A program made the translations under genes and the position numbers. Of a stretch of DNA of 64,000 nt, positions 1-64,000 are shown piece by piece (the first letter of the stretch is position 1; each line of letters opens with the position of its first letter). The stretch is from contig SFCB01000150.1 in the NCBI GenBank assembly GCA_004367505.1, positions 1 to 64,000 of the forward strand. Reading direction: 5' to 3'. Source of the DNA: Chloroflexi bacterium OHK40. Its GTDB lineage: Bacteria > Chloroflexota > Chloroflexia > Chloroflexales > Chloroflexaceae. The notes under the pieces were generated by a model that made no database searches, was not told the origin of the DNA, and saw nothing but the letters and a program-made list of their open reading frames with translations.

Positions 1-238
1 GGCGTCGGGCTTGGAGCCTGCGCCGCCAGCGCGAACTGGCCGGCGCCGCTTAGCGTACGTGCAAGACGTTACGTCACACCCTGCCGGGCATGGCAACTGC
101 AACATCGATCGTCCCCCCGCCCCTGGCTCCTCTCCCACAAGTGAGGAGAGAATGCGCATCGGGAAGCCTTCCGCCCCCCTCTCCCAGAATGGGTGGGGGC
201 CTGCCCCCGCGAAAGCGGGGGATGAGGGCCAGGACCTT
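1..238. other. Intergenic region, no gene seen
   Basis: No reading frame here has coding character or a ribosome binding site. It contains short GC-rich inverted repeats, for example CTCCTC and GAGGAG around 127-150, and a hairpin-repeat copy at 204-221 that is annotated separately. Confidence 0.5.
201..221 (+). repeat. Hairpin repeat (GCCTGCCCCCGC family), single copy
   Basis: A 7-bp perfect stem, CCCCCGC (204-210) and GCGGGGG (215-221), closes a GAAA tetraloop. The core with its GCCTG prefix recurs three times in the array at 12.73-13.05 kb and once inverted at 34979-34998. It looks like a dispersed REP-like intergenic element. Confidence 0.7.
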
Positions 239-295
239 GCAAGAGCCCTGCCCCGCAAAAACGGCTCTTGCATTTCTCGCAGCTTATGTTATAGT
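239..295 (+). promoter_or_regulatory. Promoter of the RRM gene with inverted repeat over the -35 box
   Basis: The -35 candidate is TTGCAT (268-273) and the -10 candidate is TATAGT (290-295), with a 16-bp spacer. A perfect 9-bp inverted repeat, GCAAGAGCC (239-247) and GGCTCTTGC (263-271) with a 15-nt loop, overlaps the -35 box, so it could be an operator or the terminator of an upstream gene. Transcription from here would give a 5' leader of about 230 nt before the RRM start, as is common for cold-inducible RNA-binding protein genes. Confidence 0.55.
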
Positions 296-533
296 ATCAG
301 CGTTTGCCAACGTCACATGCTGCGAGACCGGCATCAGAGACTCCCGTCAGTCCCCTGGTCCCTCGCCAGAACTTCTTCGCTCGAAGGGTAATGTACGTTG
401 TGTGGGCCGGAGCGAGACAGCCAGATTGATGCCTGGCTGCCGGCGGTACGGGATGTCTTGTTGAGCCTGGCGGTGGCAGCCTACTGGTGCCAACCGCCCA
501 ACCAACTGCGCAGGAGCGCAGAGGAGCTGTGTG

Positions 534-863
534 ATGCTGGTGAAGCTGTTTGTCGGAAATCTGCCCTGGAGTGTCAGCGACGATGATCTCGCCCGCGTTT
601 TTGCCCCCCACGGGGATGTGCAGAGCGCCCGTGTGATCACCGACCGTGACACCGGACGCTCGCGTGGGTTCGGTTTCGTCGAGATCGACGTCGACGACGT
701 CGCCGCCGTGATCCGCGCCACCGACGGCCAGGACCTGAATGGTCGCCCGCTGCGCGTCAACGAGTCCGAGGACCGCAACCGTGGTGGCAGTGGTGGCGGT
801 GGCCGTGGCTTTGGCGGCGGCGGCAATCGCGGCGGTGGCCGCGGCGGCTACGATCGCTACTAA
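534..863 (+). CDS. Glycine-rich RRM RNA-binding protein
   Basis: A 109-residue single-RRM protein of the type found in cyanobacteria and Chloroflexota, predicted to bind single-stranded RNA in the cytoplasm, often as a cold-shock or RNA-chaperone protein. RNP2 (LFVGNL) is near residue 5 and RNP1 (RGFGFVEI) near residue 43. The last 30 residues are a Gly/Arg-rich tail of RGG type that ends in YDRY. GAGGAG at 521-526 lies 7 nt before this ATG; a GTG three bases upstream is also in frame but is spaced too close. A DEAD-box helicase follows on the same strand, which suits a shared role in RNA remodelling. The exact RNA targets cannot be inferred. Confidence 0.93.
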   Translation: MLVKLFVGNLPWSVSDDDLARVFAPHGDVQSARVITDRDTGRSRGFGFVEIDVDDVAAVIRATDGQDLNGRPLRVNESEDRNRGGSGGGGRGFGGGGNRGGGRGGYDRY

Positions 864-911
864 ACTACCCGGCCGGGCCCACGCCCGACCTGTGATCCGC
901 TGACCCGATGA

Positions 912-938
912 CGGGGGGCACACCGCCCCCCGTTCTCA
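912..938 (+). terminator. Hairpin terminator after the RRM gene
   Basis: CGGGGGGC (912-919) and GCCCCCCG (925-932) form an 8-bp GC stem with a 5-nt loop. A T-rich stretch follows. It lies about 50 bp after the RRM stop codon. Confidence 0.7.
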
Positions 939-1044
939 TTTGCCGAGGAAGTAGCCAGCACCCCCCGTCGGTGTGGCGACGACCGGCCCCCTCGGGCCAC
1001 CCCCGTCCTCTGGCTACACCGAGAGCTGACTACAAAGGAACGCC

Positions 1045-2418
<1,374 letters not shown>

Positions 2419-2459
2419 TGGTACCGTCGCGCGGCGTCTGATCTCAGTCTGTGGTTGGT

Positions 2460-2488
2460 TTGACGGCCCCCAGGCGCGCTGGTATACT
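2460..2488 (+). promoter_or_regulatory. Sigma70-type promoter of the ileS T-box transcript
   Basis: The -35 box TTGACG (2460-2465) and the -10 box TATACT (2483-2488) are separated by exactly 17 bp, so transcription should begin near 2495. It lies directly upstream of the T-box leader. Confidence 0.8.
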
Positions 2489-2494
2489 GGCGGT

Positions 2495-2883
2495 AATGGC
2501 GACGACGGGGACGAGTAGCTGCGTAGCTTCACCCACAGCGAGCCCGGGGCGGTGCGAGCCGGGCGGCCGAAGGCGCAGCGAAGATCACCCCTGAGCCGGC
2601 AGGTGAACGCGATCACATTGGGGGCGAACGCGAACGGCGCGAAATTCGTAGCCTCGTGGTTCGATCGTACGTAACCGGGCCCGGAGTTGTCCTCCGTTAC
2701 ACGGGACAGGGCGTTGCTTGACGCTCGCCGAGCGCGACAGCGCTGCGGTTGGTGGGTGTGCGAGGCCAGCAGGCTCAGCCCCCCAGCTCTCAGCTCTTGT
2801 CGAACCGGGGTGGTACCGCGGGGCAATCTTCGCCTCGTCCCCTTGAGATGGCTTACAGGCCGTCTGTAGGGGGCGGGGTTTTT
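2495..2883 (+). promoter_or_regulatory. T-box leader (tRNA-Ile-sensing) of ileS
   Basis: The conserved T-box sequence GGGGTGGTACCGCGG lies at 2807-2821. The transcript start region contains GACGAGTAG as in Stem I, and the distal part carries AGCGAGCC and GGTGCGAGCC. ATC, an isoleucine specifier codon, occurs at 2584-2586 and 2612-2614; the second lies in a GGTGAACGCGATCAC context and is favoured. A terminator follows: CCTCGTCCCC (2833-2842) pairs with GGGGGCGGGG (2869-2878) with two G-U pairs and an inner stem, then a T5 run (2879-2883). Uncharged tRNA-Ile should stabilise the antiterminator and allow transcription into ileS. Confidence 0.93.
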
Positions 2884-2931
2884 GTTGTTGGCCCGATTGT
2901 CCGGCATTGCGCCGATACGCAGGAGGTGCGC

Positions 2932-6213
<3,282 letters not shown>

Positions 6214-6280
6214 TGTTCCGCCGCCCGAAGCTCGTGGCCGAACCCCGTGGGAGCGGGGCGATGGGGAGGGGGCCGGAGCC

Positions 6281-7051
6281 GTGGCCGACGAACTGGAGCG
6301 ACTGGCCGCCGGGGCACCGCCCTGGCGGCACCACCTGGTCGGGCGGGCCCGCTGCGCGTGGGGCGATGGCGTGCTGCGCCTCGTAACCGAGGATGCCGAA
6401 GCGCGCGCCTACAGCGACGCACAGGTGGACGACTTCCAGCCCGGCGGCCACGCGCTACTGCGGCGCCCGCCCCTTCGACTCGTCGTGCGCGCGCGCTTCT
6501 CGCACCCGGAAGGCGTGCTACGGGGCACCGCCGGCTTCGGGCTCTGGAACTATCCCTTTCCCCCCCATCCCGGCATGCCCCGGGCGATCTGGTTCTTCTA
6601 CGGCTCGCCCCCTCACGCCATGCCTCTGGCCATGGGCGTGCCGGGCCACGGGTGGAAGGCTGCGGTCGTCGATACGGGCCGGCCGTCGGCGCTGGCCCTG
6701 CTGCCGCTGGCGCCGCTGATTGTGCCGCTGCTGTGGAGCCCGGCGCTCTACCGGGGGCTCTACCCGCCCATCCAACGGGCCGTTGGCGTGGCCGAGGCCC
6801 TGGTGCGGGCGCCCATGGAGGCCTGGCACGACTATACGATCGAATGGGGCGAACGGCGCAGCCGCCTGCTGGTGGATGGCCGCGTGGTGCTGGATGAGGC
6901 GCCCTCGCCCCGTGGCCCGCTCTGCGTCGTAGCCTGGATCGATAACCAGTACCTCGTGCTCACACCGCAGGGGCGCGTGCGGTGGGGGCTCCTCGACGCG
7001 CCCGGACAGCAGTGGCTCGACATCGCCGGGCTAGCGCTTGAGCCCATGTGA
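6281..7051 (+). CDS. Conserved hypothetical protein, beta-rich
   Basis: A 256-residue protein that I cannot assign to a named family. It has no signal peptide. A central hydrophobic stretch around residues 130-155 (LALLPLAPLIVPLLW) could be a single membrane segment or a buried helix. Around it are patterns seen in concanavalin-like jelly-roll domains: RLVVRARFSHP, GFGLWNYPF, HDYTIEWGERRSRLLVDG and VVAWIDNQY. A lectin or glycoside hydrolase-16-like fold is therefore a guess only. The GTG start follows a purine-rich GGGGAGGGGG stretch. It lies 67 bp behind ileS and may be cotranscribed. Confidence 0.7.
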   Translation: MADELERLAAGAPPWRHHLVGRARCAWGDGVLRLVTEDAEARAYSDAQVDDFQPGGHALLRRPPLRLVVRARFSHPEGVLRGTAGFGLWNYPFPPHPGMPRAIWFFYGSPPHAMPLAMGVPGHGWKAAVVDTGRPSALALLPLAPLIVPLLWSPALYRGLYPPIQRAVGVAEALVRAPMEAWHDYTIEWGERRSRLLVDGRVVLDEAPSPRGPLCVVAWIDNQYLVLTPQGRVRWGLLDAPGQQWLDIAGLALEPM

Positions 7052-7055
7052 GCTG

Positions 7056-7112
7056 CACAATTGTGACAAAAATTTCATTTACTTGACATGCTTGATAACT
7101 TCCCGTTAATAT
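7056..7112 (+). promoter_or_regulatory. Promoter of the subtilase gene with upstream palindrome
   Basis: TTGACA (7083-7088) and TAATAT (7107-7112) are separated by 18 bp. The perfect 10-bp palindrome CACAATTGTG at 7056-7065 lies 17 bp upstream of the -35 box in an AT-rich patch, unusual for this genome, and could bind a regulator. The leader to the start codon is about 165 nt. Confidence 0.65.
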
Positions 7113-7180
7113 CTAGTTATCCCACGTGCCCCTATGCCCCTGGAACCCTGCGTCACCAAAGCAGGCTGAGCATGTTGACA

Positions 7181-7194
7181 GGTCACAGGTGACC
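7181..7194. promoter_or_regulatory. Palindrome in the subtilase 5' leader
   Basis: GGTCAC (7181-7186) and GTGACC (7189-7194) form a perfect inverted repeat with a 2-bp centre, about 60 bp downstream of the predicted transcription start. It could be a repressor site; no regulator can be named. Confidence 0.35.
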
Positions 7195-7284
7195 ACCCGC
7201 CCTGTTGCGTGGTCCCCCCCGCCGACCCGACCGGCGCGGGTAGCACCATAGCGTTCCGTGCAATTCACATTGAAGGAGGAACGG

Positions 7285-10200
7285 ATGGGACTCGGAAGAC
7301 GGGGGCTTGCTTCGGTGTGCCTGATTGCGCTGGCGGGTATTGTGCTTGCCCTGGCGCCGGCCTCGCAGGCGCAGGAGGGTGGGCTGCGCAACGCACCCCA
7401 GGGACTTGCCAGCCAGGTGCTGCCGGAGGCGTTGGAGGCCAGCGCCAAACTTGACGCAAGCCTGGTCGACGTGACGGGGCGTGTATCGGTAGTGGTGCGC
7501 CTCACCCAGGGTCCCGCCGGGCGAGCGGCGCATCAGCGCGCCCAGCGCCGGGTGGTGAACCAGCAGCAAGACGAGGTGATCGCCGCCGTGAAGGCGATCG
7601 ACCCCAGCGCCGTTGTCACCGGGCGCACCCGGATGGTGCTCAATGCGGTGATGTTCGAGGTTGATGCAGCGGCGCTCGACCGGCTTGCCGCCGACCAGCG
7701 GGTGCAGGCAATCGAGCGTGTGGTCAATTTCGAGCTCGACCTGTCCGAGACGCTCCCCTACATCGGCGCGACACCAGCAGTGCAGGACCAGGGCTTCCGG
7801 GGCAAGGGTGTGAAGGTCGCCGTGCTCGACAGTGGCATCGACTACACGCACGCCGCCTTCGGGGGCCCCGGCACCGTGGCAGGCTATGAGGCGGCCTATG
7901 GCACCAGCACCAGCGACCCGCGCAACACGACCCGCGATGGCCTCTTCCCCACGACGCGGGTAGTCGAGGGCTATGACTTTGTGGGCGAGATCTGGCCGCT
8001 CGGCCCCAACGGCTTCGCCGACGCAGACCTGCGGCCCGACCCCGACCCGATCGACCTTGAGGGCCACGGCACGCACGTCGCCGATATCATCGGTGGCGCC
8101 CTGGGTGTTGCTCCCGAGGTCGACCTGTATGCGGTCAAAGTTTGCTCGGCTGTCTCCTCCTCGTGCAGCGGCACCGCCATCCTGCAGGGGATCGAGTTTT
8201 CGGTAGACCCGAACGGCGACGGCGATACCAGCGACCACCTGGATATTATCAACATGTCGCTGGGTGCTCCGTATGGGCTGAACTACGCCGACTCGCTCTC
8301 AATCGCGGTGGACAACGCCACCGCCCTCGGCACGCTCACCGTGGCATCGGCGGGCAACAGCGCCGACAAGCCCTACATCGTCGGCACACCCTCGGCGGCC
8401 CGCACCGCCCTCTCCGTCGCCCAGACAACCGTTCCACGGGACAAGGTCTTCCCAATCGCGGCGGGTACCTTCAGCACCTTCGGCGTGGCCCAGCCCTGGG
8501 CCCCCGAGCCGAGCGGGCTGATCAGCGGGCAGCTGGTCTATGGCGCATCGCTCGGTAATGCGCTCGGCTGTACTCCCTACCCTGCCGGGTCACTGACTGG
8601 CAGCGTCCTGCTGGTCGATCGCGGCAGCTGTGCCGTGAGCATCAAGGGCAGCAATGGCGCGGCGGCCGGCGCCGTGGCGGTGATCGTCGCCGACAATACA
8701 GCCGGGGCGGTTCCGCCCTCCTTCGGCTTCGGTGGTGGTACCCCCACCGTGCCGACGCTCTCGATCACCCAGGCGGCGGGCCTGAGCCTGCGCGGCCAGG
8801 CCGGGCAGACGGCCACGGTGGACGGTACGAACGCGCAGAGCGTGCTCGGCAGTGTGGTCGGCACGTCGTCACGCGGGCCAACCCTCGGCCAGATGTTCTA
8901 CGGCAACTCGCTGATGTACGGCCAGATCATCAAGCCGGAGATCGGCGCGCCCGGCGCCTCGATCTCGGCGGTGGCCGGCTCCGGCACCGGCGTTGAGCCC
9001 TTTGGCGGCACCTCGGGCGCGGCCCCGGTGGTTGCTGGCGCGGCAGCGCTCCTGCACAACGCTACCAACCAGCGACTCTCGCCGCTGGAGCTCAAGGCGC
9101 GCCTGATGAACACCGGCGAAACGAACATCCTCAACGGTCCAGCCGCCTTTGGAATCGGGCTCGCGCCGATCACCCGCATCGGTGGCGGTGAAGTTCGGGT
9201 AGACCGGGCACTCGCCTCGCAGATCTCGGTCTGGGAGAGTGTGAGCCGGGGCGGGGCGATCTCGTTCGGCTTCGTAGACGCCTCCAAGGACAAAACAACG
9301 CTTACCAGGCGCCTGGTAGTGCGGAACTACAGCCACAAGCGCATCACGCTCACGATCTCGAACAGTTTCCGCTTCGGCGACGATGCGGCCAACGGCGCCG
9401 TAAGCGCCCGGATACCCGGCAGCGTCGTCGTTCCCGCCCACGGCCAGCGTACGGTCGTGGTGCGGCTGACCATCGATGGCGCCAAGCTGCGCCAGTGGGC
9501 GATGAACTCGGGCTCCCAGGGCGCCAACCCCGACCTGCTGACGACCTTCGAGTACGATGGGTACATCCGCTTTAGCGACGCCAGTGGCAACAGCGCCAAT
9601 GTGGTAAACGTGCCCTGGCAGGTGCTACCCCGGCTCTCCGGCGATGTGCGCGGCCCTGAGAGCGTGAGCGTCCGTGGGTCGCCCGACTATACTAACAACG
9701 GCGTCGGCCCCGCGTATATCAACACCTACTCGCTCCTCGGCACCAGCCCGGCTCAGCCCACGCCAGGCGCCGGCAGCGAGTCGAGCCTGCTCGACCTGAA
9801 GGCGGTGGGCTATGCTACCTACAACGCCACCGGTCTCTGCCCGGCACCCGCCGGCGGTGTAAGCAACTACCTGATCGAGTTCGCGATCAATACCCACGCC
9901 CGCCAGACCCACGGCTTCACGCCAGGGCAGATCGGGGTTGAACTCGACACGAACCGGGACGGCGCGGTGGACTTCATCGTGATCAACCGCGACTTCTCAT
10001 TCAACAACATCACCGACGGCCGTACAGTTTCCTGGGTGATCAACGCCCGTACGGGCGGCGCGACCGCCTTCTTCTTCGCCGAGCACCAGTTCGAGAGCGC
10101 GAACTGGATCCTGCGCGCCTGCGCCAGCCAGTTCACCGACGCGACCCGGCCCGGCGGCGCGCTGCTCGCCCCCGAGATCGGCCAGCCAGTTGATGCTACC

Positions 10201-10464
10201 GTCTTTAGCTTCGACTTCTACAATGGCAGCGATGCCGGCGACGAGATCACCGGGATCACCTTCGCCCCGGGTGGCGAGCGCTACATCGGCCTGATTGACG
10301 ACATCCCGCCCGGTGGCAAGGCTCCGCTCACGATTATTGACACGGGCTCCACGACCAACCCCACCGAGACGGGGCTCATCCTCTACCTCACCGGCGCCCG
10401 CGCCGGTGGGGTGAGCAGCGGCGCGCCCGACGGCCGCGAGAGCCTGATCGTGACGGTACGCTAG
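7285..10464 (+). CDS. Secreted subtilisin-like serine protease (S8) with PA domain
   Basis: A 1059-residue exported protease. A Sec signal peptide (residues 1-30) ends near ASQAQ. An inhibitor-I9-like propeptide (about 50-130) precedes the S8 domain. The catalytic triad is visible: Asp182 in VAVLDSGID, His261 in EGHGTHVAD and Ser577 in GGTSGAAPV. A protease-associated (PA) insert occupies about 400-510. The C-terminal 450 residues form fibronectin-like beta domains, probably for substrate or surface binding. The start is the ATG 5 nt after AAGGAGG (7273-7279), which gives a clean signal peptide. It is probably monocistronic, with its own promoter and a strong terminator. It resembles lactocepin/vpr-type extracellular proteases that supply peptides. 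Confidence 0.95.
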   Translation: MGLGRRGLASVCLIALAGIVLALAPASQAQEGGLRNAPQGLASQVLPEALEASAKLDASLVDVTGRVSVVVRLTQGPAGRAAHQRAQRRVVNQQQDEVIAAVKAIDPSAVVTGRTRMVLNAVMFEVDAAALDRLAADQRVQAIERVVNFELDLSETLPYIGATPAVQDQGFRGKGVKVAVLDSGIDYTHAAFGGPGTVAGYEAAYGTSTSDPRNTTRDGLFPTTRVVEGYDFVGEIWPLGPNGFADADLRPDPDPIDLEGHGTHVADIIGGALGVAPEVDLYAVKVCSAVSSSCSGTAILQGIEFSVDPNGDGDTSDHLDIINMSLGAPYGLNYADSLSIAVDNATALGTLTVASAGNSADKPYIVGTPSAARTALSVAQTTVPRDKVFPIAAGTFSTFGVAQPWAPEPSGLISGQLVYGASLGNALGCTPYPAGSLTGSVLLVDRGSCAVSIKGSNGAAAGAVAVIVADNTAGAVPPSFGFGGGTPTVPTLSITQAAGLSLRGQAGQTATVDGTNAQSVLGSVVGTSSRGPTLGQMFYGNSLMYGQIIKPEIGAPGASISAVAGSGTGVEPFGGTSGAAPVVAGAAALLHNATNQRLSPLELKARLMNTGETNILNGPAAFGIGLAPITRIGGGEVRVDRALASQISVWESVSRGGAISFGFVDASKDKTTLTRRLVVRNYSHKRITLTISNSFRFGDDAANGAVSARIPGSVVVPAHGQRTVVVRLTIDGAKLRQWAMNSGSQGANPDLLTTFEYDGYIRFSDASGNSANVVNVPWQVLPRLSGDVRGPESVSVRGSPDYTNNGVGPAYINTYSLLGTSPAQPTPGAGSESSLLDLKAVGYATYNATGLCPAPAGGVSNYLIEFAINTHARQTHGFTPGQIGVELDTNRDGAVDFIVINRDFSFNNITDGRTVSWVINARTGGATAFFFAEHQFESANWILRACASQFTDATRPGGALLAPEIGQPVDATVFSFDFYNGSDAGDEITGITFAPGGERYIGLIDDIPPGGKAPLTIIDTGSTTNPTETGLILYLTGARAGGVSSGAPDGRESLIVTVR

Positions 10465-10495
10465 CCGGTGTAGCCGGCCTTGTCCGCGTGCGTGA

Positions 10496-10526
10496 GCGAC
10501 GCCCCGGCCTCTGGCCGGGGCGTCGC
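10496..10526 (+). terminator. Strong hairpin terminator after the subtilase gene
   Basis: A perfect 14-bp stem, GCGACGCCCCGGCC (10496-10509) with its complement at 10513-10526, closes a TCT loop. There is no long T run. Confidence 0.75.
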
Positions 10527-10604
10527 CCTGTGCTCCGGGGAACGATTCGGCGTGCGTCGCCGTTACAAGGGTACACCAACAGCTCTTATGAACGAGGGAG
10601 TGTG

Positions 10605-11165
10605 ATGCGCAGCTTGATGATCGCGGCGCTCCTGGGCGCCCTCGCGGCGTGTGGCGTTCCCGACACAGCGAGCCGCCCCGCGTCCCCACCCGAACCCCGT
10701 CGCCCGGAGCGAGCCGCCCCCGCGCCTTCCGCCACCGAGCAGCCCATGGCCGCGCCAGAGGTGGCGAGCGCAACGCCCGCAGTTGCGCCAGCCGTGGGCG
10801 CGAGCCAGCCGACGGCGCCGGCAAGGCCTACGCTCGCACCCCCGCCGCTTGCCGACCTGGCGCTGACTGCTCCGGCCCAATATCCACCACCGGCCCTGCC
10901 CCACGATGGTCTCGCGCAGCTGCCGACCGGGCTGTTCGAGCGGCTACGGGATCACCTGGCGGCACGGACCGGGGGCGATCCCGGGGCGATCAGCCTCGTG
11001 GGCGCCGAGGCGACGATCTGGAGCGACGGCGCACTGGGCTGCCCGCAGCCCGGCGTCTTCTACACCCAGGAGCCCGTTGAAGGCTACCAGGTTGTGCTGG
11101 AGCTCGCCGGGCAGCGCTACGACTACCGGGTGGCCCGGAGCGGTGCCTTCAGCCTGTGCGCCTAG
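10605..11165 (+). CDS. Small lipoprotein with conserved GCPQPG domain
   Basis: A 186-residue predicted lipoprotein. Residues 1-16 form a signal sequence ending in lipobox LAAC. A Pro/Ala-rich linker (about 20-95) resembles a wall-spanning spacer. The C-terminal folded part (about 100-186) contains EATIWSDGALGCPQPG, YTQEPVEGYQVVLE and a final Cys. The pattern W-x-DGxLGCPQPG followed by a GYxVxLE strand and a tyrosine-rich strand is recognisable as a small domain of unknown function in secreted bacterial proteins. The start is the ATG after GAGGGAG. It lies downstream of the subtilase but beyond its terminator. It may be a small beta-domain that binds a protein or inhibitor partner, but no function is proposed. 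Confidence 0.8.
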   Translation: MRSLMIAALLGALAACGVPDTASRPASPPEPRRPERAAPAPSATEQPMAAPEVASATPAVAPAVGASQPTAPARPTLAPPPLADLALTAPAQYPPPALPHDGLAQLPTGLFERLRDHLAARTGGDPGAISLVGAEATIWSDGALGCPQPGVFYTQEPVEGYQVVLELAGQRYDYRVARSGAFSLCA

Positions 11166-11264
11166 CGTAATGGTTGTGCCATCAGCGCCGAGATAGGCCG
11201 ACACCGGCCCGTGGTGCGCGTAGCCCCCGGCGGCATCGCGGTGCGCGGGAGTCCCGCACGCCCG

Positions 11265-11312
11265 GCGGCTGAAGCCGAGGGCTAGAACCCTGCGAAGCCG
11301 GCCTGCGCGGGC
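11265..11312 (+). repeat. Intergenic repeat (GCGGCTGAAGCCG family), copy 1
   Basis: This GC-rich segment contains GGCTGAAGCC and GCGAAGCCGGCCTGCGCGGGCT. The second part is shared with 20861-20882, with one mismatch. Comparable REP-like elements are widespread between genes in Chloroflexota. No gene lies in 11166-11371. Confidence 0.5.
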
Positions 11313-11371
11313 TTGATCCGGCCCCGCCGGTGGCTTGTGGTGTGGCTCACCGAGGGCAGCGCAGCGCGCGG

Positions 11372-12391
11372 TTACCAGGTGACGCTCATCATCGAGCAGT
11401 TGAGGCCCGAGCCGATCCCGAGTAGGCCGACGTGGTCGCCACCCTTCAGGCGGCCCGCCTCAGCGGCCTGGGCGAGGCTGATCGGCAGGGCGGCGGGCCC
11501 GATGTTGCCGAGCACCGGGAAGTTCAGGTAGAGCTTGGCGGGCGTCACGCCGATCGCCTCGGCCACAGCAGCCATGTGCCGGGCACCCACCTGGTGCGGC
11601 GCATAGAGCGCGATCTGATCGTCGCTCCAGTTGGGCAGTTGCTCCTGAGCCAGCGCCCACGTCTCAGTCGCCAGCTTGACGCCGGCCACCAGCAGCGCAC
11701 TTGCGTCGGTGCGCATATAGTCGGGCATGCCCACACAGAGATCGTTGTGCTCGGTGGCGGCCAATGAGACCACCCCGTTCAGACGATGGCCGCTGCGGGC
11801 CACGCGGGTGTGGGCCAGCAGCATCGCGGCGCCACCGGAGCCCAGGGTGAGGGTGGCGAAGTTATCGCGAAACTCCTGCATCGTCGTCTCCGGGCGCTGC
11901 AGACGGCGCACCGTCGCCATCACGGCATCCTGGGAGCCCTCGCCATCGACGATCAGAGCATACTCGATCTCACCGGCCTCGATCATCAGAGCGGCAATAT
12001 ACATGCCGTTGAGGAAGCCGAGGCATGCATTGCGCACATCGTAGTTGATCGCGCGCGGGCTGAGCCCCAGGTTGCGATGCACGAAGCAGGCCGTGGAGGG
12101 CTCCAGGTAGTCCTGGCAGACAGAGGTATTGATGACGATGCCCACCCGCTGCGGATCGACTTCGGCGGCGGCGAGGGCCTTGCGGGCTGCGGAGGTTGCG
12201 ATTGCGCTCGGCAGGGTGCCGCTGTCCCAGAAGCGCCGCTCGCGGATACCCGAGAGCTGTTCCAGGCGCCCCCTGGGTACCCCGAGGCGCTGCATGGTCT
12301 CACCGATCTGGTCCTCCAGCCAGTCCGAGCTGATCCGGTGAGGGGCCAGCTCATAGCCTAGCGCCTCGATCGCCACATTCTGAAAGCGCAC
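11372..12391 (-). CDS. OleA/FabH-like thiolase (acyl-CoA head-to-head condensation)
   Basis: A 339-residue thiolase-superfamily enzyme. The active-site set is complete: Cys123 in NACLGF, His266 in APHQVG and Asn296 in LGNIGPA. Glu97 in YLEPST lies exactly 26 residues before the Cys, and the His-Asn spacing is 30; both match OleA (Glu117, Cys143, His285, Asn315 in the Xanthomonas enzyme). GIRERRFWDSGTLPS is also typical of OleA. OleA condenses two acyl-CoAs to a beta-keto acid for long-chain olefin synthesis, known from Chloroflexus and Roseiflexus. No oleB, oleC or oleD lies nearby. The chosen GTG start (MRFQNV) follows GGAGG and matches OleA N-termini; a longer frame begins 48 bp upstream. 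A FabH-type role is the alternative. Confidence 0.85.
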   Translation of the reverse strand: MRFQNVAIEALGYELAPHRISSDWLEDQIGETMQRLGVPRGRLEQLSGIRERRFWDSGTLPSAIATSAARKALAAAEVDPQRVGIVINTSVCQDYLEPSTACFVHRNLGLSPRAINYDVRNACLGFLNGMYIAALMIEAGEIEYALIVDGEGSQDAVMATVRRLQRPETTMQEFRDNFATLTLGSGGAAMLLAHTRVARSGHRLNGVVSLAATEHNDLCVGMPDYMRTDASALLVAGVKLATETWALAQEQLPNWSDDQIALYAPHQVGARHMAAVAEAIGVTPAKLYLNFPVLGNIGPAALPISLAQAAEAGRLKGGDHVGLLGIGSGLNCSMMSVTW

Positions 12392-12732
12392 GCTCAACCT
12401 CCAGCACTGCAATTGCGAATCCTCAGCGTACTGTACCACAATTTCGCCTGCGGGCCCGGATGCCTATGCCCGCGGCGACCGCACCTTTAGGGGAGCGTAG
12501 GGGACAGGGGACTGGGGAGCTTACTGGGGGATGTACGGGTGGCGCCGTGTGCCCCGGGCTGGGGCGGACGCACGGCTGGTGGAAGGCAACCGCCGCGCCC
12601 CATCATGTCGCGCCGCATGGCTCAGCGGAAGGGTCGCGAGGGCCGTGAGCGAACCGCAGCGTCTTCCAGAGCGTTGGAACGCCTACAAAGCCACGCATGC
12701 ATCCCCCGGTACGGGGGGCCTGCACCGCGTAC
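12392..12732. other. Intergenic region, no gene seen
   Basis: No credible gene. It contains a GGGGACAGGGGACTGGGG stretch (about 12493-12510) that resembles GGGGACAGGGGACAGG near 28795, and it leads into the repeat array. Open frames here encode only repeat-derived, low-complexity peptides. Confidence 0.5.
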
Positions 12733-13049
12733 GCGGAGCCTGCCCCCGCGAAAGCGGGGGGGCGCTGGGTTCCCGCTTGCGCGGGAACGACACCCCGGCG
12801 CGCGTGGGTCACGCCCGCGCAGGCGGAGCCTGCCCCCGCGAAGGCGGGGGGGCGCTGGGTTCCCGCTTGCGCTGGGTTCCCGCTTGCGCTGGGTTCCCGC
12901 TTGCGCTGGGTTCCCGCTTGCGCGGGACCGACACCCCGGCGCGCGTGGGTCACGCCCGCGCAGGCGAGCCTGCCCCCGCGAAGGCGGGGGGGCGCTGGGT
13001 TCCCGCTTGCGCGGGAACGACACCCTGACGCGCGTGGATCACGCTCGCG
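12733..13049 (+). repeat. Three-unit direct-repeat array of double hairpins
   Basis: Units begin at 12733, 12823 and 12964. The basic unit is 90 bp; unit 2 is 141 bp because of three extra copies of a 17-mer. Each unit carries hairpin A (CCCCCGC, tetraloop GAAA or GAAG, GCGGGGG) and hairpin B (GTTCCCGC, loop TTGC, GCGGGAAC), then a GGCGCGCGTGGGTCACGC segment. The elements resemble REP/BIME-like palindromic repeats. Frames across the array give Ala/Pro/Arg repeat peptides and are not genes. Confidence 0.85.
12854..12921 (+). repeat. Four perfect tandem copies of a 17-bp half-hairpin
   Basis: GCTGGGTTCCCGCTTGC occurs four times head to tail at 12854, 12871, 12888 and 12905. Only the last copy is followed by the closing arm GCGGGA. 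It is an in-place expansion of the left arm of hairpin B in unit 2 and looks like replication slippage. Confidence 0.92.
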
Positions 13050-13515
13050 CCGGTGGGCGTCACGGTTCCGAGCAGACGTGCTGTCCGCCCTTAAAGCGTT
13101 CTGGGAGCGGGGGTTGGGGGAGACGCAGCCCGCCCGAGCGGCTTGCCTCTGAACTCGCTTCCGCAGGGCGCACGGCCACAACGCGCAGTCCCCGTACAGG
13201 GCAGTGCTGGTGACCGAAACGGGCTGATGGCACTGGCAAGGCAAAGTCGGACCAGTCGTGATACAATTACACAATTACATACCAACATCCTTCTTATGGA
13301 TCTACATACCGGGGAGGGGTATACTGAGAGCGTACCTGCGCCCCAGAGTTGTGTCAAGCGCATCCGGATGTGCAGCAGGCCGTTCGCGGGAGCCCATAGC
13401 AGCGTCTACCAGTTCCGTGTGGCGGCCTGCCTGGGGCTTCCCGACGGCTGTGGATGCGAGGCGCTGCCTCCCCCGAGCTGCCAGGATGTCGCGACCCGAG
13501 AGAAAGGATCGCCCA
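13050..13515. other. Intergenic region upstream of the HtrA-like gene
   Basis: It contains GTGCTGTCCGCCCTTAAA (13078-13095), found again identically at 35074-35091. An AT-richer stretch (13257-13325) ends in TATACT (13320-13325), a possible -10 box without a convincing -35, and may hold the promoter of the protease gene. No coding region is seen. Confidence 0.45.
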
Positions 13516-14475
13516 ATGGCCACCTTCGACGAAACCGTCGCACTCGACGCCTACTCCCAGGCGATCGTGCACGCTGCCGAACGCGCCGGGCCGGCTGTGG
13601 TCAAGATCGAGACGGGCCGGGGTGGGCGGGCGCCCGACGGTCGGCCCGGCCCCCAGCAGGGCCTCGGCTCCGGCGTGATCTACAGCAGCGACGGCCATAT
13701 TCTCACCAATGCCCATGTGATTGCCGGAGCCAGCAGGGTCCTCGTGACCCTCCCCGATGGTCGCCGGCTGCCGGCCGGCGTCCTTGGCGCCGAGCCCAGC
13801 CGGGATCTGGCGGTGCTCCGCGTGGCCGAGGGCCGGCTCCCGGTTGCCGAGCTCACCTCGGCACCGCTGCGGGTTGGCCAGCTGGTAGTGGCGATCGGCA
13901 ATCCCTTCGGGCTGGATTTCACCGTGACCGCCGGGGTGGTAAGCGCGCTGGGGCGCACACTGCCAGCCGGGCCGGGCCAGCAACTCGAACAGCTCATCCA
14001 GACTGACACCCCGATCAACCCCGGCAACTCGGGCGGCCCGCTCGTGGATGTGCAGGGCCGGGTTGTGGGGATCACCACCGCGATTGTCCCCTGGGGCCAG
14101 GGCCTCGGCTTCGCCGTACCCACCGCCACCGCCTACGAGGTGATCGGCCGGATCACGGCCCGCCACCGCGAGACGATCGGGCGGGGCGTGCTTGGAATCA
14201 GCGGCCTGGATACCGTTCTCGACGAGCGTGCCTCTCGGGCCACCGGCACGGGCCAGAAGGCGGGCGTGCTGCTGCTGGAGGTGGAGCCGGGTGGCCCAGC
14301 GGGCAAAGCGAGCCTGCGCGGCGGCGATATCATCCTTACGCTCGAGGACCGGCCGGTGGAGAGCGTGAGCGCATTGCGCAAGGCAGTGCAGGAGCTGATC
14401 GGCCGGAGACCCTGGCGCATCGGCTTCCTGCGCGAGGGCCGCCGGCGCAGCGTCAGCCTGGTGCCTGCAACCTGA
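13516..14475 (+). CDS. HtrA/DegP-like trypsin-type serine protease with PDZ domain
   Basis: A 319-residue protease. The chymotrypsin-fold triad is visible: His67 in TNAHVI, Asp97 in SRDLAVLRV and Ser172 in NPGNSGGPL. A single C-terminal PDZ domain spans about 225-315 (GVLLLEVEPGGPAGKASLRGGDIIL). HtrA proteins degrade or refold damaged proteins. Unlike most HtrA proteins it has no signal peptide or membrane anchor from this start, so it would act in the cytoplasm or be exported by other means. The ATG lies 7 nt after AAAGGA (13503-13508); an upstream in-frame extension has no signal sequence either. The neighbours are unrelated. Confidence 0.9.
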   Translation: MATFDETVALDAYSQAIVHAAERAGPAVVKIETGRGGRAPDGRPGPQQGLGSGVIYSSDGHILTNAHVIAGASRVLVTLPDGRRLPAGVLGAEPSRDLAVLRVAEGRLPVAELTSAPLRVGQLVVAIGNPFGLDFTVTAGVVSALGRTLPAGPGQQLEQLIQTDTPINPGNSGGPLVDVQGRVVGITTAIVPWGQGLGFAVPTATAYEVIGRITARHRETIGRGVLGISGLDTVLDERASRATGTGQKAGVLLLEVEPGGPAGKASLRGGDIILTLEDRPVESVSALRKAVQELIGRRPWRIGFLREGRRRSVSLVPAT

Positions 14476-14547
14476 GGCGGGCGCTCCCTCCAGAGCGACC
14501 CGGACCGCGCCACGGCGCATCACCACGCGCCGCGACGCGGTCCCCTG

Positions 14548-14556
14548 TGGTACAAT
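14548..14556 (+). promoter_or_regulatory. Extended -10 promoter of the Yip1 pair
   Basis: TGGTACAAT (14548-14556) fits an extended -10 element. No good -35 box is visible. Predicted transcription start is near 14563, about 30 nt before the first Yip1 ATG. Confidence 0.5.
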
Positions 14557-14592
14557 GGCGCGCGCAGACGCCCGCTAGCCCACAGGAGCCCC

Positions 14593-15312
14593 ATGCACGC
14601 CCTCTCCACGCTCGCCCGCCTGGGAATCGGCGGGCTGCTGCTCGACCCACGGGCCTTTCGCGCCCAGCGCGACGATCCCGGCGCCTTCCAGCGCGGCCTG
14701 TTCCTGGTAGCCCTTGTCGGGCTACTGGTGGGCCTTGCCAGCTGGATCGGCGACCTCGGCGAATACCTGACCCAGCCGGACCCCGAGGCGGTGCGCAGCA
14801 CGCTCTACGATGGCCTGACCGCGATGCCATGGTTTCGCCAGGTGGCCGAGGAAGTTCCCGGCTTCAGCACAAGCTTCGAGCAGGCCTTTGCCCAGCAGGC
14901 CGGGCTATTCCAGACGAACCCGCTGCTTGGCCTTGGGGGCGTGGCCCTCGCGCCGATCCTGGCCCTGCTGAGCTGGCTGATCGTCGGCACGATCGTCCAT
15001 ATCGCCGCGCGCGCCTTCGGTGGCACCGCCAGCTACGGCCAGACCCTTGCCTGCACGGCCCTGGCCGCCGGCGCCAACCTGCTCGGGCTGGTGCAAGTGG
15101 TGCCCTACGCCCAGGTAGCCGGCGCAACATTGCTCGGCCTGATCGTCACCTACGTGGCGGTGCGGGAGGCACACGGGCTGCCATCCTGGCGCGCCTTCTG
15201 GGCCGTGACGATCGGCCCGCTCCTGCTGACGGCCCTGCTAGCCGGCCTCGGCTGCTGCGCCGTGATCGTGCTCGTGAGCACCCTGAGCAACGCGCAGGGG
15301 GCGGCACTATGA
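14593..15312 (+). CDS. Yip1-domain integral membrane protein
   Basis: A 239-residue polytopic membrane protein. Hydrophobic segments lie near residues 38-55, 118-140, 155-180, 185-200 and 212-235. The N-terminal ARLGIGGLLLDPRAFRAQRDDPGAF and the loop containing GTASYGQTLACTALAAG are typical of bacterial Yip1-family proteins, whose function is unknown. AGGAG lies 6 nt before the ATG. The stop codon overlaps the next start (ATGA), so the two Yip1 proteins are translationally coupled and may form a heteromer. Confidence 0.82.
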   Translation: MHALSTLARLGIGGLLLDPRAFRAQRDDPGAFQRGLFLVALVGLLVGLASWIGDLGEYLTQPDPEAVRSTLYDGLTAMPWFRQVAEEVPGFSTSFEQAFAQQAGLFQTNPLLGLGGVALAPILALLSWLIVGTIVHIAARAFGGTASYGQTLACTALAAGANLLGLVQVVPYAQVAGATLLGLIVTYVAVREAHGLPSWRAFWAVTIGPLLLTALLAGLGCCAVIVLVSTLSNAQGAAL

Positions 15313-16040
15313 TCGAGCTCTTCAATGCCGCCCTCACCGTCAACCAGGCCACCATGCGCCGCCTGCGTGACGCGCCCGACGTGGTGCTGCGCGGCCTGAC
15401 AATCGTGCTGTTCGTTGGCCTGCTGGTGGGCGCCGTAAACGGCGCCAGCGCCGCCATCAGCACCTCGACGCCAGAGCGTACTGTCGATCAGGTGCGGGCC
15501 GTGGTGGACCAGCAGGTGGAAAGCCTGGTGCTGGGGCCGAACGCCGAAGAGGTGCAGCCGATCGTGCGGTTCATCAACGAGAACGAGGAGTCGTTCTACG
15601 CCCTGCTCACCGACCTTTTGAGCCTCCCTACGCCCCTGCCTCGCCCGGTAATGTTGTTCTTCCAGTGGCTCGCCAGCGTCGTGAGCACCCCGCTCTCCTA
15701 CCTGAGCGGCATGCTCCTCGCCGTGACGGTGGCCCACGTGGCCGCGCGCCAACTCGGCGGCCAGGGCAGCATCCAGCAGATGGTCGGGCTCGGCGCGCTC
15801 TCGGTCGCACCCCACGCGCTCGACGCCCTGGCCTTCATTCCGGTGCTCGGGCCAACGCTCGGCTTTATCGCCTGGGCATGGGGCCTGGTGATCCTCGTCG
15901 TCGCGACGATGATCGTTCACCGGCTCGACAGCATGCGCGCGACCATGGCGGTGCTCCTCTACCCGCTACTGCTCATCCTGCTCGGCACCCTGCTCTTCTG
16001 CGGGCTGCTCTTCCTGCTGGTGGCGGCGGCGGCTCGCTAA
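15309..16040 (+). CDS. Second Yip1-like membrane protein
   Basis: A 243-residue membrane protein coupled to the previous gene by an ATGA overlap. One transmembrane helix lies near residues 27-47. A polar stretch of about 65 residues follows, probably exposed outside (TSTPERTVDQVRAVVDQQVE). Four further helices lie after residue 115. The segment MLLAVTVAHVAARQLGGQGSIQQM corresponds to the Yip1 core of its neighbour. The soluble insertion distinguishes it. A scaffold or lipid-related role would be a guess. Confidence 0.78.
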   Translation: MIELFNAALTVNQATMRRLRDAPDVVLRGLTIVLFVGLLVGAVNGASAAISTSTPERTVDQVRAVVDQQVESLVLGPNAEEVQPIVRFINENEESFYALLTDLLSLPTPLPRPVMLFFQWLASVVSTPLSYLSGMLLAVTVAHVAARQLGGQGSIQQMVGLGALSVAPHALDALAFIPVLGPTLGFIAWAWGLVILVVATMIVHRLDSMRATMAVLLYPLLLILLGTLLFCGLLFLLVAAAAR

Positions 16041-16041
16041 A

Positions 16042-16135
16042 GGAAGCACCGGGAACGAAGAACCGGAGAACCGCACGGGGGCGATGTTCTGACGCGCGCC
16101 AGGACTCCGCAGACGCTTCAAGCTTTCCGAAGGGT
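16042..16135 (+). repeat. Dispersed repeat (GTTCTGACGCGC family), copy A
   Basis: The core GTTCTGACGCGC begins at 16086. It is flanked upstream by GAACCGGAGAACCGCAC and downstream by CTCCGCAGACGCTTCAAGC. Related copies lie at 28736-28785, 28980-29030 and 33071-33165. Confidence 0.55.
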
Positions 16136-16163
16136 CCCCGGCCGCCAGGAACGTGGCCAGGGG

Positions 16164-16859
16164 CTACCCGGGGTCGAAGCGGTACCCGACTCCCCAGACC
16201 GTTAAGATGCGCTGCGGGGTCGTCGGGTCGTCCTCAATCTTCTCACGCAGCCGGCGGATGTGGACCGTGACGGTGCTCGCGTCGCTGGCGAAGGTAAAGC
16301 CCCAGACCTGATCGAGCAACTGCTCGCGCGTGAAGACCTGGCCGGGATGGCGCGCGAGGAAGAGCAGCAGGTCGAACTCGCGCGCCGTGAGGCTGAGGGG
16401 TCGCCCCGCGAGGCTGGCAACCCGGGCAGCCGGGTCGACCCTGACGGCTCCGGCGACCACGGGGGCGCTCACGGGTGCGCCGGCCGGCCGGTTGGCCGTA
16501 CGCCGCAGAACGGCGCGCACGCGAGCCACGAGCTCACGGGATGAGAAAGGCTTAGTGAGGTAATCGTCGGCGCCAAGCTCCAGCCCGAGCACGCGGTCGA
16601 TCTCCTCGCCCCGAGCCGTCAGTATGATGATTGGCAGCGCACCGGTGGCACGGAGCTGGCGGGTGATCGTGAGCCCGTCCACGCCGGGCAGCATCAGGTC
16701 GAGCACGACAAGGTCGGGGCGAACGCGATCGATCGCCGCCAGGGCGGCCGGGCCATCTGCCGCACTCTCCACCTCGAAGCCCTCGCGCCGCAGGTAGAGC
16801 CCGACCACCTCGCGGATGCTCGGCTCGTCGTCGACCACCAGAATGCGCTCACCGGCCAT
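16164..16859 (-). CDS. OmpR/PhoB-family response regulator
   Basis: A 231-residue two-component regulator. The receiver domain (residues 5-115) has the acidic pair Asp10-Asp11, phospho-acceptor Asp54 (VLDLMLPG) and Lys103 (LTKPF). The winged-helix DNA-binding domain (about 135-230) ends in the canonical VWGVGYRF. The start MAGERILVVDD follows AAGGAG; the longer frame has no homology to the family at its N-terminus. No histidine kinase is adjacent, so it is an orphan regulator here. It lies 195 bp downstream of the sigma/anti-sigma/bactofilin-like operon on the same strand and could share its transcript. Confidence 0.93.
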   Translation of the reverse strand: MAGERILVVDDEPSIREVVGLYLRREGFEVESAADGPAALAAIDRVRPDLVVLDLMLPGVDGLTITRQLRATGALPIIILTARGEEIDRVLGLELGADDYLTKPFSSRELVARVRAVLRRTANRPAGAPVSAPVVAGAVRVDPAARVASLAGRPLSLTAREFDLLLFLARHPGQVFTREQLLDQVWGFTFASDASTVTVHIRRLREKIEDDPTTPQRILTVWGVGYRFDPG

Positions 16860-17054
16860 CGGGACGGCTCCTTTACCGCACGTGGCGTCTGTGGGCACGC
16901 CGGGGGTGGCCATCATGTCGCGGTTCGCGCCTCACCATCTGGCACGACCATCTGCCAGCCCGACGAGACGTAGGAACCAGGTGCAGGACGCACGCCAGAC
17001 ACGCCGGGTACTGCGGACACGGGCGCCTCCCGAATGCGCAGATTGGCCACACCA

Positions 17055-17978
17055 TTACACTGTTCGCAGCGCGTACACCCCGCCGCGCGTGAGGATGGCG
17101 GCGCCGAGGCCAGCACCCGCCACCAGGTAGAAGAGCGCAGCGCTCACGAGAGGCGCAGCGCTGCCGATGAGGGCAAGGGGCAGCAGCAGGGCCAGCACCC
17201 CGGCTGCCGCCGCGACCGCCGGGTGGCTGGTGCTCGCACCCCGACCAGCGGTAATGGCGCGCCCGATCACGGCGAACCCAACAAGGTAGGGGAACTGGAT
17301 CAGCAGGAGCAGTGGGAGCAGCAGCGGCAGACCCACCAGGCTCAAGGCCGCGAGTGCTACCAGGGGCGGCAGGAGCAGGGCCGCAAGCACCGTGGTAAGC
17401 AGGCCAAGACCAGCGGAATGGAGCGGCGCATGGCGCAGGGCTCGCGCGGCGCCCTCGGTGCGTAGAGGCCAGATCGCCGTGCAGACCGCACAGAGCAACA
17501 GGCAGATCATGGCCAGCCCGCCACTGGCCAGGGGCTGCGGGATAGCGGCCGGAGCGAACGTACCGCGCCGACCGAAGAAGGAGGCCAGGCTTACCAGCAC
17601 GGCGCCACCCGCCAGCTGCTCCTCGCCGAGGATACGGCCCGCCACCGCAGCCGGGCTCGCCACCACGACGCCACCGCCGATCGCCAGGACACTGCCCCCC
17701 ACCCGCGCCCGGGGCGCCAGGGTGATCGGCCCCGCGTAGCTCACCACATCGCCGCGCACCTCACCCTCGACCAGGATGGGGCCGCTCAGGCTCGTGACAT
17801 CACCCTCGACCAGGCCCTGCACCAGGATAGGCCGGCTGATGGTAGCCAGATCGCCCGGCACCACCTCTCCCGGCCCTACCACCAGAGCGGCTGGCTGGGC
17901 AAAGGCCACTCCTGGCGCCAGGGCCAGAAGCAGCGCGGCCAGACACGCGGCCAGGCGCCGCGCCAATGCCGCGCTCAT
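17055..17978 (-). CDS. Bactofilin-like (polymer-forming) membrane protein
   Basis: A 307-residue protein with a signal peptide (residues 1-27, ending AFAQP). A short right-handed beta-solenoid follows (about 35-110), with repeated units such as RPILVQGLVEGDV, GPILVEGEVRGDV and GPITLAPRARVGGSV, as in polymer-forming/bactofilin domains. Four or five hydrophobic helices follow between 145 and 300. The solenoid should face outside the membrane. Its start overlaps the end of the anti-sigma-like gene (ATGA), so it is the third gene of the sigma operon. It may be the envelope sensor or effector of that sigma factor; this is inference from context. Confidence 0.8.
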   Translation of the reverse strand: MSAALARRLAACLAALLLALAPGVAFAQPAALVVGPGEVVPGDLATISRPILVQGLVEGDVTSLSGPILVEGEVRGDVVSYAGPITLAPRARVGGSVLAIGGGVVVASPAAVAGRILGEEQLAGGAVLVSLASFFGRRGTFAPAAIPQPLASGGLAMICLLLCAVCTAIWPLRTEGAARALRHAPLHSAGLGLLTTVLAALLLPPLVALAALSLVGLPLLLPLLLLIQFPYLVGFAVIGRAITAGRGASTSHPAVAAAAGVLALLLPLALIGSAAPLVSAALFYLVAGAGLGAAILTRGGVYALRTV

Positions 17979-18460
17979 CGTCCCGGCTCCGAGCGCATAG
18001 CGAGGGGCGCACCCCGCACGAGTCGCCACCACAGCCAGGCGCCGGCCCCGAGCACCAGGGGCACCAGCAGGGCAGCCGGCCCGACGGCGGCGAGCAGATT
18101 GACCAGGGGCTTAGCGGCGAGGGTTAACGTCAGCAGCAACTGGCCGAGACCGCCATCGGGCCCGCCGGCAACCCGGGCGGGGCCCATGCTGTTCCCGAGC
18201 ACGCCCCATGCGCCCAGGGCCACCCAGAGGGCGAAAGCCAGAGCGGTAAGCAAAGCGGCGGCGCGCGGCCAGCGAGCCGGGCCACCCGTCGCCGGCTGGC
18301 GCTCGGCCGGCAGGCTGGCCAGCACACGCACCGCAAGGTCGCGGGGAGGCGCCACCGCAACCGGCTCGCCCCAGCGCGCAAGCAGCGCGCGGGTCGCCGC
18401 CTCATCTGCGGTGAGGGCAGCCTCATCAAGCGTCGGATCGTACTCATCTAGTCGTCTCAT
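17975..18460 (-). CDS. Putative anti-sigma factor, membrane-bound
   Basis: A 161-residue protein. The N-terminal 60 residues are acidic and soluble (MRRLDEYDPTLDEAALTADE) and would be the sigma-binding part. Two hydrophobic helices follow, near 75-97 and 120-150. There is no zinc anti-sigma HxxxCxxC motif. The family was not recognised by sequence; the role is inferred from its place directly behind an ECF sigma gene, with ATGA overlaps on both sides. The start MRRLDEY is chosen for that overlap. Confidence 0.65.
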   Translation of the reverse strand: MRRLDEYDPTLDEAALTADEAATRALLARWGEPVAVAPPRDLAVRVLASLPAERQPATGGPARWPRAAALLTALAFALWVALGAWGVLGNSMGPARVAGGPDGGLGQLLLTLTLAAKPLVNLLAAVGPAALLVPLVLGAGAWLWWRLVRGAPLAMRSEPGR

Positions 18461-19017
18461 ACGGGAATCTCCCCATCGCCGCCGATCGCCGCCTCGAGCA
18501 TCTTCCGTGCGCGGTGCAGGCGGGTCTTCACGGTCGCCTCGGTAAGCCCGAGGGCCTCGGCGATCTCCTGGTACGAAAGGTCGTGCCAATAGCGCAGGAC
18601 AGTCACACTGCGGTAGGCATCAGGCAGCGCTTGCAGCGCCCGCTGAACAGCCATGCGGCCTTCAGCGACCAGCGCCACGCGCTCCGGTCCGGGCTCCGGG
18701 CTACTGAGCCAGAGGGCCACATCATCGAGGGTGAGCCAGGCGAGGCGACGGCGGCGTAGCCGATCGATACAGTAGTTCGACCCGATCGTGAGCAGCCACG
18801 TCACAAAGCGGCGCGCTGGATCGAAACTCTCGAGGCGGCGGTAGGCCCGCAGCATCACCTCCTGGACGGCGTCTTCGGCCTCGTGGGAGTCGCCGAGCAT
18901 GCGGTAGGCCTGGTTGAAGATCGCGCCACTATAGCGCTGCACCAGCACCGCAAAGGCGCTCTGATCGCCGGCCACAGCGCGCCGCACAAGGGCGGCCTCC
19001 TCGGCCTGCTGCTCCAT
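18457..19017 (-). CDS. ECF RNA polymerase sigma factor (RpoE-like)
   Basis: A 186-residue group 4 sigma factor. Region 2 is clear (residues 25-95), with EAEDAVQEVMLRAYRRL and the -10-binding RFVTWLLTIGSNYCIDRLRRRR. Region 4 (about 120-175) has ALPDAYRSVTVLRYWHDLSYQEIAEALG and the helix ATVKTRLHRARKML. GGGAGGG precedes the ATG. It heads a three-gene coupled operon with the anti-sigma-like and bactofilin-like genes and probably transcribes its own operon. The target stress is unknown; the envelope nature of the third gene suggests cell-surface stress. Confidence 0.93.
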   Translation of the reverse strand: MEQQAEEAALVRRAVAGDQSAFAVLVQRYSGAIFNQAYRMLGDSHEAEDAVQEVMLRAYRRLESFDPARRFVTWLLTIGSNYCIDRLRRRRLAWLTLDDVALWLSSPEPGPERVALVAEGRMAVQRALQALPDAYRSVTVLRYWHDLSYQEIAEALGLTEATVKTRLHRARKMLEAAIGGDGEIPV

Positions 19018-19187
19018 CAGCGCCCTCCCTCTCGCCCAATGATACGCGCACGGGGGCGTGAAGTTTCAGCGGGCGGGGCAGCCACTTGCAGAACGACGGA
19101 GCATCGTGTACCATCAGATCGGAGCGATGCAGCAGGGGCCAATGAGTCGGACACGTCGCCCTGCCCCTGGGGCACCAGGAGGACGCT

Positions 19188-19445
19188 GTGGGAGGGAGCT
19201 ACAACCGCGAGCAGATCCGCGCCGCCCTGGCCGAGACGGACCCGGCCTGCAGCTTCTACCTCGATCTGCAGACGGGCACCGTGCTGAGAGTGCCAGACAC
19301 CGAGCAGAGCGACGAGGCCGAGGCGCTGCGGGCCATGGTAATGGAGGGCTACGGCGACCGCTTTCGCTACATTCCCGGCGGCAATCCCAGCCCGGGCGAC
19401 GCCGACGTGGATAGCTGGCTCGAAGCGGAGGGGCTGGCGGGCTAG
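19188..19445 (+). CDS. Small UPF0158-like protein
   Basis: An 85-residue acidic soluble protein. The segment CSFYLDLQTGTVLRV resembles the start of UPF0158-family proteins, where a conserved YLDxxTGEV strand opens the domain. The family function is unknown. The GTG start is fixed by a perfect AGGAGG (19177-19182) with 5-nt spacing. It lies divergent from the ECF operon and ends before a strong terminator shared with the convergent permease gene. Confidence 0.65.
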   Translation: MGGSYNREQIRAALAETDPACSFYLDLQTGTVLRVPDTEQSDEAEALRAMVMEGYGDRFRYIPGGNPSPGDADVDSWLEAEGLAG

Positions 19446-19469
19446 CGTCACGAGATCCAAACCCGTAGG

Positions 19470-19511
19470 GAGAGCCGGGGCGTTGGCCGGGCAACGCCCC
19501 GGCTCTCTTTA
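19470..19511. terminator. Bidirectional hairpin terminator
   Basis: A perfect 15-bp stem, AGAGCCGGGGCGTTG (19471-19485) with its complement at 19492-19506, closes a 6-nt loop; CTTTACTT follows. It separates two convergent genes. The permease stop codon lies inside its 3' flank. Confidence 0.8.
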
Positions 19512-20750
19512 CTTCTCGTAGGGCTTACCGGCGGCGGCGGGGCCAACGGCGCGGCCGATCAGGCCGGCGAGCACTACCATTGTGGCCACATAGGGCAAAA
19601 CCTGCAAGAACTGGTTGGGGACGGGCGTCCCGGCGATCTGGACATTCAGGATCTGTAGGCGGGTCTGCAGGGCCTCGGCGAAGCCGAAGAGCATGGCGCC
19701 CCCAAATGCCCCGAAGGGCATCCACTTGCCGAAGATCATCGCCGCAAGCGCGATAAAGCCCTTGCCCGCCGTCATCCCATCGTCAAAGTTGCCCACCGTC
19801 TCAAGCGAGAACCAGGCTCCGGCCAGGCCGGCGATCAGCCCGCTGATGGCCACATCAATATAGCGTACCCGCGTCACGTTGATGCCGACGGTATCGGCGG
19901 CCTTGGGGTTCTCGCCAACCGCGCGTGTACGCAGGCCCCAGCGGGTAAAGAACAGCACCAGGTGGGTAACGACAACGATGATCAGCATGCCGAAGAAGAT
20001 CGGCTTGCCGACGAAGAAGAGCGGCCCGAGGATGGGGATCTGGCTGAGGCCGGGGATCGTAATATCGGGGAGGGTCACGCGGCCGCCGCCCGAATCGACG
20101 ATAAACTGGCGCCGCAGGTAGCCGGTAACGCCGATCGCCAGGATGTTGATCACCGTCCCGCTGATCACCTGGTCCGTCTTGAAGGTGATCGACAGCGCCC
20201 CGTGGATGAGCGAGATCAGCCCGCCGAGGGCGATGGCGGCGAGCACCCCGAGCCAGATATTGCCGGTAAAAACAAAGGCGGCGAAGCCAAAGGCCGCGCC
20301 GGTGAGCATCATGCCCTCGATCGCAATATTGACCACGCCACTACGCTCGGCCCAGATCCCGGCCATGGCACCGAGGGCGATCGGTGTACCGAGCCGCAGC
20401 GTCTCGCTGACCATGGTGATCACATTGGTCTGCTTACCGGCGGCGGCCCAGATCAGGACAGTGGGGAAGAGCAACACGCCGCTCAGCCAGAGGGCCGGAG
20501 TGGAGGCCTGCTCAGAGGCCGGCACAAAGCCTAGCACACCTGCGGCCACAAAGATCACCCCGATGACCGTCAGGGAGAGGGTGGTGGGCACCTCGATCAC
20601 CGGCCCGGGAACCCCAAACCCAAGGCGGGTAGTGGTCGGGTCGGCGGCGCCGAGGCCGCCCGCATTGGTGGCGATGAGCAGCAGGCCGAGCAGGGTGAAA
20701 AAGCCAGCGATGATCTGGCGCCGCGTGACGCCCCGGCGACGCTCCGGCAT
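19509..20750 (-). CDS. BMP-family nucleoside/sugar ABC transporter permease (second permease type)
   Basis: A 413-residue permease with about ten hydrophobic segments. GIWAERSGVVNIAIEGMML and TVGINVTRVRYIDVAISG are hallmarks of the BPD_transp_2 family, and the length and order match the YufQ/NupQ-type second permease of basic-membrane-protein (BMP) nucleoside importers. The start MPERRRG follows AAAGG; the longer upstream frame is GC-rich and uncoding. The expected partners (BMP-binding lipoprotein, double-ATPase and first permease) are absent from the window: scpB lies divergent upstream. It therefore works with components encoded elsewhere, or was separated by rearrangement. Confidence 0.88.
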   Translation of the reverse strand: MPERRRGVTRRQIIAGFFTLLGLLLIATNAGGLGAADPTTTRLGFGVPGPVIEVPTTLSLTVIGVIFVAAGVLGFVPASEQASTPALWLSGVLLFPTVLIWAAAGKQTNVITMVSETLRLGTPIALGAMAGIWAERSGVVNIAIEGMMLTGAAFGFAAFVFTGNIWLGVLAAIALGGLISLIHGALSITFKTDQVISGTVINILAIGVTGYLRRQFIVDSGGGRVTLPDITIPGLSQIPILGPLFFVGKPIFFGMLIIVVVTHLVLFFTRWGLRTRAVGENPKAADTVGINVTRVRYIDVAISGLIAGLAGAWFSLETVGNFDDGMTAGKGFIALAAMIFGKWMPFGAFGGAMLFGFAEALQTRLQILNVQIAGTPVPNQFLQVLPYVATMVVLAGLIGRAVGPAAAGKPYEK

Positions 20751-20834
20751 AGGCGACCCTTTCCATCCACAGCGGTGCGGCCCAATCATACCACAACTGG
20801 CATCGCCGGGCGTGCCGGATGTTCCGCGCGCCGT

Positions 20835-20890
20835 GGCGCTGAAGCGCGCGGCGCGCGGGAGGCGAAGCCTGCCTGCGCGGGCTCCCACGG
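20835..20890 (+). repeat. Intergenic repeat, copy 2, in the permease/scpB gap
   Basis: GGCGCTGAAGCGC is followed by GGCGAAGCCTGCCTGCGCGGGCT. The last part matches the copy at 11265-11312. The surrounding 20751-21045 is a GC-rich stretch with several short inverted repeats and no gene. Confidence 0.5.
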
Positions 20891-21045
20891 CCTTTGGTGG
20901 CGGCCTGCTCTCTGCGTGCGCGGAGGTGGGAGCCGCGCGCGCGACGGCCATGACATCCACCCCCACTCGCGCGGGGGCGTGCTGGCCTGCACGATGGTAC
21001 ATCCCACCCTGTCATCGTCGGGTCATCCTGGGCTTCCGGCCGATC

Positions 21046-21054
21046 TGGTATACT
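21046..21054 (+). promoter_or_regulatory. Extended -10 promoter of scpB
   Basis: TGGTATACT at 21046-21054 is an extended -10 element. No clear -35 box is present. The predicted start, near 21061, gives a leader of about 20 nt containing GGAGGG. Confidence 0.6.
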
Positions 21055-21080
21055 TGCGCGCCGATGTACTGGAGGGCGCG

Positions 21081-21728
21081 ATGAGCGAGACGATCACGGC
21101 CGGGCAACCGGCCCTGCCCCAGATGCCCCCGGCCGCCGCGTCGCCCGGCCTAACGCAACTCGTCGAGAGCCTGCTGTTTGTCGCCGGTGAGCCGGTGACG
21201 GTGGCCCAACTGGCCCGGGCTCTCGAAGCTCCCGCCGACGCGGTGGAGGCGGCCCTGGCCGAGCTCAGCGAGCACTGCCGGGAACGGGGGGTGCGCGTGC
21301 AGCGCCACGGCGAGGCCGTGCAACTGGTGAGCGCGCCAGAGTGTGCCCGTGCCGTCGGGCGCTTTCTGGGAGTACAAGCTAGCGGGCGTCTCTCCAACGC
21401 GGCACTGGAGGTGCTGGCCATCATCGCCTATCGCCAGCCGCTCACCCGGGCCCAGATCGACGCCATCCGTGGCGTGGACAGCAGCGGCACCCTGCGGGTA
21501 CTCCTCGCGCGGGACCTGGTGGCCGAGGCTGGGCGTCTGGAGACGGTAGGCCGGCCGATCCTGTACGCGACCACGCCAGCCTTCCTTCAACAGTTCGGTC
21601 TCACCAGTCTCGCCGAGCTCCCGCCGATCGACATGCCCCCGGCGATTGCCGAGGAGCGCTCCGGGGAGGATACACAGCCTCCCACACCTTCTCCACATGA
21701 ACGGCTGGTTTATCCACATGAGGAGTGA
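21081..21728 (+). CDS. scpB: Segregation and condensation protein ScpB
   Basis: A 215-residue kleisin-associated protein that, with SMC and ScpA, compacts and segregates the chromosome. Two winged-helix domains are visible: the first (about 25-105) with LTQLVESLLFVAGEPVT, the second (about 110-185) with LSNAALEVLAIIAYRQPLTRAQIDAIRGVDS, the family signature. GGAGGG lies 4 nt before the ATG. No scpA is adjacent. Its last codons contain two DnaA-box-like sequences, so the gene end is part of the putative replication origin. Confidence 0.95.
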   Translation: MSETITAGQPALPQMPPAAASPGLTQLVESLLFVAGEPVTVAQLARALEAPADAVEAALAELSEHCRERGVRVQRHGEAVQLVSAPECARAVGRFLGVQASGRLSNAALEVLAIIAYRQPLTRAQIDAIRGVDSSGTLRVLLARDLVAEAGRLETVGRPILYATTPAFLQQFGLTSLAELPPIDMPPAIAEERSGEDTQPPTPSPHERLVYPHEE

Positions 21729-21960
21729 GAGTGGTTCTCACCAGGGGCAGCGCATTGGGCTCCGCTCCGCGGCTGATCGGCAACGGAAAAAGGTGTGACA
21801 CCGCCAGGAGTTATCCACATTGGCACGGCCAGAGTTATCTACATGGCCCGGTGAATCGGGCGCCAGAATCGCACGATTCGCCACTGTCCGAGGGCCGATA
21901 ACTATTAGCAGGACTTATAGAAATCGCACGTTATGTTGCTTGAAATCGTGAGGGGGATGG
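21689..21960. other. Probable chromosomal replication origin (oriC)
   Basis: Four same-orientation DnaA-box-like sequences lie between scpB and dnaA: TTCTCCACA (21689-21697), TTATCCACA (21710-21718), TTATCCACA (21811-21819) and TTATCTACA (21835-21843). Two are perfect matches to the consensus TTATCCACA. A relatively AT-rich stretch at about 21897-21950 could be the unwinding element. The first two boxes lie inside or across the end of scpB. The position directly upstream of dnaA supports an origin or at least dnaA autoregulation. Confidence 0.75.
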
Positions 21961-21968
21961 GGTATGAT
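21940..21968 (+). promoter_or_regulatory. dnaA promoter
   Basis: TTGAAA (21940-21945) and TATGAT (21963-21968) are spaced by 17 bp. The predicted leader is about 135 nt. The DnaA boxes upstream would allow autoregulation. Confidence 0.65.
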
Positions 21969-22110
21969 CTGCACCACGTTCGGCAGACACGAACCCCCAT
22001 CCCCGAGACAGAATCACTGAGGGGCTGATGCGACTCGTCCATGACCGCGCCATTGGCGTGCGCTTCGACGCGCGCCCAATGTTCGCCGTGCGCCCAGCGA
22101 GGAGGGGCCC

Positions 22111-23508
22111 GTGAATCTCAACCAGATCTGGCAGGCTGCCCTGGGCACCATGCAGATGCAGACGTCGCGCCAGGAGTTTGACACCTGGCTGCGAGGCACA
22201 AGCCTGCTTGCGCTCGACGCGGGTCTCGCTACTGTCGGCACCATCTCGCCCTTCCACAAGGAGGGGCTCGAAAACCGTTACCTCACCCCCGTGCGCCGCT
22301 CACTCGGCGATGTGGTGGGCTACCCGGTACAGGTGCGGGTGGTCATTGCCGGGGCCAGCGGGCCGCTGAGCCGGATGGAACTGGGCGGCAGCGCGCCGAT
22401 CGTTGCCCACACCGACGACGACGGCTACTTCGGTGGCGCCGAACGGGCCGTGCAGCTGGATCTCTCCAGCGCGATGCGGACCGGCATGCTGAACCCGAAG
22501 TATACCTTCTCGCGCTTCATCGTCGGCTCGAGTAACCGGCTGGCGCACGCCGCCTGCCTCGCGGTGGCCGACAACCCGGGCCAGGCCTATAATCCGCTCT
22601 TCCTCTATGGCGGCGTGGGCCTGGGCAAGACGCACCTGCTCCATGCGATCGGCAACTATGTGCTCGACCGGGACCCCGAGATTAATGTGCTCTACGTCTC
22701 CTCGGAGAAGTTCACGAACGATCTGATCAACGCCATTCGCCGCCAGCAGACCGAGGAGTTCCGGATTCGCTACCGCAATATCGATGTATTGCTGATCGAC
22801 GATATCCAGTTCATCGCCGGCAAGGAGTCCACCCAGGAGGAGTTTTTCCACACCTTCAACGCGCTGCACTCTGCCGCCAAGCATATCGTGATTAGCTCCG
22901 ATAAGCCTCCCAAGGCCATCCTCACCCTCGAGGAGCGGCTGCGATCACGGTTCGAGTGGGGCCTGATCGCCGATGTGCAGCCCCCCGACCTCGAGACGCG
23001 CACGGCGATTCTGCGGGCCAAGGGCGACCAGATGAACGTCTATGTCCCCGATGAGGTGATCGACTTCCTCGCCCACAAGGTGCAGAGCAACATCCGCGAG
23101 CTCGAAGGCTCGCTGAACCGGGTGGCCGCCTACGCGGAGCTTCACGGCCTGCCGATCAGTGTGGAGACGGCCACCACCGCCGTCGCCGATCTGCTGGGCA
23201 ACACGCGCCGCAAGCGCATTACCGCCGAGATGATTATTCAGGCGGTGAGCGAGCACTACGGCATTGACCTCGCGGCCCTCAAGGGCCGGGGCCGCTCGCG
23301 GAATATTGTCGTCCCGCGCCAGGTGGCGATGTACCTGCTCCGCGAGGAGACGGCGTCCAGCCTGGTTGATATTGGGAACATGCTCGGTGGGCGTGACCAT
23401 ACGACGGTGATGTACGGCTGCGAGAAGATCGCCGAGGAGATCAACGCCGACAGCCGCCTGCGCAATGAGGTGCTCAGCATCCGCGAAAAACTGCACGCCC
23501 AGGGCTAA
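22111..23508 (+). CDS. dnaA: Chromosomal replication initiator protein DnaA
   Basis: A 465-residue AAA+ initiator that binds DnaA boxes and opens the origin. Domain I spans residues 1-90 and a short variable domain II follows. Domain III has Walker [10 protein letters not shown] (about 167-175) and Walker B LLIDDIQF. Domain IV ends with the DNA-binding signature [14 protein letters not shown]. The start is GTG, 3 nt after GGAGGGG. The next gene is not dnaN, so the usual dnaA-dnaN pair is broken here. Confidence 0.98.
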
Positions 23509-23514
23509 GCCCCT

Positions 23515-23553
23515 GGGGGCGGGGGCGTGCGGCCCCGCCACGCCCGCCCCCGC
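23515..23553 (+). terminator. Possible GC-rich terminator after dnaA
   Basis: GCGTG and CACGC around a 9-nt loop are extended by G-rich and C-rich flanks with imperfect pairing. There is no T run. Confidence 0.35.
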
Positions 23554-23733
23554 CTGCTCCGCCGCGTAAAGCGTTTCTCACGCGCCCAGCCCCCGTGACG
23601 GTGTGCCCCGTTCGCACCCGTGTGCCATTCCGGAGCGCGCCCGCTTTACGAGCGCAAGCCCCGCCCCTGTCGCGCCGGCCCCGTGAGGCCCGCGACTGGC
23701 GGGGCTGCCCTTTGTGCGCTGGCGCACAACCTG

Positions 23734-23742
23734 TGCTATGCT
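23734..23742 (+). promoter_or_regulatory. Extended -10 element directly before a start codon
   Basis: TGCTATGCT (23734-23742) fits TGn plus a -10 hexamer. Transcription would start 7 nt further on, at 23749, which is the A of the next gene's ATG. TTGTGC at 23712-23717 is a weak -35 with a 19-bp spacer. Confidence 0.45.
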
Positions 23743-23748
23743 GATCCT

Positions 23749-26406
23749 ATGAGCTCGCTCCTCACGCGCACCTCGCTGCGTTATCTCCTCCGTCACCCCT
23801 GGCAGATCGGCCTCTGTGTGCTTGGTGTGGCCCTGGGGGTGGCCGTGGTGGTCGCCATCGACCTGGCCAACGCTAGCGCCCGCCAGGCTTTCCGCCTCAG
23901 CACCGAGAGCGTGACCGGCCGTGCCACGCACCAGCTTGTCGGCGGGCCATCCGGCCTCGATGAGGGTCTCTACCGCCGGCTGCGTCTGGAACTTGGCCTG
24001 CGCCAGGCGGCGCCCATCGTTGAGGGCTACGTGCAGTCCCCCGCGCTCCCGGGCCGCACTCTGCAGCTGCTGGGCGTCGATCCGCTCGCCGAGGCCCCCT
24101 TCCGCTCCTACCTCGCTGCCGCGCAGGCCCAGGCGGCCGACACCCGTGGCACCCTCGACCTGACGACCCTGCTGGTGGAGCCCGCGACCGCGCTCCTCGC
24201 CGAGGAGACGGCCAGGGCGGCCGGGGTGGCGCCTGGCGAGCGCCTGGCGCTGCGGATCGGCGCGCAGATCGTTGAGGTGCGCCTGGTGGGCCTGCTGCAG
24301 CCCACCGACGATCTCAGCCGCCGCGCCCTGGCAGGGCTCGTTATTACCGACATCGCCACCGCCCAGGAGTTGCTAGGGATGCTCGGGCGGTTGAGCCGGA
24401 TCGATCTCATCCTTGATGAATCGCCGGCAACAGCAGCGCGGATCGCGTCCGTTCTGCCACCAGGCGCCGAGCTCGCCCCCGCCGCAGCCCGCTCCAACGC
24501 CATGGAGCAGATGACGCGGGCCTTTGAGCTGAACCTGACGGCGCTGAGCCTGCTGGCCCTGATTGTCGGCGTGTTCCTGATCTACAACACGATCACGTTT
24601 AGCGTCGTGCAGCGGCGCGGCCTGATCGGCACCCTGCGCTGCCTGGGGGTCACGCGCGGCCAGGTCGGGGCCATGGTGCTGGCCGAGGCCACCCTGGTGA
24701 GCCTGGTGGGCTCACTGCTCGGCCTGGCCCTCGGCGTGCTGTTCGGGCGTGGCCTCGTGCAGCTTGTCACCCGGACGATTAACGACCTGTACTTTGTGGT
24801 AACCGTGCGCGAGCTGAGTGTGGATCCGGCGGTGTTGCTCAAGGGCCTGCTGCTGGGGGTGGCGGCGACCCTGCTCGCGGCCGCGGTGCCCGCCGTGGAG
24901 GCGACGCTCACACCGCCCCGCACAGTGCTGCGTCGCTCCAGCTATGAGGATCGGGCCCGGGGCCTGGTGCCGAGGCTGGCTCTTGCTGGTCTGGTGGTGA
25001 TCGGCCTGGGGGTGGCGCTGCTGCTCGTGCCGATCGGTGGGGGGGTGGCCGGCCATGGGTCCGGGGCGCCGGTGGGAGGGGCGCGGGTGGCCGCGCCGGA
25101 TGGCGAGCCGGGGACTGTGCCGTTGATCCTGGGGTTTGGGGCGCTGTTCGGGATCGTGATCGGTGCGGCGCTCCTCACGCCACTCGCGACCGTGCTGCTG
25201 ATGCGGGTAGCGCGCCCGGCCCTTGGCGCAGCCTTCGGCCTGCTGGGGCGTATGGCCGCCCGCGACGTGGTGGCCGCCCTTTCGCGCACCGCCGTGGCCG
25301 TGGCCGCCTTGATGGTCGCCGTGAGCGTTTCGATCGGGGTGGGGCTCATGGTGGGGAGCTTCCGCCAGACGGTGATCGCCTGGCTCGAACAGAGCCTGGT
25401 AGCCGATATTTATATCTCGGCACCGAGTATTGCGGCCAACCGCGTGGATACGACGATCGACCCGGACCTCGCGGGACGGCTCACCTCTGTCGAGGGCGTA
25501 GCGGCCGTAAGCCGCTTCCGCAATGTGCAAGTCGACACGCCGGTCGGCCCGGTCTCCCTGGTGGCGGTGGATGCGCCCGGGGAGCGTGGGCGTGATGCCC
25601 TGCGCTTCCGCGAGGGCGGGGGGGCGGCCACCTGGGCCGCGTGGGACGCCGGCGCGGTGCTGATCTCCGAGCCCCTGGCCTACCGCACCGGCCTGGGCCC
25701 GGGCGACACGCTCGCGCTGCGCACCGATCGTGGCCGGCGCGACTTCATGATTGCCGGCGTGTACGACGACTACACGAGCGATCGGGGGGTGATCCGCATC
25801 CGCTACGATGCCTACCGGGCGAACTGGGACGACCAGGCGATCTCGTCGCTGGCGCTCTACGCGGCTCCCGGCGAAGATGTGGAGCAGCTGGTAGCGCGTG
25901 TGCAGGCGGCCATCGGCGCGAATGCCGACGCGACGTCGCCGGGCCTGATTGTTGGCTCGAACCGGGCGTTGCGGGCCGGAACGCTGGCGATCTTCGACCG
26001 CACCTTCGCGATTACGGCAGTACTCCAGCTCCTCGCCACCGTGGTCGCTTTTATCGGCATTCTCAGCGCGCTCATGGCCCTGCAGCTCGAGCGGGCCCGC
26101 GAGCTGGCGATGCTCCGGGCCAATGGCCTGACGCCAGGCCAGCTCTGGGGTGTCGTGCTGGCTCAGACAAGCCTGATGGGCCTGACAGCGGGGCTGCTCG
26201 CCGCACCGCTTGGCCTCGTGCTCGCTGTGGTGCTGGTGTCTGTGATCAACCGGCGCTCCTTCGGCTGGACGCTCGACCTCAGCCTTGATCCGGCCCTCTT
26301 TGGCCAGGCGTTCCTGGTCGCGCTGGTGGCCGCCGTGCTGGCCGGGATCTACCCCGCCCTCAAGATGAGCCGCACTAACCCGGCCCTAGCATTGCGGGAA
26401 GAGTAA
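23749..26406 (+). CDS. FtsX/MacB-type ABC transporter permease
   Basis: An 885-residue membrane protein of the large FtsX-permease type (YbbP-like). It has an N-terminal helix, an extracytoplasmic MacB-PCD-like domain, a first FtsX domain (about 270-400), further helices, a second periplasmic-type domain and a C-terminal FtsX domain (about 755-885, ending ALKMSRTNPALALREE). Such proteins move lipids or lipoproteins, or transmit force to enzymes, with a separate ATPase. No ATPase is adjacent. The ATG has no Shine-Dalgarno sequence and lies about 7 nt after an extended -10 element, so the mRNA may be leaderless. A longer frame upstream lacks hydrophobic character. Confidence 0.9.
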   Translation: MSSLLTRTSLRYLLRHPWQIGLCVLGVALGVAVVVAIDLANASARQAFRLSTESVTGRATHQLVGGPSGLDEGLYRRLRLELGLRQAAPIVEGYVQSPALPGRTLQLLGVDPLAEAPFRSYLAAAQAQAADTRGTLDLTTLLVEPATALLAEETARAAGVAPGERLALRIGAQIVEVRLVGLLQPTDDLSRRALAGLVITDIATAQELLGMLGRLSRIDLILDESPATAARIASVLPPGAELAPAAARSNAMEQMTRAFELNLTALSLLALIVGVFLIYNTITFSVVQRRGLIGTLRCLGVTRGQVGAMVLAEATLVSLVGSLLGLALGVLFGRGLVQLVTRTINDLYFVVTVRELSVDPAVLLKGLLLGVAATLLAAAVPAVEATLTPPRTVLRRSSYEDRARGLVPRLALAGLVVIGLGVALLLVPIGGGVAGHGSGAPVGGARVAAPDGEPGTVPLILGFGALFGIVIGAALLTPLATVLLMRVARPALGAAFGLLGRMAARDVVAALSRTAVAVAALMVAVSVSIGVGLMVGSFRQTVIAWLEQSLVADIYISAPSIAANRVDTTIDPDLAGRLTSVEGVAAVSRFRNVQVDTPVGPVSLVAVDAPGERGRDALRFREGGGAATWAAWDAGAVLISEPLAYRTGLGPGDTLALRTDRGRRDFMIAGVYDDYTSDRGVIRIRYDAYRANWDDQAISSLALYAAPGEDVEQLVARVQAAIGANADATSPGLIVGSNRALRAGTLAIFDRTFAITAVLQLLATVVAFIGILSALMALQLERARELAMLRANGLTPGQLWGVVLAQTSLMGLTAGLLAAPLGLVLAVVLVSVINRRSFGWTLDLSLDPALFGQAFLVALVAAVLAGIYPALKMSRTNPALALREE

Positions 26407-26553
26407 GGGCGTGGCGCGCCGGCGGTGGAGAGGGAGTGCCGGCTTGCCCCTTGCACGCTCCGTGAGAGCGGGGGGCAGACGCGCGAGGCCCGCGACGCTC
26501 CGGAGGTTGCCGCAGTCTGGACTGGTAGGGCCACGCCCGTGCCGCAGCGGCGG

Positions 26554-26559
26554 TATAAT
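26554..26559 (+). promoter_or_regulatory. -10 element of the thioredoxin-fold lipoprotein gene
   Basis: A perfect TATAAT lies 58 bp before the ATG. No convincing -35 hexamer is found 15-19 bp upstream, so an activator or alternative sigma factor may be needed. Confidence 0.45.
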
Positions 26560-26616
26560 GCTTGACATGCGACGCTGGCCCCGGCGACGGAGAAGTTTTG
26601 AGTGGAGCAGGTTGAG

Positions 26617-27522
26617 ATGAACAAGCGCATCCTGTGGGCCATAGTGATCACACTATTGCTGAGCATACTGATCAGCGCCTGCGGCCGTGGCGCCGAGCCG
26701 GAATCCGATACAACCAGCGCTATCGTGCCGGTGCTCGCCGTCTCGGAGCTTACGCCAGGGCCAAACCGGCTGGCCCTCGGCCTGCTGCAGAATGGCACGC
26801 CCTTGAACGATCCGGAGCTGCGCCTGGGCATGCGGCTCTTCTTTCTCGACGGCCCCGAGCCGGACACAGTGCAAGCCGAGTCGACGGCCGTATACCGTGG
26901 CGAGGGCTTGCCCTTCGGCCTCTACGTGGGCTACGCCACCTTCGACCAGCCGGGCGGCTGGGGCCTGGAGCTCAGCATCCCGCGCGAGGGAAATACACCC
27001 GACCTGGTCCGCCTGCGTCTGGACGTGCTTGAGCGCCCGAGCGCGCCAACAGTAGGCGACCCGGCGCTGCCGAGCCAGAACCTCACCGTGGCCCAGGAGC
27101 CCGATCTGGCAAAGATCAGCTCGGACCCCGACCCGGACCCGGAGCTTTACCAGCTCACGGTTGCAGACGCGATTGCGGCGCGCAAGCCCTTTGTGGTCGC
27201 CTTCTCTACCCCCGGCTACTGCCAGACGGCCGTCTGCGCCCCGAACCAGCTGGTGCTCAAGCGCCTGAAGGATCAATACAAGGGCCAGGTAAACTTTATT
27301 CACGTTGAGGTCTACCCCTTCCCCTTTGGCGAGTCCTTCCAGGCCCAGCGCCGGGTGCCAGCGATGGTCGAGTGGGGGCTGCGCACCGAGCCCTGGACCT
27401 TCCTGGTGGACGCGGACGGGATCATCCAGGCCCGCTATGAAGGCGGGATCACCTTTGCCGAGCTCGAGCCGGCCCTGGCCCAACTGGCCGCCGGTGAGCC
27501 GATCTCCCCTCCCGTGGATTAA
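26617..27522 (+). CDS. Thioredoxin-fold lipoprotein
   Basis: A 301-residue predicted lipoprotein: signal residues 1-20 with lipobox ISAC. Residues about 40-150 form a beta-rich domain. The C-terminal 120 residues form a thioredoxin-like fold, with KPFVVAFSTPGYCQTAVC and a WTFLVDADG strand. The cysteines are spaced C-x4-C instead of the C-x2-C of thioredoxins; this CQ-x-x-x-C arrangement occurs in a group of surface thioredoxin-like proteins. A role in surface disulfide exchange or redox sensing is likely but unproven. The start gives a clean signal peptide; an in-frame GTG lies 15 bp upstream. Confidence 0.85.
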   Translation: MNKRILWAIVITLLLSILISACGRGAEPESDTTSAIVPVLAVSELTPGPNRLALGLLQNGTPLNDPELRLGMRLFFLDGPEPDTVQAESTAVYRGEGLPFGLYVGYATFDQPGGWGLELSIPREGNTPDLVRLRLDVLERPSAPTVGDPALPSQNLTVAQEPDLAKISSDPDPDPELYQLTVADAIAARKPFVVAFSTPGYCQTAVCAPNQLVLKRLKDQYKGQVNFIHVEVYPFPFGESFQAQRRVPAMVEWGLRTEPWTFLVDADGIIQARYEGGITFAELEPALAQLAAGEPISPPVD

Positions 27523-27586
27523 CCGTCGGAAGACGCAGACCGTGTCATTCCAGCGACGAATCATTCAGGCGATGTAAGGACGGGCC

Positions 27587-28672
27587 ATGTACCGCGAGCT
27601 CTCAGGCCAGGCGCAGGCGGGGGTGATCGATCTACGCAGCGACACTGTGACGCTGCCGAGCCCGGCCATGCGCGAGGCCATGGCCCGCGCGGAGCTCGGC
27701 GACGACGTCTATGGCGAGGACCCGACGGTGAACCAGCTGGAGGGGCTGGCGGCGGAGATCCTGGGCAAAGAGGCGGCGGTACTGGTGGTAAGCGGCACCA
27801 TGGGCAACCTGGCGGCCCTCCTGGCCCACGGCGGCCGTGGCGAGCGGGTCGTTTGCGGCGACGAGTGCCACATCTATCACTACGAAGCTGGCGGCGCATC
27901 AGCGCTGGGCGGGATGATCTACCACACGCTCCCCACCGCTATCGACGGCACGCTCCCTCTGGACGTGGCCCGCGAAGCGCTGGCGCCGAGCGACGATCCG
28001 CACCGCGCGCCGCCAGCGGTGTTCTGCCTGGAGAACACCCATAACCGGCGCGGGGGCACGGTGCTGCCACTCGCCTACCTGGAGGCAGCCCACAGCCTGG
28101 CCCACGAGATGGGTGTTCCGCTACACCTGGATGGCGCCCGCGTCTTCAATGCAGCGGTGGCGCTCGGGGTGGAAGTGCGGGCGATCACACGCCTGGTGGA
28201 CAGCGTACAGTGCTGCCTCTCGAAAGGCCTTGCCGCGCCCGTAGGCTCGCTGGTGGCCGGCTCGCAGGCCTTTGTCGCGCGGGTGCGGCGGGCCCGCAAG
28301 CTGCTTGGCGGAGGCATGCGCCAGGCAGGGGTGATCGCCGCAGCCGGGATCGTCGCCCTCACCGAGATGGTTGAACGGCTCGACGAGGATCACGCCAACG
28401 CGCGCTTGCTGGCCGAGGGGCTGGCCCAACTTCCTGGTATTTATGTCGACCTGAACAGGGTGCAGACCGACATCGTGCGCTTTGAGCTGAACGTTGAGGG
28501 GCTGAGCGTGGCCGCATTCTTGGGCGCGCTCCGCGAGCGCGGCGTGCTGATGGGCGCCGTGGGCGGGCACGCGGTGCGCGCGGTGACTCATTATGGCATC
28601 AGTGCCGCCGACGTGCGCCAGGCCCTATCCACGGTTGCGGAGGTACTGAGCGCCTACAATTCGCCTACGTGA
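27587..28672 (+). CDS. ltaE: Low-specificity L-threonine aldolase
   Basis: A 361-residue PLP enzyme of fold type I that cleaves L-threonine or allo-threonine to glycine and acetaldehyde. The family start IDLRSDTVTLPSPAMREAM is present. PLP contacts include the SGTMGN loop, His95, Asp182 (LHLDGAR) and Lys213 in CLSKGLAAP, the Schiff-base lysine. Length is typical. The start ATG follows AAGG. It lies 64 bp after the lipoprotein gene and may be cotranscribed with it, although their roles are unrelated. Confidence 0.96.
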   Translation: MYRELSGQAQAGVIDLRSDTVTLPSPAMREAMARAELGDDVYGEDPTVNQLEGLAAEILGKEAAVLVVSGTMGNLAALLAHGGRGERVVCGDECHIYHYEAGGASALGGMIYHTLPTAIDGTLPLDVAREALAPSDDPHRAPPAVFCLENTHNRRGGTVLPLAYLEAAHSLAHEMGVPLHLDGARVFNAAVALGVEVRAITRLVDSVQCCLSKGLAAPVGSLVAGSQAFVARVRRARKLLGGGMRQAGVIAAAGIVALTEMVERLDEDHANARLLAEGLAQLPGIYVDLNRVQTDIVRFELNVEGLSVAAFLGALRERGVLMGAVGGHAVRAVTHYGISAADVRQALSTVAEVLSAYNSPT

Positions 28673-28735
28673 GTGAAGCACAACGCCCCGCCCGAGGCCG
28701 CGTGTGATCGCAACCAGGGCAAGACCCGCGAACCT

Positions 28736-29030
28736 AGAAGTAGAGCACCGGAAGCAGGCGGTGTTCTGACGTAAGGCAAGGGTCCAGGGAACTGGGGACA
28801 GGGGACAGGACCACGGCAGCAGCAAGCCCTGGATGCGCCCAAACGGTCAAGCGGCCCGAAACCTTGCCTAACCATTCGGAGTGCCCCTGGAAGGGTGAGC
28901 AGCTCGCTCACAATGGCTCGGATGCGGGCGAGCCGCCCGCGCTCCCAGGCGGATGTGTTACCCACCGCTGAACACGTACGTTCTGACGCGCGCTTGCCCT
29001 CCGCAGATGGATTAACCGCTTCGAGGCATG
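28736..29030 (+). repeat. Intergenic region with two copies of the GTTCTGACG repeat
   Basis: Copy D (about 28736-28785) contains GAGCACCGGAAGC and GTGTTCTGACG. Copy C (about 28975-29030) contains ACGTTCTGACGCGCGC and CTCCGCAGATGG. Between them lies GGGGACAGGGGACAGG, similar to 12493-12510. No gene is seen in 28673-29100. Confidence 0.5.
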
Positions 29031-29100
29031 CCCTCAGGCAGCTCCACCACGGCGCTCCGATCCTCCCAACCGTAACGAACGACAGGTTTCCGGCGAGCCC

Positions 29101-30981
29101 ATGAGCACCCCCACGGCTCCCTCAGCCGAGACACTCGCGACAGCCTGGTTGGCCTTGCTGGCGCAGACATCCGAGATCGTGCTGCTGGCCGATGGGCGTG
29201 GGCGGCTTATGGCCGCAAGCCGACCAGCACACCAACTGCTCGGGCTCACGGCGAGCTCGGTGGGCCAGGCATTGCGGCCGCTCCTGGGCCTACCACCCGG
29301 GGCATCGCTAGAGGGCTCGGTGGTACTGGCCGCTGGCATGGCCGCCACGCTGCGCTGCACGCCTCTGCCCAGCAGAAGGAACAAGCGGGCGCTCTTGATC
29401 ATGCTGGAGCTGGCACACGGGTCGCCGGCCACCGCCTCGGCCATCTACCGCGAGCAGCGACTGCGCGAGGTGACCCTGACGATCACCAGTGCGCTGGAGA
29501 TCGGCCAGATCCTCAACCATGTGGTACGCCTGGCGACTGATCTGCTCGGCGCCACGGCGGGTGCGCTCCCGCTCTACGACCAGGGGCGTGATGTGGTCAT
29601 CCCGGGCTCGGTGTATAACCTGCGCATGCCGCTGACAGGCCGCGAGCAATACCGAGGCACGGGGCTGATCTGGCGCGTCCTTGATGCCGGGCGCCCCATG
29701 ATCATCAATCACTACGACGCGGATCCGGAGGCCCTACCAGACCTGGTGGCCCAGGGTATCCGCAGCATTGCCGCAGCTCCTGTTCGTGCCGGGGGGAGCG
29801 TGCTCGGCATCCTCATTCTCTATGACCAGCGGCCAACGATGCAGTTCACGGCGAGCGATATGGCCCTGCTCGACGCCGTGGCGCGCCAGGCCGGGGTGGC
29901 GATGCAGAATGCCCGGCTCTACGAGACCGCCGTGCGCGAAGGGAACCGGCGCGCACTGCTCTACAAAGCCAGTGTCGAGCTTGGCGCGGTGCTCAACATC
30001 GATCACCTCTACGCGACGATCCACCGGGCCGCCGCGCGCCTGATGCCCTGCGATATCTGCTTGATCGCCCTGCTCGACTCTGCCCGCCAGGAGATCGAGT
30101 ACGTCTACCTTGCCGATGGACCACGGCGCTGGCCCCCTCACCGTCTGCCGCTCAGTCGCGGCCTGCTGGGCTTCGTCGCCCGAACCGGAGTCTCGCTGCG
30201 CCTTGTCCACAACGACAACGAGATCGAGCGCTGGTTCGGTGCGGAGCCGTTCAGCGACACGGAGGAGGAGCCCAGTCCCGGCGCGCTGCTGGCAGTCGCC
30301 CTGAACGTGGGTGAGCGAACGCTTGGCGCGATAACGGTACAGGCTCACGCTCCCGACGCCTACAGCAGCGAGGACCTGGAGGCGCTGGAGATGCTCGCCT
30401 CCACCGCCGCGATCGCGATTCAGAACGCGCAACTGTTTGCGAAGGTACAGGAACTGGCCACCCGCGACGCACTCACGGGAGTGGCCAACCGCCGCCACTT
30501 TTTCGAACTGGCCCGGAGCGAACTGGAGCGCGCGGCCCGCTATGGCCACCCGGTGAGCCTGCTGATGATCGACGCCGACCACTTCAAGGTGATTAACGAC
30601 ACCTACGGCCACCTGGTGGGCGACATAGTGCTCCAGGCGATCGCCGGGCGGTGCCGCAACGCACTGCGCGAGGCCGATATCGTGGCACGCTATGGCGGCG
30701 AGGAGTTCCTGGCGCTCTTGCCAGAGACCTCCGGCGAGCAGGCCGTGCAGGTGGCTGAGCGGCTACGCGATACCGTGGCACGCGAGCCAGTACTGAGCGC
30801 CGCAGGCCCGATCAGGGTGAGCGTGAGCATCGGGATCGCCAGCTACGAGCGCGGCGCCGTCGGCCAGATCGACCAACTGTTGGACTATGTGGACCAGGCG
30901 CTTTACCAGGCCAAGAGCACCGGGCGTAACCAGGTGCGCGCCTACGGGCCGACCGACACGGTTTCGATGCCGGAACCCTAG
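29101..30981 (+). CDS. Diguanylate cyclase with PAS and two GAF domains
   Basis: A 626-residue soluble signalling protein that makes cyclic di-GMP. A PAS-like domain (about 10-100) is followed by two GAF domains (about 120-275 and 295-445) and a GGDEF domain (455-620). The active motif is GGEEF (residues 532-536). The inhibitory I-site RxxD (Arg523-Asp526) sits exactly five residues before it, so product feedback inhibition is expected. No EAL domain or transmembrane helix is present, so the signals are probably cytoplasmic small molecules or redox state. It appears monocistronic. Confidence 0.94.
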   Translation: MSTPTAPSAETLATAWLALLAQTSEIVLLADGRGRLMAASRPAHQLLGLTASSVGQALRPLLGLPPGASLEGSVVLAAGMAATLRCTPLPSRRNKRALLIMLELAHGSPATASAIYREQRLREVTLTITSALEIGQILNHVVRLATDLLGATAGALPLYDQGRDVVIPGSVYNLRMPLTGREQYRGTGLIWRVLDAGRPMIINHYDADPEALPDLVAQGIRSIAAAPVRAGGSVLGILILYDQRPTMQFTASDMALLDAVARQAGVAMQNARLYETAVREGNRRALLYKASVELGAVLNIDHLYATIHRAAARLMPCDICLIALLDSARQEIEYVYLADGPRRWPPHRLPLSRGLLGFVARTGVSLRLVHNDNEIERWFGAEPFSDTEEEPSPGALLAVALNVGERTLGAITVQAHAPDAYSSEDLEALEMLASTAAIAIQNAQLFAKVQELATRDALTGVANRRHFFELARSELERAARYGHPVSLLMIDADHFKVINDTYGHLVGDIVLQAIAGRCRNALREADIVARYGGEEFLALLPETSGEQAVQVAERLRDTVAREPVLSAAGPIRVSVSIGIASYERGAVGQIDQLLDYVDQALYQAKSTGRNQVRAYGPTDTVSMPEP

Positions 30982-31221
30982 CGAGTCACCACGGTGATGT
31001 CGCTGGATCGCGATCTCGCTGCGACGCGCCGGTGGGACGTCTTGACCCCGCGCGATCAGGGGCAGGTCGCTTGTCGTCCACGCCGGATGGTTGTTTCCCG
31101 ATGCGGCCGGGGAGCGCAGGCATACCGACCCGGCTAGATGCAGGTGAGACGCCCGCGCTCCCGGCAACCGGCAAGGGTCTTCCGGACGGCTGCACTAGCC
31201 GCCTTGCCGGAGCCGGGCGCG

Positions 31222-32847
31222 TCAGACGGCCCCGCGTTCGCGCAGCGTGCGCTCGATCTGGCTGAGGTGCAGGCCGTGAGCGACGGCGATGTCGGCGGCG
31301 TAGCTGCGCCCGTCGGGCAGGCCACGGGTGATGCGGTAGGTGCGTGCCGCACCATCCCCCGCTGAATGATCGGATGCGGCGATTGCGCCAGCGACAAGCG
31401 CGTCGATCCGGCTCGTGCCGATCACCGCCTCGTTCAAGGCCTCGCCCTCGTGGGCCAGCTCGTGGAGGTGAGTGACCAGCACAGCGCGGGCGCCGAGCAT
31501 CCGCAGGCCGCAGAGCACATCGCGGGCGATGGCGAGAGCCTCGTGGGGGCTGGTACTGCCCAGAGGCTCGTTGAGCAGCACAAGGCTCATGGCGCTGGCC
31601 TGCCGAAAGATGGCGGCCAGGTGCGCGGCTTCTTCGTCGAGCCGGCCCATGCCGGTGCGCGCCTGCTCGGCCGCCGGGAAGAGAGTGTAGATCGCGTCGA
31701 CTGGACTGATCTCAGCCGCCTCGGCCGGGAGCAGCAGGCCGGCCTGGGCGAGCACGTGGGCCAGGCCCACCGCCCGGGTGTAGGTGGTCTTGCCGCCCCG
31801 GTTCGGGCCGGTGAGCACAAAGATGCGCCCGGTGTCGTCGAAGACGGCATCGTTCGCCACGGGAGCAGCCGGCGCCGGCTCACCCCGCAAACGCAGTGCG
31901 AGCTCCAGGTTGTAGAGCCCGCGAGCCCGCAGCAGCCGCGCGGCGGGCGGCGCGAGGCGGGGCCGGCAGAGCGGCAGGCCCTCGGCACGCAGCGCGGCGA
32001 CGAGCCTGGCGGCCCCGAGGAAGAAGGCCAGCTCATCCTCCAGGGTAGCCAGAGCAGCGCCTCCCACGCGGGCGTAGCGAGTGAGGGCCTCGGCCACCGG
32101 CGCGGTAACCTCCTCAAGCAGTTGGCTGAGGTCGAGGAAGAGCTGGCGGTCGGGGCCGAAGGCCTGGCGCTCCCCAGCCTGGCGGAGCGGCGTGAGCCCG
32201 CTCTGACGCTCGCGGTCGGGGCCGAGCAGCCGGCCGAGGAGTGTGCGCGGGCCGCCGAAGCGCTCCGCGTTGACTGCCAGCAGTGTGGCGCTCTCGGGGC
32301 GAAGCTGAGCGTCGAGATTCACGCCAAGGGTGACGCTGCTCGCACGCTCGAGGCGCTCACGCAGGGCGGGGAGCTCTGCCGCGAGCGCCCGGAACTCGGG
32401 GCTGGCAGTGAGATTTGTGACGGTGGCGGCCAGAGCCAGCCAGCCGGCGGCGCGCAGGCCGGGGGCTGCCTCCGCCAGGGCGGCGCGAAGGGCCTGGAGC
32501 GTTGCCACGTAGACTTCGAGCTCGCCGAGGCGCCCGGCGATCTGGAAGATGCCGGCCTCACCGGCCCAGCGGCTGGTTCCCGCGAGCGCCGCGACCGCGA
32601 GACCTGGCAGCAACGCCTCCAGACGCCCGGCCAGCTCCGGCAGGCGGAGCAGATCGTCGAGCACATCCTGGCGGTAGGCGATCGTTTCGATGTCGGCACA
32701 GAGCGCGGTAAGCACCGCCCGCGTCGCGCCGACGTAGCGTGAACTGAGCGCCAGGGCGCGCACCAGGGGTTCGAGCGCCAGGTCGTCGGGCCAGGTGCCC
32801 CCACCAGGAGCGGGAGCGGCCCCCTCGGGCCAGAGCAGGCTGGTCAC
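31222..32847 (-). CDS. MutS-like ATPase lacking mismatch-recognition domain
   Basis: A 541-residue protein. The N-terminal half is helical and resembles the MutS core/lever region; the C-terminal half is a MutS domain V ATPase. Walker A reads GPNRGGKTT. The Walker B region is VLLNEPLGSTS where canonical MutS has LLDExGxGT, so the Asp is replaced by Asn, as in a divergent group of MutS relatives. LVTHLHEL is conserved. The mismatch-binding domain with Phe-x-Glu is missing, so a role in classical mismatch repair is unlikely. The GTG start follows GGAGG; a longer frame starts about 50 bp upstream. It lies between unrelated genes. Confidence 0.85.
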   Translation of the reverse strand: MTSLLWPEGAAPAPGGGTWPDDLALEPLVRALALSSRYVGATRAVLTALCADIETIAYRQDVLDDLLRLPELAGRLEALLPGLAVAALAGTSRWAGEAGIFQIAGRLGELEVYVATLQALRAALAEAAPGLRAAGWLALAATVTNLTASPEFRALAAELPALRERLERASSVTLGVNLDAQLRPESATLLAVNAERFGGPRTLLGRLLGPDRERQSGLTPLRQAGERQAFGPDRQLFLDLSQLLEEVTAPVAEALTRYARVGGAALATLEDELAFFLGAARLVAALRAEGLPLCRPRLAPPAARLLRARGLYNLELALRLRGEPAPAAPVANDAVFDDTGRIFVLTGPNRGGKTTYTRAVGLAHVLAQAGLLLPAEAAEISPVDAIYTLFPAAEQARTGMGRLDEEAAHLAAIFRQASAMSLVLLNEPLGSTSPHEALAIARDVLCGLRMLGARAVLVTHLHELAHEGEALNEAVIGTSRIDALVAGAIAASDHSAGDGAARTYRITRGLPDGRSYAADIAVAHGLHLSQIERTLRERGAV

Positions 32848-33070
32848 AGCGCCTCCACGAACCGGGCAGCCGGCCGGCGTGCCGGCGCACAGTGTCATGG
32901 TAGCACGGGACGCCGTAGGACGCCGGGCAGCATGGGCGAGCGATGGATACGGCGGCACATGCTGCCTGTGCGGTAGCAGCGCTCCATGGAGTCACAAGCA
33001 TCCTTCAGTCGCATGCCCAGGGAGGCAGCATGAGGTAGCTATGAGGTACCGAGAGCAAAACGGAGTTCCA

Positions 33071-33165
33071 TGGAGCGCACGAACCAGGAACCGAGAAGCG
33101 CACACGGATGGCGTTCTGAGGCGCTTCAGCTCTTCTCAGACGGCTCAACCGTTTCGGGACATGTG
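33071..33165 (+). repeat. Dispersed repeat (GTTCTGACGCGC family), copy B
   Basis: It contains GAACCAGGAACCGAGAAGCGCAC, GCGTTCTGAGGCGC and CAGACGGCTCAACCG, in the same order as copy A at 16042-16135. No gene is seen in 32848-33277. Confidence 0.55.
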
Positions 33166-33277
33166 CTAGCCGCCGGTAGCGTATGCTCGCGGCCCACCGT
33201 CACGCACCCTGAGGAGGCCGAAGGCCATAGCGAAAGGTGCTGAACCTCGCGACCATGGGTGAGAGGCTAGCGGCGCG

Positions 33278-34807
33278 CTAGCGCCGGCCCGCAGCGCGGA
33301 TCAGATCTGCGGCACGCTCAGCAATCATGATCGTTGCTGCGTTGGTGTTGCCCGTTGGGATCGTTGGCATCACCGAGGCATCGACCACCCGCAACCCAAC
33401 CAGGCCATGCACTTGCAGCTCCGGGTCGACCACCGCCAGCCGGTCGCGACCCATCCGGCACGTACCAACGGGATGCCACAGACACTCACAGGCTGCCCGG
33501 ATATAGGCGCGGATGGCCTCATCGCTCTCGATCTCAGGGCCGGGGGCAAGTTCGGCGCCACGGTAGGGGTCGAAAGGGGCCTGGGCGGCGATCAGGCGCC
33601 CCAGGCGCACGCCGGCTACCAGAGCGGCCACATCACGCTCGGACTGGAGATAATTCGCCTGAAAGGCCGCTGGTGCGGCTGGATCGGCCGAGGTGAGCCG
33701 CACCGAGCCACGGCTCTGGGGGCGTGCCAGCATCATCACCATACTGAATCCCGGCTCGTCGCGCATGAAGGCCTGGCTGAGAAACAGGACGGGCCCGAAA
33801 TGGAGCTGCAGATCGGGCCGGTTGTCGCCGCCTGGCACACCACTATGGGCGAAGAGCCCCGCCTCGCCGATGTTGCTGCGCGGGTCGAGCGGGGGTGCGT
33901 GGATGCTCTGGTAGCCTACCGCGATCTGAGGATGATCCTGAAGATTCTCGCCGACACCGGGGAGATCCACCGCGACCGTCACTCCGTGGGCCTGCAATTG
34001 GGACGCTGGCCCAACGCCCGAGAGCATCAGCAGCCGAGGGGAGTCGAGGGCGCCAGCGCTCAAGATCACCTCACAGGCGGCCCGAGCCTGCTGCGTGACT
34101 CCCTCAGCGCGGTACTCGACGCCCACGGCTCGCCCACCATCCAGCAGCACACGGGTCACAAGCGCACCGGTAGCAACGGTGAGGTTGGGCCGGCCCATAG
34201 CGCGGCGCAAGAAGGTGACAGCAGTACTCTGGCGGGTGCCATTGCGTGTTGTGGTCTGGAAGAGGCCGGCTCCCTCCTGATGTTCGCCGTTGAAATCGTC
34301 GTTGCGGGCATGGCCGAGCGCCGCAGCGGCCTCGACGAAAGCCAGCGAAAGCGGGCTTGGCGCCACCTGATCGCTCACGGGGAGCTGGCCGCCCACCCCG
34401 TGGTAGCTCGACGATCCACGCTGCTGATCCTCCGAGCGCGTGAAGTAGGGCAGGACCTCGGTGTAGCTCCAGCCCGTGTTGCCAAGGGCAGCCCACTCAT
34501 CGAAATCGTGGCGGCTCCCCCTGATGTAGATCATCCCGTTGATCGAGCTGGTACCGCCAAGGACCCGCCCCCGTGGCCAGCGGATGCGGCGCCCGTTGAG
34601 CATCGGCTCCGGCTGAGTCTCGTAACCCCAATCTACCTCGGAGCCGAAGAGGGTCGGCCAGGCAGCGGGAACGTGGATCTCCGGCCGGGTATCTGCTCCA
34701 CCGGCCTCCAGCAGGAGCACCGTGCGGTCGCCGTCCTCGCTCAACCGGCTCGCCAGGACACACCCGGCCGAGCCGGCGCCGATCACGATGTAATCGTAGC
34801 CTGTCAT
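33278..34807 (-). CDS. GMC-family FAD-dependent oxidoreductase (choline dehydrogenase-like)
   Basis: A 509-residue flavoenzyme that oxidises an alcohol. The FAD-binding GAGSAGCVLASRL lies at residues 8-20, GGTSSINGMIYIRG is the first GMC signature, and the second region SAGALDSPRLLMLSG follows. The catalytic His lies in LWHPVGTCRMG, and the C-terminal PTGNTNAATIMIAERAADLI is typical. The start ATG follows GGAGG. It has no signal peptide. Choline, polyethylene glycol or other primary alcohols are all possible substrates; no neighbour narrows this down. Confidence 0.93.
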   Translation of the reverse strand: MTGYDYIVIGAGSAGCVLASRLSEDGDRTVLLLEAGGADTRPEIHVPAAWPTLFGSEVDWGYETQPEPMLNGRRIRWPRGRVLGGTSSINGMIYIRGSRHDFDEWAALGNTGWSYTEVLPYFTRSEDQQRGSSSYHGVGGQLPVSDQVAPSPLSLAFVEAAAALGHARNDDFNGEHQEGAGLFQTTTRNGTRQSTAVTFLRRAMGRPNLTVATGALVTRVLLDGGRAVGVEYRAEGVTQQARAACEVILSAGALDSPRLLMLSGVGPASQLQAHGVTVAVDLPGVGENLQDHPQIAVGYQSIHAPPLDPRSNIGEAGLFAHSGVPGGDNRPDLQLHFGPVLFLSQAFMRDEPGFSMVMMLARPQSRGSVRLTSADPAAPAAFQANYLQSERDVAALVAGVRLGRLIAAQAPFDPYRGAELAPGPEIESDEAIRAYIRAACECLWHPVGTCRMGRDRLAVVDPELQVHGLVGLRVVDASVMPTIPTGNTNAATIMIAERAADLIRAAGRR

Positions 34808-34978
34808 GCGCTTCCTCCCCGTGTCGTATGGCGGTTCACAGGCCACTGCGGGGAGTGGGGGCGATCGGATGTACACCGCCCGCCAGCGCGTTCGCTCTCG
34901 CCCTCCAGGTAAGGGCGGACAGAACTGGCGGACTGAAAAGGAATGCTCCGCGTTGGGGCCCGCTGCAGGCGCTCACCT

Positions 34979-35091
34979 CCGCCTTCGCGGGGGCAGGCCC
35001 CTGACCTTTTTCCCGCGTGCAGGAGAGGGGGGCACAGCCCGTCAGGCTGCGGTACATCGCTACGCGAATGTGGGTGCTGTCCGCCCTTAAA
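34979..35091 (-). repeat. Inverted copy of the hairpin repeat with shared 18-mer
   Basis: The stretch 34979-34998 is the reverse complement of GCCTGCCCCCGCGAAGGCGG from the array at 12.8-13.0 kb. The 18-mer GTGCTGTCCGCCCTTAAA at 35074-35091 is identical to 13078-13095. The gap 34808-35140 shows no gene. Confidence 0.7.
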
Positions 35092-35140
35092 CGCTCCAGG
35101 GTGGGGCGGAGGCGTGGGGTTGGGCAGTTGCGGTTGGCAC

Positions 35141-37714
35141 TCAGGGGATGGCTGAGCGGGGTAGGCGCAGGGAGGGGATCTGGGCGAGCGGGTTCGAGCC
35201 ACCTACCTCCCAGGCCAGGGTGAAGTCGCGGGAGCCAAGGGCCGCGCGCACCCCTTCGGCGAGTGCCTCGACGGCTGCCCGGTCGATGGCACGCACGGGG
35301 GCGGCGGCGCGCTCGCGGAGGGCGGCGGCGGCACCCAGTTGCCGGGCTGCGCCAGGGCCATCGCCGGCGGCGAATGTGGTAGCCGCCATGGCTTCCAGGC
35401 ACTCGGCCAGGCCACGGCGATCGCCGAGAGCATGCCTGAGGGCGGCGCTCTCGATGAGCGCGGCAGCGGCCTCACCCACTGCCCGAGCCGCCAGACGGGT
35501 GCGGCCCAGGTGATACAGGGTGAGGGCAATCCCACGGCGGTAGCCAGTCTCGCGGTAGCGGGCCAGGCTCTGCTCCAGGAGCACGACGGCCCCGACTACA
35601 TCGCCCTGGTAGGCCGCCACGATACCGCGCAGATCGCTCAGCGAGTTGGCAACCTCCGGCTCATAGTCGAGCCGGGCACAGCAATCGAGGCCGTAGGCGA
35701 TCGCCGTGCTGGCCCGGGCGAAGTCGCCGTCGTAGAGGTAGGTGTAGGCCAGGTGATGCAGCACGCGGGCGGCGGCCTGGAAGTCGCCGAGCTCCAGGCA
35801 GAGCGCGAGGCTCCGGTCGAGCTGCACCCGGCCCGCGGCAAGGTCGCCCTGCTGCCAGAGGGCTCCGCCGAGCAAGCGCAGCGACCAGGCCAGGACGTGT
35901 CGATCGGCGAGTTGCTCGCTGAGGGCCACGGCAGCCTCACAGCTCGCGCGGGCGCTGGCGTAGTCGCCTTGAACCTGGGCGAGCATGCCGGCCCAGGCGA
36001 GGGCGCTGGCCCGGAGCGCCGAGCGCTCATCAGGGCAACGGGCCACGGCGGCCCCGATCCAGCGGCGGCCTTCATCGACGAGGCCGCGCGTCCACCAGTA
36101 CTCGCCGAGTGAGCCCGCCATTAGCTGTCCGAGTGCGGGATCGGCCCCGCTGCCAGGCGTACCGAGCGACCACGCGAGGGCGGCGCGGAGGTTGTCGCAG
36201 TCGGCGTCGAGTCGCCGCAGCCAATCGATCCAGCCCCGCCACTCGGCCCGGCGCAGGTGGGGCTCGGCAGCTGCGGCTAGCTCGGCAAAGTGGCGGGCGT
36301 GACGCTCGCAGGCCGTAGGTTGTTCGCCGCTCGCCGCGAGACGCTCGAGGGCATACTCACGAACGATCTGAAGCATGCTGAAGCGGGGCTCACCACCGGG
36401 CCCGGGGTCGGGCTGAATCATGCTCTTATCAACGAGTGAAGTCAGCACATCGATCACCGGCGCGTGATGGGCGGCCTCGGCTGTCTGGCCGCCGGCGATG
36501 GCCTCGGCGGCCTCAACGCTCCAGCTCCCCGCACAGACCGCAACCTGGCGCAATAGCCACTGCTCTGCGCCAGAGAGCAGACTGTAGCTCCAGTCCAGGG
36601 TGGCGCGCATAGCTTGGTGTCGCGGCGGGAGATCCTGGGGGCCGCCAGTAAGCAGGCCCAGGCGGTGCTCGAGACGAGCCAGGAGGGCCTGAGGTGTAAA
36701 GAGACGGGCCCGGGCCGCGGCAAGCTCGATCGCTAGCGGCAACCCGTCGAGGCGGCGGCAGATCTCCGCAATGGCAACGGCGTGCTCCGCATGCAGGCCG
36801 AACCCGGGCTGGGCCATCTGAACCCGCCCGACGAAGAGTTGCACCGCCGGCGCCGCGCCGATGTGCGCCAGATCCGGCTCCGCTGCGGGGTCGGGGAGGC
36901 CCAGGGGGGGTACTGCATACTCCCACTCACCCGAGAGACGCAGGAGCGCCCGGCTGGTGCAGAGCAGCGTAAGCCGTGGAGCAGTGTTGAGGAGCTCGAC
37001 GATCGGCACCGCCACGTCGGTGATCTGCTCACAATTGTCGAGCACGATCAGCAGCTCGCGATCGCGAAGGTAGGCGAGCAGGTGCTCACGGAGCGGCTGG
37101 CCCCCGCCCTCGTCGAGCGCGAGGGCCTTGGCGATCATCGGCACGAGTAGCGAACCATCGCTGATCGGCGCCAGAGCGACAAAGCGCACCCCATCAGCGA
37201 AGCGACGCTGCACAGCGGCGGCGGCGGCAATTGCCAGGCGGGTCTTCCCGATCCCGCCCGGCCCGCTCAGCGTGAGCAAGCGCACGTCGGCGCGCCCAAG
37301 CAGCGCGGCTACCTCGCGCACCGCACGCTCGCGGCCGATGAGCGGGGTCAACTGCACTGGCAAGCCGCCTGCGATGCCTGGTGAGCGAACCGATGCCGGG
37401 GGCTCAGTCAGGGGCCAGCGGGCGAGCAGAGCCAGATCGCCGGGCTCAGACAGACTTGCAGCGAGGGTAGCACGTGGCGTATGGCCAGCGGCCCGCAATA
37501 GCCGATCCGCGTCATCGCCGTCCAGGTCGAGCGCAGCGGCGACACGGGCGAGATCCTGCCAGCGGCGGGGCCGTTCCACGCGCCCCTCCAGCCAGTTTAC
37601 GATCGTCATCCTGGGTACGCCGCTGCGCCGTGCCAGCAGGCCGGGGGTCCAGGGATAGTCGGCGTCCCGGATGAGCCTGGTGAGGAGCTCGGCAAGGCGG
37701 AGCTGGGCCGACAT
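35141..37714 (-). CDS. STAND (NB-ARC/AfsR-like) ATPase regulator with TPR repeats
   Basis: An 857-residue signal-transduction ATPase. The N-terminus (about 15-75) is a Cro/XRE-type helix-turn-helix: LLARRSGVPRMTIVNWLEGRVERPRRWQDLARVAAALDL without frame breaks. The NB-ARC domain (about 125-400) has Walker A GPGGIGKT and Walker B LLIVLDNCEQ, plus GLPLAIELAAAR. TPR-like helical repeats fill the last 400 residues. Such proteins sense a ligand with the TPR part, oligomerise and change transcription. It is divergent from an ECF sigma factor with 151 bp between them, which could be its target. The start has only a weak ribosome binding site. Confidence 0.9.
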   Translation of the reverse strand: MSAQLRLAELLTRLIRDADYPWTPGLLARRSGVPRMTIVNWLEGRVERPRRWQDLARVAAALDLDGDDADRLLRAAGHTPRATLAASLSEPGDLALLARWPLTEPPASVRSPGIAGGLPVQLTPLIGRERAVREVAALLGRADVRLLTLSGPGGIGKTRLAIAAAAAVQRRFADGVRFVALAPISDGSLLVPMIAKALALDEGGGQPLREHLLAYLRDRELLIVLDNCEQITDVAVPIVELLNTAPRLTLLCTSRALLRLSGEWEYAVPPLGLPDPAAEPDLAHIGAAPAVQLFVGRVQMAQPGFGLHAEHAVAIAEICRRLDGLPLAIELAAARARLFTPQALLARLEHRLGLLTGGPQDLPPRHQAMRATLDWSYSLLSGAEQWLLRQVAVCAGSWSVEAAEAIAGGQTAEAAHHAPVIDVLTSLVDKSMIQPDPGPGGEPRFSMLQIVREYALERLAASGEQPTACERHARHFAELAAAAEPHLRRAEWRGWIDWLRRLDADCDNLRAALAWSLGTPGSGADPALGQLMAGSLGEYWWTRGLVDEGRRWIGAAVARCPDERSALRASALAWAGMLAQVQGDYASARASCEAAVALSEQLADRHVLAWSLRLLGGALWQQGDLAAGRVQLDRSLALCLELGDFQAAARVLHHLAYTYLYDGDFARASTAIAYGLDCCARLDYEPEVANSLSDLRGIVAAYQGDVVGAVVLLEQSLARYRETGYRRGIALTLYHLGRTRLAARAVGEAAAALIESAALRHALGDRRGLAECLEAMAATTFAAGDGPGAARQLGAAAALRERAAAPVRAIDRAAVEALAEGVRAALGSRDFTLAWEVGGSNPLAQIPSLRLPRSAIP

Positions 37715-37865
37715 AGATCGCTCTCACGAACTGGTACGTGATTGGGCAGCTACTGGTACACCGCACCAGCAGATCTGAAGCGACTGGTCCCGTAGGCTCA
37801 TGCCAGGACGTTGGTTGTCTGTGCCTGCGGTGAAGCCTTTGCATTATAAATCGGGAGAGCCTGCA

Positions 37866-38447
37866 ATGTATAGAGCCAACCAGGCAGCGGGCGGTATCAG
37901 CACCGAGCACGATCAGGCGCTGATGGCGCGTATCCTCGATCGCGACGAAGTGGCCCTCGCCGAACTCTACGACCGCTACCACGGCCTGGTCTTTACGATC
38001 GCCCTGCGGATCACTGGCGATCGGGCGGTAGCCGAGGAGGTGGTACAGGATGTCTTCTTCGCGGTCTGGCGCACGGTGGCGGGCTTCCAGCAGGGCGGTC
38101 GCCCGGCTGCCTGGATCATCGGTATCGCGCGGCACCGGGCGATCGACGCCACGCGGACCCGCACGTTTCGCGCGCGCATGCGCGAGCAGGAGCTGGAGTG
38201 GGTAGAAACAGGAACGGCAGGGCAGCTACCCGACGAGCGGCTGGAACGGGCCGTCCTCAGCGCGCAGGTGCGCTCAGCCCTGGCCAGCCTGGCCCCACCG
38301 CAGCGCGAGGCGCTCGAACTGGCTTACTACGGCGGCCTGAGCCAGGCGGAGATTGCGGGGCGCATGGGCACCCCGATCGGCACAGCCAAGACGCGCCTGC
38401 GGCTGGGGTTGCTCCACCTGCGGCGGGAGCTCGAGCCCCGGTGCTGA
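37866..38447 (+). CDS. ECF sigma factor, SigK/RpoE-like
   Basis: A 193-residue sigma factor. Region 2 (about 25-95) includes LAELYDRYHGLVFTIALRITGDRAVAEEVVQDVFFAVWR and GGRPAAWIIGIARHRAIDATR when read in parts. Region 4 (about 130-185) includes LAPPQREALELAYYGGLSQ and GTPIGTAKTRLRLGL. The ATG (MYRANQ) follows GGGAGAG; an earlier in-frame ATG is possible. TATAAA at 37845-37850 lies upstream without a clear -35. No anti-sigma gene follows, unlike most SigK-type loci, so control may come from the divergent STAND regulator. Confidence 0.9.
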   Translation: MYRANQAAGGISTEHDQALMARILDRDEVALAELYDRYHGLVFTIALRITGDRAVAEEVVQDVFFAVWRTVAGFQQGGRPAAWIIGIARHRAIDATRTRTFRARMREQELEWVETGTAGQLPDERLERAVLSAQVRSALASLAPPQREALELAYYGGLSQAEIAGRMGTPIGTAKTRLRLGLLHLRRELEPRC

Positions 38448-38577
38448 TCCACGGGCGGCTGCCCTATTCCGAATTCACCGGCCAGCCAGACTGATCACAT
38501 AGCAACCCTGATTGGTACGGGTGCGCGCCGTCAGAGTGCGCAGGGGCCTGCCTCCACAGGTTTGGGGACGCCGATGA

Positions 38578-40071
38578 TCATGGGCCAGGTGGGGGTGCCA
38601 CGGGTGCGTCCGTGATGAAGGGTTGCAGGTGACGCACGAAGTGCCGTTCCAGAGCCTCGGCGTAGCGCTCGCGGTGCGTGGCGAGCAGCGCGCGCAACTC
38701 GGCGCCGAAGCTCGCCAGGGCGGCGCCGAAGGTGACGTGCAAGATCTGGCGGGCGTCGAACTGGTCGAGCAGGGCGGGCAGCGCATGATCGCTCAGGTGC
38801 GCCGGGTCGGGCATGCGGTCGAGACGCGCCGAGACGTGGTACGTCTGCCGATCCTCGGCGTAGCGCTCGCGAGCCAGCGCGGCGATCTGGCGGAAGCAGT
38901 CGGGCGCGATCCCGGCGACGACGCGGAGGGCCTCCAGGTAGCTGGTGCCCGCCGTTTTGAGATGGACGAGGCCGCCGGTGGCTGCGGCGATCAGGGGGTA
39001 GACACTGAACTTGTCGGAGCCGGAGTGGAGGCTGAGTTTGTAGGGGCCGAGGGCCCGGGCGATCGCGGCGTGGGCGGCCAGATCGGCCTGGAGAGCCGCC
39101 AGGTCGCCCTGATAGTCAACGCCTTTCTCGAAGCGCCCCACGAAGCGGGGCGCCAGCGAGACCCAGGGCACGCCGAGGCGGCGCAGCTCGAGCGCGAGAA
39201 AGCAGTGCTCGGCCGGGGTGGTCGGCGTGTCGGTCTCGTCCACCGAGATCTCCAACTCGAAGGGGACACCCGTTGCAGCGAGGTGGCGGTGGAGAGCGCC
39301 GAGATGGGCGATGGCTCGCCCGTATTTGGCGGCCGCCCGGAGCACATCGGCCTCGCAGAGGGTGAGCTGACCCGTACCGAGATCGATCGTTCGGCCCACA
39401 TAGCGGGCACGCAGGTCGGAGGGAGCGCAGGCGAGCGCTTCCCAGGGCAACGCGGCGACCTTCCGTTCGATCGTCGCGCGATCGTCGCTGGCGGCGGCTG
39501 AGTCCACGTGAGCGCCCGGGTCGAGGGTAAAGGTGGTGAAGCCGGCAGCGACACAGGCATCGATGTCATCCGTCGTCTTGAGATGGTCAGCATCGGCGCC
39601 GACAGGCTCTTGCCAGCCGGCGGCCAGCGCGCCCCAGGTGGCATCGTCGAGCACCTGCTGGGGCGTGCGCCCGGTGCGGGTATTCTCACGGATCGACTGC
39701 TGGGCAAAGATCGGGGCAAGGGTGGCTCCGCACGCCCGCAGCGCGCGGATATGGCCGGGCGTCGCCAGGCCGAGCCGGTCGCCAAAGCCAGCCGAAGTGC
39801 GCAGGCCCAGCGGTCGGGGCTGAAGCCAGGGCAAGGCGCGCCGCACGGCCCGGGCGTTGGCGGGGCTGAGCGGGCCGCGCAACAGGATCTGCCCATCGAC
39901 GATGATGCCCGTGCCATGGAAGGCGGCAAGGGCCGGATGGGTGGCGTCGGCCAGGACGTAGAGCATCGTTGTGGATTCATCCAGCCAGCAGGTGAGCCCC
40001 GCATGCCGCAGCAGCAGAGCGATCCCGGCACGTGGCGCCACGCGCACAGGGGAGGGCGTAACGTCAGGCAT
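38578..40071 (-). CDS. uxaE: Tagaturonate/fructuronate epimerase UxaE
   Basis: A 497-residue enzyme that interconverts D-tagaturonate and D-fructuronate (C4 epimerisation), joining galacturonate and glucuronate catabolism in organisms such as Thermotoga. Family blocks are clear: GLRTSAGFGDRLGLATPGH, FAQQSIRENTRTGRTPQQVL, GADADHLKTTDD, SVDETDTPTTP, YKLSLHSGSDKFSVYPL and HLKTAGTSYLEALRV. Length is as expected. The start follows AAGGAAG with 5-nt spacing. It is the last gene of the minus-strand uronate locus. A uronate isomerase (UxaC) and mannonate enzymes are not seen in the window. Confidence 0.93.
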   Translation of the reverse strand: MPDVTPSPVRVAPRAGIALLLRHAGLTCWLDESTTMLYVLADATHPALAAFHGTGIIVDGQILLRGPLSPANARAVRRALPWLQPRPLGLRTSAGFGDRLGLATPGHIRALRACGATLAPIFAQQSIRENTRTGRTPQQVLDDATWGALAAGWQEPVGADADHLKTTDDIDACVAAGFTTFTLDPGAHVDSAAASDDRATIERKVAALPWEALACAPSDLRARYVGRTIDLGTGQLTLCEADVLRAAAKYGRAIAHLGALHRHLAATGVPFELEISVDETDTPTTPAEHCFLALELRRLGVPWVSLAPRFVGRFEKGVDYQGDLAALQADLAAHAAIARALGPYKLSLHSGSDKFSVYPLIAAATGGLVHLKTAGTSYLEALRVVAGIAPDCFRQIAALARERYAEDRQTYHVSARLDRMPDPAHLSDHALPALLDQFDARQILHVTFGAALASFGAELRALLATHRERYAEALERHFVRHLQPFITDAPVAPPPGP

Positions 40072-40121
40072 TGGGCTTCCTTCTTCTCGCGGCAGCAGTG
40101 GCCAAGCCATCGGTGCACGCC

Positions 40122-40883
40122 TCAGCGGGCAAGCCAGCCCCCATCCACCACGAGGACGTGGCCATGGACGTAGTCGCTGGCCGACGAGGCCAGGAAGACC
40201 GCCGCCCCGGCAAGATCCACAGGCGTGCCCCAGCGACCGGCGGGGATGCGCTCGAGGATCTGGCGCACGCGCTCGGGATCATCGCGCAGGGCCCGGGTGT
40301 TGTCGGTGACCATATAGCCAGGGGCGATGGCGTTCACGTGAACGCCCCGACCCGCCCACTCATTGGCCAGGGCCTTGGTGAGCCCGGCGACGGCGTGTTT
40401 GGCCGCAGCGTAGGCCGGAACGCGGATGCCACCCTGGAAGGCGAGCAATGAGGCGACGTTGATGATCTTGCCGTAACCCTGCGCGAGCATGGGGCGACCC
40501 GCCGCCTGGCAGAGCGCCCAGACGGCATCAAGGTTCACGTCGAGCACGGCGCGCCAATCCTCCCAGGCATACTCGGCAGCGGGCGCACGGCGGATGATCC
40601 CGGCGTTGTTGACCAGAATGTCGAGGCGGCCGAGCCGGGCGAGCGTCTCGGCAACGAGCTCGGCAACCGGCGCCGTGCTGCTCAGATCAGCCACGAGGCC
40701 GAGGCCACGGCGGCCCGCCGCGTGGATGGCCTCCAGGGTATCGTCGTGCTGGCCCGAGCGAGAGACGACGGCGACATCGGCGCCGGCCTGGGCGAGTGCC
40801 ACGGCGATCCCACGCCCGAGGCCCTTATCGCCGCCGGTGACGAGGGCCACCTGCCCGTCGAGACGGAACAGATCAAGCGACAT
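40122..40883 (-). CDS. kduD: 2-keto-3-deoxygluconate (DKII) reductase KduD
   Basis: A 253-residue short-chain dehydrogenase that reduces 2,5-diketo-3-deoxygluconate to 2-keto-3-deoxygluconate in pectin and oligouronide breakdown. Cofactor motif TGGDKGLGRG, NNAGIIRR, and catalytic Ser-Tyr-Lys in VASLLAFQGG and VPAYAAAKHAV are present. ANEWAGRGVHVNAIAPGYM and the end SSASDYVHGH...VDGGWLAR match KduD closely. The start overlaps the end of the DUF2264 gene by 11 bp, so the two are coupled. A gluconate 5-dehydrogenase role is less likely in this context. Confidence 0.93.
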   Translation of the reverse strand: MSLDLFRLDGQVALVTGGDKGLGRGIAVALAQAGADVAVVSRSGQHDDTLEAIHAAGRRGLGLVADLSSTAPVAELVAETLARLGRLDILVNNAGIIRRAPAAEYAWEDWRAVLDVNLDAVWALCQAAGRPMLAQGYGKIINVASLLAFQGGIRVPAYAAAKHAVAGLTKALANEWAGRGVHVNAIAPGYMVTDNTRALRDDPERVRQILERIPAGRWGTPVDLAGAAVFLASSASDYVHGHVLVVDGGWLAR

Positions 40884-42681
40884 CGTTCAGATCCTCCCAG
40901 CTAAAGGGTGGCGGCGAGGCCCAGCACCGCTCCAGATCCTCCGTGTCCACACGACCAATCACCGCGCTGACGAGCCAGCGCTCACCGGGGTCGTGCTCGC
41001 CGTGGAGGGTGGGCAGCGCGGCGCGGGGGACGAGCAGGTTGGTGTTGGGCGAGGTGCGCACGACTTCGCCGCGCCGGCTGCCGCTGATGTCGCGCAGGCC
41101 GCTCCAGCCGGCAGGGTAACGAGCGAGCGCGAAGCCAGGACCGGTGTGCTCCAGGCCCCGAGGCTGGCCAGGGTCGTCACCGGTACGGTCGAGCGCCCAG
41201 CCCCCTTCCGCGCTGCGCAAGCGGCGCCCGCTCCGGATGCGGTGGACACGCAGGTGCCAGGGCAGACGCGGCAGCAGCCAGGTTTCGACCTCGACATCGG
41301 GCCAGGGCTGCCAGCGCGAGAAGACTCCCGCCGCCGTGACGCGGGCCTCCAGCGGTTGCATACGCGCCCGCCAATGGATGCCATCTTCGCTGAGGGCGAG
41401 GGTGTTGTCAAAGGCAGCCTGCACAAGGCCGTAGGGCCCGGCGGGCACACTGACGCCGAAGCGGGTCGAGTAGGCCATGCGGCTATACTTCGCCTCGCCG
41501 CCCCTGGCCCAGGGGGCGTGCTGCAGCCCGCTCAGGGCAAAGAGGTGGTCACCGTCGCGGCAGAGGAGCATCCCGGCGTGGGGCTGGGGGGCAAGGGGCG
41601 GCAGCGGTGGTTGCGGCAGTTCTTCAGCCTGCCAGAACGGGTGCTCATCGGGGAGGGCGAGGGGCAGAAAGGCTTTGAGCGCCCAATAGGGAGATCCGGG
41701 AGAGTTGTAGTCCTCAGCCATGTTCAGGTTGGGGTAGGCGTAGCCGATGGAGAGGGTGCCGTCGCCGTGGAAGATCGGGCGGCGCAGCCACCAGCGCAGG
41801 TGGCGCAAGTGCAGCCCCTTGATCACGCCCCATGGCAGGGCCTCCACCCCGGCGTAGGCCAGCGCCCCCCAGAAGGCGCCCTGGGCGAAACGGTACGTCA
41901 GGCTGCGGCCAAAGGGGAGCCCCGCGCCATCCGGGGCGAACCAGTGCTGGAAATCCTGGGCAAAGCGGGCCGCGCGCTCACGGTAGACGGCGGCCCGCTC
42001 CGGGTCGTTGCGCTCCATCAGCCGCGCGTAGATCAGCCCGTAGAAGTGGAGCGCAAAAGGCCCGTAGTAGTCGCGCTGCACCCGGCTCGGCGGCCCGTCG
42101 TTGTACCAGCCATCGCCGAGATAGAACTCCTCAATCCGGTCGAGGGAGCGCCGCATGGCATCGGGCGGTGGCTCCGCGCCCACGCTGGCGAGCCCCACAT
42201 GGACCAGCACGCGGAAGAAGTGCCAATTGTTATCGGAAGTCTCGGTGTGATCGATCGTGCCCAGCCAGGCGGCGAGGTTGGCGCGCTCGCGGTCGCTCAG
42301 TGGCGCCCAGAGTTGCTCGGGCGTGAGAGCAAGGGCAACGCCGATCGCGGCCATCTCGACCAGGCGCTGGTTGCGGGGCGAGGGCCAGCCCCAGAACTCG
42401 GGGTGGGCCGGGTCGCTGCCGGCGGCCAGCCCACGGGCGAAGCGCGCCCAGTTAGGGTAGGCGCCACCCCCGGCCGCGAGGGGCGCGAGACCCCATAACG
42501 GGCGGGCGAAGCCCTCAAGCTCGGCGCAGTCGTCGGCGAAGTGGGCGCCGGTGGAACCCAGGCGCACCCTGGCCCCCCCGGAACTGACGTAGGGCTCCAG
42601 CGGGGCCAGCATGTCGCGGAGGGCGACCTGCAGGTCGGCGCGGGTGCAGAGCGGATTGGCGGCCAGAGTCGAACAGATCAT
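40873..42681 (-). CDS. DUF2264 protein, possible uronide-active enzyme
   Basis: A 602-residue soluble protein of the DUF2264 family. The N-terminal two thirds look like an alpha/alpha toroid; ELEGFARPLWGLAPL and SDNNWHFFRVLVHVGLA are typical for the family. The last 200 residues are beta-rich. The family has no established function known to me. No signal peptide is present, so it acts in the cytoplasm. It is coupled to kduD and lies 63 bp after the IolB-like gene, so it may process an oligouronide or a modified uronic sugar before the Kdu steps. The start was chosen at MICSTLAANPL, where the family homology begins. Confidence 0.87.
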   Translation of the reverse strand: MICSTLAANPLCTRADLQVALRDMLAPLEPYVSSGGARVRLGSTGAHFADDCAELEGFARPLWGLAPLAAGGGAYPNWARFARGLAAGSDPAHPEFWGWPSPRNQRLVEMAAIGVALALTPEQLWAPLSDRERANLAAWLGTIDHTETSDNNWHFFRVLVHVGLASVGAEPPPDAMRRSLDRIEEFYLGDGWYNDGPPSRVQRDYYGPFALHFYGLIYARLMERNDPERAAVYRERAARFAQDFQHWFAPDGAGLPFGRSLTYRFAQGAFWGALAYAGVEALPWGVIKGLHLRHLRWWLRRPIFHGDGTLSIGYAYPNLNMAEDYNSPGSPYWALKAFLPLALPDEHPFWQAEELPQPPLPPLAPQPHAGMLLCRDGDHLFALSGLQHAPWARGGEAKYSRMAYSTRFGVSVPAGPYGLVQAAFDNTLALSEDGIHWRARMQPLEARVTAAGVFSRWQPWPDVEVETWLLPRLPWHLRVHRIRSGRRLRSAEGGWALDRTGDDPGQPRGLEHTGPGFALARYPAGWSGLRDISGSRRGEVVRTSPNTNLLVPRAALPTLHGEHDPGERWLVSAVIGRVDTEDLERCWASPPPFSWEDLNDVA

Positions 42682-42744
42682 AACATCGCCCTCAGGAGTG
42701 GCGCGTTCCACGCCGGCAGCAGCGGGCAAGCGATGTCCAGCCCA

Positions 42745-43572
42745 TCAGACGCGCCCCACCTGCTTGATCAGCGGTACGGCCTTCTGCACCCAGGCAATGT
42801 CCGGATCGAAGGCGACGGCCTGGGTGCGCCCCGTGCCAGCGAGGAACCAGAGGAAATAGTTCGTGTAGCCGGGAGCGCTGCAGGTAGTGTGGTAGCCGTG
42901 GGGCGCCATGAAGATCGTCGAGTCCTTGATCGTGTAGGTCTGGTCGTAGCCGTGCTCCGGGCTATAGTGGCGGCAGAGACCGAACCCCTCGGCGGGGTTG
43001 ACGCGGAAGTAGTACATCTCCTCGTGGTAGGCCTCGTGGGGGAGGTTCTCCACCTCATGCTTGTGGGGCGGGTAGGTGCTCCAGTTGCCTGAGGGCACGA
43101 AGGTCTCGCCGACCAGCAGCTTCGCGGCCGGCAGCTCGGGCTGGCTGCTGGTGGTGAGGATGTTGAAGAGCGTGCGGCTGAAGTTCGCCGCCCCGGCGTC
43201 CACCTGCACCACCTGCTCGGGCCGGATCACATAGGGCGCGACCTGAAGCTCGGAGGGTGCTGAGCAGAGCCCGGCATCGAGCTGGCCGTGGGCGGTAATC
43301 ACGAAGCTGCTACCGGCGGGGAGGTAGACGGCGTGGGGCTTGCCGGCGAAGGGGTTCGGCCGCCCGCCCACCCGTTCGAAGGTTGTGCCGGCCACCTGCA
43401 CGGTACAATGGCCGCCGAAGATCACGAGCAGGATCTCGCGGTTCCCGGTGGCACCATCGAAGTGCGCGCCGTCCGGCAGCACGAGACGGCTGAAGTCTAG
43501 CAGTCGGCAGGGGTTCGTGTCGAGACCGTTGACACCGTGGTCGCCGCTCACGCGGGTGAAATAGCTCGCCAT
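42745..43572 (-). CDS. iolB: IolB/KduI-family isomerase (5-deoxyglucuronate or 5-keto-4-deoxyuronate isomerase)
   Basis: A 275-residue cupin-fold aldose-ketose isomerase. The metal site is visible: PPHKHEVEN, HEEMYYFRVNP and APHGYHTT give His-x-His, Glu and His ligands. PPHKH and NPAEGFGLCRHY match IolB, which isomerises 5-deoxyglucuronate in inositol catabolism. No other inositol gene is here. The neighbours make and use 5-keto-4-deoxyuronate, whose isomerase in other bacteria is KduI of the same Pfam family. The inferred role is therefore that of KduI. Its ATG overlaps the stop of the oligogalacturonide lyase gene by one base (TGATG). Confidence 0.85.
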   Translation of the reverse strand: MASYFTRVSGDHGVNGLDTNPCRLLDFSRLVLPDGAHFDGATGNREILLVIFGGHCTVQVAGTTFERVGGRPNPFAGKPHAVYLPAGSSFVITAHGQLDAGLCSAPSELQVAPYVIRPEQVVQVDAGAANFSRTLFNILTTSSQPELPAAKLLVGETFVPSGNWSTYPPHKHEVENLPHEAYHEEMYYFRVNPAEGFGLCRHYSPEHGYDQTYTIKDSTIFMAPHGYHTTCSAPGYTNYFLWFLAGTGRTQAVAFDPDIAWVQKAVPLIKQVGRV

Positions 43573-44747
43573 CAGTGGGGCTCCTCTACCTCAAGGAGAT
43601 ACAGCTGGACCTGGCCGCTACGGTCGGACGCGAACAAGATCCGCCCGCCGTCCCAGCTCCATGTAGGGTGACAGTGGGTTTCCTGGCTCTGCCAGGACGT
43701 ACCGTGGGTGCAGAGGGGTGTGGCTCGGGCCACCTCGCCCGCGATATCGATCAGCAGGATCTCGTCGACGGAGTCGCCCACGAGGTGGGTACCGGCGGGG
43801 TTGGCGTGGTAATGGTTGCAGGCGATCGGCATGGGGATGGTGCGCAGCAGCGCGCCGCGCTCGTCGAGCAGGCCAACATAGGGCTGGAAGTCGCCGTAGT
43901 CGTGGAAGGCGACCTCGCGGGCTACCGCCTGGGTACGGGCGCTGGTAATCGTGCCGTCGTGGCCGGGGCCACGGTTGTCGAAGAAGATTTTGCCGTCCAT
44001 CGTCCAGAACTCGTGGCCTACCGAGTCCTGCTCGCCCTGGCGGAAGGCCGGCACGGCCCGGCGGCTCACCAGATCGAGCAGCCAGATGCGCTGGGTAACG
44101 AGGTGCCACGGCCCCTCATGGCAGAAGATCGCCAGCGTGGGGTGCACCGGGCTGAACTGGAAGTGGGCCAGCTGGCAGGTATCGCGGAAGAGATCGAAGC
44201 TACCAGAGCCATCGGCGTGAGCCAGGGTGATCCGTCCATCTTTGATACCATAATAGCGCTCTTTGAAGCCCTGGTAGTTTGGACCGTGGGGCGCGCCAGG
44301 CTCGTTGCGGGTGAAGCCAACAAAACGCCTATCGGCACTGATCGAGGGGCGGCCAATCGTCAGGCCCTCGCGCTCTTCGTGCACCAGGGTTCTCGCCCCG
44401 GTCTGCGTATCGAGGAGGATCACCTCGTGGCCGGCGACATAGGCGAGCAAGCGGCCGTCGGGCGTCTTGGTGGCATTGCGCACCGGGAGGGTCTCATCGG
44501 TGAGCCGGGAGATCACGCCGCTGCCCAGGTCCATGCAATAGAGGGCGTAGTGCGCTTCGTGGGCGGGCCGGCGCTGCGGCGCGGCGCGGTCGGAGAGGAA
44601 GACGATCCGCTCGTGGCCCCGGTCGAAGGCGTTATCCGTGAAGTAGAGGTGGACATTGTGGCCCTGGCTGGTGAGCTGCCGGATGGCCCGGCCAGTGGTC
44701 TCATCGCGGATCGTGCGGCCCTCGGCGGGCCAGGTCTGTCCGATCAT
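43572..44747 (-). CDS. ogl: Oligogalacturonide lyase (PL22)
   Basis: A 391-residue seven-bladed beta-propeller that splits unsaturated and saturated digalacturonate to 5-keto-4-deoxyuronate in the cytoplasm. N-terminal MIGQTWPAEG and HNVHLYFTDNAFD are typical. The metal ligands fit: Gln355, His358 and His360 in SQETHCHPTW reproduce the Q-x-x-H-x-H of characterised enzymes; His312 or His314 (NHYHANP) may supply the fourth. No signal peptide is present. The gene overlaps both neighbours: 4 bp with the upstream enolase-superfamily gene and 1 bp with the isomerase gene. Confidence 0.9.
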   Translation of the reverse strand: MIGQTWPAEGRTIRDETTGRAIRQLTSQGHNVHLYFTDNAFDRGHERIVFLSDRAAPQRRPAHEAHYALYCMDLGSGVISRLTDETLPVRNATKTPDGRLLAYVAGHEVILLDTQTGARTLVHEEREGLTIGRPSISADRRFVGFTRNEPGAPHGPNYQGFKERYYGIKDGRITLAHADGSGSFDLFRDTCQLAHFQFSPVHPTLAIFCHEGPWHLVTQRIWLLDLVSRRAVPAFRQGEQDSVGHEFWTMDGKIFFDNRGPGHDGTITSARTQAVAREVAFHDYGDFQPYVGLLDERGALLRTIPMPIACNHYHANPAGTHLVGDSVDEILLIDIAGEVARATPLCTHGTSWQSQETHCHPTWSWDGGRILFASDRSGQVQLYLLEVEEPH

Positions 44748-45841
44748 CGGGTGCTGCTCCGCTTCTCGGCTGCGGCGACAAAGGCCGGCTGGAGCTCCAC
44801 ACCCCAGCCGGGGCGAGTGGGCAAGGGCAGCTGGCCGTCTACCACGGCAGGCATGGGGGTGTAGATCGTTTCGGCCCAGGGGGCATCGTCGTCCAGGCGA
44901 TACTCCTGGAACTGGCTGCACGCGGGCATGGCCGCCGCCAGATGGAGGGTGAAGATCTGGAGCAGCGAGTGGTTCGAGCAGTGGGGCGTACAGACAACCC
45001 CAGCCAGTTCGGCCAGTTCGGCCACGCGCCGGGCGCGGCTGATCCCGCCGATATAGCCCACATCGAACTGGACGACGTCGACCGTACGGGTATCAATCAG
45101 CCGTTTGAAGGTCCGCAGGTCCCAGTCCTGTTCGCCGCCAGCCACGGGAATATCGAGGGCATCGGCGACGATCCGGGTATTCTCGGGCTCATCGTAGGGG
45201 CAGGGCTCCTCGAAGTGGAAATAGCTGTGGCGCTCGAGCAGGCGGCCCACCTGGATGGCTTTCGCGGGCGTGTAGCTGCCATTGGCGTCGGCGCTGATGG
45301 CGATGTCGGGGCCGAGTGCCTCGCGCATGAGTGGGACAATCCGCTCGGTACGGCCGGGCCAGGCATCGGCATCGCGGCTCATGCGCCCGCCAATCTTGAT
45401 CTTGACGCAGCGGAAGCCGTAGCGCCGCACGGCCTCCCGCATGCGCTCAGCCTCCTGCTCGGGCGTGATCAGGCGGCTCAGGCTGGAGGCGTAGAGCGGC
45501 ACCCGATCGCGTACCGCGCCGCCGAGGAGCTTGTAGACCGGCTGGCCCGTGAGTTTACCGAGGAGATCCCAGACGGCGGTCTCCACGCCACAGAGCGCCC
45601 GGCACTTGATCGTGCCATTGTACTTATAGTTCTGGCGCATGGCCCGCTCCACCAGCGCGCCGACATCCCACGGGTCGGCGCCGAGGAAGATCGGGGCGAT
45701 CAGCTTGTGGAGCGCGGCGACGGTGAGGTCGGCACCGTGGCAGGCGGTCTGCCCGATGCCCTCGTGGCCCGTGTCGGTACGAACGCGCACGGCCGCGACC
45801 TTGTCGCCATGCAGCAGGGTCTCGATATGGGTGATCTGCAT
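44744..45841 (-). CDS. Enolase-superfamily (mandelate racemase type) sugar-acid dehydratase, copy 1
   Basis: A 365-residue enzyme. Catalytic residues are visible: Lys147 and Lys149 (VKIKIG), metal ligands Asp185 (DANGSY), Glu211 (FEEP) and Glu237 (GGEQ), then Asp260 (FDVGYIGG) and His287 (TPHCSNH). This Lys/His-Asp set is that of mandelate racemase subgroup acid-sugar dehydratases. The substrate is not predictable but should be a hexonate, hexarate or uronate in this locus. The ATG at 45841 lies 4 bp after the GH88 stop codon; a GTG 21 bp upstream is possible. It overlaps the lyase gene downstream (ATGA). Confidence 0.9.
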   Translation of the reverse strand: MQITHIETLLHGDKVAAVRVRTDTGHEGIGQTACHGADLTVAALHKLIAPIFLGADPWDVGALVERAMRQNYKYNGTIKCRALCGVETAVWDLLGKLTGQPVYKLLGGAVRDRVPLYASSLSRLITPEQEAERMREAVRRYGFRCVKIKIGGRMSRDADAWPGRTERIVPLMREALGPDIAISADANGSYTPAKAIQVGRLLERHSYFHFEEPCPYDEPENTRIVADALDIPVAGGEQDWDLRTFKRLIDTRTVDVVQFDVGYIGGISRARRVAELAELAGVVCTPHCSNHSLLQIFTLHLAAAMPACSQFQEYRLDDDAPWAETIYTPMPAVVDGQLPLPTRPGWGVELQPAFVAAAEKRSSTR

Positions 45842-45845
45842 TGGT

Positions 45846-46973
45846 TCACCAGCAGGTTTCACGGAGGCCGTCGAGCTTCTGGAGCGCCTCCAGGTAGTAG
45901 TAGTCGCCGTAGATCAGGGCCACGTCGATGTTCTGGCCCTTGGGCAGGTTCCCGGTGGCGTGGCGGAGCAGGGCATCGTGGGCGGGATCATCGGCGGTAC
46001 CGCAGTGGGCCGCCAGGGCCATGAGCAAGTCGGTTGCGGCCGCCACAAAGGGCTTGCCCTCGCCGGGGGGGAGCAGGGCGGCGAGCTCCAGCAGGCCCGA
46101 GGCCGCGATCGCCCCGGCCGAGCTGTCGCGCGGTGCGGTAGCAACGTCGGGGGCGCCGAAATCCCAGGGGGGCACCCCTTCGGGGGGCAGCGTGGCGAGG
46201 AAGCTGTTGGCTACACGGTAGGCGGCGGCGCGGAACTCGGGCACGCGGCTGTAGCGGTAGGCGAGGGCGAAACCGTAGAACGCCCAGCTCTGGCCACGGC
46301 TCCAGCAGGAGTCGGGGGCGTAGCCCTGGCCGCCGCGCGTCTCCAGGGGCATACCAGTCTCCTGGTCGAAGCGCACGATGTGGTTGGTCGAGCCATCGGG
46401 GCGAACGTGGGTGCGCAGCGTGGTATGGGCGTGGGCCAGGGCCACATTGCGAAAGCGGGGCTGCTGGAACTCATCGGCGGCCCAGAAGAGCAGCGGCAGG
46501 TTCATCATGGTGTCGATAATCACCAACCCACGGCGCTCCTCGGTGTTCCAGGCCTCGATAAAGCCGGTGCCGGCGGGGTTGAAGCGCCCCATGAGCAGGT
46601 TGGCCGCCAGGAAAGCGCGCCGACGCGCGGTAGGGTCGCCGGTGAGCTTGTAGCGCATCACGGCCGTGGGGCTGAACTGGAAGCCCACGTCGTGATGCAG
46701 GAGGTAGAGCCGGTCATCGCAGACGGCTCGCTCCAACTCGGCCTCGGCATGCGCCGCTGCGGCGAGCAGCGCCGGGTCACCCGTGCGCCGGTAGGTGAGG
46801 AGCAGCAGGCCAGGCCAGAAGCCCGAGGTCCACTCGTCGGCGTCGAGGGGCAGATAGCGGCCGGCATCGGTGGCGTGCAGAAAGGCGCCGCCGAGACGCA
46901 GGGCGAGGGCAGTCACCCGCGCCTCGGCGGCTGCGCGGGTGGTGGTAAGCCACTCATGGGTCGAGGTCTGCAT
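45846..46973 (-). CDS. Unsaturated glucuronyl/galacturonyl hydrolase (GH88/GH105 type)
   Basis: A 375-residue alpha6/alpha6-barrel enzyme that hydrates the 4,5-double bond of unsaturated uronyl ends, releasing 5-keto-4-deoxyuronate. The two catalytic-type aspartates are seen: Asp95 in LLHHDVGFQF and Asp154 in LVIIDTMMNLP, spaced as in GH88. CWSRGQSWAFYGFALAYRYS and DSSAGAIAASGLLEL are family motifs. No signal peptide, so oligosaccharides must be imported first. Direct neighbours are the enolase-family and lyase genes. GH88 is favoured over GH105 by the HHDVGFQF motif. Confidence 0.9.
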   Translation of the reverse strand: MQTSTHEWLTTTRAAAEARVTALALRLGGAFLHATDAGRYLPLDADEWTSGFWPGLLLLTYRRTGDPALLAAAAHAEAELERAVCDDRLYLLHHDVGFQFSPTAVMRYKLTGDPTARRRAFLAANLLMGRFNPAGTGFIEAWNTEERRGLVIIDTMMNLPLLFWAADEFQQPRFRNVALAHAHTTLRTHVRPDGSTNHIVRFDQETGMPLETRGGQGYAPDSCWSRGQSWAFYGFALAYRYSRVPEFRAAAYRVANSFLATLPPEGVPPWDFGAPDVATAPRDSSAGAIAASGLLELAALLPPGEGKPFVAAATDLLMALAAHCGTADDPAHDALLRHATGNLPKGQNIDVALIYGDYYYLEALQKLDGLRETCW

Positions 46974-47108
46974 CGGGTAGCTTTCTCCAGTGTTAGATCA
47001 GGGTGCGTCTTCCGCGCGAGCGCTCGCTATGGACAGGGCACTCGTTCCACCCGCTCCCACAGGCAGGAGCGCTGAGCCGCGCACAGCGCCGGTGCGCCCG
47101 GGCAGGAG

Positions 47109-48170
47109 CTAGCCGTGAAGCGCGGCGATCACGGCGTCGGTCATGGTGCGTGTATCGGCGCTGCCGCCGATGTCGGGCGTACGAATGCGCCCGGCGGCAG
47201 TGACGCGCTCGACGGCGGCGAGGAGCGCACGGGCGGCGGCGGCCTCCCCCAGAAAGTCGAGCAGCATGCTGAGCGCCCAGAAGGTGGCGATCGGGTTGGC
47301 GATCCCCTGGCCCGCAATGTCGGGGGCCGAGCCATGCACGGGCTCGAAGAGCGAGGGAAAGCGCCGCTCGGGGTTGAGGTTGGCGCTGGCCGGAATGCCC
47401 AGGCTCCCCTGCAAGGCGCCCACCAGGTCGGTGAGGATGTCCCCGAACAGGTTCGAGGCAACCACGACGTCGAAGCGGGCCGGGTCGCGCACGAGCATGG
47501 CCGCCATCGCGTCGGCGTGATAGCGCTGTACCGCGACGTCGGGGTAGTCGGCGGCCACTATCTCTACCACCTCGTCCCACATGACGAAGGCGTACTGCAT
47601 GGCGTTCGACTTGGTGACACTAGCAAGGCGCCTGTGGCGGCTCCGGGCGAGATCGAAGGCGTAGCGCACGATGCGCTCCACCCCACGGCGGGTACAGATC
47701 GTAGTCTGCAGCGCCACCTCGTCGGGTGTGCCGGCCCGCAGGCGTCCACCCGCGCCAGCATACTCGCCCTCGGAGTTCTCGCGCACCACTACGATATCGA
47801 AGGCCGGGTCACCCTTGAGCGGTGTAGGCAACCCGGCGAGCGGCCGGGCGGGGCGGAGATTCACGTACAGATCGAAGCGCTGGCGAAGGGGCACCAGCAA
47901 CCCGCGCAGCGAGATGTGGTCGGGCACGAGGCGTGGGTCACCCACGGCACCGAGCAGGATGGCATCGTAGGCGCGCAGTTCGGCAAAACCGCTCTCGGGC
48001 AGCATCTCGCCGTGCTCCAGGTAGTAAGTGCACGACCAGGGATACTCATGCAGAGCAACGCTGAACCCGAAGTGTCTGCCGAGGGCCTCGAGTACCCGCA
48101 CACCCTCGGGGATCACTTCGCGGCCGATACCATCGCCGGGAATAAGCGCGATGCGGTAGATCATGCTCAT
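47109..48170 (-). CDS. Tartrate/D-malate-type beta-decarboxylating dehydrogenase
   Basis: A 353-residue member of the isocitrate/isopropylmalate dehydrogenase family. PGDGIGREVIPEGVRVL, WSCTYYLEHGEMLPESG, LLGAVGDPRLVPDHISL and NLRPARPLAG place it with tartrate dehydrogenase/D-malate dehydrogenase (TtuC/DmlA), not LeuB. VVRENSEGEYAGAGG and GSAPDIAGQGIANPIA are also present. Such enzymes use NAD and Mn to oxidise and often decarboxylate 2-hydroxy acids. In this locus it could act on a dicarboxylate derived from a hexarate. The start lies 4 nt after AGGAG; a second ATG two codons later is possible. Confidence 0.88.
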   Translation of the reverse strand: MSMIYRIALIPGDGIGREVIPEGVRVLEALGRHFGFSVALHEYPWSCTYYLEHGEMLPESGFAELRAYDAILLGAVGDPRLVPDHISLRGLLVPLRQRFDLYVNLRPARPLAGLPTPLKGDPAFDIVVVRENSEGEYAGAGGRLRAGTPDEVALQTTICTRRGVERIVRYAFDLARSRHRRLASVTKSNAMQYAFVMWDEVVEIVAADYPDVAVQRYHADAMAAMLVRDPARFDVVVASNLFGDILTDLVGALQGSLGIPASANLNPERRFPSLFEPVHGSAPDIAGQGIANPIATFWALSMLLDFLGEAAAARALLAAVERVTAAGRIRTPDIGGSADTRTMTDAVIAALHG

Positions 48171-48271
48171 CTCGCTCCTCGTGGCCCACCACGCCGATCG
48201 GTCGGGGACAAGACACCCCACCGAGGGGGTGTCGTGGGATCGCGATCCAGCGAACACCCCATGGTGCCCCC

Positions 48272-49327
48272 TCAGGCCACGGCAGGCGGCGCGGCGGCGC
48301 CACGCAGCGTGAGTGTCTCGGCAAAGTGGCAGGCAACATGCTGGCCGGGCGCGATCTCGCGCAAGGGGGGCGCCTCGCTGGCACAGCGCGCCTGGGCGTA
48401 GCGACAGCGGGGGTGGAAGTGGCAGCCCGACGGCGGATTGGCCGGATCGGGCACCTCGCCCTGGAGCACGATCCGCATACCGCGTAGCCGTGGATCGGGC
48501 CTGGGCACATTGGCGAGCAGGGCCTCGGTGTAGGGGTGGCGCGGCTGGGCGAAGAGCTTGCTCGTCTCGGCCAGTTCCACCACACGGCCAACGTACATCA
48601 CCGCCACCCGATCGGAGATGTAGCGCACCACACTCAGGTTGTGGGCCACGAAGAGGTAGGTCAGGCTGAGCTCGGCCTGGAGATCCTGCATCAAATTGAG
48701 GATCTGGGCCTGCACGCTCACATCGAGCGCACTCACGGCCTCGTCGGCCACAACAAGGCGCGGGCCGGTGGCCAGGGCGCGGGCGATCCCGATCCGCTGG
48801 CGCTGCCCGCCGGAGAAGGCGTGGGGGTAGCGGCGCATGTACTCGGGCGGGAGCTTCACGCGGCGCAGCAACTCGGCCACCCGCGCCTCCAGCTCTTTGC
48901 CGCTGGCAATACCGTTGACCAGGAGCGGCTCGCCGATGATATCGAGCACGGTCATACGAGGGTTCAGCGAGGCGAAGGGATCCTGAAAAACCATCTGCAT
49001 GGCGCGGCGGTAGGGCTTCAGTTCGGCGTCGCCGAGTTGCGCAAGGTCAACGACCTGCCCATCGTCACCGCGAAAGCAGATGCGGCCCGCCGTGGGCGGC
49101 GTCTTGTAGGCCCGCACGATACTGCGGCCAGTGGTCGTCTTGCCGCAGCCACTCTCGCCCACCAGGCTCAGGGTTTCACCGGGCCACAGGCGAAAGCTGA
49201 CGCCATCCACCGCCTTCACCTCACCCACCTTGCGCTGGAGTAAACCCCGGCGGATCGGGAAGTAGACCTTTAGGTCCTGCACCTCAAGCAGGGCCGCGTG
49301 TGCATCGCGCGGAGCTGTACGGTCCAT
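48272..49327 (-). CDS. Oligopeptide/oligosaccharide ABC transporter ATPase, OppF type
   Basis: A 351-residue ATPase. Walker [10 protein letters not shown], signature FSGGQRQR, Walker [15 protein letters not shown] and a switch His ([13 protein letters not shown]) are present. The C-terminal extension has the [14 protein letters not shown] cysteine cluster typical of OppF/DppF, which may bind an iron-sulfur cluster. The ATG overlaps the OppD-type stop codon (TGATG), so the pair is coupled. With the OppD-type subunit it powers uptake by the two permeases upstream. Confidence 0.95.
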
Positions 49328-50397
49328 CACTGGCCTCCGATGATCGCGAGCGCGGGCTCCGCCGCGTGGCCGGCCCCCCGTTGCCCATCGCCTGGGGGCT
49401 CGTGGAGCCAGCAACGGGCCTGCTGGAGCGGGCCAACCCGGGTGAGCGGCGGGGCCGTGTGAGTGCAGAGCTCCAGCTGGTGAATGATCCGCTCGCGGCA
49501 GCGAGTGTGGAAGGGGCATCCGCCAGGGCGAGCGTAGGGATGAGGCACCGCGCCGGGGATGGCATCGAGGCGGGCCCGGGTTACGTCCTCGATACGGGGG
49601 ATGGAGCGCAGCAACCCGCGGGTGTAGGGATGCTGCGGGTGGTGGAAGATCGCGTCGACCGGCCCATGCTCAACGATCTGGCCGAGGTACATCACGGCCA
49701 CCTCGTCGGCGATCTCGGCCACCACACCCAGATCATGGGTGATGATCACCACCGTCATGCCCAGCTCCGCCTGGAGCTGGCGGATCAGCTCCAGGATCTG
49801 GGCCTGCGTCGTCACATCCAGGGCCGTGGTGGGCTCATCAGCGATCAGCAGGGCGGGCCGGCAGATCAGCGCCATCGCGATCATGGCTCGCTGGCGCATA
49901 CCGCCCGAGAGCTGGTGGGGGTAGGCATCGACGCGCTGAGCAGGGTGGGGAATGCCCACCCGATGCAGCATCTCGACGGCAAGCGCGCGCGCCTCCCGCC
50001 GGCTGGCCCCACTGTGGAGCCGCAGGCGCTCCACAATCTGGCTGCCGATGGTGTGTACCGGGCTGAGAGCGGCCATCGGCTCCTGGAAGATCATCGCCGC
50101 CTCGCGGCCACGGAAAGCCCGCATCTCGCGGCTCTTGCGCTGGTAATCGAGCAGGTTGACCACATCGCCGGGGGCGCGATGGTAGCAGATCCTGCCGCCG
50201 ACGATCTTGCCAGGCGGGGTAACGATCTGCAGGATCGAGCGGGCCATGATGCTCTTGCCACAGCCGCTCTCGCCCACGATCGCCAGGGTTCGCCCGCGCC
50301 GCACCTGGAGGCTCACCCCGTCCACCGCCTTCACGACGCCATCGTCGAGGAAGAAGTGGGTTTTGAGGTCCTCGATCTCAAGGAGCAGATCGTTCAT
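49327..50397 (-). CDS. Oligopeptide/oligosaccharide ABC transporter ATPase, OppD type
   Basis: A 356-residue ATPase. Walker [10 protein letters not shown], signature LSGGMRQRA, Walker [15 protein letters not shown] and [13 protein letters not shown] are visible. The C-terminal [11 protein letters not shown] cysteine motif is typical of OppD/DppD. It forms a heterodimer with the coupled OppF-type subunit. It lies 9 bp after the OppC-type permease. Family 5 importers also carry oligosaccharides such as cellobiose or uronides, which suits this locus. Confidence 0.95.
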
Positions 50398-50406
50398 ATG
50401 TACTCT

Positions 50407-51567
50407 CTACGCATAGGGGTCGGCCGCATCGCGGAGGCCGTCGCCAAGGAAGTTGTAAGCGATCACGATCAGCATCACCACGAGCGCGGGGGTGATCAAC
50501 CACGGGGCGGTGGCCACGGTGCGAACGTTCTGCGCGTCCTGGAGCAGCACACCGTAGCTGATGATCGGCTCCTTGAGCCCGAGGCCGAGGAAGCTCAGGC
50601 TGGTCTCGCCGAGGATGCGGCCGGGGATGGTGAGGGTGAGCGAGGCGATGATATGGCTGACGAAGGAGGGTAGCATGTGGCGAAAGATGATCCGCCGCTC
50701 GCTGGAGCCGCTCACGCGGGCGGCCATCACGAAATCCTCCTCGCGCAGCGCGAGGAAACGACCGCGCACCACGCGGGCCATGCCCGTCCAGCCGAGTAGC
50801 GAGAGCACCAGCGTGATCGCGAAGTAGACCCAGAGGGGTGGCCAGGTGAGCGGGATGGCCGCGCTGAGGCCCATCCAGAGCGGCAGGCTGGGGATGGCAT
50901 CAATAAACTCGATCAGCCGCTGGATCAGCATGTCCACCCGGCCACCGAAGTAGCCCGAGATGCCACCCAGGGTGACGCCGAGCACCAGGCTGAGCGCCAC
51001 CGCCGCCAGGCCGATCGAGAGCGAGATGCGGGTCGCGTGGACCATCCGCGAGAACAGGTCGCGCCCGAGCCGGTCGGAGCCGAGCACGCTGATGAGCTGC
51101 GTGCCATCGCGGGTACCGAAGAGGCGCAGATCGGTGGGGATCACGCCGAGCAGCCGGTAGGGCTCGCCACGCACGAAGAGGCCCAGCTCGATCCGCTGGC
51201 TGTAGTCGAGGGTGTAGACGCGACGCATCGTCTCGACCTCCACGGTGCTCTTGAGGCCGTAGGTGAAGGGCCACGTGAGGCGACCATGTTCGATGAGGTA
51301 GATCACCTGGGGCGGGGCGTAGGTGCGGGTCGCGTGGACGGCCATCGGGTTGTAGGGGGCCACGAACTCGGCGAAGATCGCCACCAGGAAGAGCGTGGCG
51401 AGCACACCAAGCGAGACCATGGCCAGGCTGTGTTTGCGGAAGCGCCACCACATCAGCCGCCACTGGGAGGCCGTTGCCACGGCGCGCTCGCTGGCCTCCT
51501 CGCGCTCCAGGGCCGCCAGTTCGTCCTGTATATGTTTGGGGAGCGTTCCGAGATGGCTCGCGCTCAT
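50407..51567 (-). CDS. ABC transporter permease, OppC type
   Basis: A 386-residue inner-membrane permease. The first helix is near residues 45-70, followed by an unusually long external loop of about 110 residues (YNPMAVHATRTYAPP to LFGTRDG). Five helices follow. The EAA-type ATPase-contact loop is EEDFVMAARVSGSSERRIIFRHMLPS. The N-terminal cytoplasmic 40 residues are acidic. It pairs with the OppB-type permease 61 bp upstream. Confidence 0.94.
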   Translation of the reverse strand: MSASHLGTLPKHIQDELAALEREEASERAVATASQWRLMWWRFRKHSLAMVSLGVLATLFLVAIFAEFVAPYNPMAVHATRTYAPPQVIYLIEHGRLTWPFTYGLKSTVEVETMRRVYTLDYSQRIELGLFVRGEPYRLLGVIPTDLRLFGTRDGTQLISVLGSDRLGRDLFSRMVHATRISLSIGLAAVALSLVLGVTLGGISGYFGGRVDMLIQRLIEFIDAIPSLPLWMGLSAAIPLTWPPLWVYFAITLVLSLLGWTGMARVVRGRFLALREEDFVMAARVSGSSERRIIFRHMLPSFVSHIIASLTLTIPGRILGETSLSFLGLGLKEPIISYGVLLQDAQNVRTVATAPWLITPALVVMLIVIAYNFLGDGLRDAADPYA

Positions 51568-51628
51568 AAGCCTTGATCCGGGGGGAGCGACCAGCGGCGA
51601 TCACTCGCTCGCGGCCGGGCGCTCCTGC

Positions 51629-52612
51629 TCACTGGTAACGGATGCGTGGGTCGAGCCAGGCTAGCAGAATGTCGGAGATCAGCACGCCGAGCACCGAGAG
51701 GATGCTCAAGAGGAAGATGTAGCTACCGGCGAGGTACATGTCCTGGGAGAGCAGGGCCTGGAGCAGCAGCGGCCCGGCGGTCGGCAGGCTCAGCACGATG
51801 CTGGTGATCGTCGCGCCGGAGATCAGCCCGGGCAGTGTATCGCCGATACCGCTGACGAAAGGGTTCAAGGCCACCCGCACCGGGTACTTTGCCGTCAGGC
51901 GCCACTCGGTCAGGCCTCTGGAGCGGGCCGCCTCGACGTAGGGCTTGTGCAGCTCGTCGAGCAGGTTGGCCCGCAGGATGCGGATCAGGCCAGCCGTGCC
52001 ATTGGTGCCGATCACCACCACCGGGATCCAGAGGTGGCCGAGGAGATCCCAGACTCGCGCCAGACTCCACGGCGCGTTCTCGAACTCGGGCGAGAAGAGC
52101 CCGCCGACGCTCATGTCGAAGTAGAAGAACGAGATCCACATGAGCACCAGGGCGAGCAGGAAATCGGGCGTGGCCAGGCCGACGAAGCCAACAAAGGAGA
52201 CCGCGTAGTCGCCCAGGGTGTTCTTGCGCATGGCGGCGAAGATACCCATGGGAATGGCAACCGCCCATACGAAGACCGTGGTCGCGAGGGCGAGCAGGAA
52301 GGTGAGCAGCATGCGCTGGCCGAGCAAGGCGCTCACGGGCTGCTTCCACTGGAAGGAGTAGCCGAAGTCGCCGGTGAGCACGCCGGTAAACCAGCGCCAG
52401 TATTGCACATACCAGGGCTGATCGAGGCCGTAGCGCTCGCGCAGCTGCGCGGCCCGCTCGAGGTCGGCCTGGTCGCCGTTGGCGAGAGCGCGAGCCTCAA
52501 ACGAGGTGATGAAGTCGCCCGGCGGGAGCTGGATGATAAAAAACGTCACCAGTGAGATCGCCAGGAGCGTGGGGATGAAGTAGAGCACCCGGCGGATAAT
52601 ATACGATGTCAT
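51629..52612 (-). CDS. ABC transporter permease, OppB type
   Basis: A 327-residue permease with six predicted helices. The start TSYIIRRVLYFIPTLLAISLVTFFI is the OppB/DppB signature. The ATPase-contact loop reads KPYVEAARSRGLTEWRLTAKYPVRVALNPFV when read through in pieces. It is encoded 109 bp after the binding protein and is the first membrane subunit of the operon. Confidence 0.94.
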   Translation of the reverse strand: MTSYIIRRVLYFIPTLLAISLVTFFIIQLPPGDFITSFEARALANGDQADLERAAQLRERYGLDQPWYVQYWRWFTGVLTGDFGYSFQWKQPVSALLGQRMLLTFLLALATTVFVWAVAIPMGIFAAMRKNTLGDYAVSFVGFVGLATPDFLLALVLMWISFFYFDMSVGGLFSPEFENAPWSLARVWDLLGHLWIPVVVIGTNGTAGLIRILRANLLDELHKPYVEAARSRGLTEWRLTAKYPVRVALNPFVSGIGDTLPGLISGATITSIVLSLPTAGPLLLQALLSQDMYLAGSYIFLLSILSVLGVLISDILLAWLDPRIRYQ

Positions 52613-52721
52613 TGGCGCGCTCCGCGCACGAGGGTCCGGCGAGCGGGAGACAAGGAGCGTCGCGTGGGTCGCCTGCGGACAAGCCTGGCCCCTGGTCTCC
52701 CTGCTCGCTCACGGCGGGACA

Positions 52722-54773
52722 TTACGCCTCGCGGATGAAGAACTGCTCCGCCTTCGCGGCGGCCGGATTGGGCCAATTATAGGCATCGAACATGGTGCGG
52801 GGCACGTTGCCGTAGCTATTCTTGACGATCCCGAAGCCAGGGGCAGGCAGGGCGATCCCGAAGACATAAAACTGCTCTTTGGCGATCGCGAGGATCTGCC
52901 GCATCAACTCGGCCTGCTCGGCCTCATCGGCGGTGGTGCGAAGCTGCTTGTAGAGCGCGATCTGCTCCTGCACCGGGGCCGGCGGTTCCTCCGCACCCTC
53001 GTCCTCGGGGTCGTTGGCCCAGATCCGCCAGGCAATCCCAAAGTGGCTCTCCTGGTCGAAGGGCATGTAGAAGGATGGCAGCAGCACGGTATCGAAGCCG
53101 CTACCGCCATTACCGGACCAGGCGGTCGCGTCGTGGTCGTTGGCGTTGACGCGCTCACGGAACAGGGTGCGTTCCACCGAAGAGAAGATGGCGGTAATGC
53201 CGATCGCCTCCCAGTTGGCGATCACCTGGGGCATCGGGTCACGATCGCGGTCGGCCAGGATCACGAACTCGATCGGATTCCCGTCGGGGCCGACGCGGCG
53301 ACCATCGGCGCCCCGGGTATAGCCGGCCTCGTCGAGCCAGGCCTCGGCCTGGGCGGGATCGTACTGGGTGAACTGGGTGCCCATCTCCTCGTCGGCGAAG
53401 ACCGAGGTGGGCACTGGTGCAGCCTGCCAGGGCTGGCCCTGGCTCACGTAGACCAGGTCGATGATCTCCTGGCGATTGATCGCCACCGAGAGGGCCTGGC
53501 GGAAGAGCCGGTTATTGAAGATCTCGCGCTTGACGGGGTCCTTGTGGGTAAGATTGAGGCTGATCACGTCGGTGTTCATGTTCGACGAGATCGTCTCATA
53601 GAAGTCGTAGCCGCCCTTCTCCCGCCCATCGGCCAGCACCGGCTTGGAGGAGAAGTCGCCCACGCGCCGGTCCTGCAGGCCGATCTCGCCATTCAGGGCG
53701 CTGAGCACCAGTACTTCGCGGTCGCTCACGATACTGTAGCGCACACTATCGATATAGGGGAGCTGCTGGCCCTCGGCATCAACCTTCCAGTAGTAGGGGT
53801 TGCGCTCGGCGTTGAGCACCTGGCTCTCGCCAAGGCGATTCTTCAGCACCCAGGCCGTGAGCGTCGGGAGTTCGGGGTTCTGGTTGCGGGCAGTGATCCC
53901 ACTCAAGTCGAAGGCGACCTTCGCCTCCCAGAGCTCGACCCACGAGGAGAGGCCAGCGGCCGCCACCTCGGCATCCAGGTTGGGGTTGAACTCCGGCAGG
54001 AAGCGTTTGGCGTACTCAGCCTGATAGTGAGTCAGCTCCAGCCCGTTTGGGATGGCCAGGCGCTGAAGGAACAGGCCGTTAGGCACGGGCCACTCGAAGA
54101 TCACCGTCGTCGGATCGGGCGCGGTGACCACCGGATCGACATCTTCGCCATCCACGATGACCTGCATCCAGCCGGGGAAGTCGCCGTGGAGCTCGTCGTT
54201 CAGGCGGATCTTCTCCGCCCAGAAGAGAATATCGGCGCTGGTGAACGGCGTCCCGTCCGACCACTTCACCCCCTCGCGCAACTTGAAGGTATACTTTGCG
54301 CCGCCATTCTCTACCTTCCAGCTTTCGGCGAGGTTTGGCTCGACGGCCGTCCAGTCCAGGTTCCAGCGCACGAGCCCGTCGTAGAGGATGGACTTGAGCA
54401 GGGTGACGTTGTCGTCCTCCTCCATGCCCATAGTCCACTCGCCGCCATAGACGCCGATCTGGTCGAGCACCTCAACCACAAGGGGGTTCTTCGGCAGGCG
54501 CTGGTCGACCGGAGGCAGGCTGCCGGCCTCCACGAGCCTGGCCAGCATCGGCGCCTCTTTGTAGACGCTCGCGGTCGTGGCGGGCGTTGTCGCGGCGGCA
54601 GCGGCTGTGGGCGCGGCAGTCGGCGCGGTGGTGGGTGCGGCCGGGGCGGGTGCTGGCGTGGCGGTAGGATCCACAGCGGGAGCCGGGGGTGCGGCGCAGG
54701 CAGCGAAGAGACCGGCCGCGCCGGCAGTGGCCGAGAGCCGCAGGAACTGACGACGGGACAAGGGCTTGCTCAT
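52722..54773 (-). CDS. Solute-binding lipoprotein, family 5 (ABC importer)
   Basis: A 683-residue substrate-binding protein. A Tat-type signal lies at residues 1-26 (SRRQFLRLSATAG) with lipobox-like FAAC; a Pro/Ala/Thr-rich linker follows to about residue 70. The SBP_bac_5 domain then runs to the end, with ESWKVENGGAKYTFKLREGVKWSDGTPFTSADI in pieces as its hallmark. It is long for the family. It heads the importer operon and probably captures oligouronides, although peptide binding cannot be excluded from sequence. A ribosome binding site GGAGG lies upstream. Confidence 0.93.
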   Translation of the reverse strand: MSKPLSRRQFLRLSATAGAAGLFAACAAPPAPAVDPTATPAPAPAAPTTAPTAAPTAAAAATTPATTASVYKEAPMLARLVEAGSLPPVDQRLPKNPLVVEVLDQIGVYGGEWTMGMEEDDNVTLLKSILYDGLVRWNLDWTAVEPNLAESWKVENGGAKYTFKLREGVKWSDGTPFTSADILFWAEKIRLNDELHGDFPGWMQVIVDGEDVDPVVTAPDPTTVIFEWPVPNGLFLQRLAIPNGLELTHYQAEYAKRFLPEFNPNLDAEVAAAGLSSWVELWEAKVAFDLSGITARNQNPELPTLTAWVLKNRLGESQVLNAERNPYYWKVDAEGQQLPYIDSVRYSIVSDREVLVLSALNGEIGLQDRRVGDFSSKPVLADGREKGGYDFYETISSNMNTDVISLNLTHKDPVKREIFNNRLFRQALSVAINRQEIIDLVYVSQGQPWQAAPVPTSVFADEEMGTQFTQYDPAQAEAWLDEAGYTRGADGRRVGPDGNPIEFVILADRDRDPMPQVIANWEAIGITAIFSSVERTLFRERVNANDHDATAWSGNGGSGFDTVLLPSFYMPFDQESHFGIAWRIWANDPEDEGAEEPPAPVQEQIALYKQLRTTADEAEQAELMRQILAIAKEQFYVFGIALPAPGFGIVKNSYGNVPRTMFDAYNWPNPAAAKAEQFFIREA

Positions 54774-54839
54774 GGTCGGGCACCTCCTTGTGAAGAACCT
54801 GCTCTGGCAACGTTGTCTCAGCGGCTGGGCCGTGGCGGC

Positions 54840-56672
54840 TCAGGCCAGCGGGAGAAACCGGAGGGCGATCGCCAGCTCGTGCGCTGGCACGCGGTGGGCC
54901 AGGGTCACCCGGGTGACGGTACGGGGGCCATCGCGCAAATCAACATCGCGCAGGGTCTCGATACACAGCTCGAGCTCTGCGGCGTCGAAGACGATCAGCA
55001 GGCGGCCCCGCTCGCCCTCCAGGATAAGCTGGCCCGGCGCATCCGGGCGAACGCAGGCAAGGCTGATCAGAACGCTGGCGAGCCGTCCGGGGTCAGCGTG
55101 GAAGCGCGCGCAGTCGCACAGCTCCACGGCGCCGTCGGGCGTGTCGCGGCAGAGGGTGATACGGCGCTCCAGCATCGCCAGGCCGGCGGCAGGCGGATAG
55201 GCCGGGGCCAGATCGAGGGCGAAGGTCTCTGAGGTTGGCGCATGCTCCCAGCGGGCCCAGCGCGCGCCACCCGGGCCAGCGACCTGCTCGTGGTTGTTCA
55301 CCAGGGGTACGCTGTGGCCAAGTGAGCGGTTGGCGAGCAGCGTGTAGCGCGTAGCACCACGAAAGGTGTCACGGGTATAGCGCATCGCGCCGAGGTCGGC
55401 CAGGAGCGACTCTCCGCGCCAGTGGATCACGAAGGAGCCGACGTCGTTCTGGTTATGGGGCTCGGCGTTGTGGCCGCCCTTCGCCGCCAGCACCAGGCCG
55501 TTCGGGTTGGCGGGGTTGGCTCGCGCCACGAACCACTGAATATCGGCGAGCAGATCGGCGGCCGGGGGGCGCGCCTGCGGGAGCGGTTCCTGGCGGTCAG
55601 GGTACCAGAACAGGTCGCGCAGCTTTTCGGCAGGCCCGCGCCGGGTAAGGGCCCGCGCGGTGGGGTCCTCATCAGCGAGGGCGGCGAGCTCGGGCAAGCC
55701 GTAGCGGCGCGCGAGGAAGTGGAGCAAGGCGGGCTGGGGGCGCCGGTCGAGGCCGGTATCGGAGAAGGGGGCGTACACCCCGGGGCTGAGCGCAACGCGC
55801 GCCGGGAACCGGGCGATCCGGGGCATACGCGGATGGGCAAGCAGATCGACGTGACCGGCGGTGCGGGCCGCGAGCAACTCGCCGAAGGCGGCGACGAAGA
55901 AGATCCCCTTCTCCCAGTAGCCGATACCCTCGGGTGTGCCACCGTCATCGCCGAACGTAGCGAGGTAGCGCTCGATCCCCGCGAGGGCTCTGGCGAGCAC
56001 GGCCGCAAGGCGGTCGAGATCGTGCTCCAGGTAGAGCGCGGCGATAGCCGTACCACCGGCGCAAACGGGCATCCAGTTGTTGATCGGCTTCGGGCCGTAG
56101 CCGAGCCACGGATAGTCGTCGCGGGACAGAAAAGGCCGCGTGCTGCGGCGCTCCACCTCGGCGCGGAGGCGGGCGCGAACGGCGGGATGCAGCGCATCGC
56201 CGAGCAGATAGTCAACTTCGGCCACGGTTGCCGCAGTAATGGCCGAGTAGAGATCGATCAGCGGCACCTCCGGGTCGGGGAGCCCGAGGGGATACTCAGC
56301 GGCGTGAGCGGGAACAACCCAGCTGCTCTCTTCGCAGATCGCCCAGAGCTCATTCAGCGCGGCATCGAGAAAGCGCCCCTGGCCCTGGAGGCACTCGGCG
56401 AGGGCGAAGAGGATCAGGCGGGTACGGCGGCGCACGTGGGGTTTCTCGAAGGGTTCGCGCGCGCCACTGCGCTGGAAGGCCAGAAAAGCGCTGGCGGGGA
56501 GGGGCGGTGTGGGCTCGGTCAGCTCCGCCTCGGCACGAGCGCAGATCTCGTGCCCGAGCGGTGTTCCGGCGCGGGCGCTCCAGCGAGCGCGCTCCGCACG
56601 CGCCGGGAACGGAAACGGCTCGCGCGTCGCGCGCAGCGTTGCGGCGAGCTGTGCCTGCTCGAAGGGACTCAT
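54840..56672 (-). CDS. Heparinase II/III-like protein, putative polysaccharide lyase
   Basis: A 610-residue protein. The N-terminal part (about 60-330) is a predicted alpha/alpha toroid with INNWMPVCAGGTAIAALYLE and FGDDGGTPEGIGYWEKG. The C-terminal part (about 380-610) is the beta-sheet Hepar_II_III domain, with AKGGHNAEPHNQNDVGSF and SLLADLGAMRYTRDTF. These families cleave uronate-containing polysaccharides by beta-elimination. There is no signal peptide, so it would act on imported oligosaccharides. It is the first gene after a strong promoter and starts the long minus-strand run. The substrate (alginate, heparin-like or pectic) is undetermined. Confidence 0.86.
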   Translation of the reverse strand: MSPFEQAQLAATLRATREPFPFPARAERARWSARAGTPLGHEICARAEAELTEPTPPLPASAFLAFQRSGAREPFEKPHVRRRTRLILFALAECLQGQGRFLDAALNELWAICEESSWVVPAHAAEYPLGLPDPEVPLIDLYSAITAATVAEVDYLLGDALHPAVRARLRAEVERRSTRPFLSRDDYPWLGYGPKPINNWMPVCAGGTAIAALYLEHDLDRLAAVLARALAGIERYLATFGDDGGTPEGIGYWEKGIFFVAAFGELLAARTAGHVDLLAHPRMPRIARFPARVALSPGVYAPFSDTGLDRRPQPALLHFLARRYGLPELAALADEDPTARALTRRGPAEKLRDLFWYPDRQEPLPQARPPAADLLADIQWFVARANPANPNGLVLAAKGGHNAEPHNQNDVGSFVIHWRGESLLADLGAMRYTRDTFRGATRYTLLANRSLGHSVPLVNNHEQVAGPGGARWARWEHAPTSETFALDLAPAYPPAAGLAMLERRITLCRDTPDGAVELCDCARFHADPGRLASVLISLACVRPDAPGQLILEGERGRLLIVFDAAELELCIETLRDVDLRDGPRTVTRVTLAHRVPAHELAIALRFLPLA

Positions 56673-56708
56673 GCGCCGCTCCCTGAGGGTTACGTCATTG
56701 TCACTTTT

Positions 56709-56758
56709 TCTGAAACATTGATGAGTTTTATTCTAACACTTCTCTGAAATTCTGTCAA
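56709..56758 (-). promoter_or_regulatory. Promoter and putative operators of the uronate operon
   Basis: On the minus strand TTGACA (plus-strand 56753-56758) and TAGAAT (56730-56735) are spaced by exactly 17 bp. TCTGAAA occurs on the plus strand at 56709-56715 and 56743-56749, flanking the -10 and inside the spacer. The same heptamer occurs twice upstream of the lacI-type gene, so it may be part of the regulator binding site. Confidence 0.7.
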
Positions 56759-56937
56759 TGACATTTTCAAGATCGAGGGTCATGTCAGCCTTGCAGCGCC
56801 TCCTGCGTTACCCATCCCGGCCCGTACCGACCGGCACCCGGGTTCTTTCGGAACCGAGGCGTGAGGACGCCCAGGCGCTGGCCCATGCTGAGGCATGACC
56901 CTCCGCTCACGACCAGCCTGATGACCGGACAGCACCG

Positions 56938-56968
56938 CACGAGCCGGGGAGGGATACCCCGGCTCGTG
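56938..56968 (-). terminator. Hairpin terminator after the second enolase-family gene
   Basis: CACGAGCCGGGG (56938-56949) pairs perfectly with 56957-56968 around a 7-nt loop. It lies 24 bp beyond the minus-strand stop codon. There is no T run. It separates the lacI-enolase transcript from the main operon. Confidence 0.7.
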
Positions 56969-56991
56969 GCGCGCCGCATCGGAGCGGACTT

Positions 56992-58083
56992 TCAGGCGAT
57001 ACGGTAGGGCGCGAGGACCGCCTCATTCGGATCGATCCCGATCCCGGGCACCTCGGGCGGGCTCACCGTACCATCGGCATTGAGCCGAATCGGCGCGTGG
57101 TACATCGACTCCCAGAGCGGATTGAAGGCCGCCGGGTAGAACTCCAGCATCAGGCCGTTGGCGAGGGCCGCAACGAGGTGCACATGGACCTCCTGCTCGC
57201 CATGGGGGGCAAGCTCCAGATCGTGGGCCTGGGCCAGGGCGGCAATCTTCATAAACTCGGTAATCCCGCCGCAGTGGGTCGCATCAGCGTTGAGAATGGG
57301 CACGGCCCCGGTAGCGATCAGGTCACGGAAGCCGTAGCGCGTATACTCATTCTCACCGCTCGCAAGCGGGATCGTCGTCGCCTGAGCGATCCGCTGGTAT
57401 CCGGCATAGTCGTCAGGGGCAATCGGCTCCTCGAACCAGAAGGGCGCATAGGGCTCGATCCGCCGGGCCAGCTGGATCGCCTCGTAGGGCTTGTAGGCGC
57501 AATTGGCGTCAACCATCAACTTCACGTCGGCGCCGATCGCCTCGCGTACGGCGCGCACCCGCGCCACATCCTCGGCGATGGGCAGGGCGCCGACCTTCAT
57601 TTTGACGGCCCTGGCACCCAGCTCCACGTAGCTGGCCATCTCGGCGGCCAGCTCGCCGAGCCCTTTGCCTTCGGCGTAGTAGCCACCCGCCACATAGGTG
57701 GGAACGCGGTCGGTGTAGGCGCCCAGCAGCTTGTAGAGCGGCAAGCCGGCGACTCTGGCGCGAATATCCCACAGGCCGATATCGATCGCACTGATTGCCC
57801 GGGTCGTCAGGCCGCGCCGGCCGATCTTCTTTGGCACCCAGAGCTTGTGCCAGATGCGCTCGGTGGCCAGCGGGTCCTCGCCAATCAGCAGAGGGGTGAG
57901 CTGCTCGACGGTCGCCTGCTCGATCCGCCCCGCCCCGCCGGCGAAGCCGACGCCGGTGATGCCCTCGCTGGTAGCGATCTTTACCAGGCTCAGGCCGACG
58001 TAGCGGTAGGTATGTTTGCCATTGGCGATCGGCGTGGGGCGAGGCCAGCGGTATGCCTCAACCGAAACAGCGGTGATCTGCAC
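56992..58083 (-). CDS. Enolase-superfamily (mandelate racemase type) sugar-acid dehydratase, copy 2
   Basis: A 363-residue enzyme. Visible residues: Lys161 and Lys163 (KMKVG), metal ligands Asp192 (DANCAY), Glu218 (FEEP) and Glu244 (SGENEYTRY), Asp267 (NADATHCGG) and His294 (LAPHGEQ). It shares the mandelate-racemase fold and catalytic plan with copy 1 but only moderate sequence similarity, so it probably has a different acid-sugar substrate. The start is GTG; its GGAG overlaps the stop region of the lacI-type gene 5 bp upstream, so the two are cotranscribed. It is followed by a terminator. Confidence 0.9.
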   Translation of the reverse strand: MQITAVSVEAYRWPRPTPIANGKHTYRYVGLSLVKIATSEGITGVGFAGGAGRIEQATVEQLTPLLIGEDPLATERIWHKLWVPKKIGRRGLTTRAISAIDIGLWDIRARVAGLPLYKLLGAYTDRVPTYVAGGYYAEGKGLGELAAEMASYVELGARAVKMKVGALPIAEDVARVRAVREAIGADVKLMVDANCAYKPYEAIQLARRIEPYAPFWFEEPIAPDDYAGYQRIAQATTIPLASGENEYTRYGFRDLIATGAVPILNADATHCGGITEFMKIAALAQAHDLELAPHGEQEVHVHLVAALANGLMLEFYPAAFNPLWESMYHAPIRLNADGTVSPPEVPGIGIDPNEAVLAPYRIA

Positions 58084-58088
58084 GCAGG

Positions 58089-59144
58089 TTACTCCATGGC
58101 TATGGCCCGGCCATTGCGCCGCGCGCGCGCGAACGCGGGCGGGCTCACCGTCTCCCCCTCCACCAGGCGCACCCCGAGCAGGACGCGCTGGATCGGTGCT
58201 TCGGCATCGGCGGCACGCTCCTGGATCCGCCGTACCGCCAGCGCGCCCATCTCCAGCTTCGGCACGTGGATCGTCGTCAGGCGCGTCGTGGTGAGGTTGG
58301 AGAGATCAAGGTCATCGAAGCCAACCACCGAGAGGTCGTCACCGGGCTGCAGGCCAGCATCGCCCAGAGCCAGCAGGGCGCCGTACGCGCTCACATCGTT
58401 GACACAGAAGAGCGCGGTGCAGCCCGTCTCGCGGCGCAACAGTTCGGCGACGGCCTCGCGGGCCGACTGGGGCGCCATCGACGAGCTGACGACCCACTGC
58501 GGGTCGGGGTTAATCCCAGCCTCACGCAGGGCCGCCTCGTAGCCCTGGAGCCGCAGCCGGGTGGTGTAGCGATCGCGCCCGTGCAGGTAGGCGATCCGCT
58601 GGTGGCCGGCGGCCAGCAGGTGGCGGACGGCAAGCTGGGCACCGTGGTAGTAGTCAGGCAAGACGGCGTCTACCGGCTGGTCGACGACGTTGTTGAGCAG
58701 GACGAGCGGGTAGCCCTGGCCTTGCACAGCGGCGACATCCTCGGCGGTGAAGGGGCCAACCAGCAGGATCCCGCTGTCGCCGGGGGGCTCCAGCCGCTCG
58801 AGCTGCCGCTCCAGTGGCGTGCCATCGTCGAGGGCAAAGCGCATACTGATGCGCTGGCGCCGGCACTCGGCCTCGACCCCTTGCAGCACGTAGCCGTAAA
58901 AGTCGCCCAGCATGGCGGCCAGGCCAACCCGGTTGTGGACGCGCACCAGGAAGATCAGACTCCGAAGGGCCGTGGGCTCTCCCCGCCCCGCCCGCTCCCG
59001 GGGGCGGTAGCCCAGCCGCTCGCTGGCCGCGAGCACCCGCTCGCGGATCTCCGGTGAGACGACGGCCGCATTCGTGAATACGCGCGACGCGGTACTCAGC
59101 GATACCCCGGCCGTGGCAGCCACCTCGCGCAGACTTGCGCCCAT
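58089..59144 (-). CDS. LacI-family transcriptional regulator of the uronate locus
   Basis: A 351-residue repressor. The N-terminal helix-turn-helix is SLREVAATAGVSLSTASRVF with the following hinge helix region SERLGYRPRERA. A periplasmic-binding-type effector domain fills residues 65-345 (ILLVGPFTAEDV, HQRIAYLHGRDRY, FCVNDVSAYGALLALGDAG). GGAGG precedes the ATG. Its own promoter overlaps a TCTGAAA/TTTCA site, suggesting autoregulation. A uronate intermediate such as 2-keto-3-deoxygluconate is the likely inducer, by analogy with other LacI-type uronate regulators. Confidence 0.93.
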   Translation of the reverse strand: MGASLREVAATAGVSLSTASRVFTNAAVVSPEIRERVLAASERLGYRPRERAGRGEPTALRSLIFLVRVHNRVGLAAMLGDFYGYVLQGVEAECRRQRISMRFALDDGTPLERQLERLEPPGDSGILLVGPFTAEDVAAVQGQGYPLVLLNNVVDQPVDAVLPDYYHGAQLAVRHLLAAGHQRIAYLHGRDRYTTRLRLQGYEAALREAGINPDPQWVVSSSMAPQSAREAVAELLRRETGCTALFCVNDVSAYGALLALGDAGLQPGDDLSVVGFDDLDLSNLTTTRLTTIHVPKLEMGALAVRRIQERAADAEAPIQRVLLGVRLVEGETVSPPAFARARRNGRAIAME

Positions 59145-59177
59145 ACTGTCCTCCCTGAAGCTCAACCACTGAGCACT

Positions 59178-59240
59178 ATTGTAGCGTATGTTCTGAAAAA
59201 TTTCAAGAAATTTCTCCGTGGTTTTCTTCAATCTCTGAAA
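59178..59240 (-). promoter_or_regulatory. lacI-gene promoter with overlapping operator candidates
   Basis: On the minus strand TTGAAA (plus 59201-59206) and TACAAT (59178-59183) are spaced by 17 bp. TGAAAAATTTCA (59194-59205), an imperfect palindrome with TGAAA/TTTCA arms, covers the -35 and spacer. TCTGAAA occurs at 59192-59198 and 59234-59240. The AT-rich character is unusual for this genome. Confidence 0.65.
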
Positions 59241-59359
59241 AACTCTACCAGCTGGCAACCCGTGTATTTCTTTGCCAGCGCCCTGCTCTGTGCAGGCAAG
59301 CGGCGATCGTCGTCTACGTGGCAAACCGCCAGAGCAGTTCAGAGAAAGAGGGCTGCACC

Positions 59360-60487
59360 ATGTCTCGGAAGGTCATCATCGCGCTCATCACCCTGTTCGC
59401 GTTGGCACCCATCATGGCACAACCGGCCTATGCCCAGATCCCGATGAACAGTACAGCCCAGCTAAAGCAGGCCTGCGAAACCAGCACTGGCAACCGCGTC
59501 ACGATCACGGCCTCGACCGACATCAAGGAGGGCGTGCTGCGCGGCGTGCCGCTGGCGCAGTTCGAGACGGTCAACAGTGGCTGTACGATTGTGCTTGGCC
59601 CTTCCGCAAAGTTCAAGTTCGACGGCGTCGCGATGAACTTCCTCGGCCCGTTGCGCATCGAGAGCGCCACCGGCAACGAGCTCGAGTTTGACAAGAGCGA
59701 TGTCTACGCCCGCTCTGTGACACTGCAACTCACCGGCGACGGGAGCGCACTCTTCATTCAGGAGTCGGGTGTTAACGCCCTGGCTGGCGACACCGTCGTG
59801 ACGTTCGGCACCAACGCCAAGCTCGAAGTGAATGGGAACAGCGCCTCCTACGGGCGCCTGCTGGAGGCCAGCAACGTCGTTCGCCTGACGGCCGGTACCA
59901 AGTTTACCGCATCGCTCCGGCAGGGCTACTTCTGGGGCGTCAACGGTGTGGACATTAATCTAACCGGCGACGAGACGATCTACAAGTTCACCGAGTTCAA
60001 CACCCACGCGCAGCCTGGCACGGTGAGCTTCCGCGCGAGCGGTGCCAAGTCGATCTTCGAGTTTGGCCGCGGCAGCATCTATGGCCATTCCGGAGTGTCG
60101 CTGACGATGACCGGCGCAGAGAACCAGCTGATCACCTCGGACTTCACCGCGTTCAACACCTACACCGGCACAGGCGTGCGCATCGCCGTAGGTGCCAATC
60201 AGGCGAAGGGCACGATCAAGATGAGCCAGGCGCGCTTTGGCGGCGCGGGCGGGCTGGTGATCGAGGCCGGTATCGGTGGCAGTGATAGCCTGGTCGAGTT
60301 CGTCCAGGGGTCGGTGATCGGGATGAATGGCACCGGCGTGCGGATCACCAGCGGCCCCGGCGGCCAGACGATCGTCAAGGATAGCTCGCTGACACCCGAG
60401 ACGGCACCGGTGACGATCAGCAGTCAGGGCTTCTGCCTGGCCGAGAACAACGTGATCCGCGCCTCGACCCAGCTGCTCTGTCCGTAA
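59360..60487 (+). CDS. Secreted beta-structured repeat protein of unknown function
   Basis: A 375-residue exported protein with a Sec signal peptide (residues 1-26, cleavage near AYAQ). The rest is a series of about 20-25-residue units rich in Gly, Ser, Thr, Asn and Val, for example VNALAGDTVVTFGTNAKLEV, GVSLTMTGAENQLITSDF and GVRITSGPGGQTIVKDS. This spacing suggests a right-handed beta-helix of the pectate-lyase-like fold, but no catalytic motif is recognised. It lies divergent from the lacI-type gene at the edge of the uronate locus and could bind extracellular polysaccharide. The ATG gives the clean signal peptide; an in-frame GTG 42 bp upstream does not. Confidence 0.8.
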   Translation: MSRKVIIALITLFALAPIMAQPAYAQIPMNSTAQLKQACETSTGNRVTITASTDIKEGVLRGVPLAQFETVNSGCTIVLGPSAKFKFDGVAMNFLGPLRIESATGNELEFDKSDVYARSVTLQLTGDGSALFIQESGVNALAGDTVVTFGTNAKLEVNGNSASYGRLLEASNVVRLTAGTKFTASLRQGYFWGVNGVDINLTGDETIYKFTEFNTHAQPGTVSFRASGAKSIFEFGRGSIYGHSGVSLTMTGAENQLITSDFTAFNTYTGTGVRIAVGANQAKGTIKMSQARFGGAGGLVIEAGIGGSDSLVEFVQGSVIGMNGTGVRITSGPGGQTIVKDSSLTPETAPVTISSQGFCLAENNVIRASTQLLCP

Positions 60488-60502
60488 TGCCCCTCGCCCC
60501 AG

Positions 60503-60548
60503 GCAGCCCATACCCCCCGCGCCCACGGACGCAGGGGGTATGGGCTGC
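60503..60548 (+). terminator. Long hairpin terminator
   Basis: GCAGCCCATACCCCC (60503-60517) pairs perfectly with 60534-60548, a 15-bp stem with a 16-nt loop, right after the secreted protein gene. Confidence 0.7.
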
Positions 60549-60554
60549 GCTCCG

Positions 60555-60758
60555 TCACACACCGCTGAAGGCGCTGAAGCCACCGTCCACCGGCACGACC
60601 ACACCACTGACAAAGTTTGCGCCCGGCCCGCAGAGCCAGAGCAAGGTGCTGAGCAGTTCCTCGGGCCTGCCAAAGCGCCCCGCCGGCGTATGATCGATGA
60701 TCGTCTGCCCGCGTGAGGTGAGTGTGCCATCGTCGTTGAGCAGCAGCGCGTCGTGCTT
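60555..60758 (-). pseudogene. 3' remnant of an SDR fructuronate reductase (D-mannonate oxidoreductase)
   Basis: About 67 codons ending in VVVPVDGGFSAFSGV remain, preceded by GTLTSRGQTIIDHTPAGRFG and RPEELLSTLLWLC. This C-terminal block is characteristic of the SDR-type UxuB enzymes that reduce D-fructuronate to D-mannonate. The Rossmann fold and active-site Tyr-Lys are absent: upstream sequence loses similarity at about 60758 and runs into the methyltransferase promoter region. The gene is therefore truncated. It is in minus orientation like the uronate locus, suggesting that the locus once extended here. Confidence 0.75.
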
Positions 60759-60883
60759 TCTTGCTTTTGTCCGATTGCTCCGGCGCGCGTTCCTGCTACC
60801 CTGGCTGTAGCGAACAAACGCTGCGCGCCAGCCAGGGTAAGGCAAAGGCGGCTGGCGCCAGGAGTGATAGAAAAGGTCTGCCG

Positions 60884-61588
60884 GTGAGCGACCACACAGG
60901 CAAGAGCTACGAGGCCATCGCCGACTCATACGCGGCGAAGGTCGACGCCAGTCCGATGAACGCCCTGTATGAGCGCCCTGCCGTCCTCGCGCTGCTGCCG
61001 CCGCTGGCGGGCACACACGTCCTCGATATTGGCTGCGGCTCAGGCTGGTACGCCGAGTACCTGCTGAGTCATGGGGCAACCGTCACGTCGTTCGACCTCG
61101 ACGCGACCTTCGTCGAGCTGACGCGGACGCGCGTCGGGGAGCGCGCCACCGTGCTGCGCGCCAACCTCGCCGAGCCGCTCGCCTTCGCGCAGAGCGGCGA
61201 GTTCGATCTGGCTGTCGCCCCTCTCGTATTGCACTACCTGCGCGACTGGACCCGGCCGCTTCGCGAGATCTACCGGGTGCTCCGCCCGGGCGGCGCCCTC
61301 GTCTTCTCGACCCATCACCCCTTTATGGACTGGCAGGAGTTCAAGCGCGAGGACTATTTCGCGCTCGACCTGCTGGAAGACTACTGGCAGGGGGTGGGCG
61401 CAGTGCAATTCTACCGCCGGCCCCTCACGGCGATCAGCGCGACCCTCATCGAGGCCGGGTTCGTGATCGAGCGCCTGGTGGAGCCGCAGCCGTCGCCACC
61501 GTTCAGGGAGGCTCGCCCGGAGCTCTTCGAGCGGCTGATGCGCCAGCCCTGGTTCCTCGTCGTCAAGGCGCGCAAGCTCGGGCCGTGA
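60884..61588 (+). CDS. Class I SAM-dependent methyltransferase
   Basis: A 234-residue methyltransferase of the Methyltransf_11/25 type. Motif I is VLDIGCGSGWYAEYL (about residues 48-62), with SFDLD at the acidic SAM ribose-binding position and LRPGGALVFSTHHP as post-motif. The substrate cannot be told from sequence; small-molecule targets are usual for this type. The GTG start follows AAAAGG; a longer in-frame start exists but lacks similarity. It starts just past the truncated SDR remnant. Confidence 0.88.
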   Translation: MSDHTGKSYEAIADSYAAKVDASPMNALYERPAVLALLPPLAGTHVLDIGCGSGWYAEYLLSHGATVTSFDLDATFVELTRTRVGERATVLRANLAEPLAFAQSGEFDLAVAPLVLHYLRDWTRPLREIYRVLRPGGALVFSTHHPFMDWQEFKREDYFALDLLEDYWQGVGAVQFYRRPLTAISATLIEAGFVIERLVEPQPSPPFREARPELFERLMRQPWFLVVKARKLGP

Positions 61589-61700
61589 AACAGCTCGTCA
61601 GCGCACAGGCGGGCTGACGCACCACGCGCGGGCATGCCACTGCCCGCCTGCCTGATAGCAGCCGCGCCGGTGCGCTCTGTCACGATCTGCTGGCGCAACT

Positions 61701-62831
61701 CTACCGATCAGCTGTGGGACGCGCCCCTGGCCCATCCTGTAGCAGCGCAGCGATGCCATCTACGGCGCGCGCGGCTACGCGGCCAATGGCCTGAATCCAG
61801 CCCTCGGTGGTCGGGTAGCTGTAGCCGACGCAGACCAGGCGCGGGTTCGTCTGCGCACGCCCGTAGCCGTCCAGCATCGGGCGGCCCTTGCCGTCGAAGG
61901 TGAGCAAGTGCGCAACCGGATCCAGCGCGGGGCGATAGCCAGTCGCCAGGATGAGTGCGTCGAACGGGGCGCTGCGATGGTCGTCGAAGTGGGCCACACC
62001 GCCCGCGAGCCGCGCAAGGCCGGGATAGACGCCCACCCGCCCGGCGGCCACTGCCTCCGGCAGTTCGTAACCGACAACCGGAAAGTGGTCGAGGGGCGAG
62101 CCCGGTGGCAGGGGCAGGCCGAGGTGGCCAAAGTCGCGTCGCCACAGCAGGCGCTCGGCCAGCGGGCGGGGTAGCGTGCGCATGAGCCACGCCCCGAGCC
62201 GCACCGCCACGGCTGAGGGTGGCTCAGGAACGAAGGCCACCCCGCCGCGCACCGCGATCGCTGTCGCCACCCCGTGCTCGGCCAGCTCGACCGCAATCTC
62301 GCTGCCCGAGTTGCCAGCACCGACAACCAGCACACGCTGGCCGGTGAAGGGCTGCGGGTTGCGGTAGTCGCGGCTATGCAGGATCGGGCCATCGAATCGC
62401 TCCTCGCCAGGGATGGCGGGGCGCACCGGTGCGCTCCAGATCCCGGTTGCCATCACGAGCACGCTCGCCTCCAGCGTCCCCCGGCTGGTGTCGAGGCGCC
62501 AGCAGCTCCCATCGAAGGCGGCACCACACAGCTCCACCCCCTCGTCAACGCGCAACGCGAAGTGGCGGACGTACTGCTGCAGATAGGCCAGGAACTGGGC
62601 ACGACTCGGAAAGCGCGGGTAGGCCGCGGGCATCGGCAGTCCTGGGAGCGCCGAGACCTGCTTCACCGTATGGAGGCAGAGCCGGTCGTAGTGGTGATAC
62701 CACGCCTCGCCAACCCGGCCCCGCTCCAGCACCCGGTAGACCATGCCCCGCCGCGCGAGCTCATGAGCCACGGCAAGGCCTGCCGGCCCCGCCCCCACCA
62801 CGACCACCTGGCTGCGTGCCGGCTCCATCAT
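61701..62831 (-). CDS. Flavin-containing monooxygenase
   Basis: A 376-residue FAD/NADPH enzyme. FAD-binding GAGPAGLAVAHEL lies at residues 13-25; the FMO signature F-x-G-x3-H-x3-Y is seen in RFDGPILHSRDY; the NADPH-binding GAGNSGSEIAVEL follows. It is short but complete for the YUCCA/CzcO-like bacterial group. It oxygenates nitrogen, sulfur or ketone substrates, which are unknown here. The start overlaps the stop codon of the fused-SDR gene (ATGA), so both are one operon, an arrangement also seen in mycobacterial mymA-type operons. Confidence 0.9.
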   Translation of the reverse strand: MMEPARSQVVVVGAGPAGLAVAHELARRGMVYRVLERGRVGEAWYHHYDRLCLHTVKQVSALPGLPMPAAYPRFPSRAQFLAYLQQYVRHFALRVDEGVELCGAAFDGSCWRLDTSRGTLEASVLVMATGIWSAPVRPAIPGEERFDGPILHSRDYRNPQPFTGQRVLVVGAGNSGSEIAVELAEHGVATAIAVRGGVAFVPEPPSAVAVRLGAWLMRTLPRPLAERLLWRRDFGHLGLPLPPGSPLDHFPVVGYELPEAVAAGRVGVYPGLARLAGGVAHFDDHRSAPFDALILATGYRPALDPVAHLLTFDGKGRPMLDGYGRAQTNPRLVCVGYSYPTTEGWIQAIGRVAARAVDGIAALLQDGPGARPTADR

Positions 62832-64000
62832 GGCTGCCGCTCCAGGGTCTGGCCGGCGAGCACCCCCGTCTGTGGCAGCCTGTCGAGGATGGCCCGGTGC
62901 ATCAGCGCCTCGGTGAGCGCCGGGGCAAGCCGCCCAACGGCGGCGATGAGGCGGTTCGCGGGGCCGGGCACGAGCTCGGGTTCGCGGCGCTCCACCGCGC
63001 CAGCGAGCAGTTCCGCCAGGCGCTCCGGCGGCATACGCCGGCGCTCGCGGCGGTTGTCGGGGCTGTAGCGGCGGGCGTGGGCCGTGCGGGTCGGGCCGGG
63101 GTAGACGGTGAGCACATGCACACCCTGCGGCGCAAGCGCGGCGCGCAGGCTGCGAGCATAGGCGGCCAGGCCATCCTTACTTGCCGCGTACACCGCCGCA
63201 CCCGGGTAGCCGGTGAAGACTGAGAGCGAGGCGATGAAGACCAGCGTCGCGCCGGGCGCGACCAGCCCCCCGCAGAGCATGCCGGCGGTCAACTGCACGG
63301 GTGCCCGCAGATTTACGTCAAGCACCACTGCCTGGCGGGCAATCGCCCCCTCAGCGAAGCGCCCCACCGCGCTGATACCAGCGCTGTGGACCACCACGTC
63401 GGCGGGCGGCAGAGCGGCGAGGTGCCGCAGCGTCACGGCCACCGCGCCTGCCTGTGCCAGATCGACGTGGATCCACCCGGCCACCCCACCCGCGCCGCGC
63501 AGGGCCTGGCACAGCCGGGCAGCACGCTCGGCGTCGCGGTCAACGATCGTCACGGCGAAGCCCGCCCGCGCGAAACGCTCGGCCACCGCCCGCCCGATCC
63601 CATCGGCGCCCCCGGTGACGACGCAGTGGCGCCGGGAGCAGGTAGCGGGCGGCGGGCTAAAGGCCCTGGGAGCCCCCGGCATCCGGGCCTGTCTGGCCAC
63701 GGCGAAGCGATCCGCTACTCCGCGCAGATGCCTGCCGCTGAGGCGCAACAACCGGTTGCCGAGCCCGATCGTCACAACGGGCACGCCACCCGCGATGGCA
63801 CGGACAATCCGCCGCGCTACCCGCTCGGGCCGAGGGAAGTGTGACCAGCCCACACGCTCCAGGGGCGCGCCGCTCTTCGCGTGCATGCCGGTGCGGGTGG
63901 CGCCGGGATGGATGACCTGAACGCCCACGCGGCCACGCAACTCCACCCGCAGGCTGCGGGCGAAGCCCTCCAGGGCGGCTTTTGTGGCCCCGTAGACGGC
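62828..64000 (-). CDS. Fused double short-chain dehydrogenase (5' end outside window)
   Basis: The last 390 residues of a larger protein. The first 110 visible residues are the C-terminal half of an SDR: YGATKAALEGFARSLR with catalytic Tyr and Lys, then VIHPGATRTGM. After a linker of about 20 residues a complete second SDR begins with VVTGGADGIG, has HSAGIS, and the active site VYAASKDGLAAYARSLR with Tyr and Lys. No stop or start codon separates them, so it is a tandem SDR fusion. Both active sites are intact. It is coupled to the monooxygenase gene downstream. Substrates may be long-chain or steroid-like ketones and alcohols. Confidence 0.88.
   Translation of the reverse strand, partial: AVYGATKAALEGFARSLRVELRGRVGVQVIHPGATRTGMHAKSGAPLERVGWSHFPRPERVARRIVRAIAGGVPVVTIGLGNRLLRLSGRHLRGVADRFAVARQARMPGAPRAFSPPPATCSRRHCVVTGGADGIGRAVAERFARAGFAVTIVDRDAERAARLCQALRGAGGVAGWIHVDLAQAGAVAVTLRHLAALPPADVVVHSAGISAVGRFAEGAIARQAVVLDVNLRAPVQLTAGMLCGGLVAPGATLVFIASLSVFTGYPGAAVYAASKDGLAAYARSLRAALAPQGVHVLTVYPGPTRTAHARRYSPDNRRERRRMPPERLAELLAGAVERREPELVPGPANRLIAAVGRLAPALTEALMHRAILDRLPQTGVLAGQTLERQP

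Follow-up and report, generated by a model that had tools for sequence, protein, structure and literature searches.

The KduI step of uronate degradation is in all probability (roughly 0.8) carried out by an IolB-like protein in the window, by which we mean the whole 64,000-nucleotide stretch of DNA from Chloroflexi bacterium OHK40 that was analysed. The protein would be a metal-dependent bicupin aldose-ketose isomerase converting 5-keto-4-deoxyuronate to 2,5-diketo-3-deoxygluconate; its substrate, reaction, metal and regulation are assigned from the gene context and from a few residues. It is predicted to have 275 amino acids from an ATG start and is a full-length member of the KduI/IolB family PF04962 (Pfam 265.7 bits, gathering cut-off 23.9). 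It barely passes the NCBIfam equivalog model of IolB (TIGR04378; 209.5 bits, cut-off 205) and fails that of canonical KduI (NF002091; 19.1 bits, cut-off 250), and it contains the motifs PPHKH (residues 168–172) and NPAEGFG (residues 192–198, approximately), which bears out a first-pass annotation of the window that had placed it closer to IolB than to KduI. When the PDB was searched with the sequence, the sole match was 2qjv, an IolB-like protein.

The isomerase gene lies in a run of minus-strand genes that spans from a gene for a LacI-family protein, which is likely the regulator of the locus, to that for UxaE (Table 1). From the GH88/GH105 gene through the UxaE gene, with those for the PL22-like protein, the isomerase, the DUF2264 protein and KduD in between, the genes overlap or are at most about 16 bp apart and therefore probably form one transcript. 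Only the DUF2264 gene separates the isomerase gene from kduD. Its product is probably glycan-acting; a literature search found no paper on DUF2264 as a glucuronidase. The start of the PL22-like gene is taken as the ATG at position 44747, the listed open reading frame extending to 44921. The first-pass annotation had seen lyases and KduD in the locus; KduD is confirmed, but the lyases hold in part, the PL22-like protein being divergent (56 bits, cut-off 30) and the heparinase II/III-like protein remaining below its cut-off. Two further features were observed near the operon on the same strand: just downstream of it a gene for an 857-residue NB-ARC/AAA and TPR protein of the STAND signalling type (35141–37714), and at 60555–60780 a C-terminal remnant, some 66 residues long, of a short-chain dehydrogenase (SDR) of the D-mannonate oxidoreductase type, of which the upstream gene part is missing.

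Table 1. Genes of the uronate locus in the window, with the match or reasoning on which each name is based.
Feature	Position	Strand	Basis or remark
UxaE, tagaturonate epimerase	38578..40110	-	PF16257, 440 bits
KduD	40122..40883	-	TIGR01832, 360 bits (cut-off 338.85); next pathway enzyme
DUF2264 protein (DUF2264 + DUF2264_C)	40873..42729	-	domain match
IolB-like isomerase ("IolB2")	42745..43572	-	proposed 5-keto-4-deoxyuronate isomerase; metal ligands H170, H172, E185, H228
PL22-like (oligogalacturonate lyase-like beta-propeller)	43572..44747	-	stop overlaps isomerase gene start
Enolase-superfamily sugar-acid dehydratase (MR/MLE) 2	44744..45862	-	domain match
GH88/GH105 unsaturated uronyl hydrolase	45846..46973	-	PF07470, 44.6 bits; source of proposed substrate
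Tartrate/isopropylmalate-type dehydrogenase	47109..48257	-	TIGR02089, 505 bits
Opp/Dpp-type ABC importer (2 ATPases, 2 permeases, family-5 solute-binding protein)	48272..54773	-	
Heparinase II/III-like protein	54840..56672	-	weak match, just below Pfam cut-off
Enolase-superfamily sugar-acid dehydratase (MR/MLE) 1	56992..58083	-	
LacI-family regulator	58089..59324	-	

KduI and IolB catalyse the same chemistry, in which the C1 aldehyde and C2 hydroxyl of a uronate give way to a C2 ketone, and a change of pocket residues on one scaffold would therefore suffice to switch between their substrates. In the proposed pathway the ABC importer would take up unsaturated oligouronides and the GH105 hydrolase would make the substrate of the isomerase; the latter would yield 3-deoxy-D-glycero-2,5-hexodiulosonate, which KduD would reduce to 2-keto-3-deoxygluconate. 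Since the hydrolase would make the substrate and KduD would take the product, the KduI reaction is the one that we infer for the enzyme. The same gene order, with KduD and UxaE encoded side by side downstream of the isomerase, would also suit a promiscuous isomerase that acts both on 5-keto-4-deoxyuronate and on ordinary hexuronates, as delivered by mixed unsaturated and saturated oligouronides, all the more as the chemistry is the same for both substrates. We nevertheless consider such dual use unlikely, because there is no sign of it in the sequence and because the genome has a separate UxaC (on contig C129, where its neighbours encode a GH2 protein and an SDR).

The genome (6.93 Mb in 301 contigs, estimated to be 100% complete) contains only two members of PF04962, the window isomerase and an IolB on contig C239 that scores 326 bits for IolB. 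A profile search of the whole genome found no canonical KduI, the presence of which elsewhere had been named beforehand as an argument against the assignment. An RpiB/LacAB protein, and thus DhuI, was likewise looked for in the genome and not found, and a member of the KDPG aldolase family is present. The earlier statement that inositol genes are absent is correct for the window but not for the genome, since the IolB on C239 belongs to a complete iol operon (iolG, iolB, iolC, iolD, a rhizopine/inositol-type binding protein, ABC genes, iolA and iolE).

The preferred reading, that the window protein catalyses the KduI step, is also favoured by the gene context of its relatives. In 61 genomes (the source genome and 60 of the same family and order) the gene for the window-like protein is mostly next to kduD or not far from it, and that for a canonical IolB next to iolC/D/E. 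A scan of GTDB genomes yielded 80 named loci of the clade in Chloroflexota, Micromonosporaceae, Meiothermus and Trueperaceae, the hosts thus being Chloroflexota, Micromonosporaceae and Deinococcota. At 61 of these loci the next gene downstream, on the same strand, is kduD (63 of 80 if kduD anywhere in the stretch is counted), a GH105 gene is near the isomerase at 43, and one or the other is found at 72; where the flanks are long enough, neither is seen at 6 of 74 loci. The usual gene order, GH105 - isomerase - KduD, is the order of the reactions. Linkage to iolC/D/E was found at none of the 80 clade loci, and conversely neither KduD nor GH105 was found near any of 26 iol-linked IolBs. With a KduI model, which was positive in four controls (E. 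coli, B. subtilis, Caulobacter and Bacteroides), no match was obtained in 301 sampled Chloroflexota genomes, and 14 of 25 clade-bearing genomes have no other member of the family. It should be noted, however, that at least four clade-bearing genomes of Actinomycetota also have a canonical KduI, in three of four next to a KduD, which counts against a strict replacement there; in these organisms the two enzymes may have different substrates. Several loci deviate in other ways. One genome (G045) has two clade members at separate loci (L041 and L034), which share 55% and 66% identity with the window protein and each have a KduD of their own, and another genome (G341) also has two. A Chloroflexota sub-branch of the clade (L056, L061, L064 and L072) has neither KduD nor GH105 nearby; a PL22-like gene adjoins the isomerase gene in L056 and L061, and L061 has a GH106-like gene in addition.

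The presence of UxaE in the window operon would suit yet another role, namely the isomerization of hexuronates (galacturonate to tagaturonate, glucuronate to fructuronate) so as to supply UxaE in place of UxaC. Precedents can be found for it: KduI from E. coli has been proposed to act on such hexuronates (PMC3578941), and in genomes that lack UxaC a neighbouring group of IolB-like proteins is encoded next to UxaE and an SDR of the fructuronate reductase type. For the window protein we regard this role as very unlikely, since UxaC is encoded elsewhere in the genome and since UxaE is near only 8 of the 80 clade members, as compared to 63 of 80 for KduD. The neighbouring group deserves mention in its own right. 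It is a third IolB-like group, from Chloroflexota, represented by L136 (469–1356, G074:C11) and L137 (8241–9314, G098:C16), with genes nearby for UxaE, a LarA-type hexonate epimerase and an SDR of the D-mannonate oxidoreductase type (399 and 348 bits, cut-off 281). No UxaC was found in the searched genomes that carry this group, whose members are candidates for a hexuronate isomerase that replaces UxaC. A separate observation concerns plasmids of Rhizobium leguminosarum (L128, gene at 4935–5768, and L160), on which a protein annotated as 5-deoxy-glucuronate isomerase is encoded outside iol operons. Close to it are genes for a hydroxyacid dehydrogenase and an Opp-type importer, together with a mandelate-racemase-family gene and, as tested in L128, one for a GH39-like hydrolase.

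The predicted structure of the window isomerase (AlphaFold, pLDDT 90.8) matches best the fold of IolB 2qjv (Z 35.7, 1.8 Å), followed by KduI structures (Z 22–25). H170, H172, E185 and H228 align with the metal-binding set of KduI, which in the E. coli enzyme we take to be H196, H198, E203 and H245, and are invariant across all groups. The groups differ at other positions. All 56 clade members and all 6 KduIs compared carry G155, T157, T166 and W242 (numbering of the window protein), whereas the usual residues in iol-linked IolBs are V, V, S and N, respectively, the position of W242 being N or T in all 26 of them. Seven alignment columns distinguish the two IolB groups while being fixed in KduI; four of them agree with KduI and two with IolB. 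This is suggestive and no more, and the retention of ancestral states could also be the cause. If our reading is right, the four positions at which the uronate enzymes differ from the inositol enzyme amount to a compact test of specificity. That the window protein is an ordinary IolB for 5-deoxyglucuronate, present in the operon fortuitously or because a 5-deoxyuronate arises from another source, as its score slightly above the IolB cut-off and its closest fold might suggest, is hardly credible in view of the canonical IolB in the genome's own iol operon, the clade's lack of linkage to iolC/D/E and the replacement of the typical inositol-linked residues, and the 5-deoxyglucuronate alternative offered earlier is accordingly disfavoured.

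In phylogenetic trees the window clade forms one group (SH-aLRT 100 in one tree, 100/100 in another) and the iol-linked IolBs form a separate one (91/86), to which the window protein does not belong; the outgroup sequences were taken from plasmid records. KduI joins the tree by a very long branch, and a topology that groups it with the window clade is not significantly worse than the best tree (AU test, p = 0.59). It is therefore possible that an IolB was recruited to pectin catabolism and also possible that IolB was derived from an older uronate isomerase. Of the original proposal of an IolB recruited in place of KduI, the replacement is well supported by gene context, by the want of another candidate in the genome and by the residues, but the direction implied by "recruited" is not.

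When ten further clade members were tested, nine exceeded the TIGR04378 cut-off, so that automatic annotation probably names the clade 5-deoxy-glucuronate isomerase; NCBIfam likely misnames it. Should the assignment be right, a whole clade that scores as "IolB", and hence as belonging to inositol catabolism, has been misassigned, and the missing isomerase of uronate-degradation loci in Chloroflexota and Micromonosporaceae is supplied. We found no papers on an IolB-like KduI, on KduI in Chloroflexota or on IolB in pectin loci in a search that had most subscription journals outside its reach.

How does the enzyme compare with known systems? With IolB (TIGR04378; 2qjv) it shares the bicupin family, the best fold match, the metal ligands and an equivalog score just passed, but its clade is separate, with a mean identity of about 32%, never occurs with iolC/D/E, and has W242 and T157 where IolB has N and V. 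With KduI (NF002091; 1xru, 7e4s) it shares the Pfam family, the metal ligands, the G/T/T/W residues and the place before kduD, although the identity is only about 20%, the score 19 bits where 250 are required and the connecting branch very long. UxaC catalyses an analogous aldose-ketose isomerization of a uronate but has an unrelated fold and is present elsewhere in the genome. DhuI, which together with KduI makes up the two known DHU isomerases in the literature searched (PMC12838403), is a known non-homologous stand-in for KduI and is described there as clustered with a KduD/DhuD reductase; its RpiB/LacAB fold, however, is unrelated to the bicupin of the window, and the family is absent from the genome. 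The KduI profile of that survey was built from KduI relatives at E < 1e-5, and since a KduI profile made in our analysis gives the window clade only about 20 bits, the survey probably missed such loci; if our assignment is correct, surveys that count only KduI and DhuI overlook these pathways. On balance we favour the view that, on the IolB side of the family, the KduD-linked clade of Chloroflexota, Micromonosporaceae and Deinococcota represents a third type of 5-keto-4-deoxyuronate isomerase beside KduI and DhuI, with the neighbouring IolB-like group replacing UxaC and IolB itself being, perhaps, a derived inositol branch of an older family of uronate isomerases.
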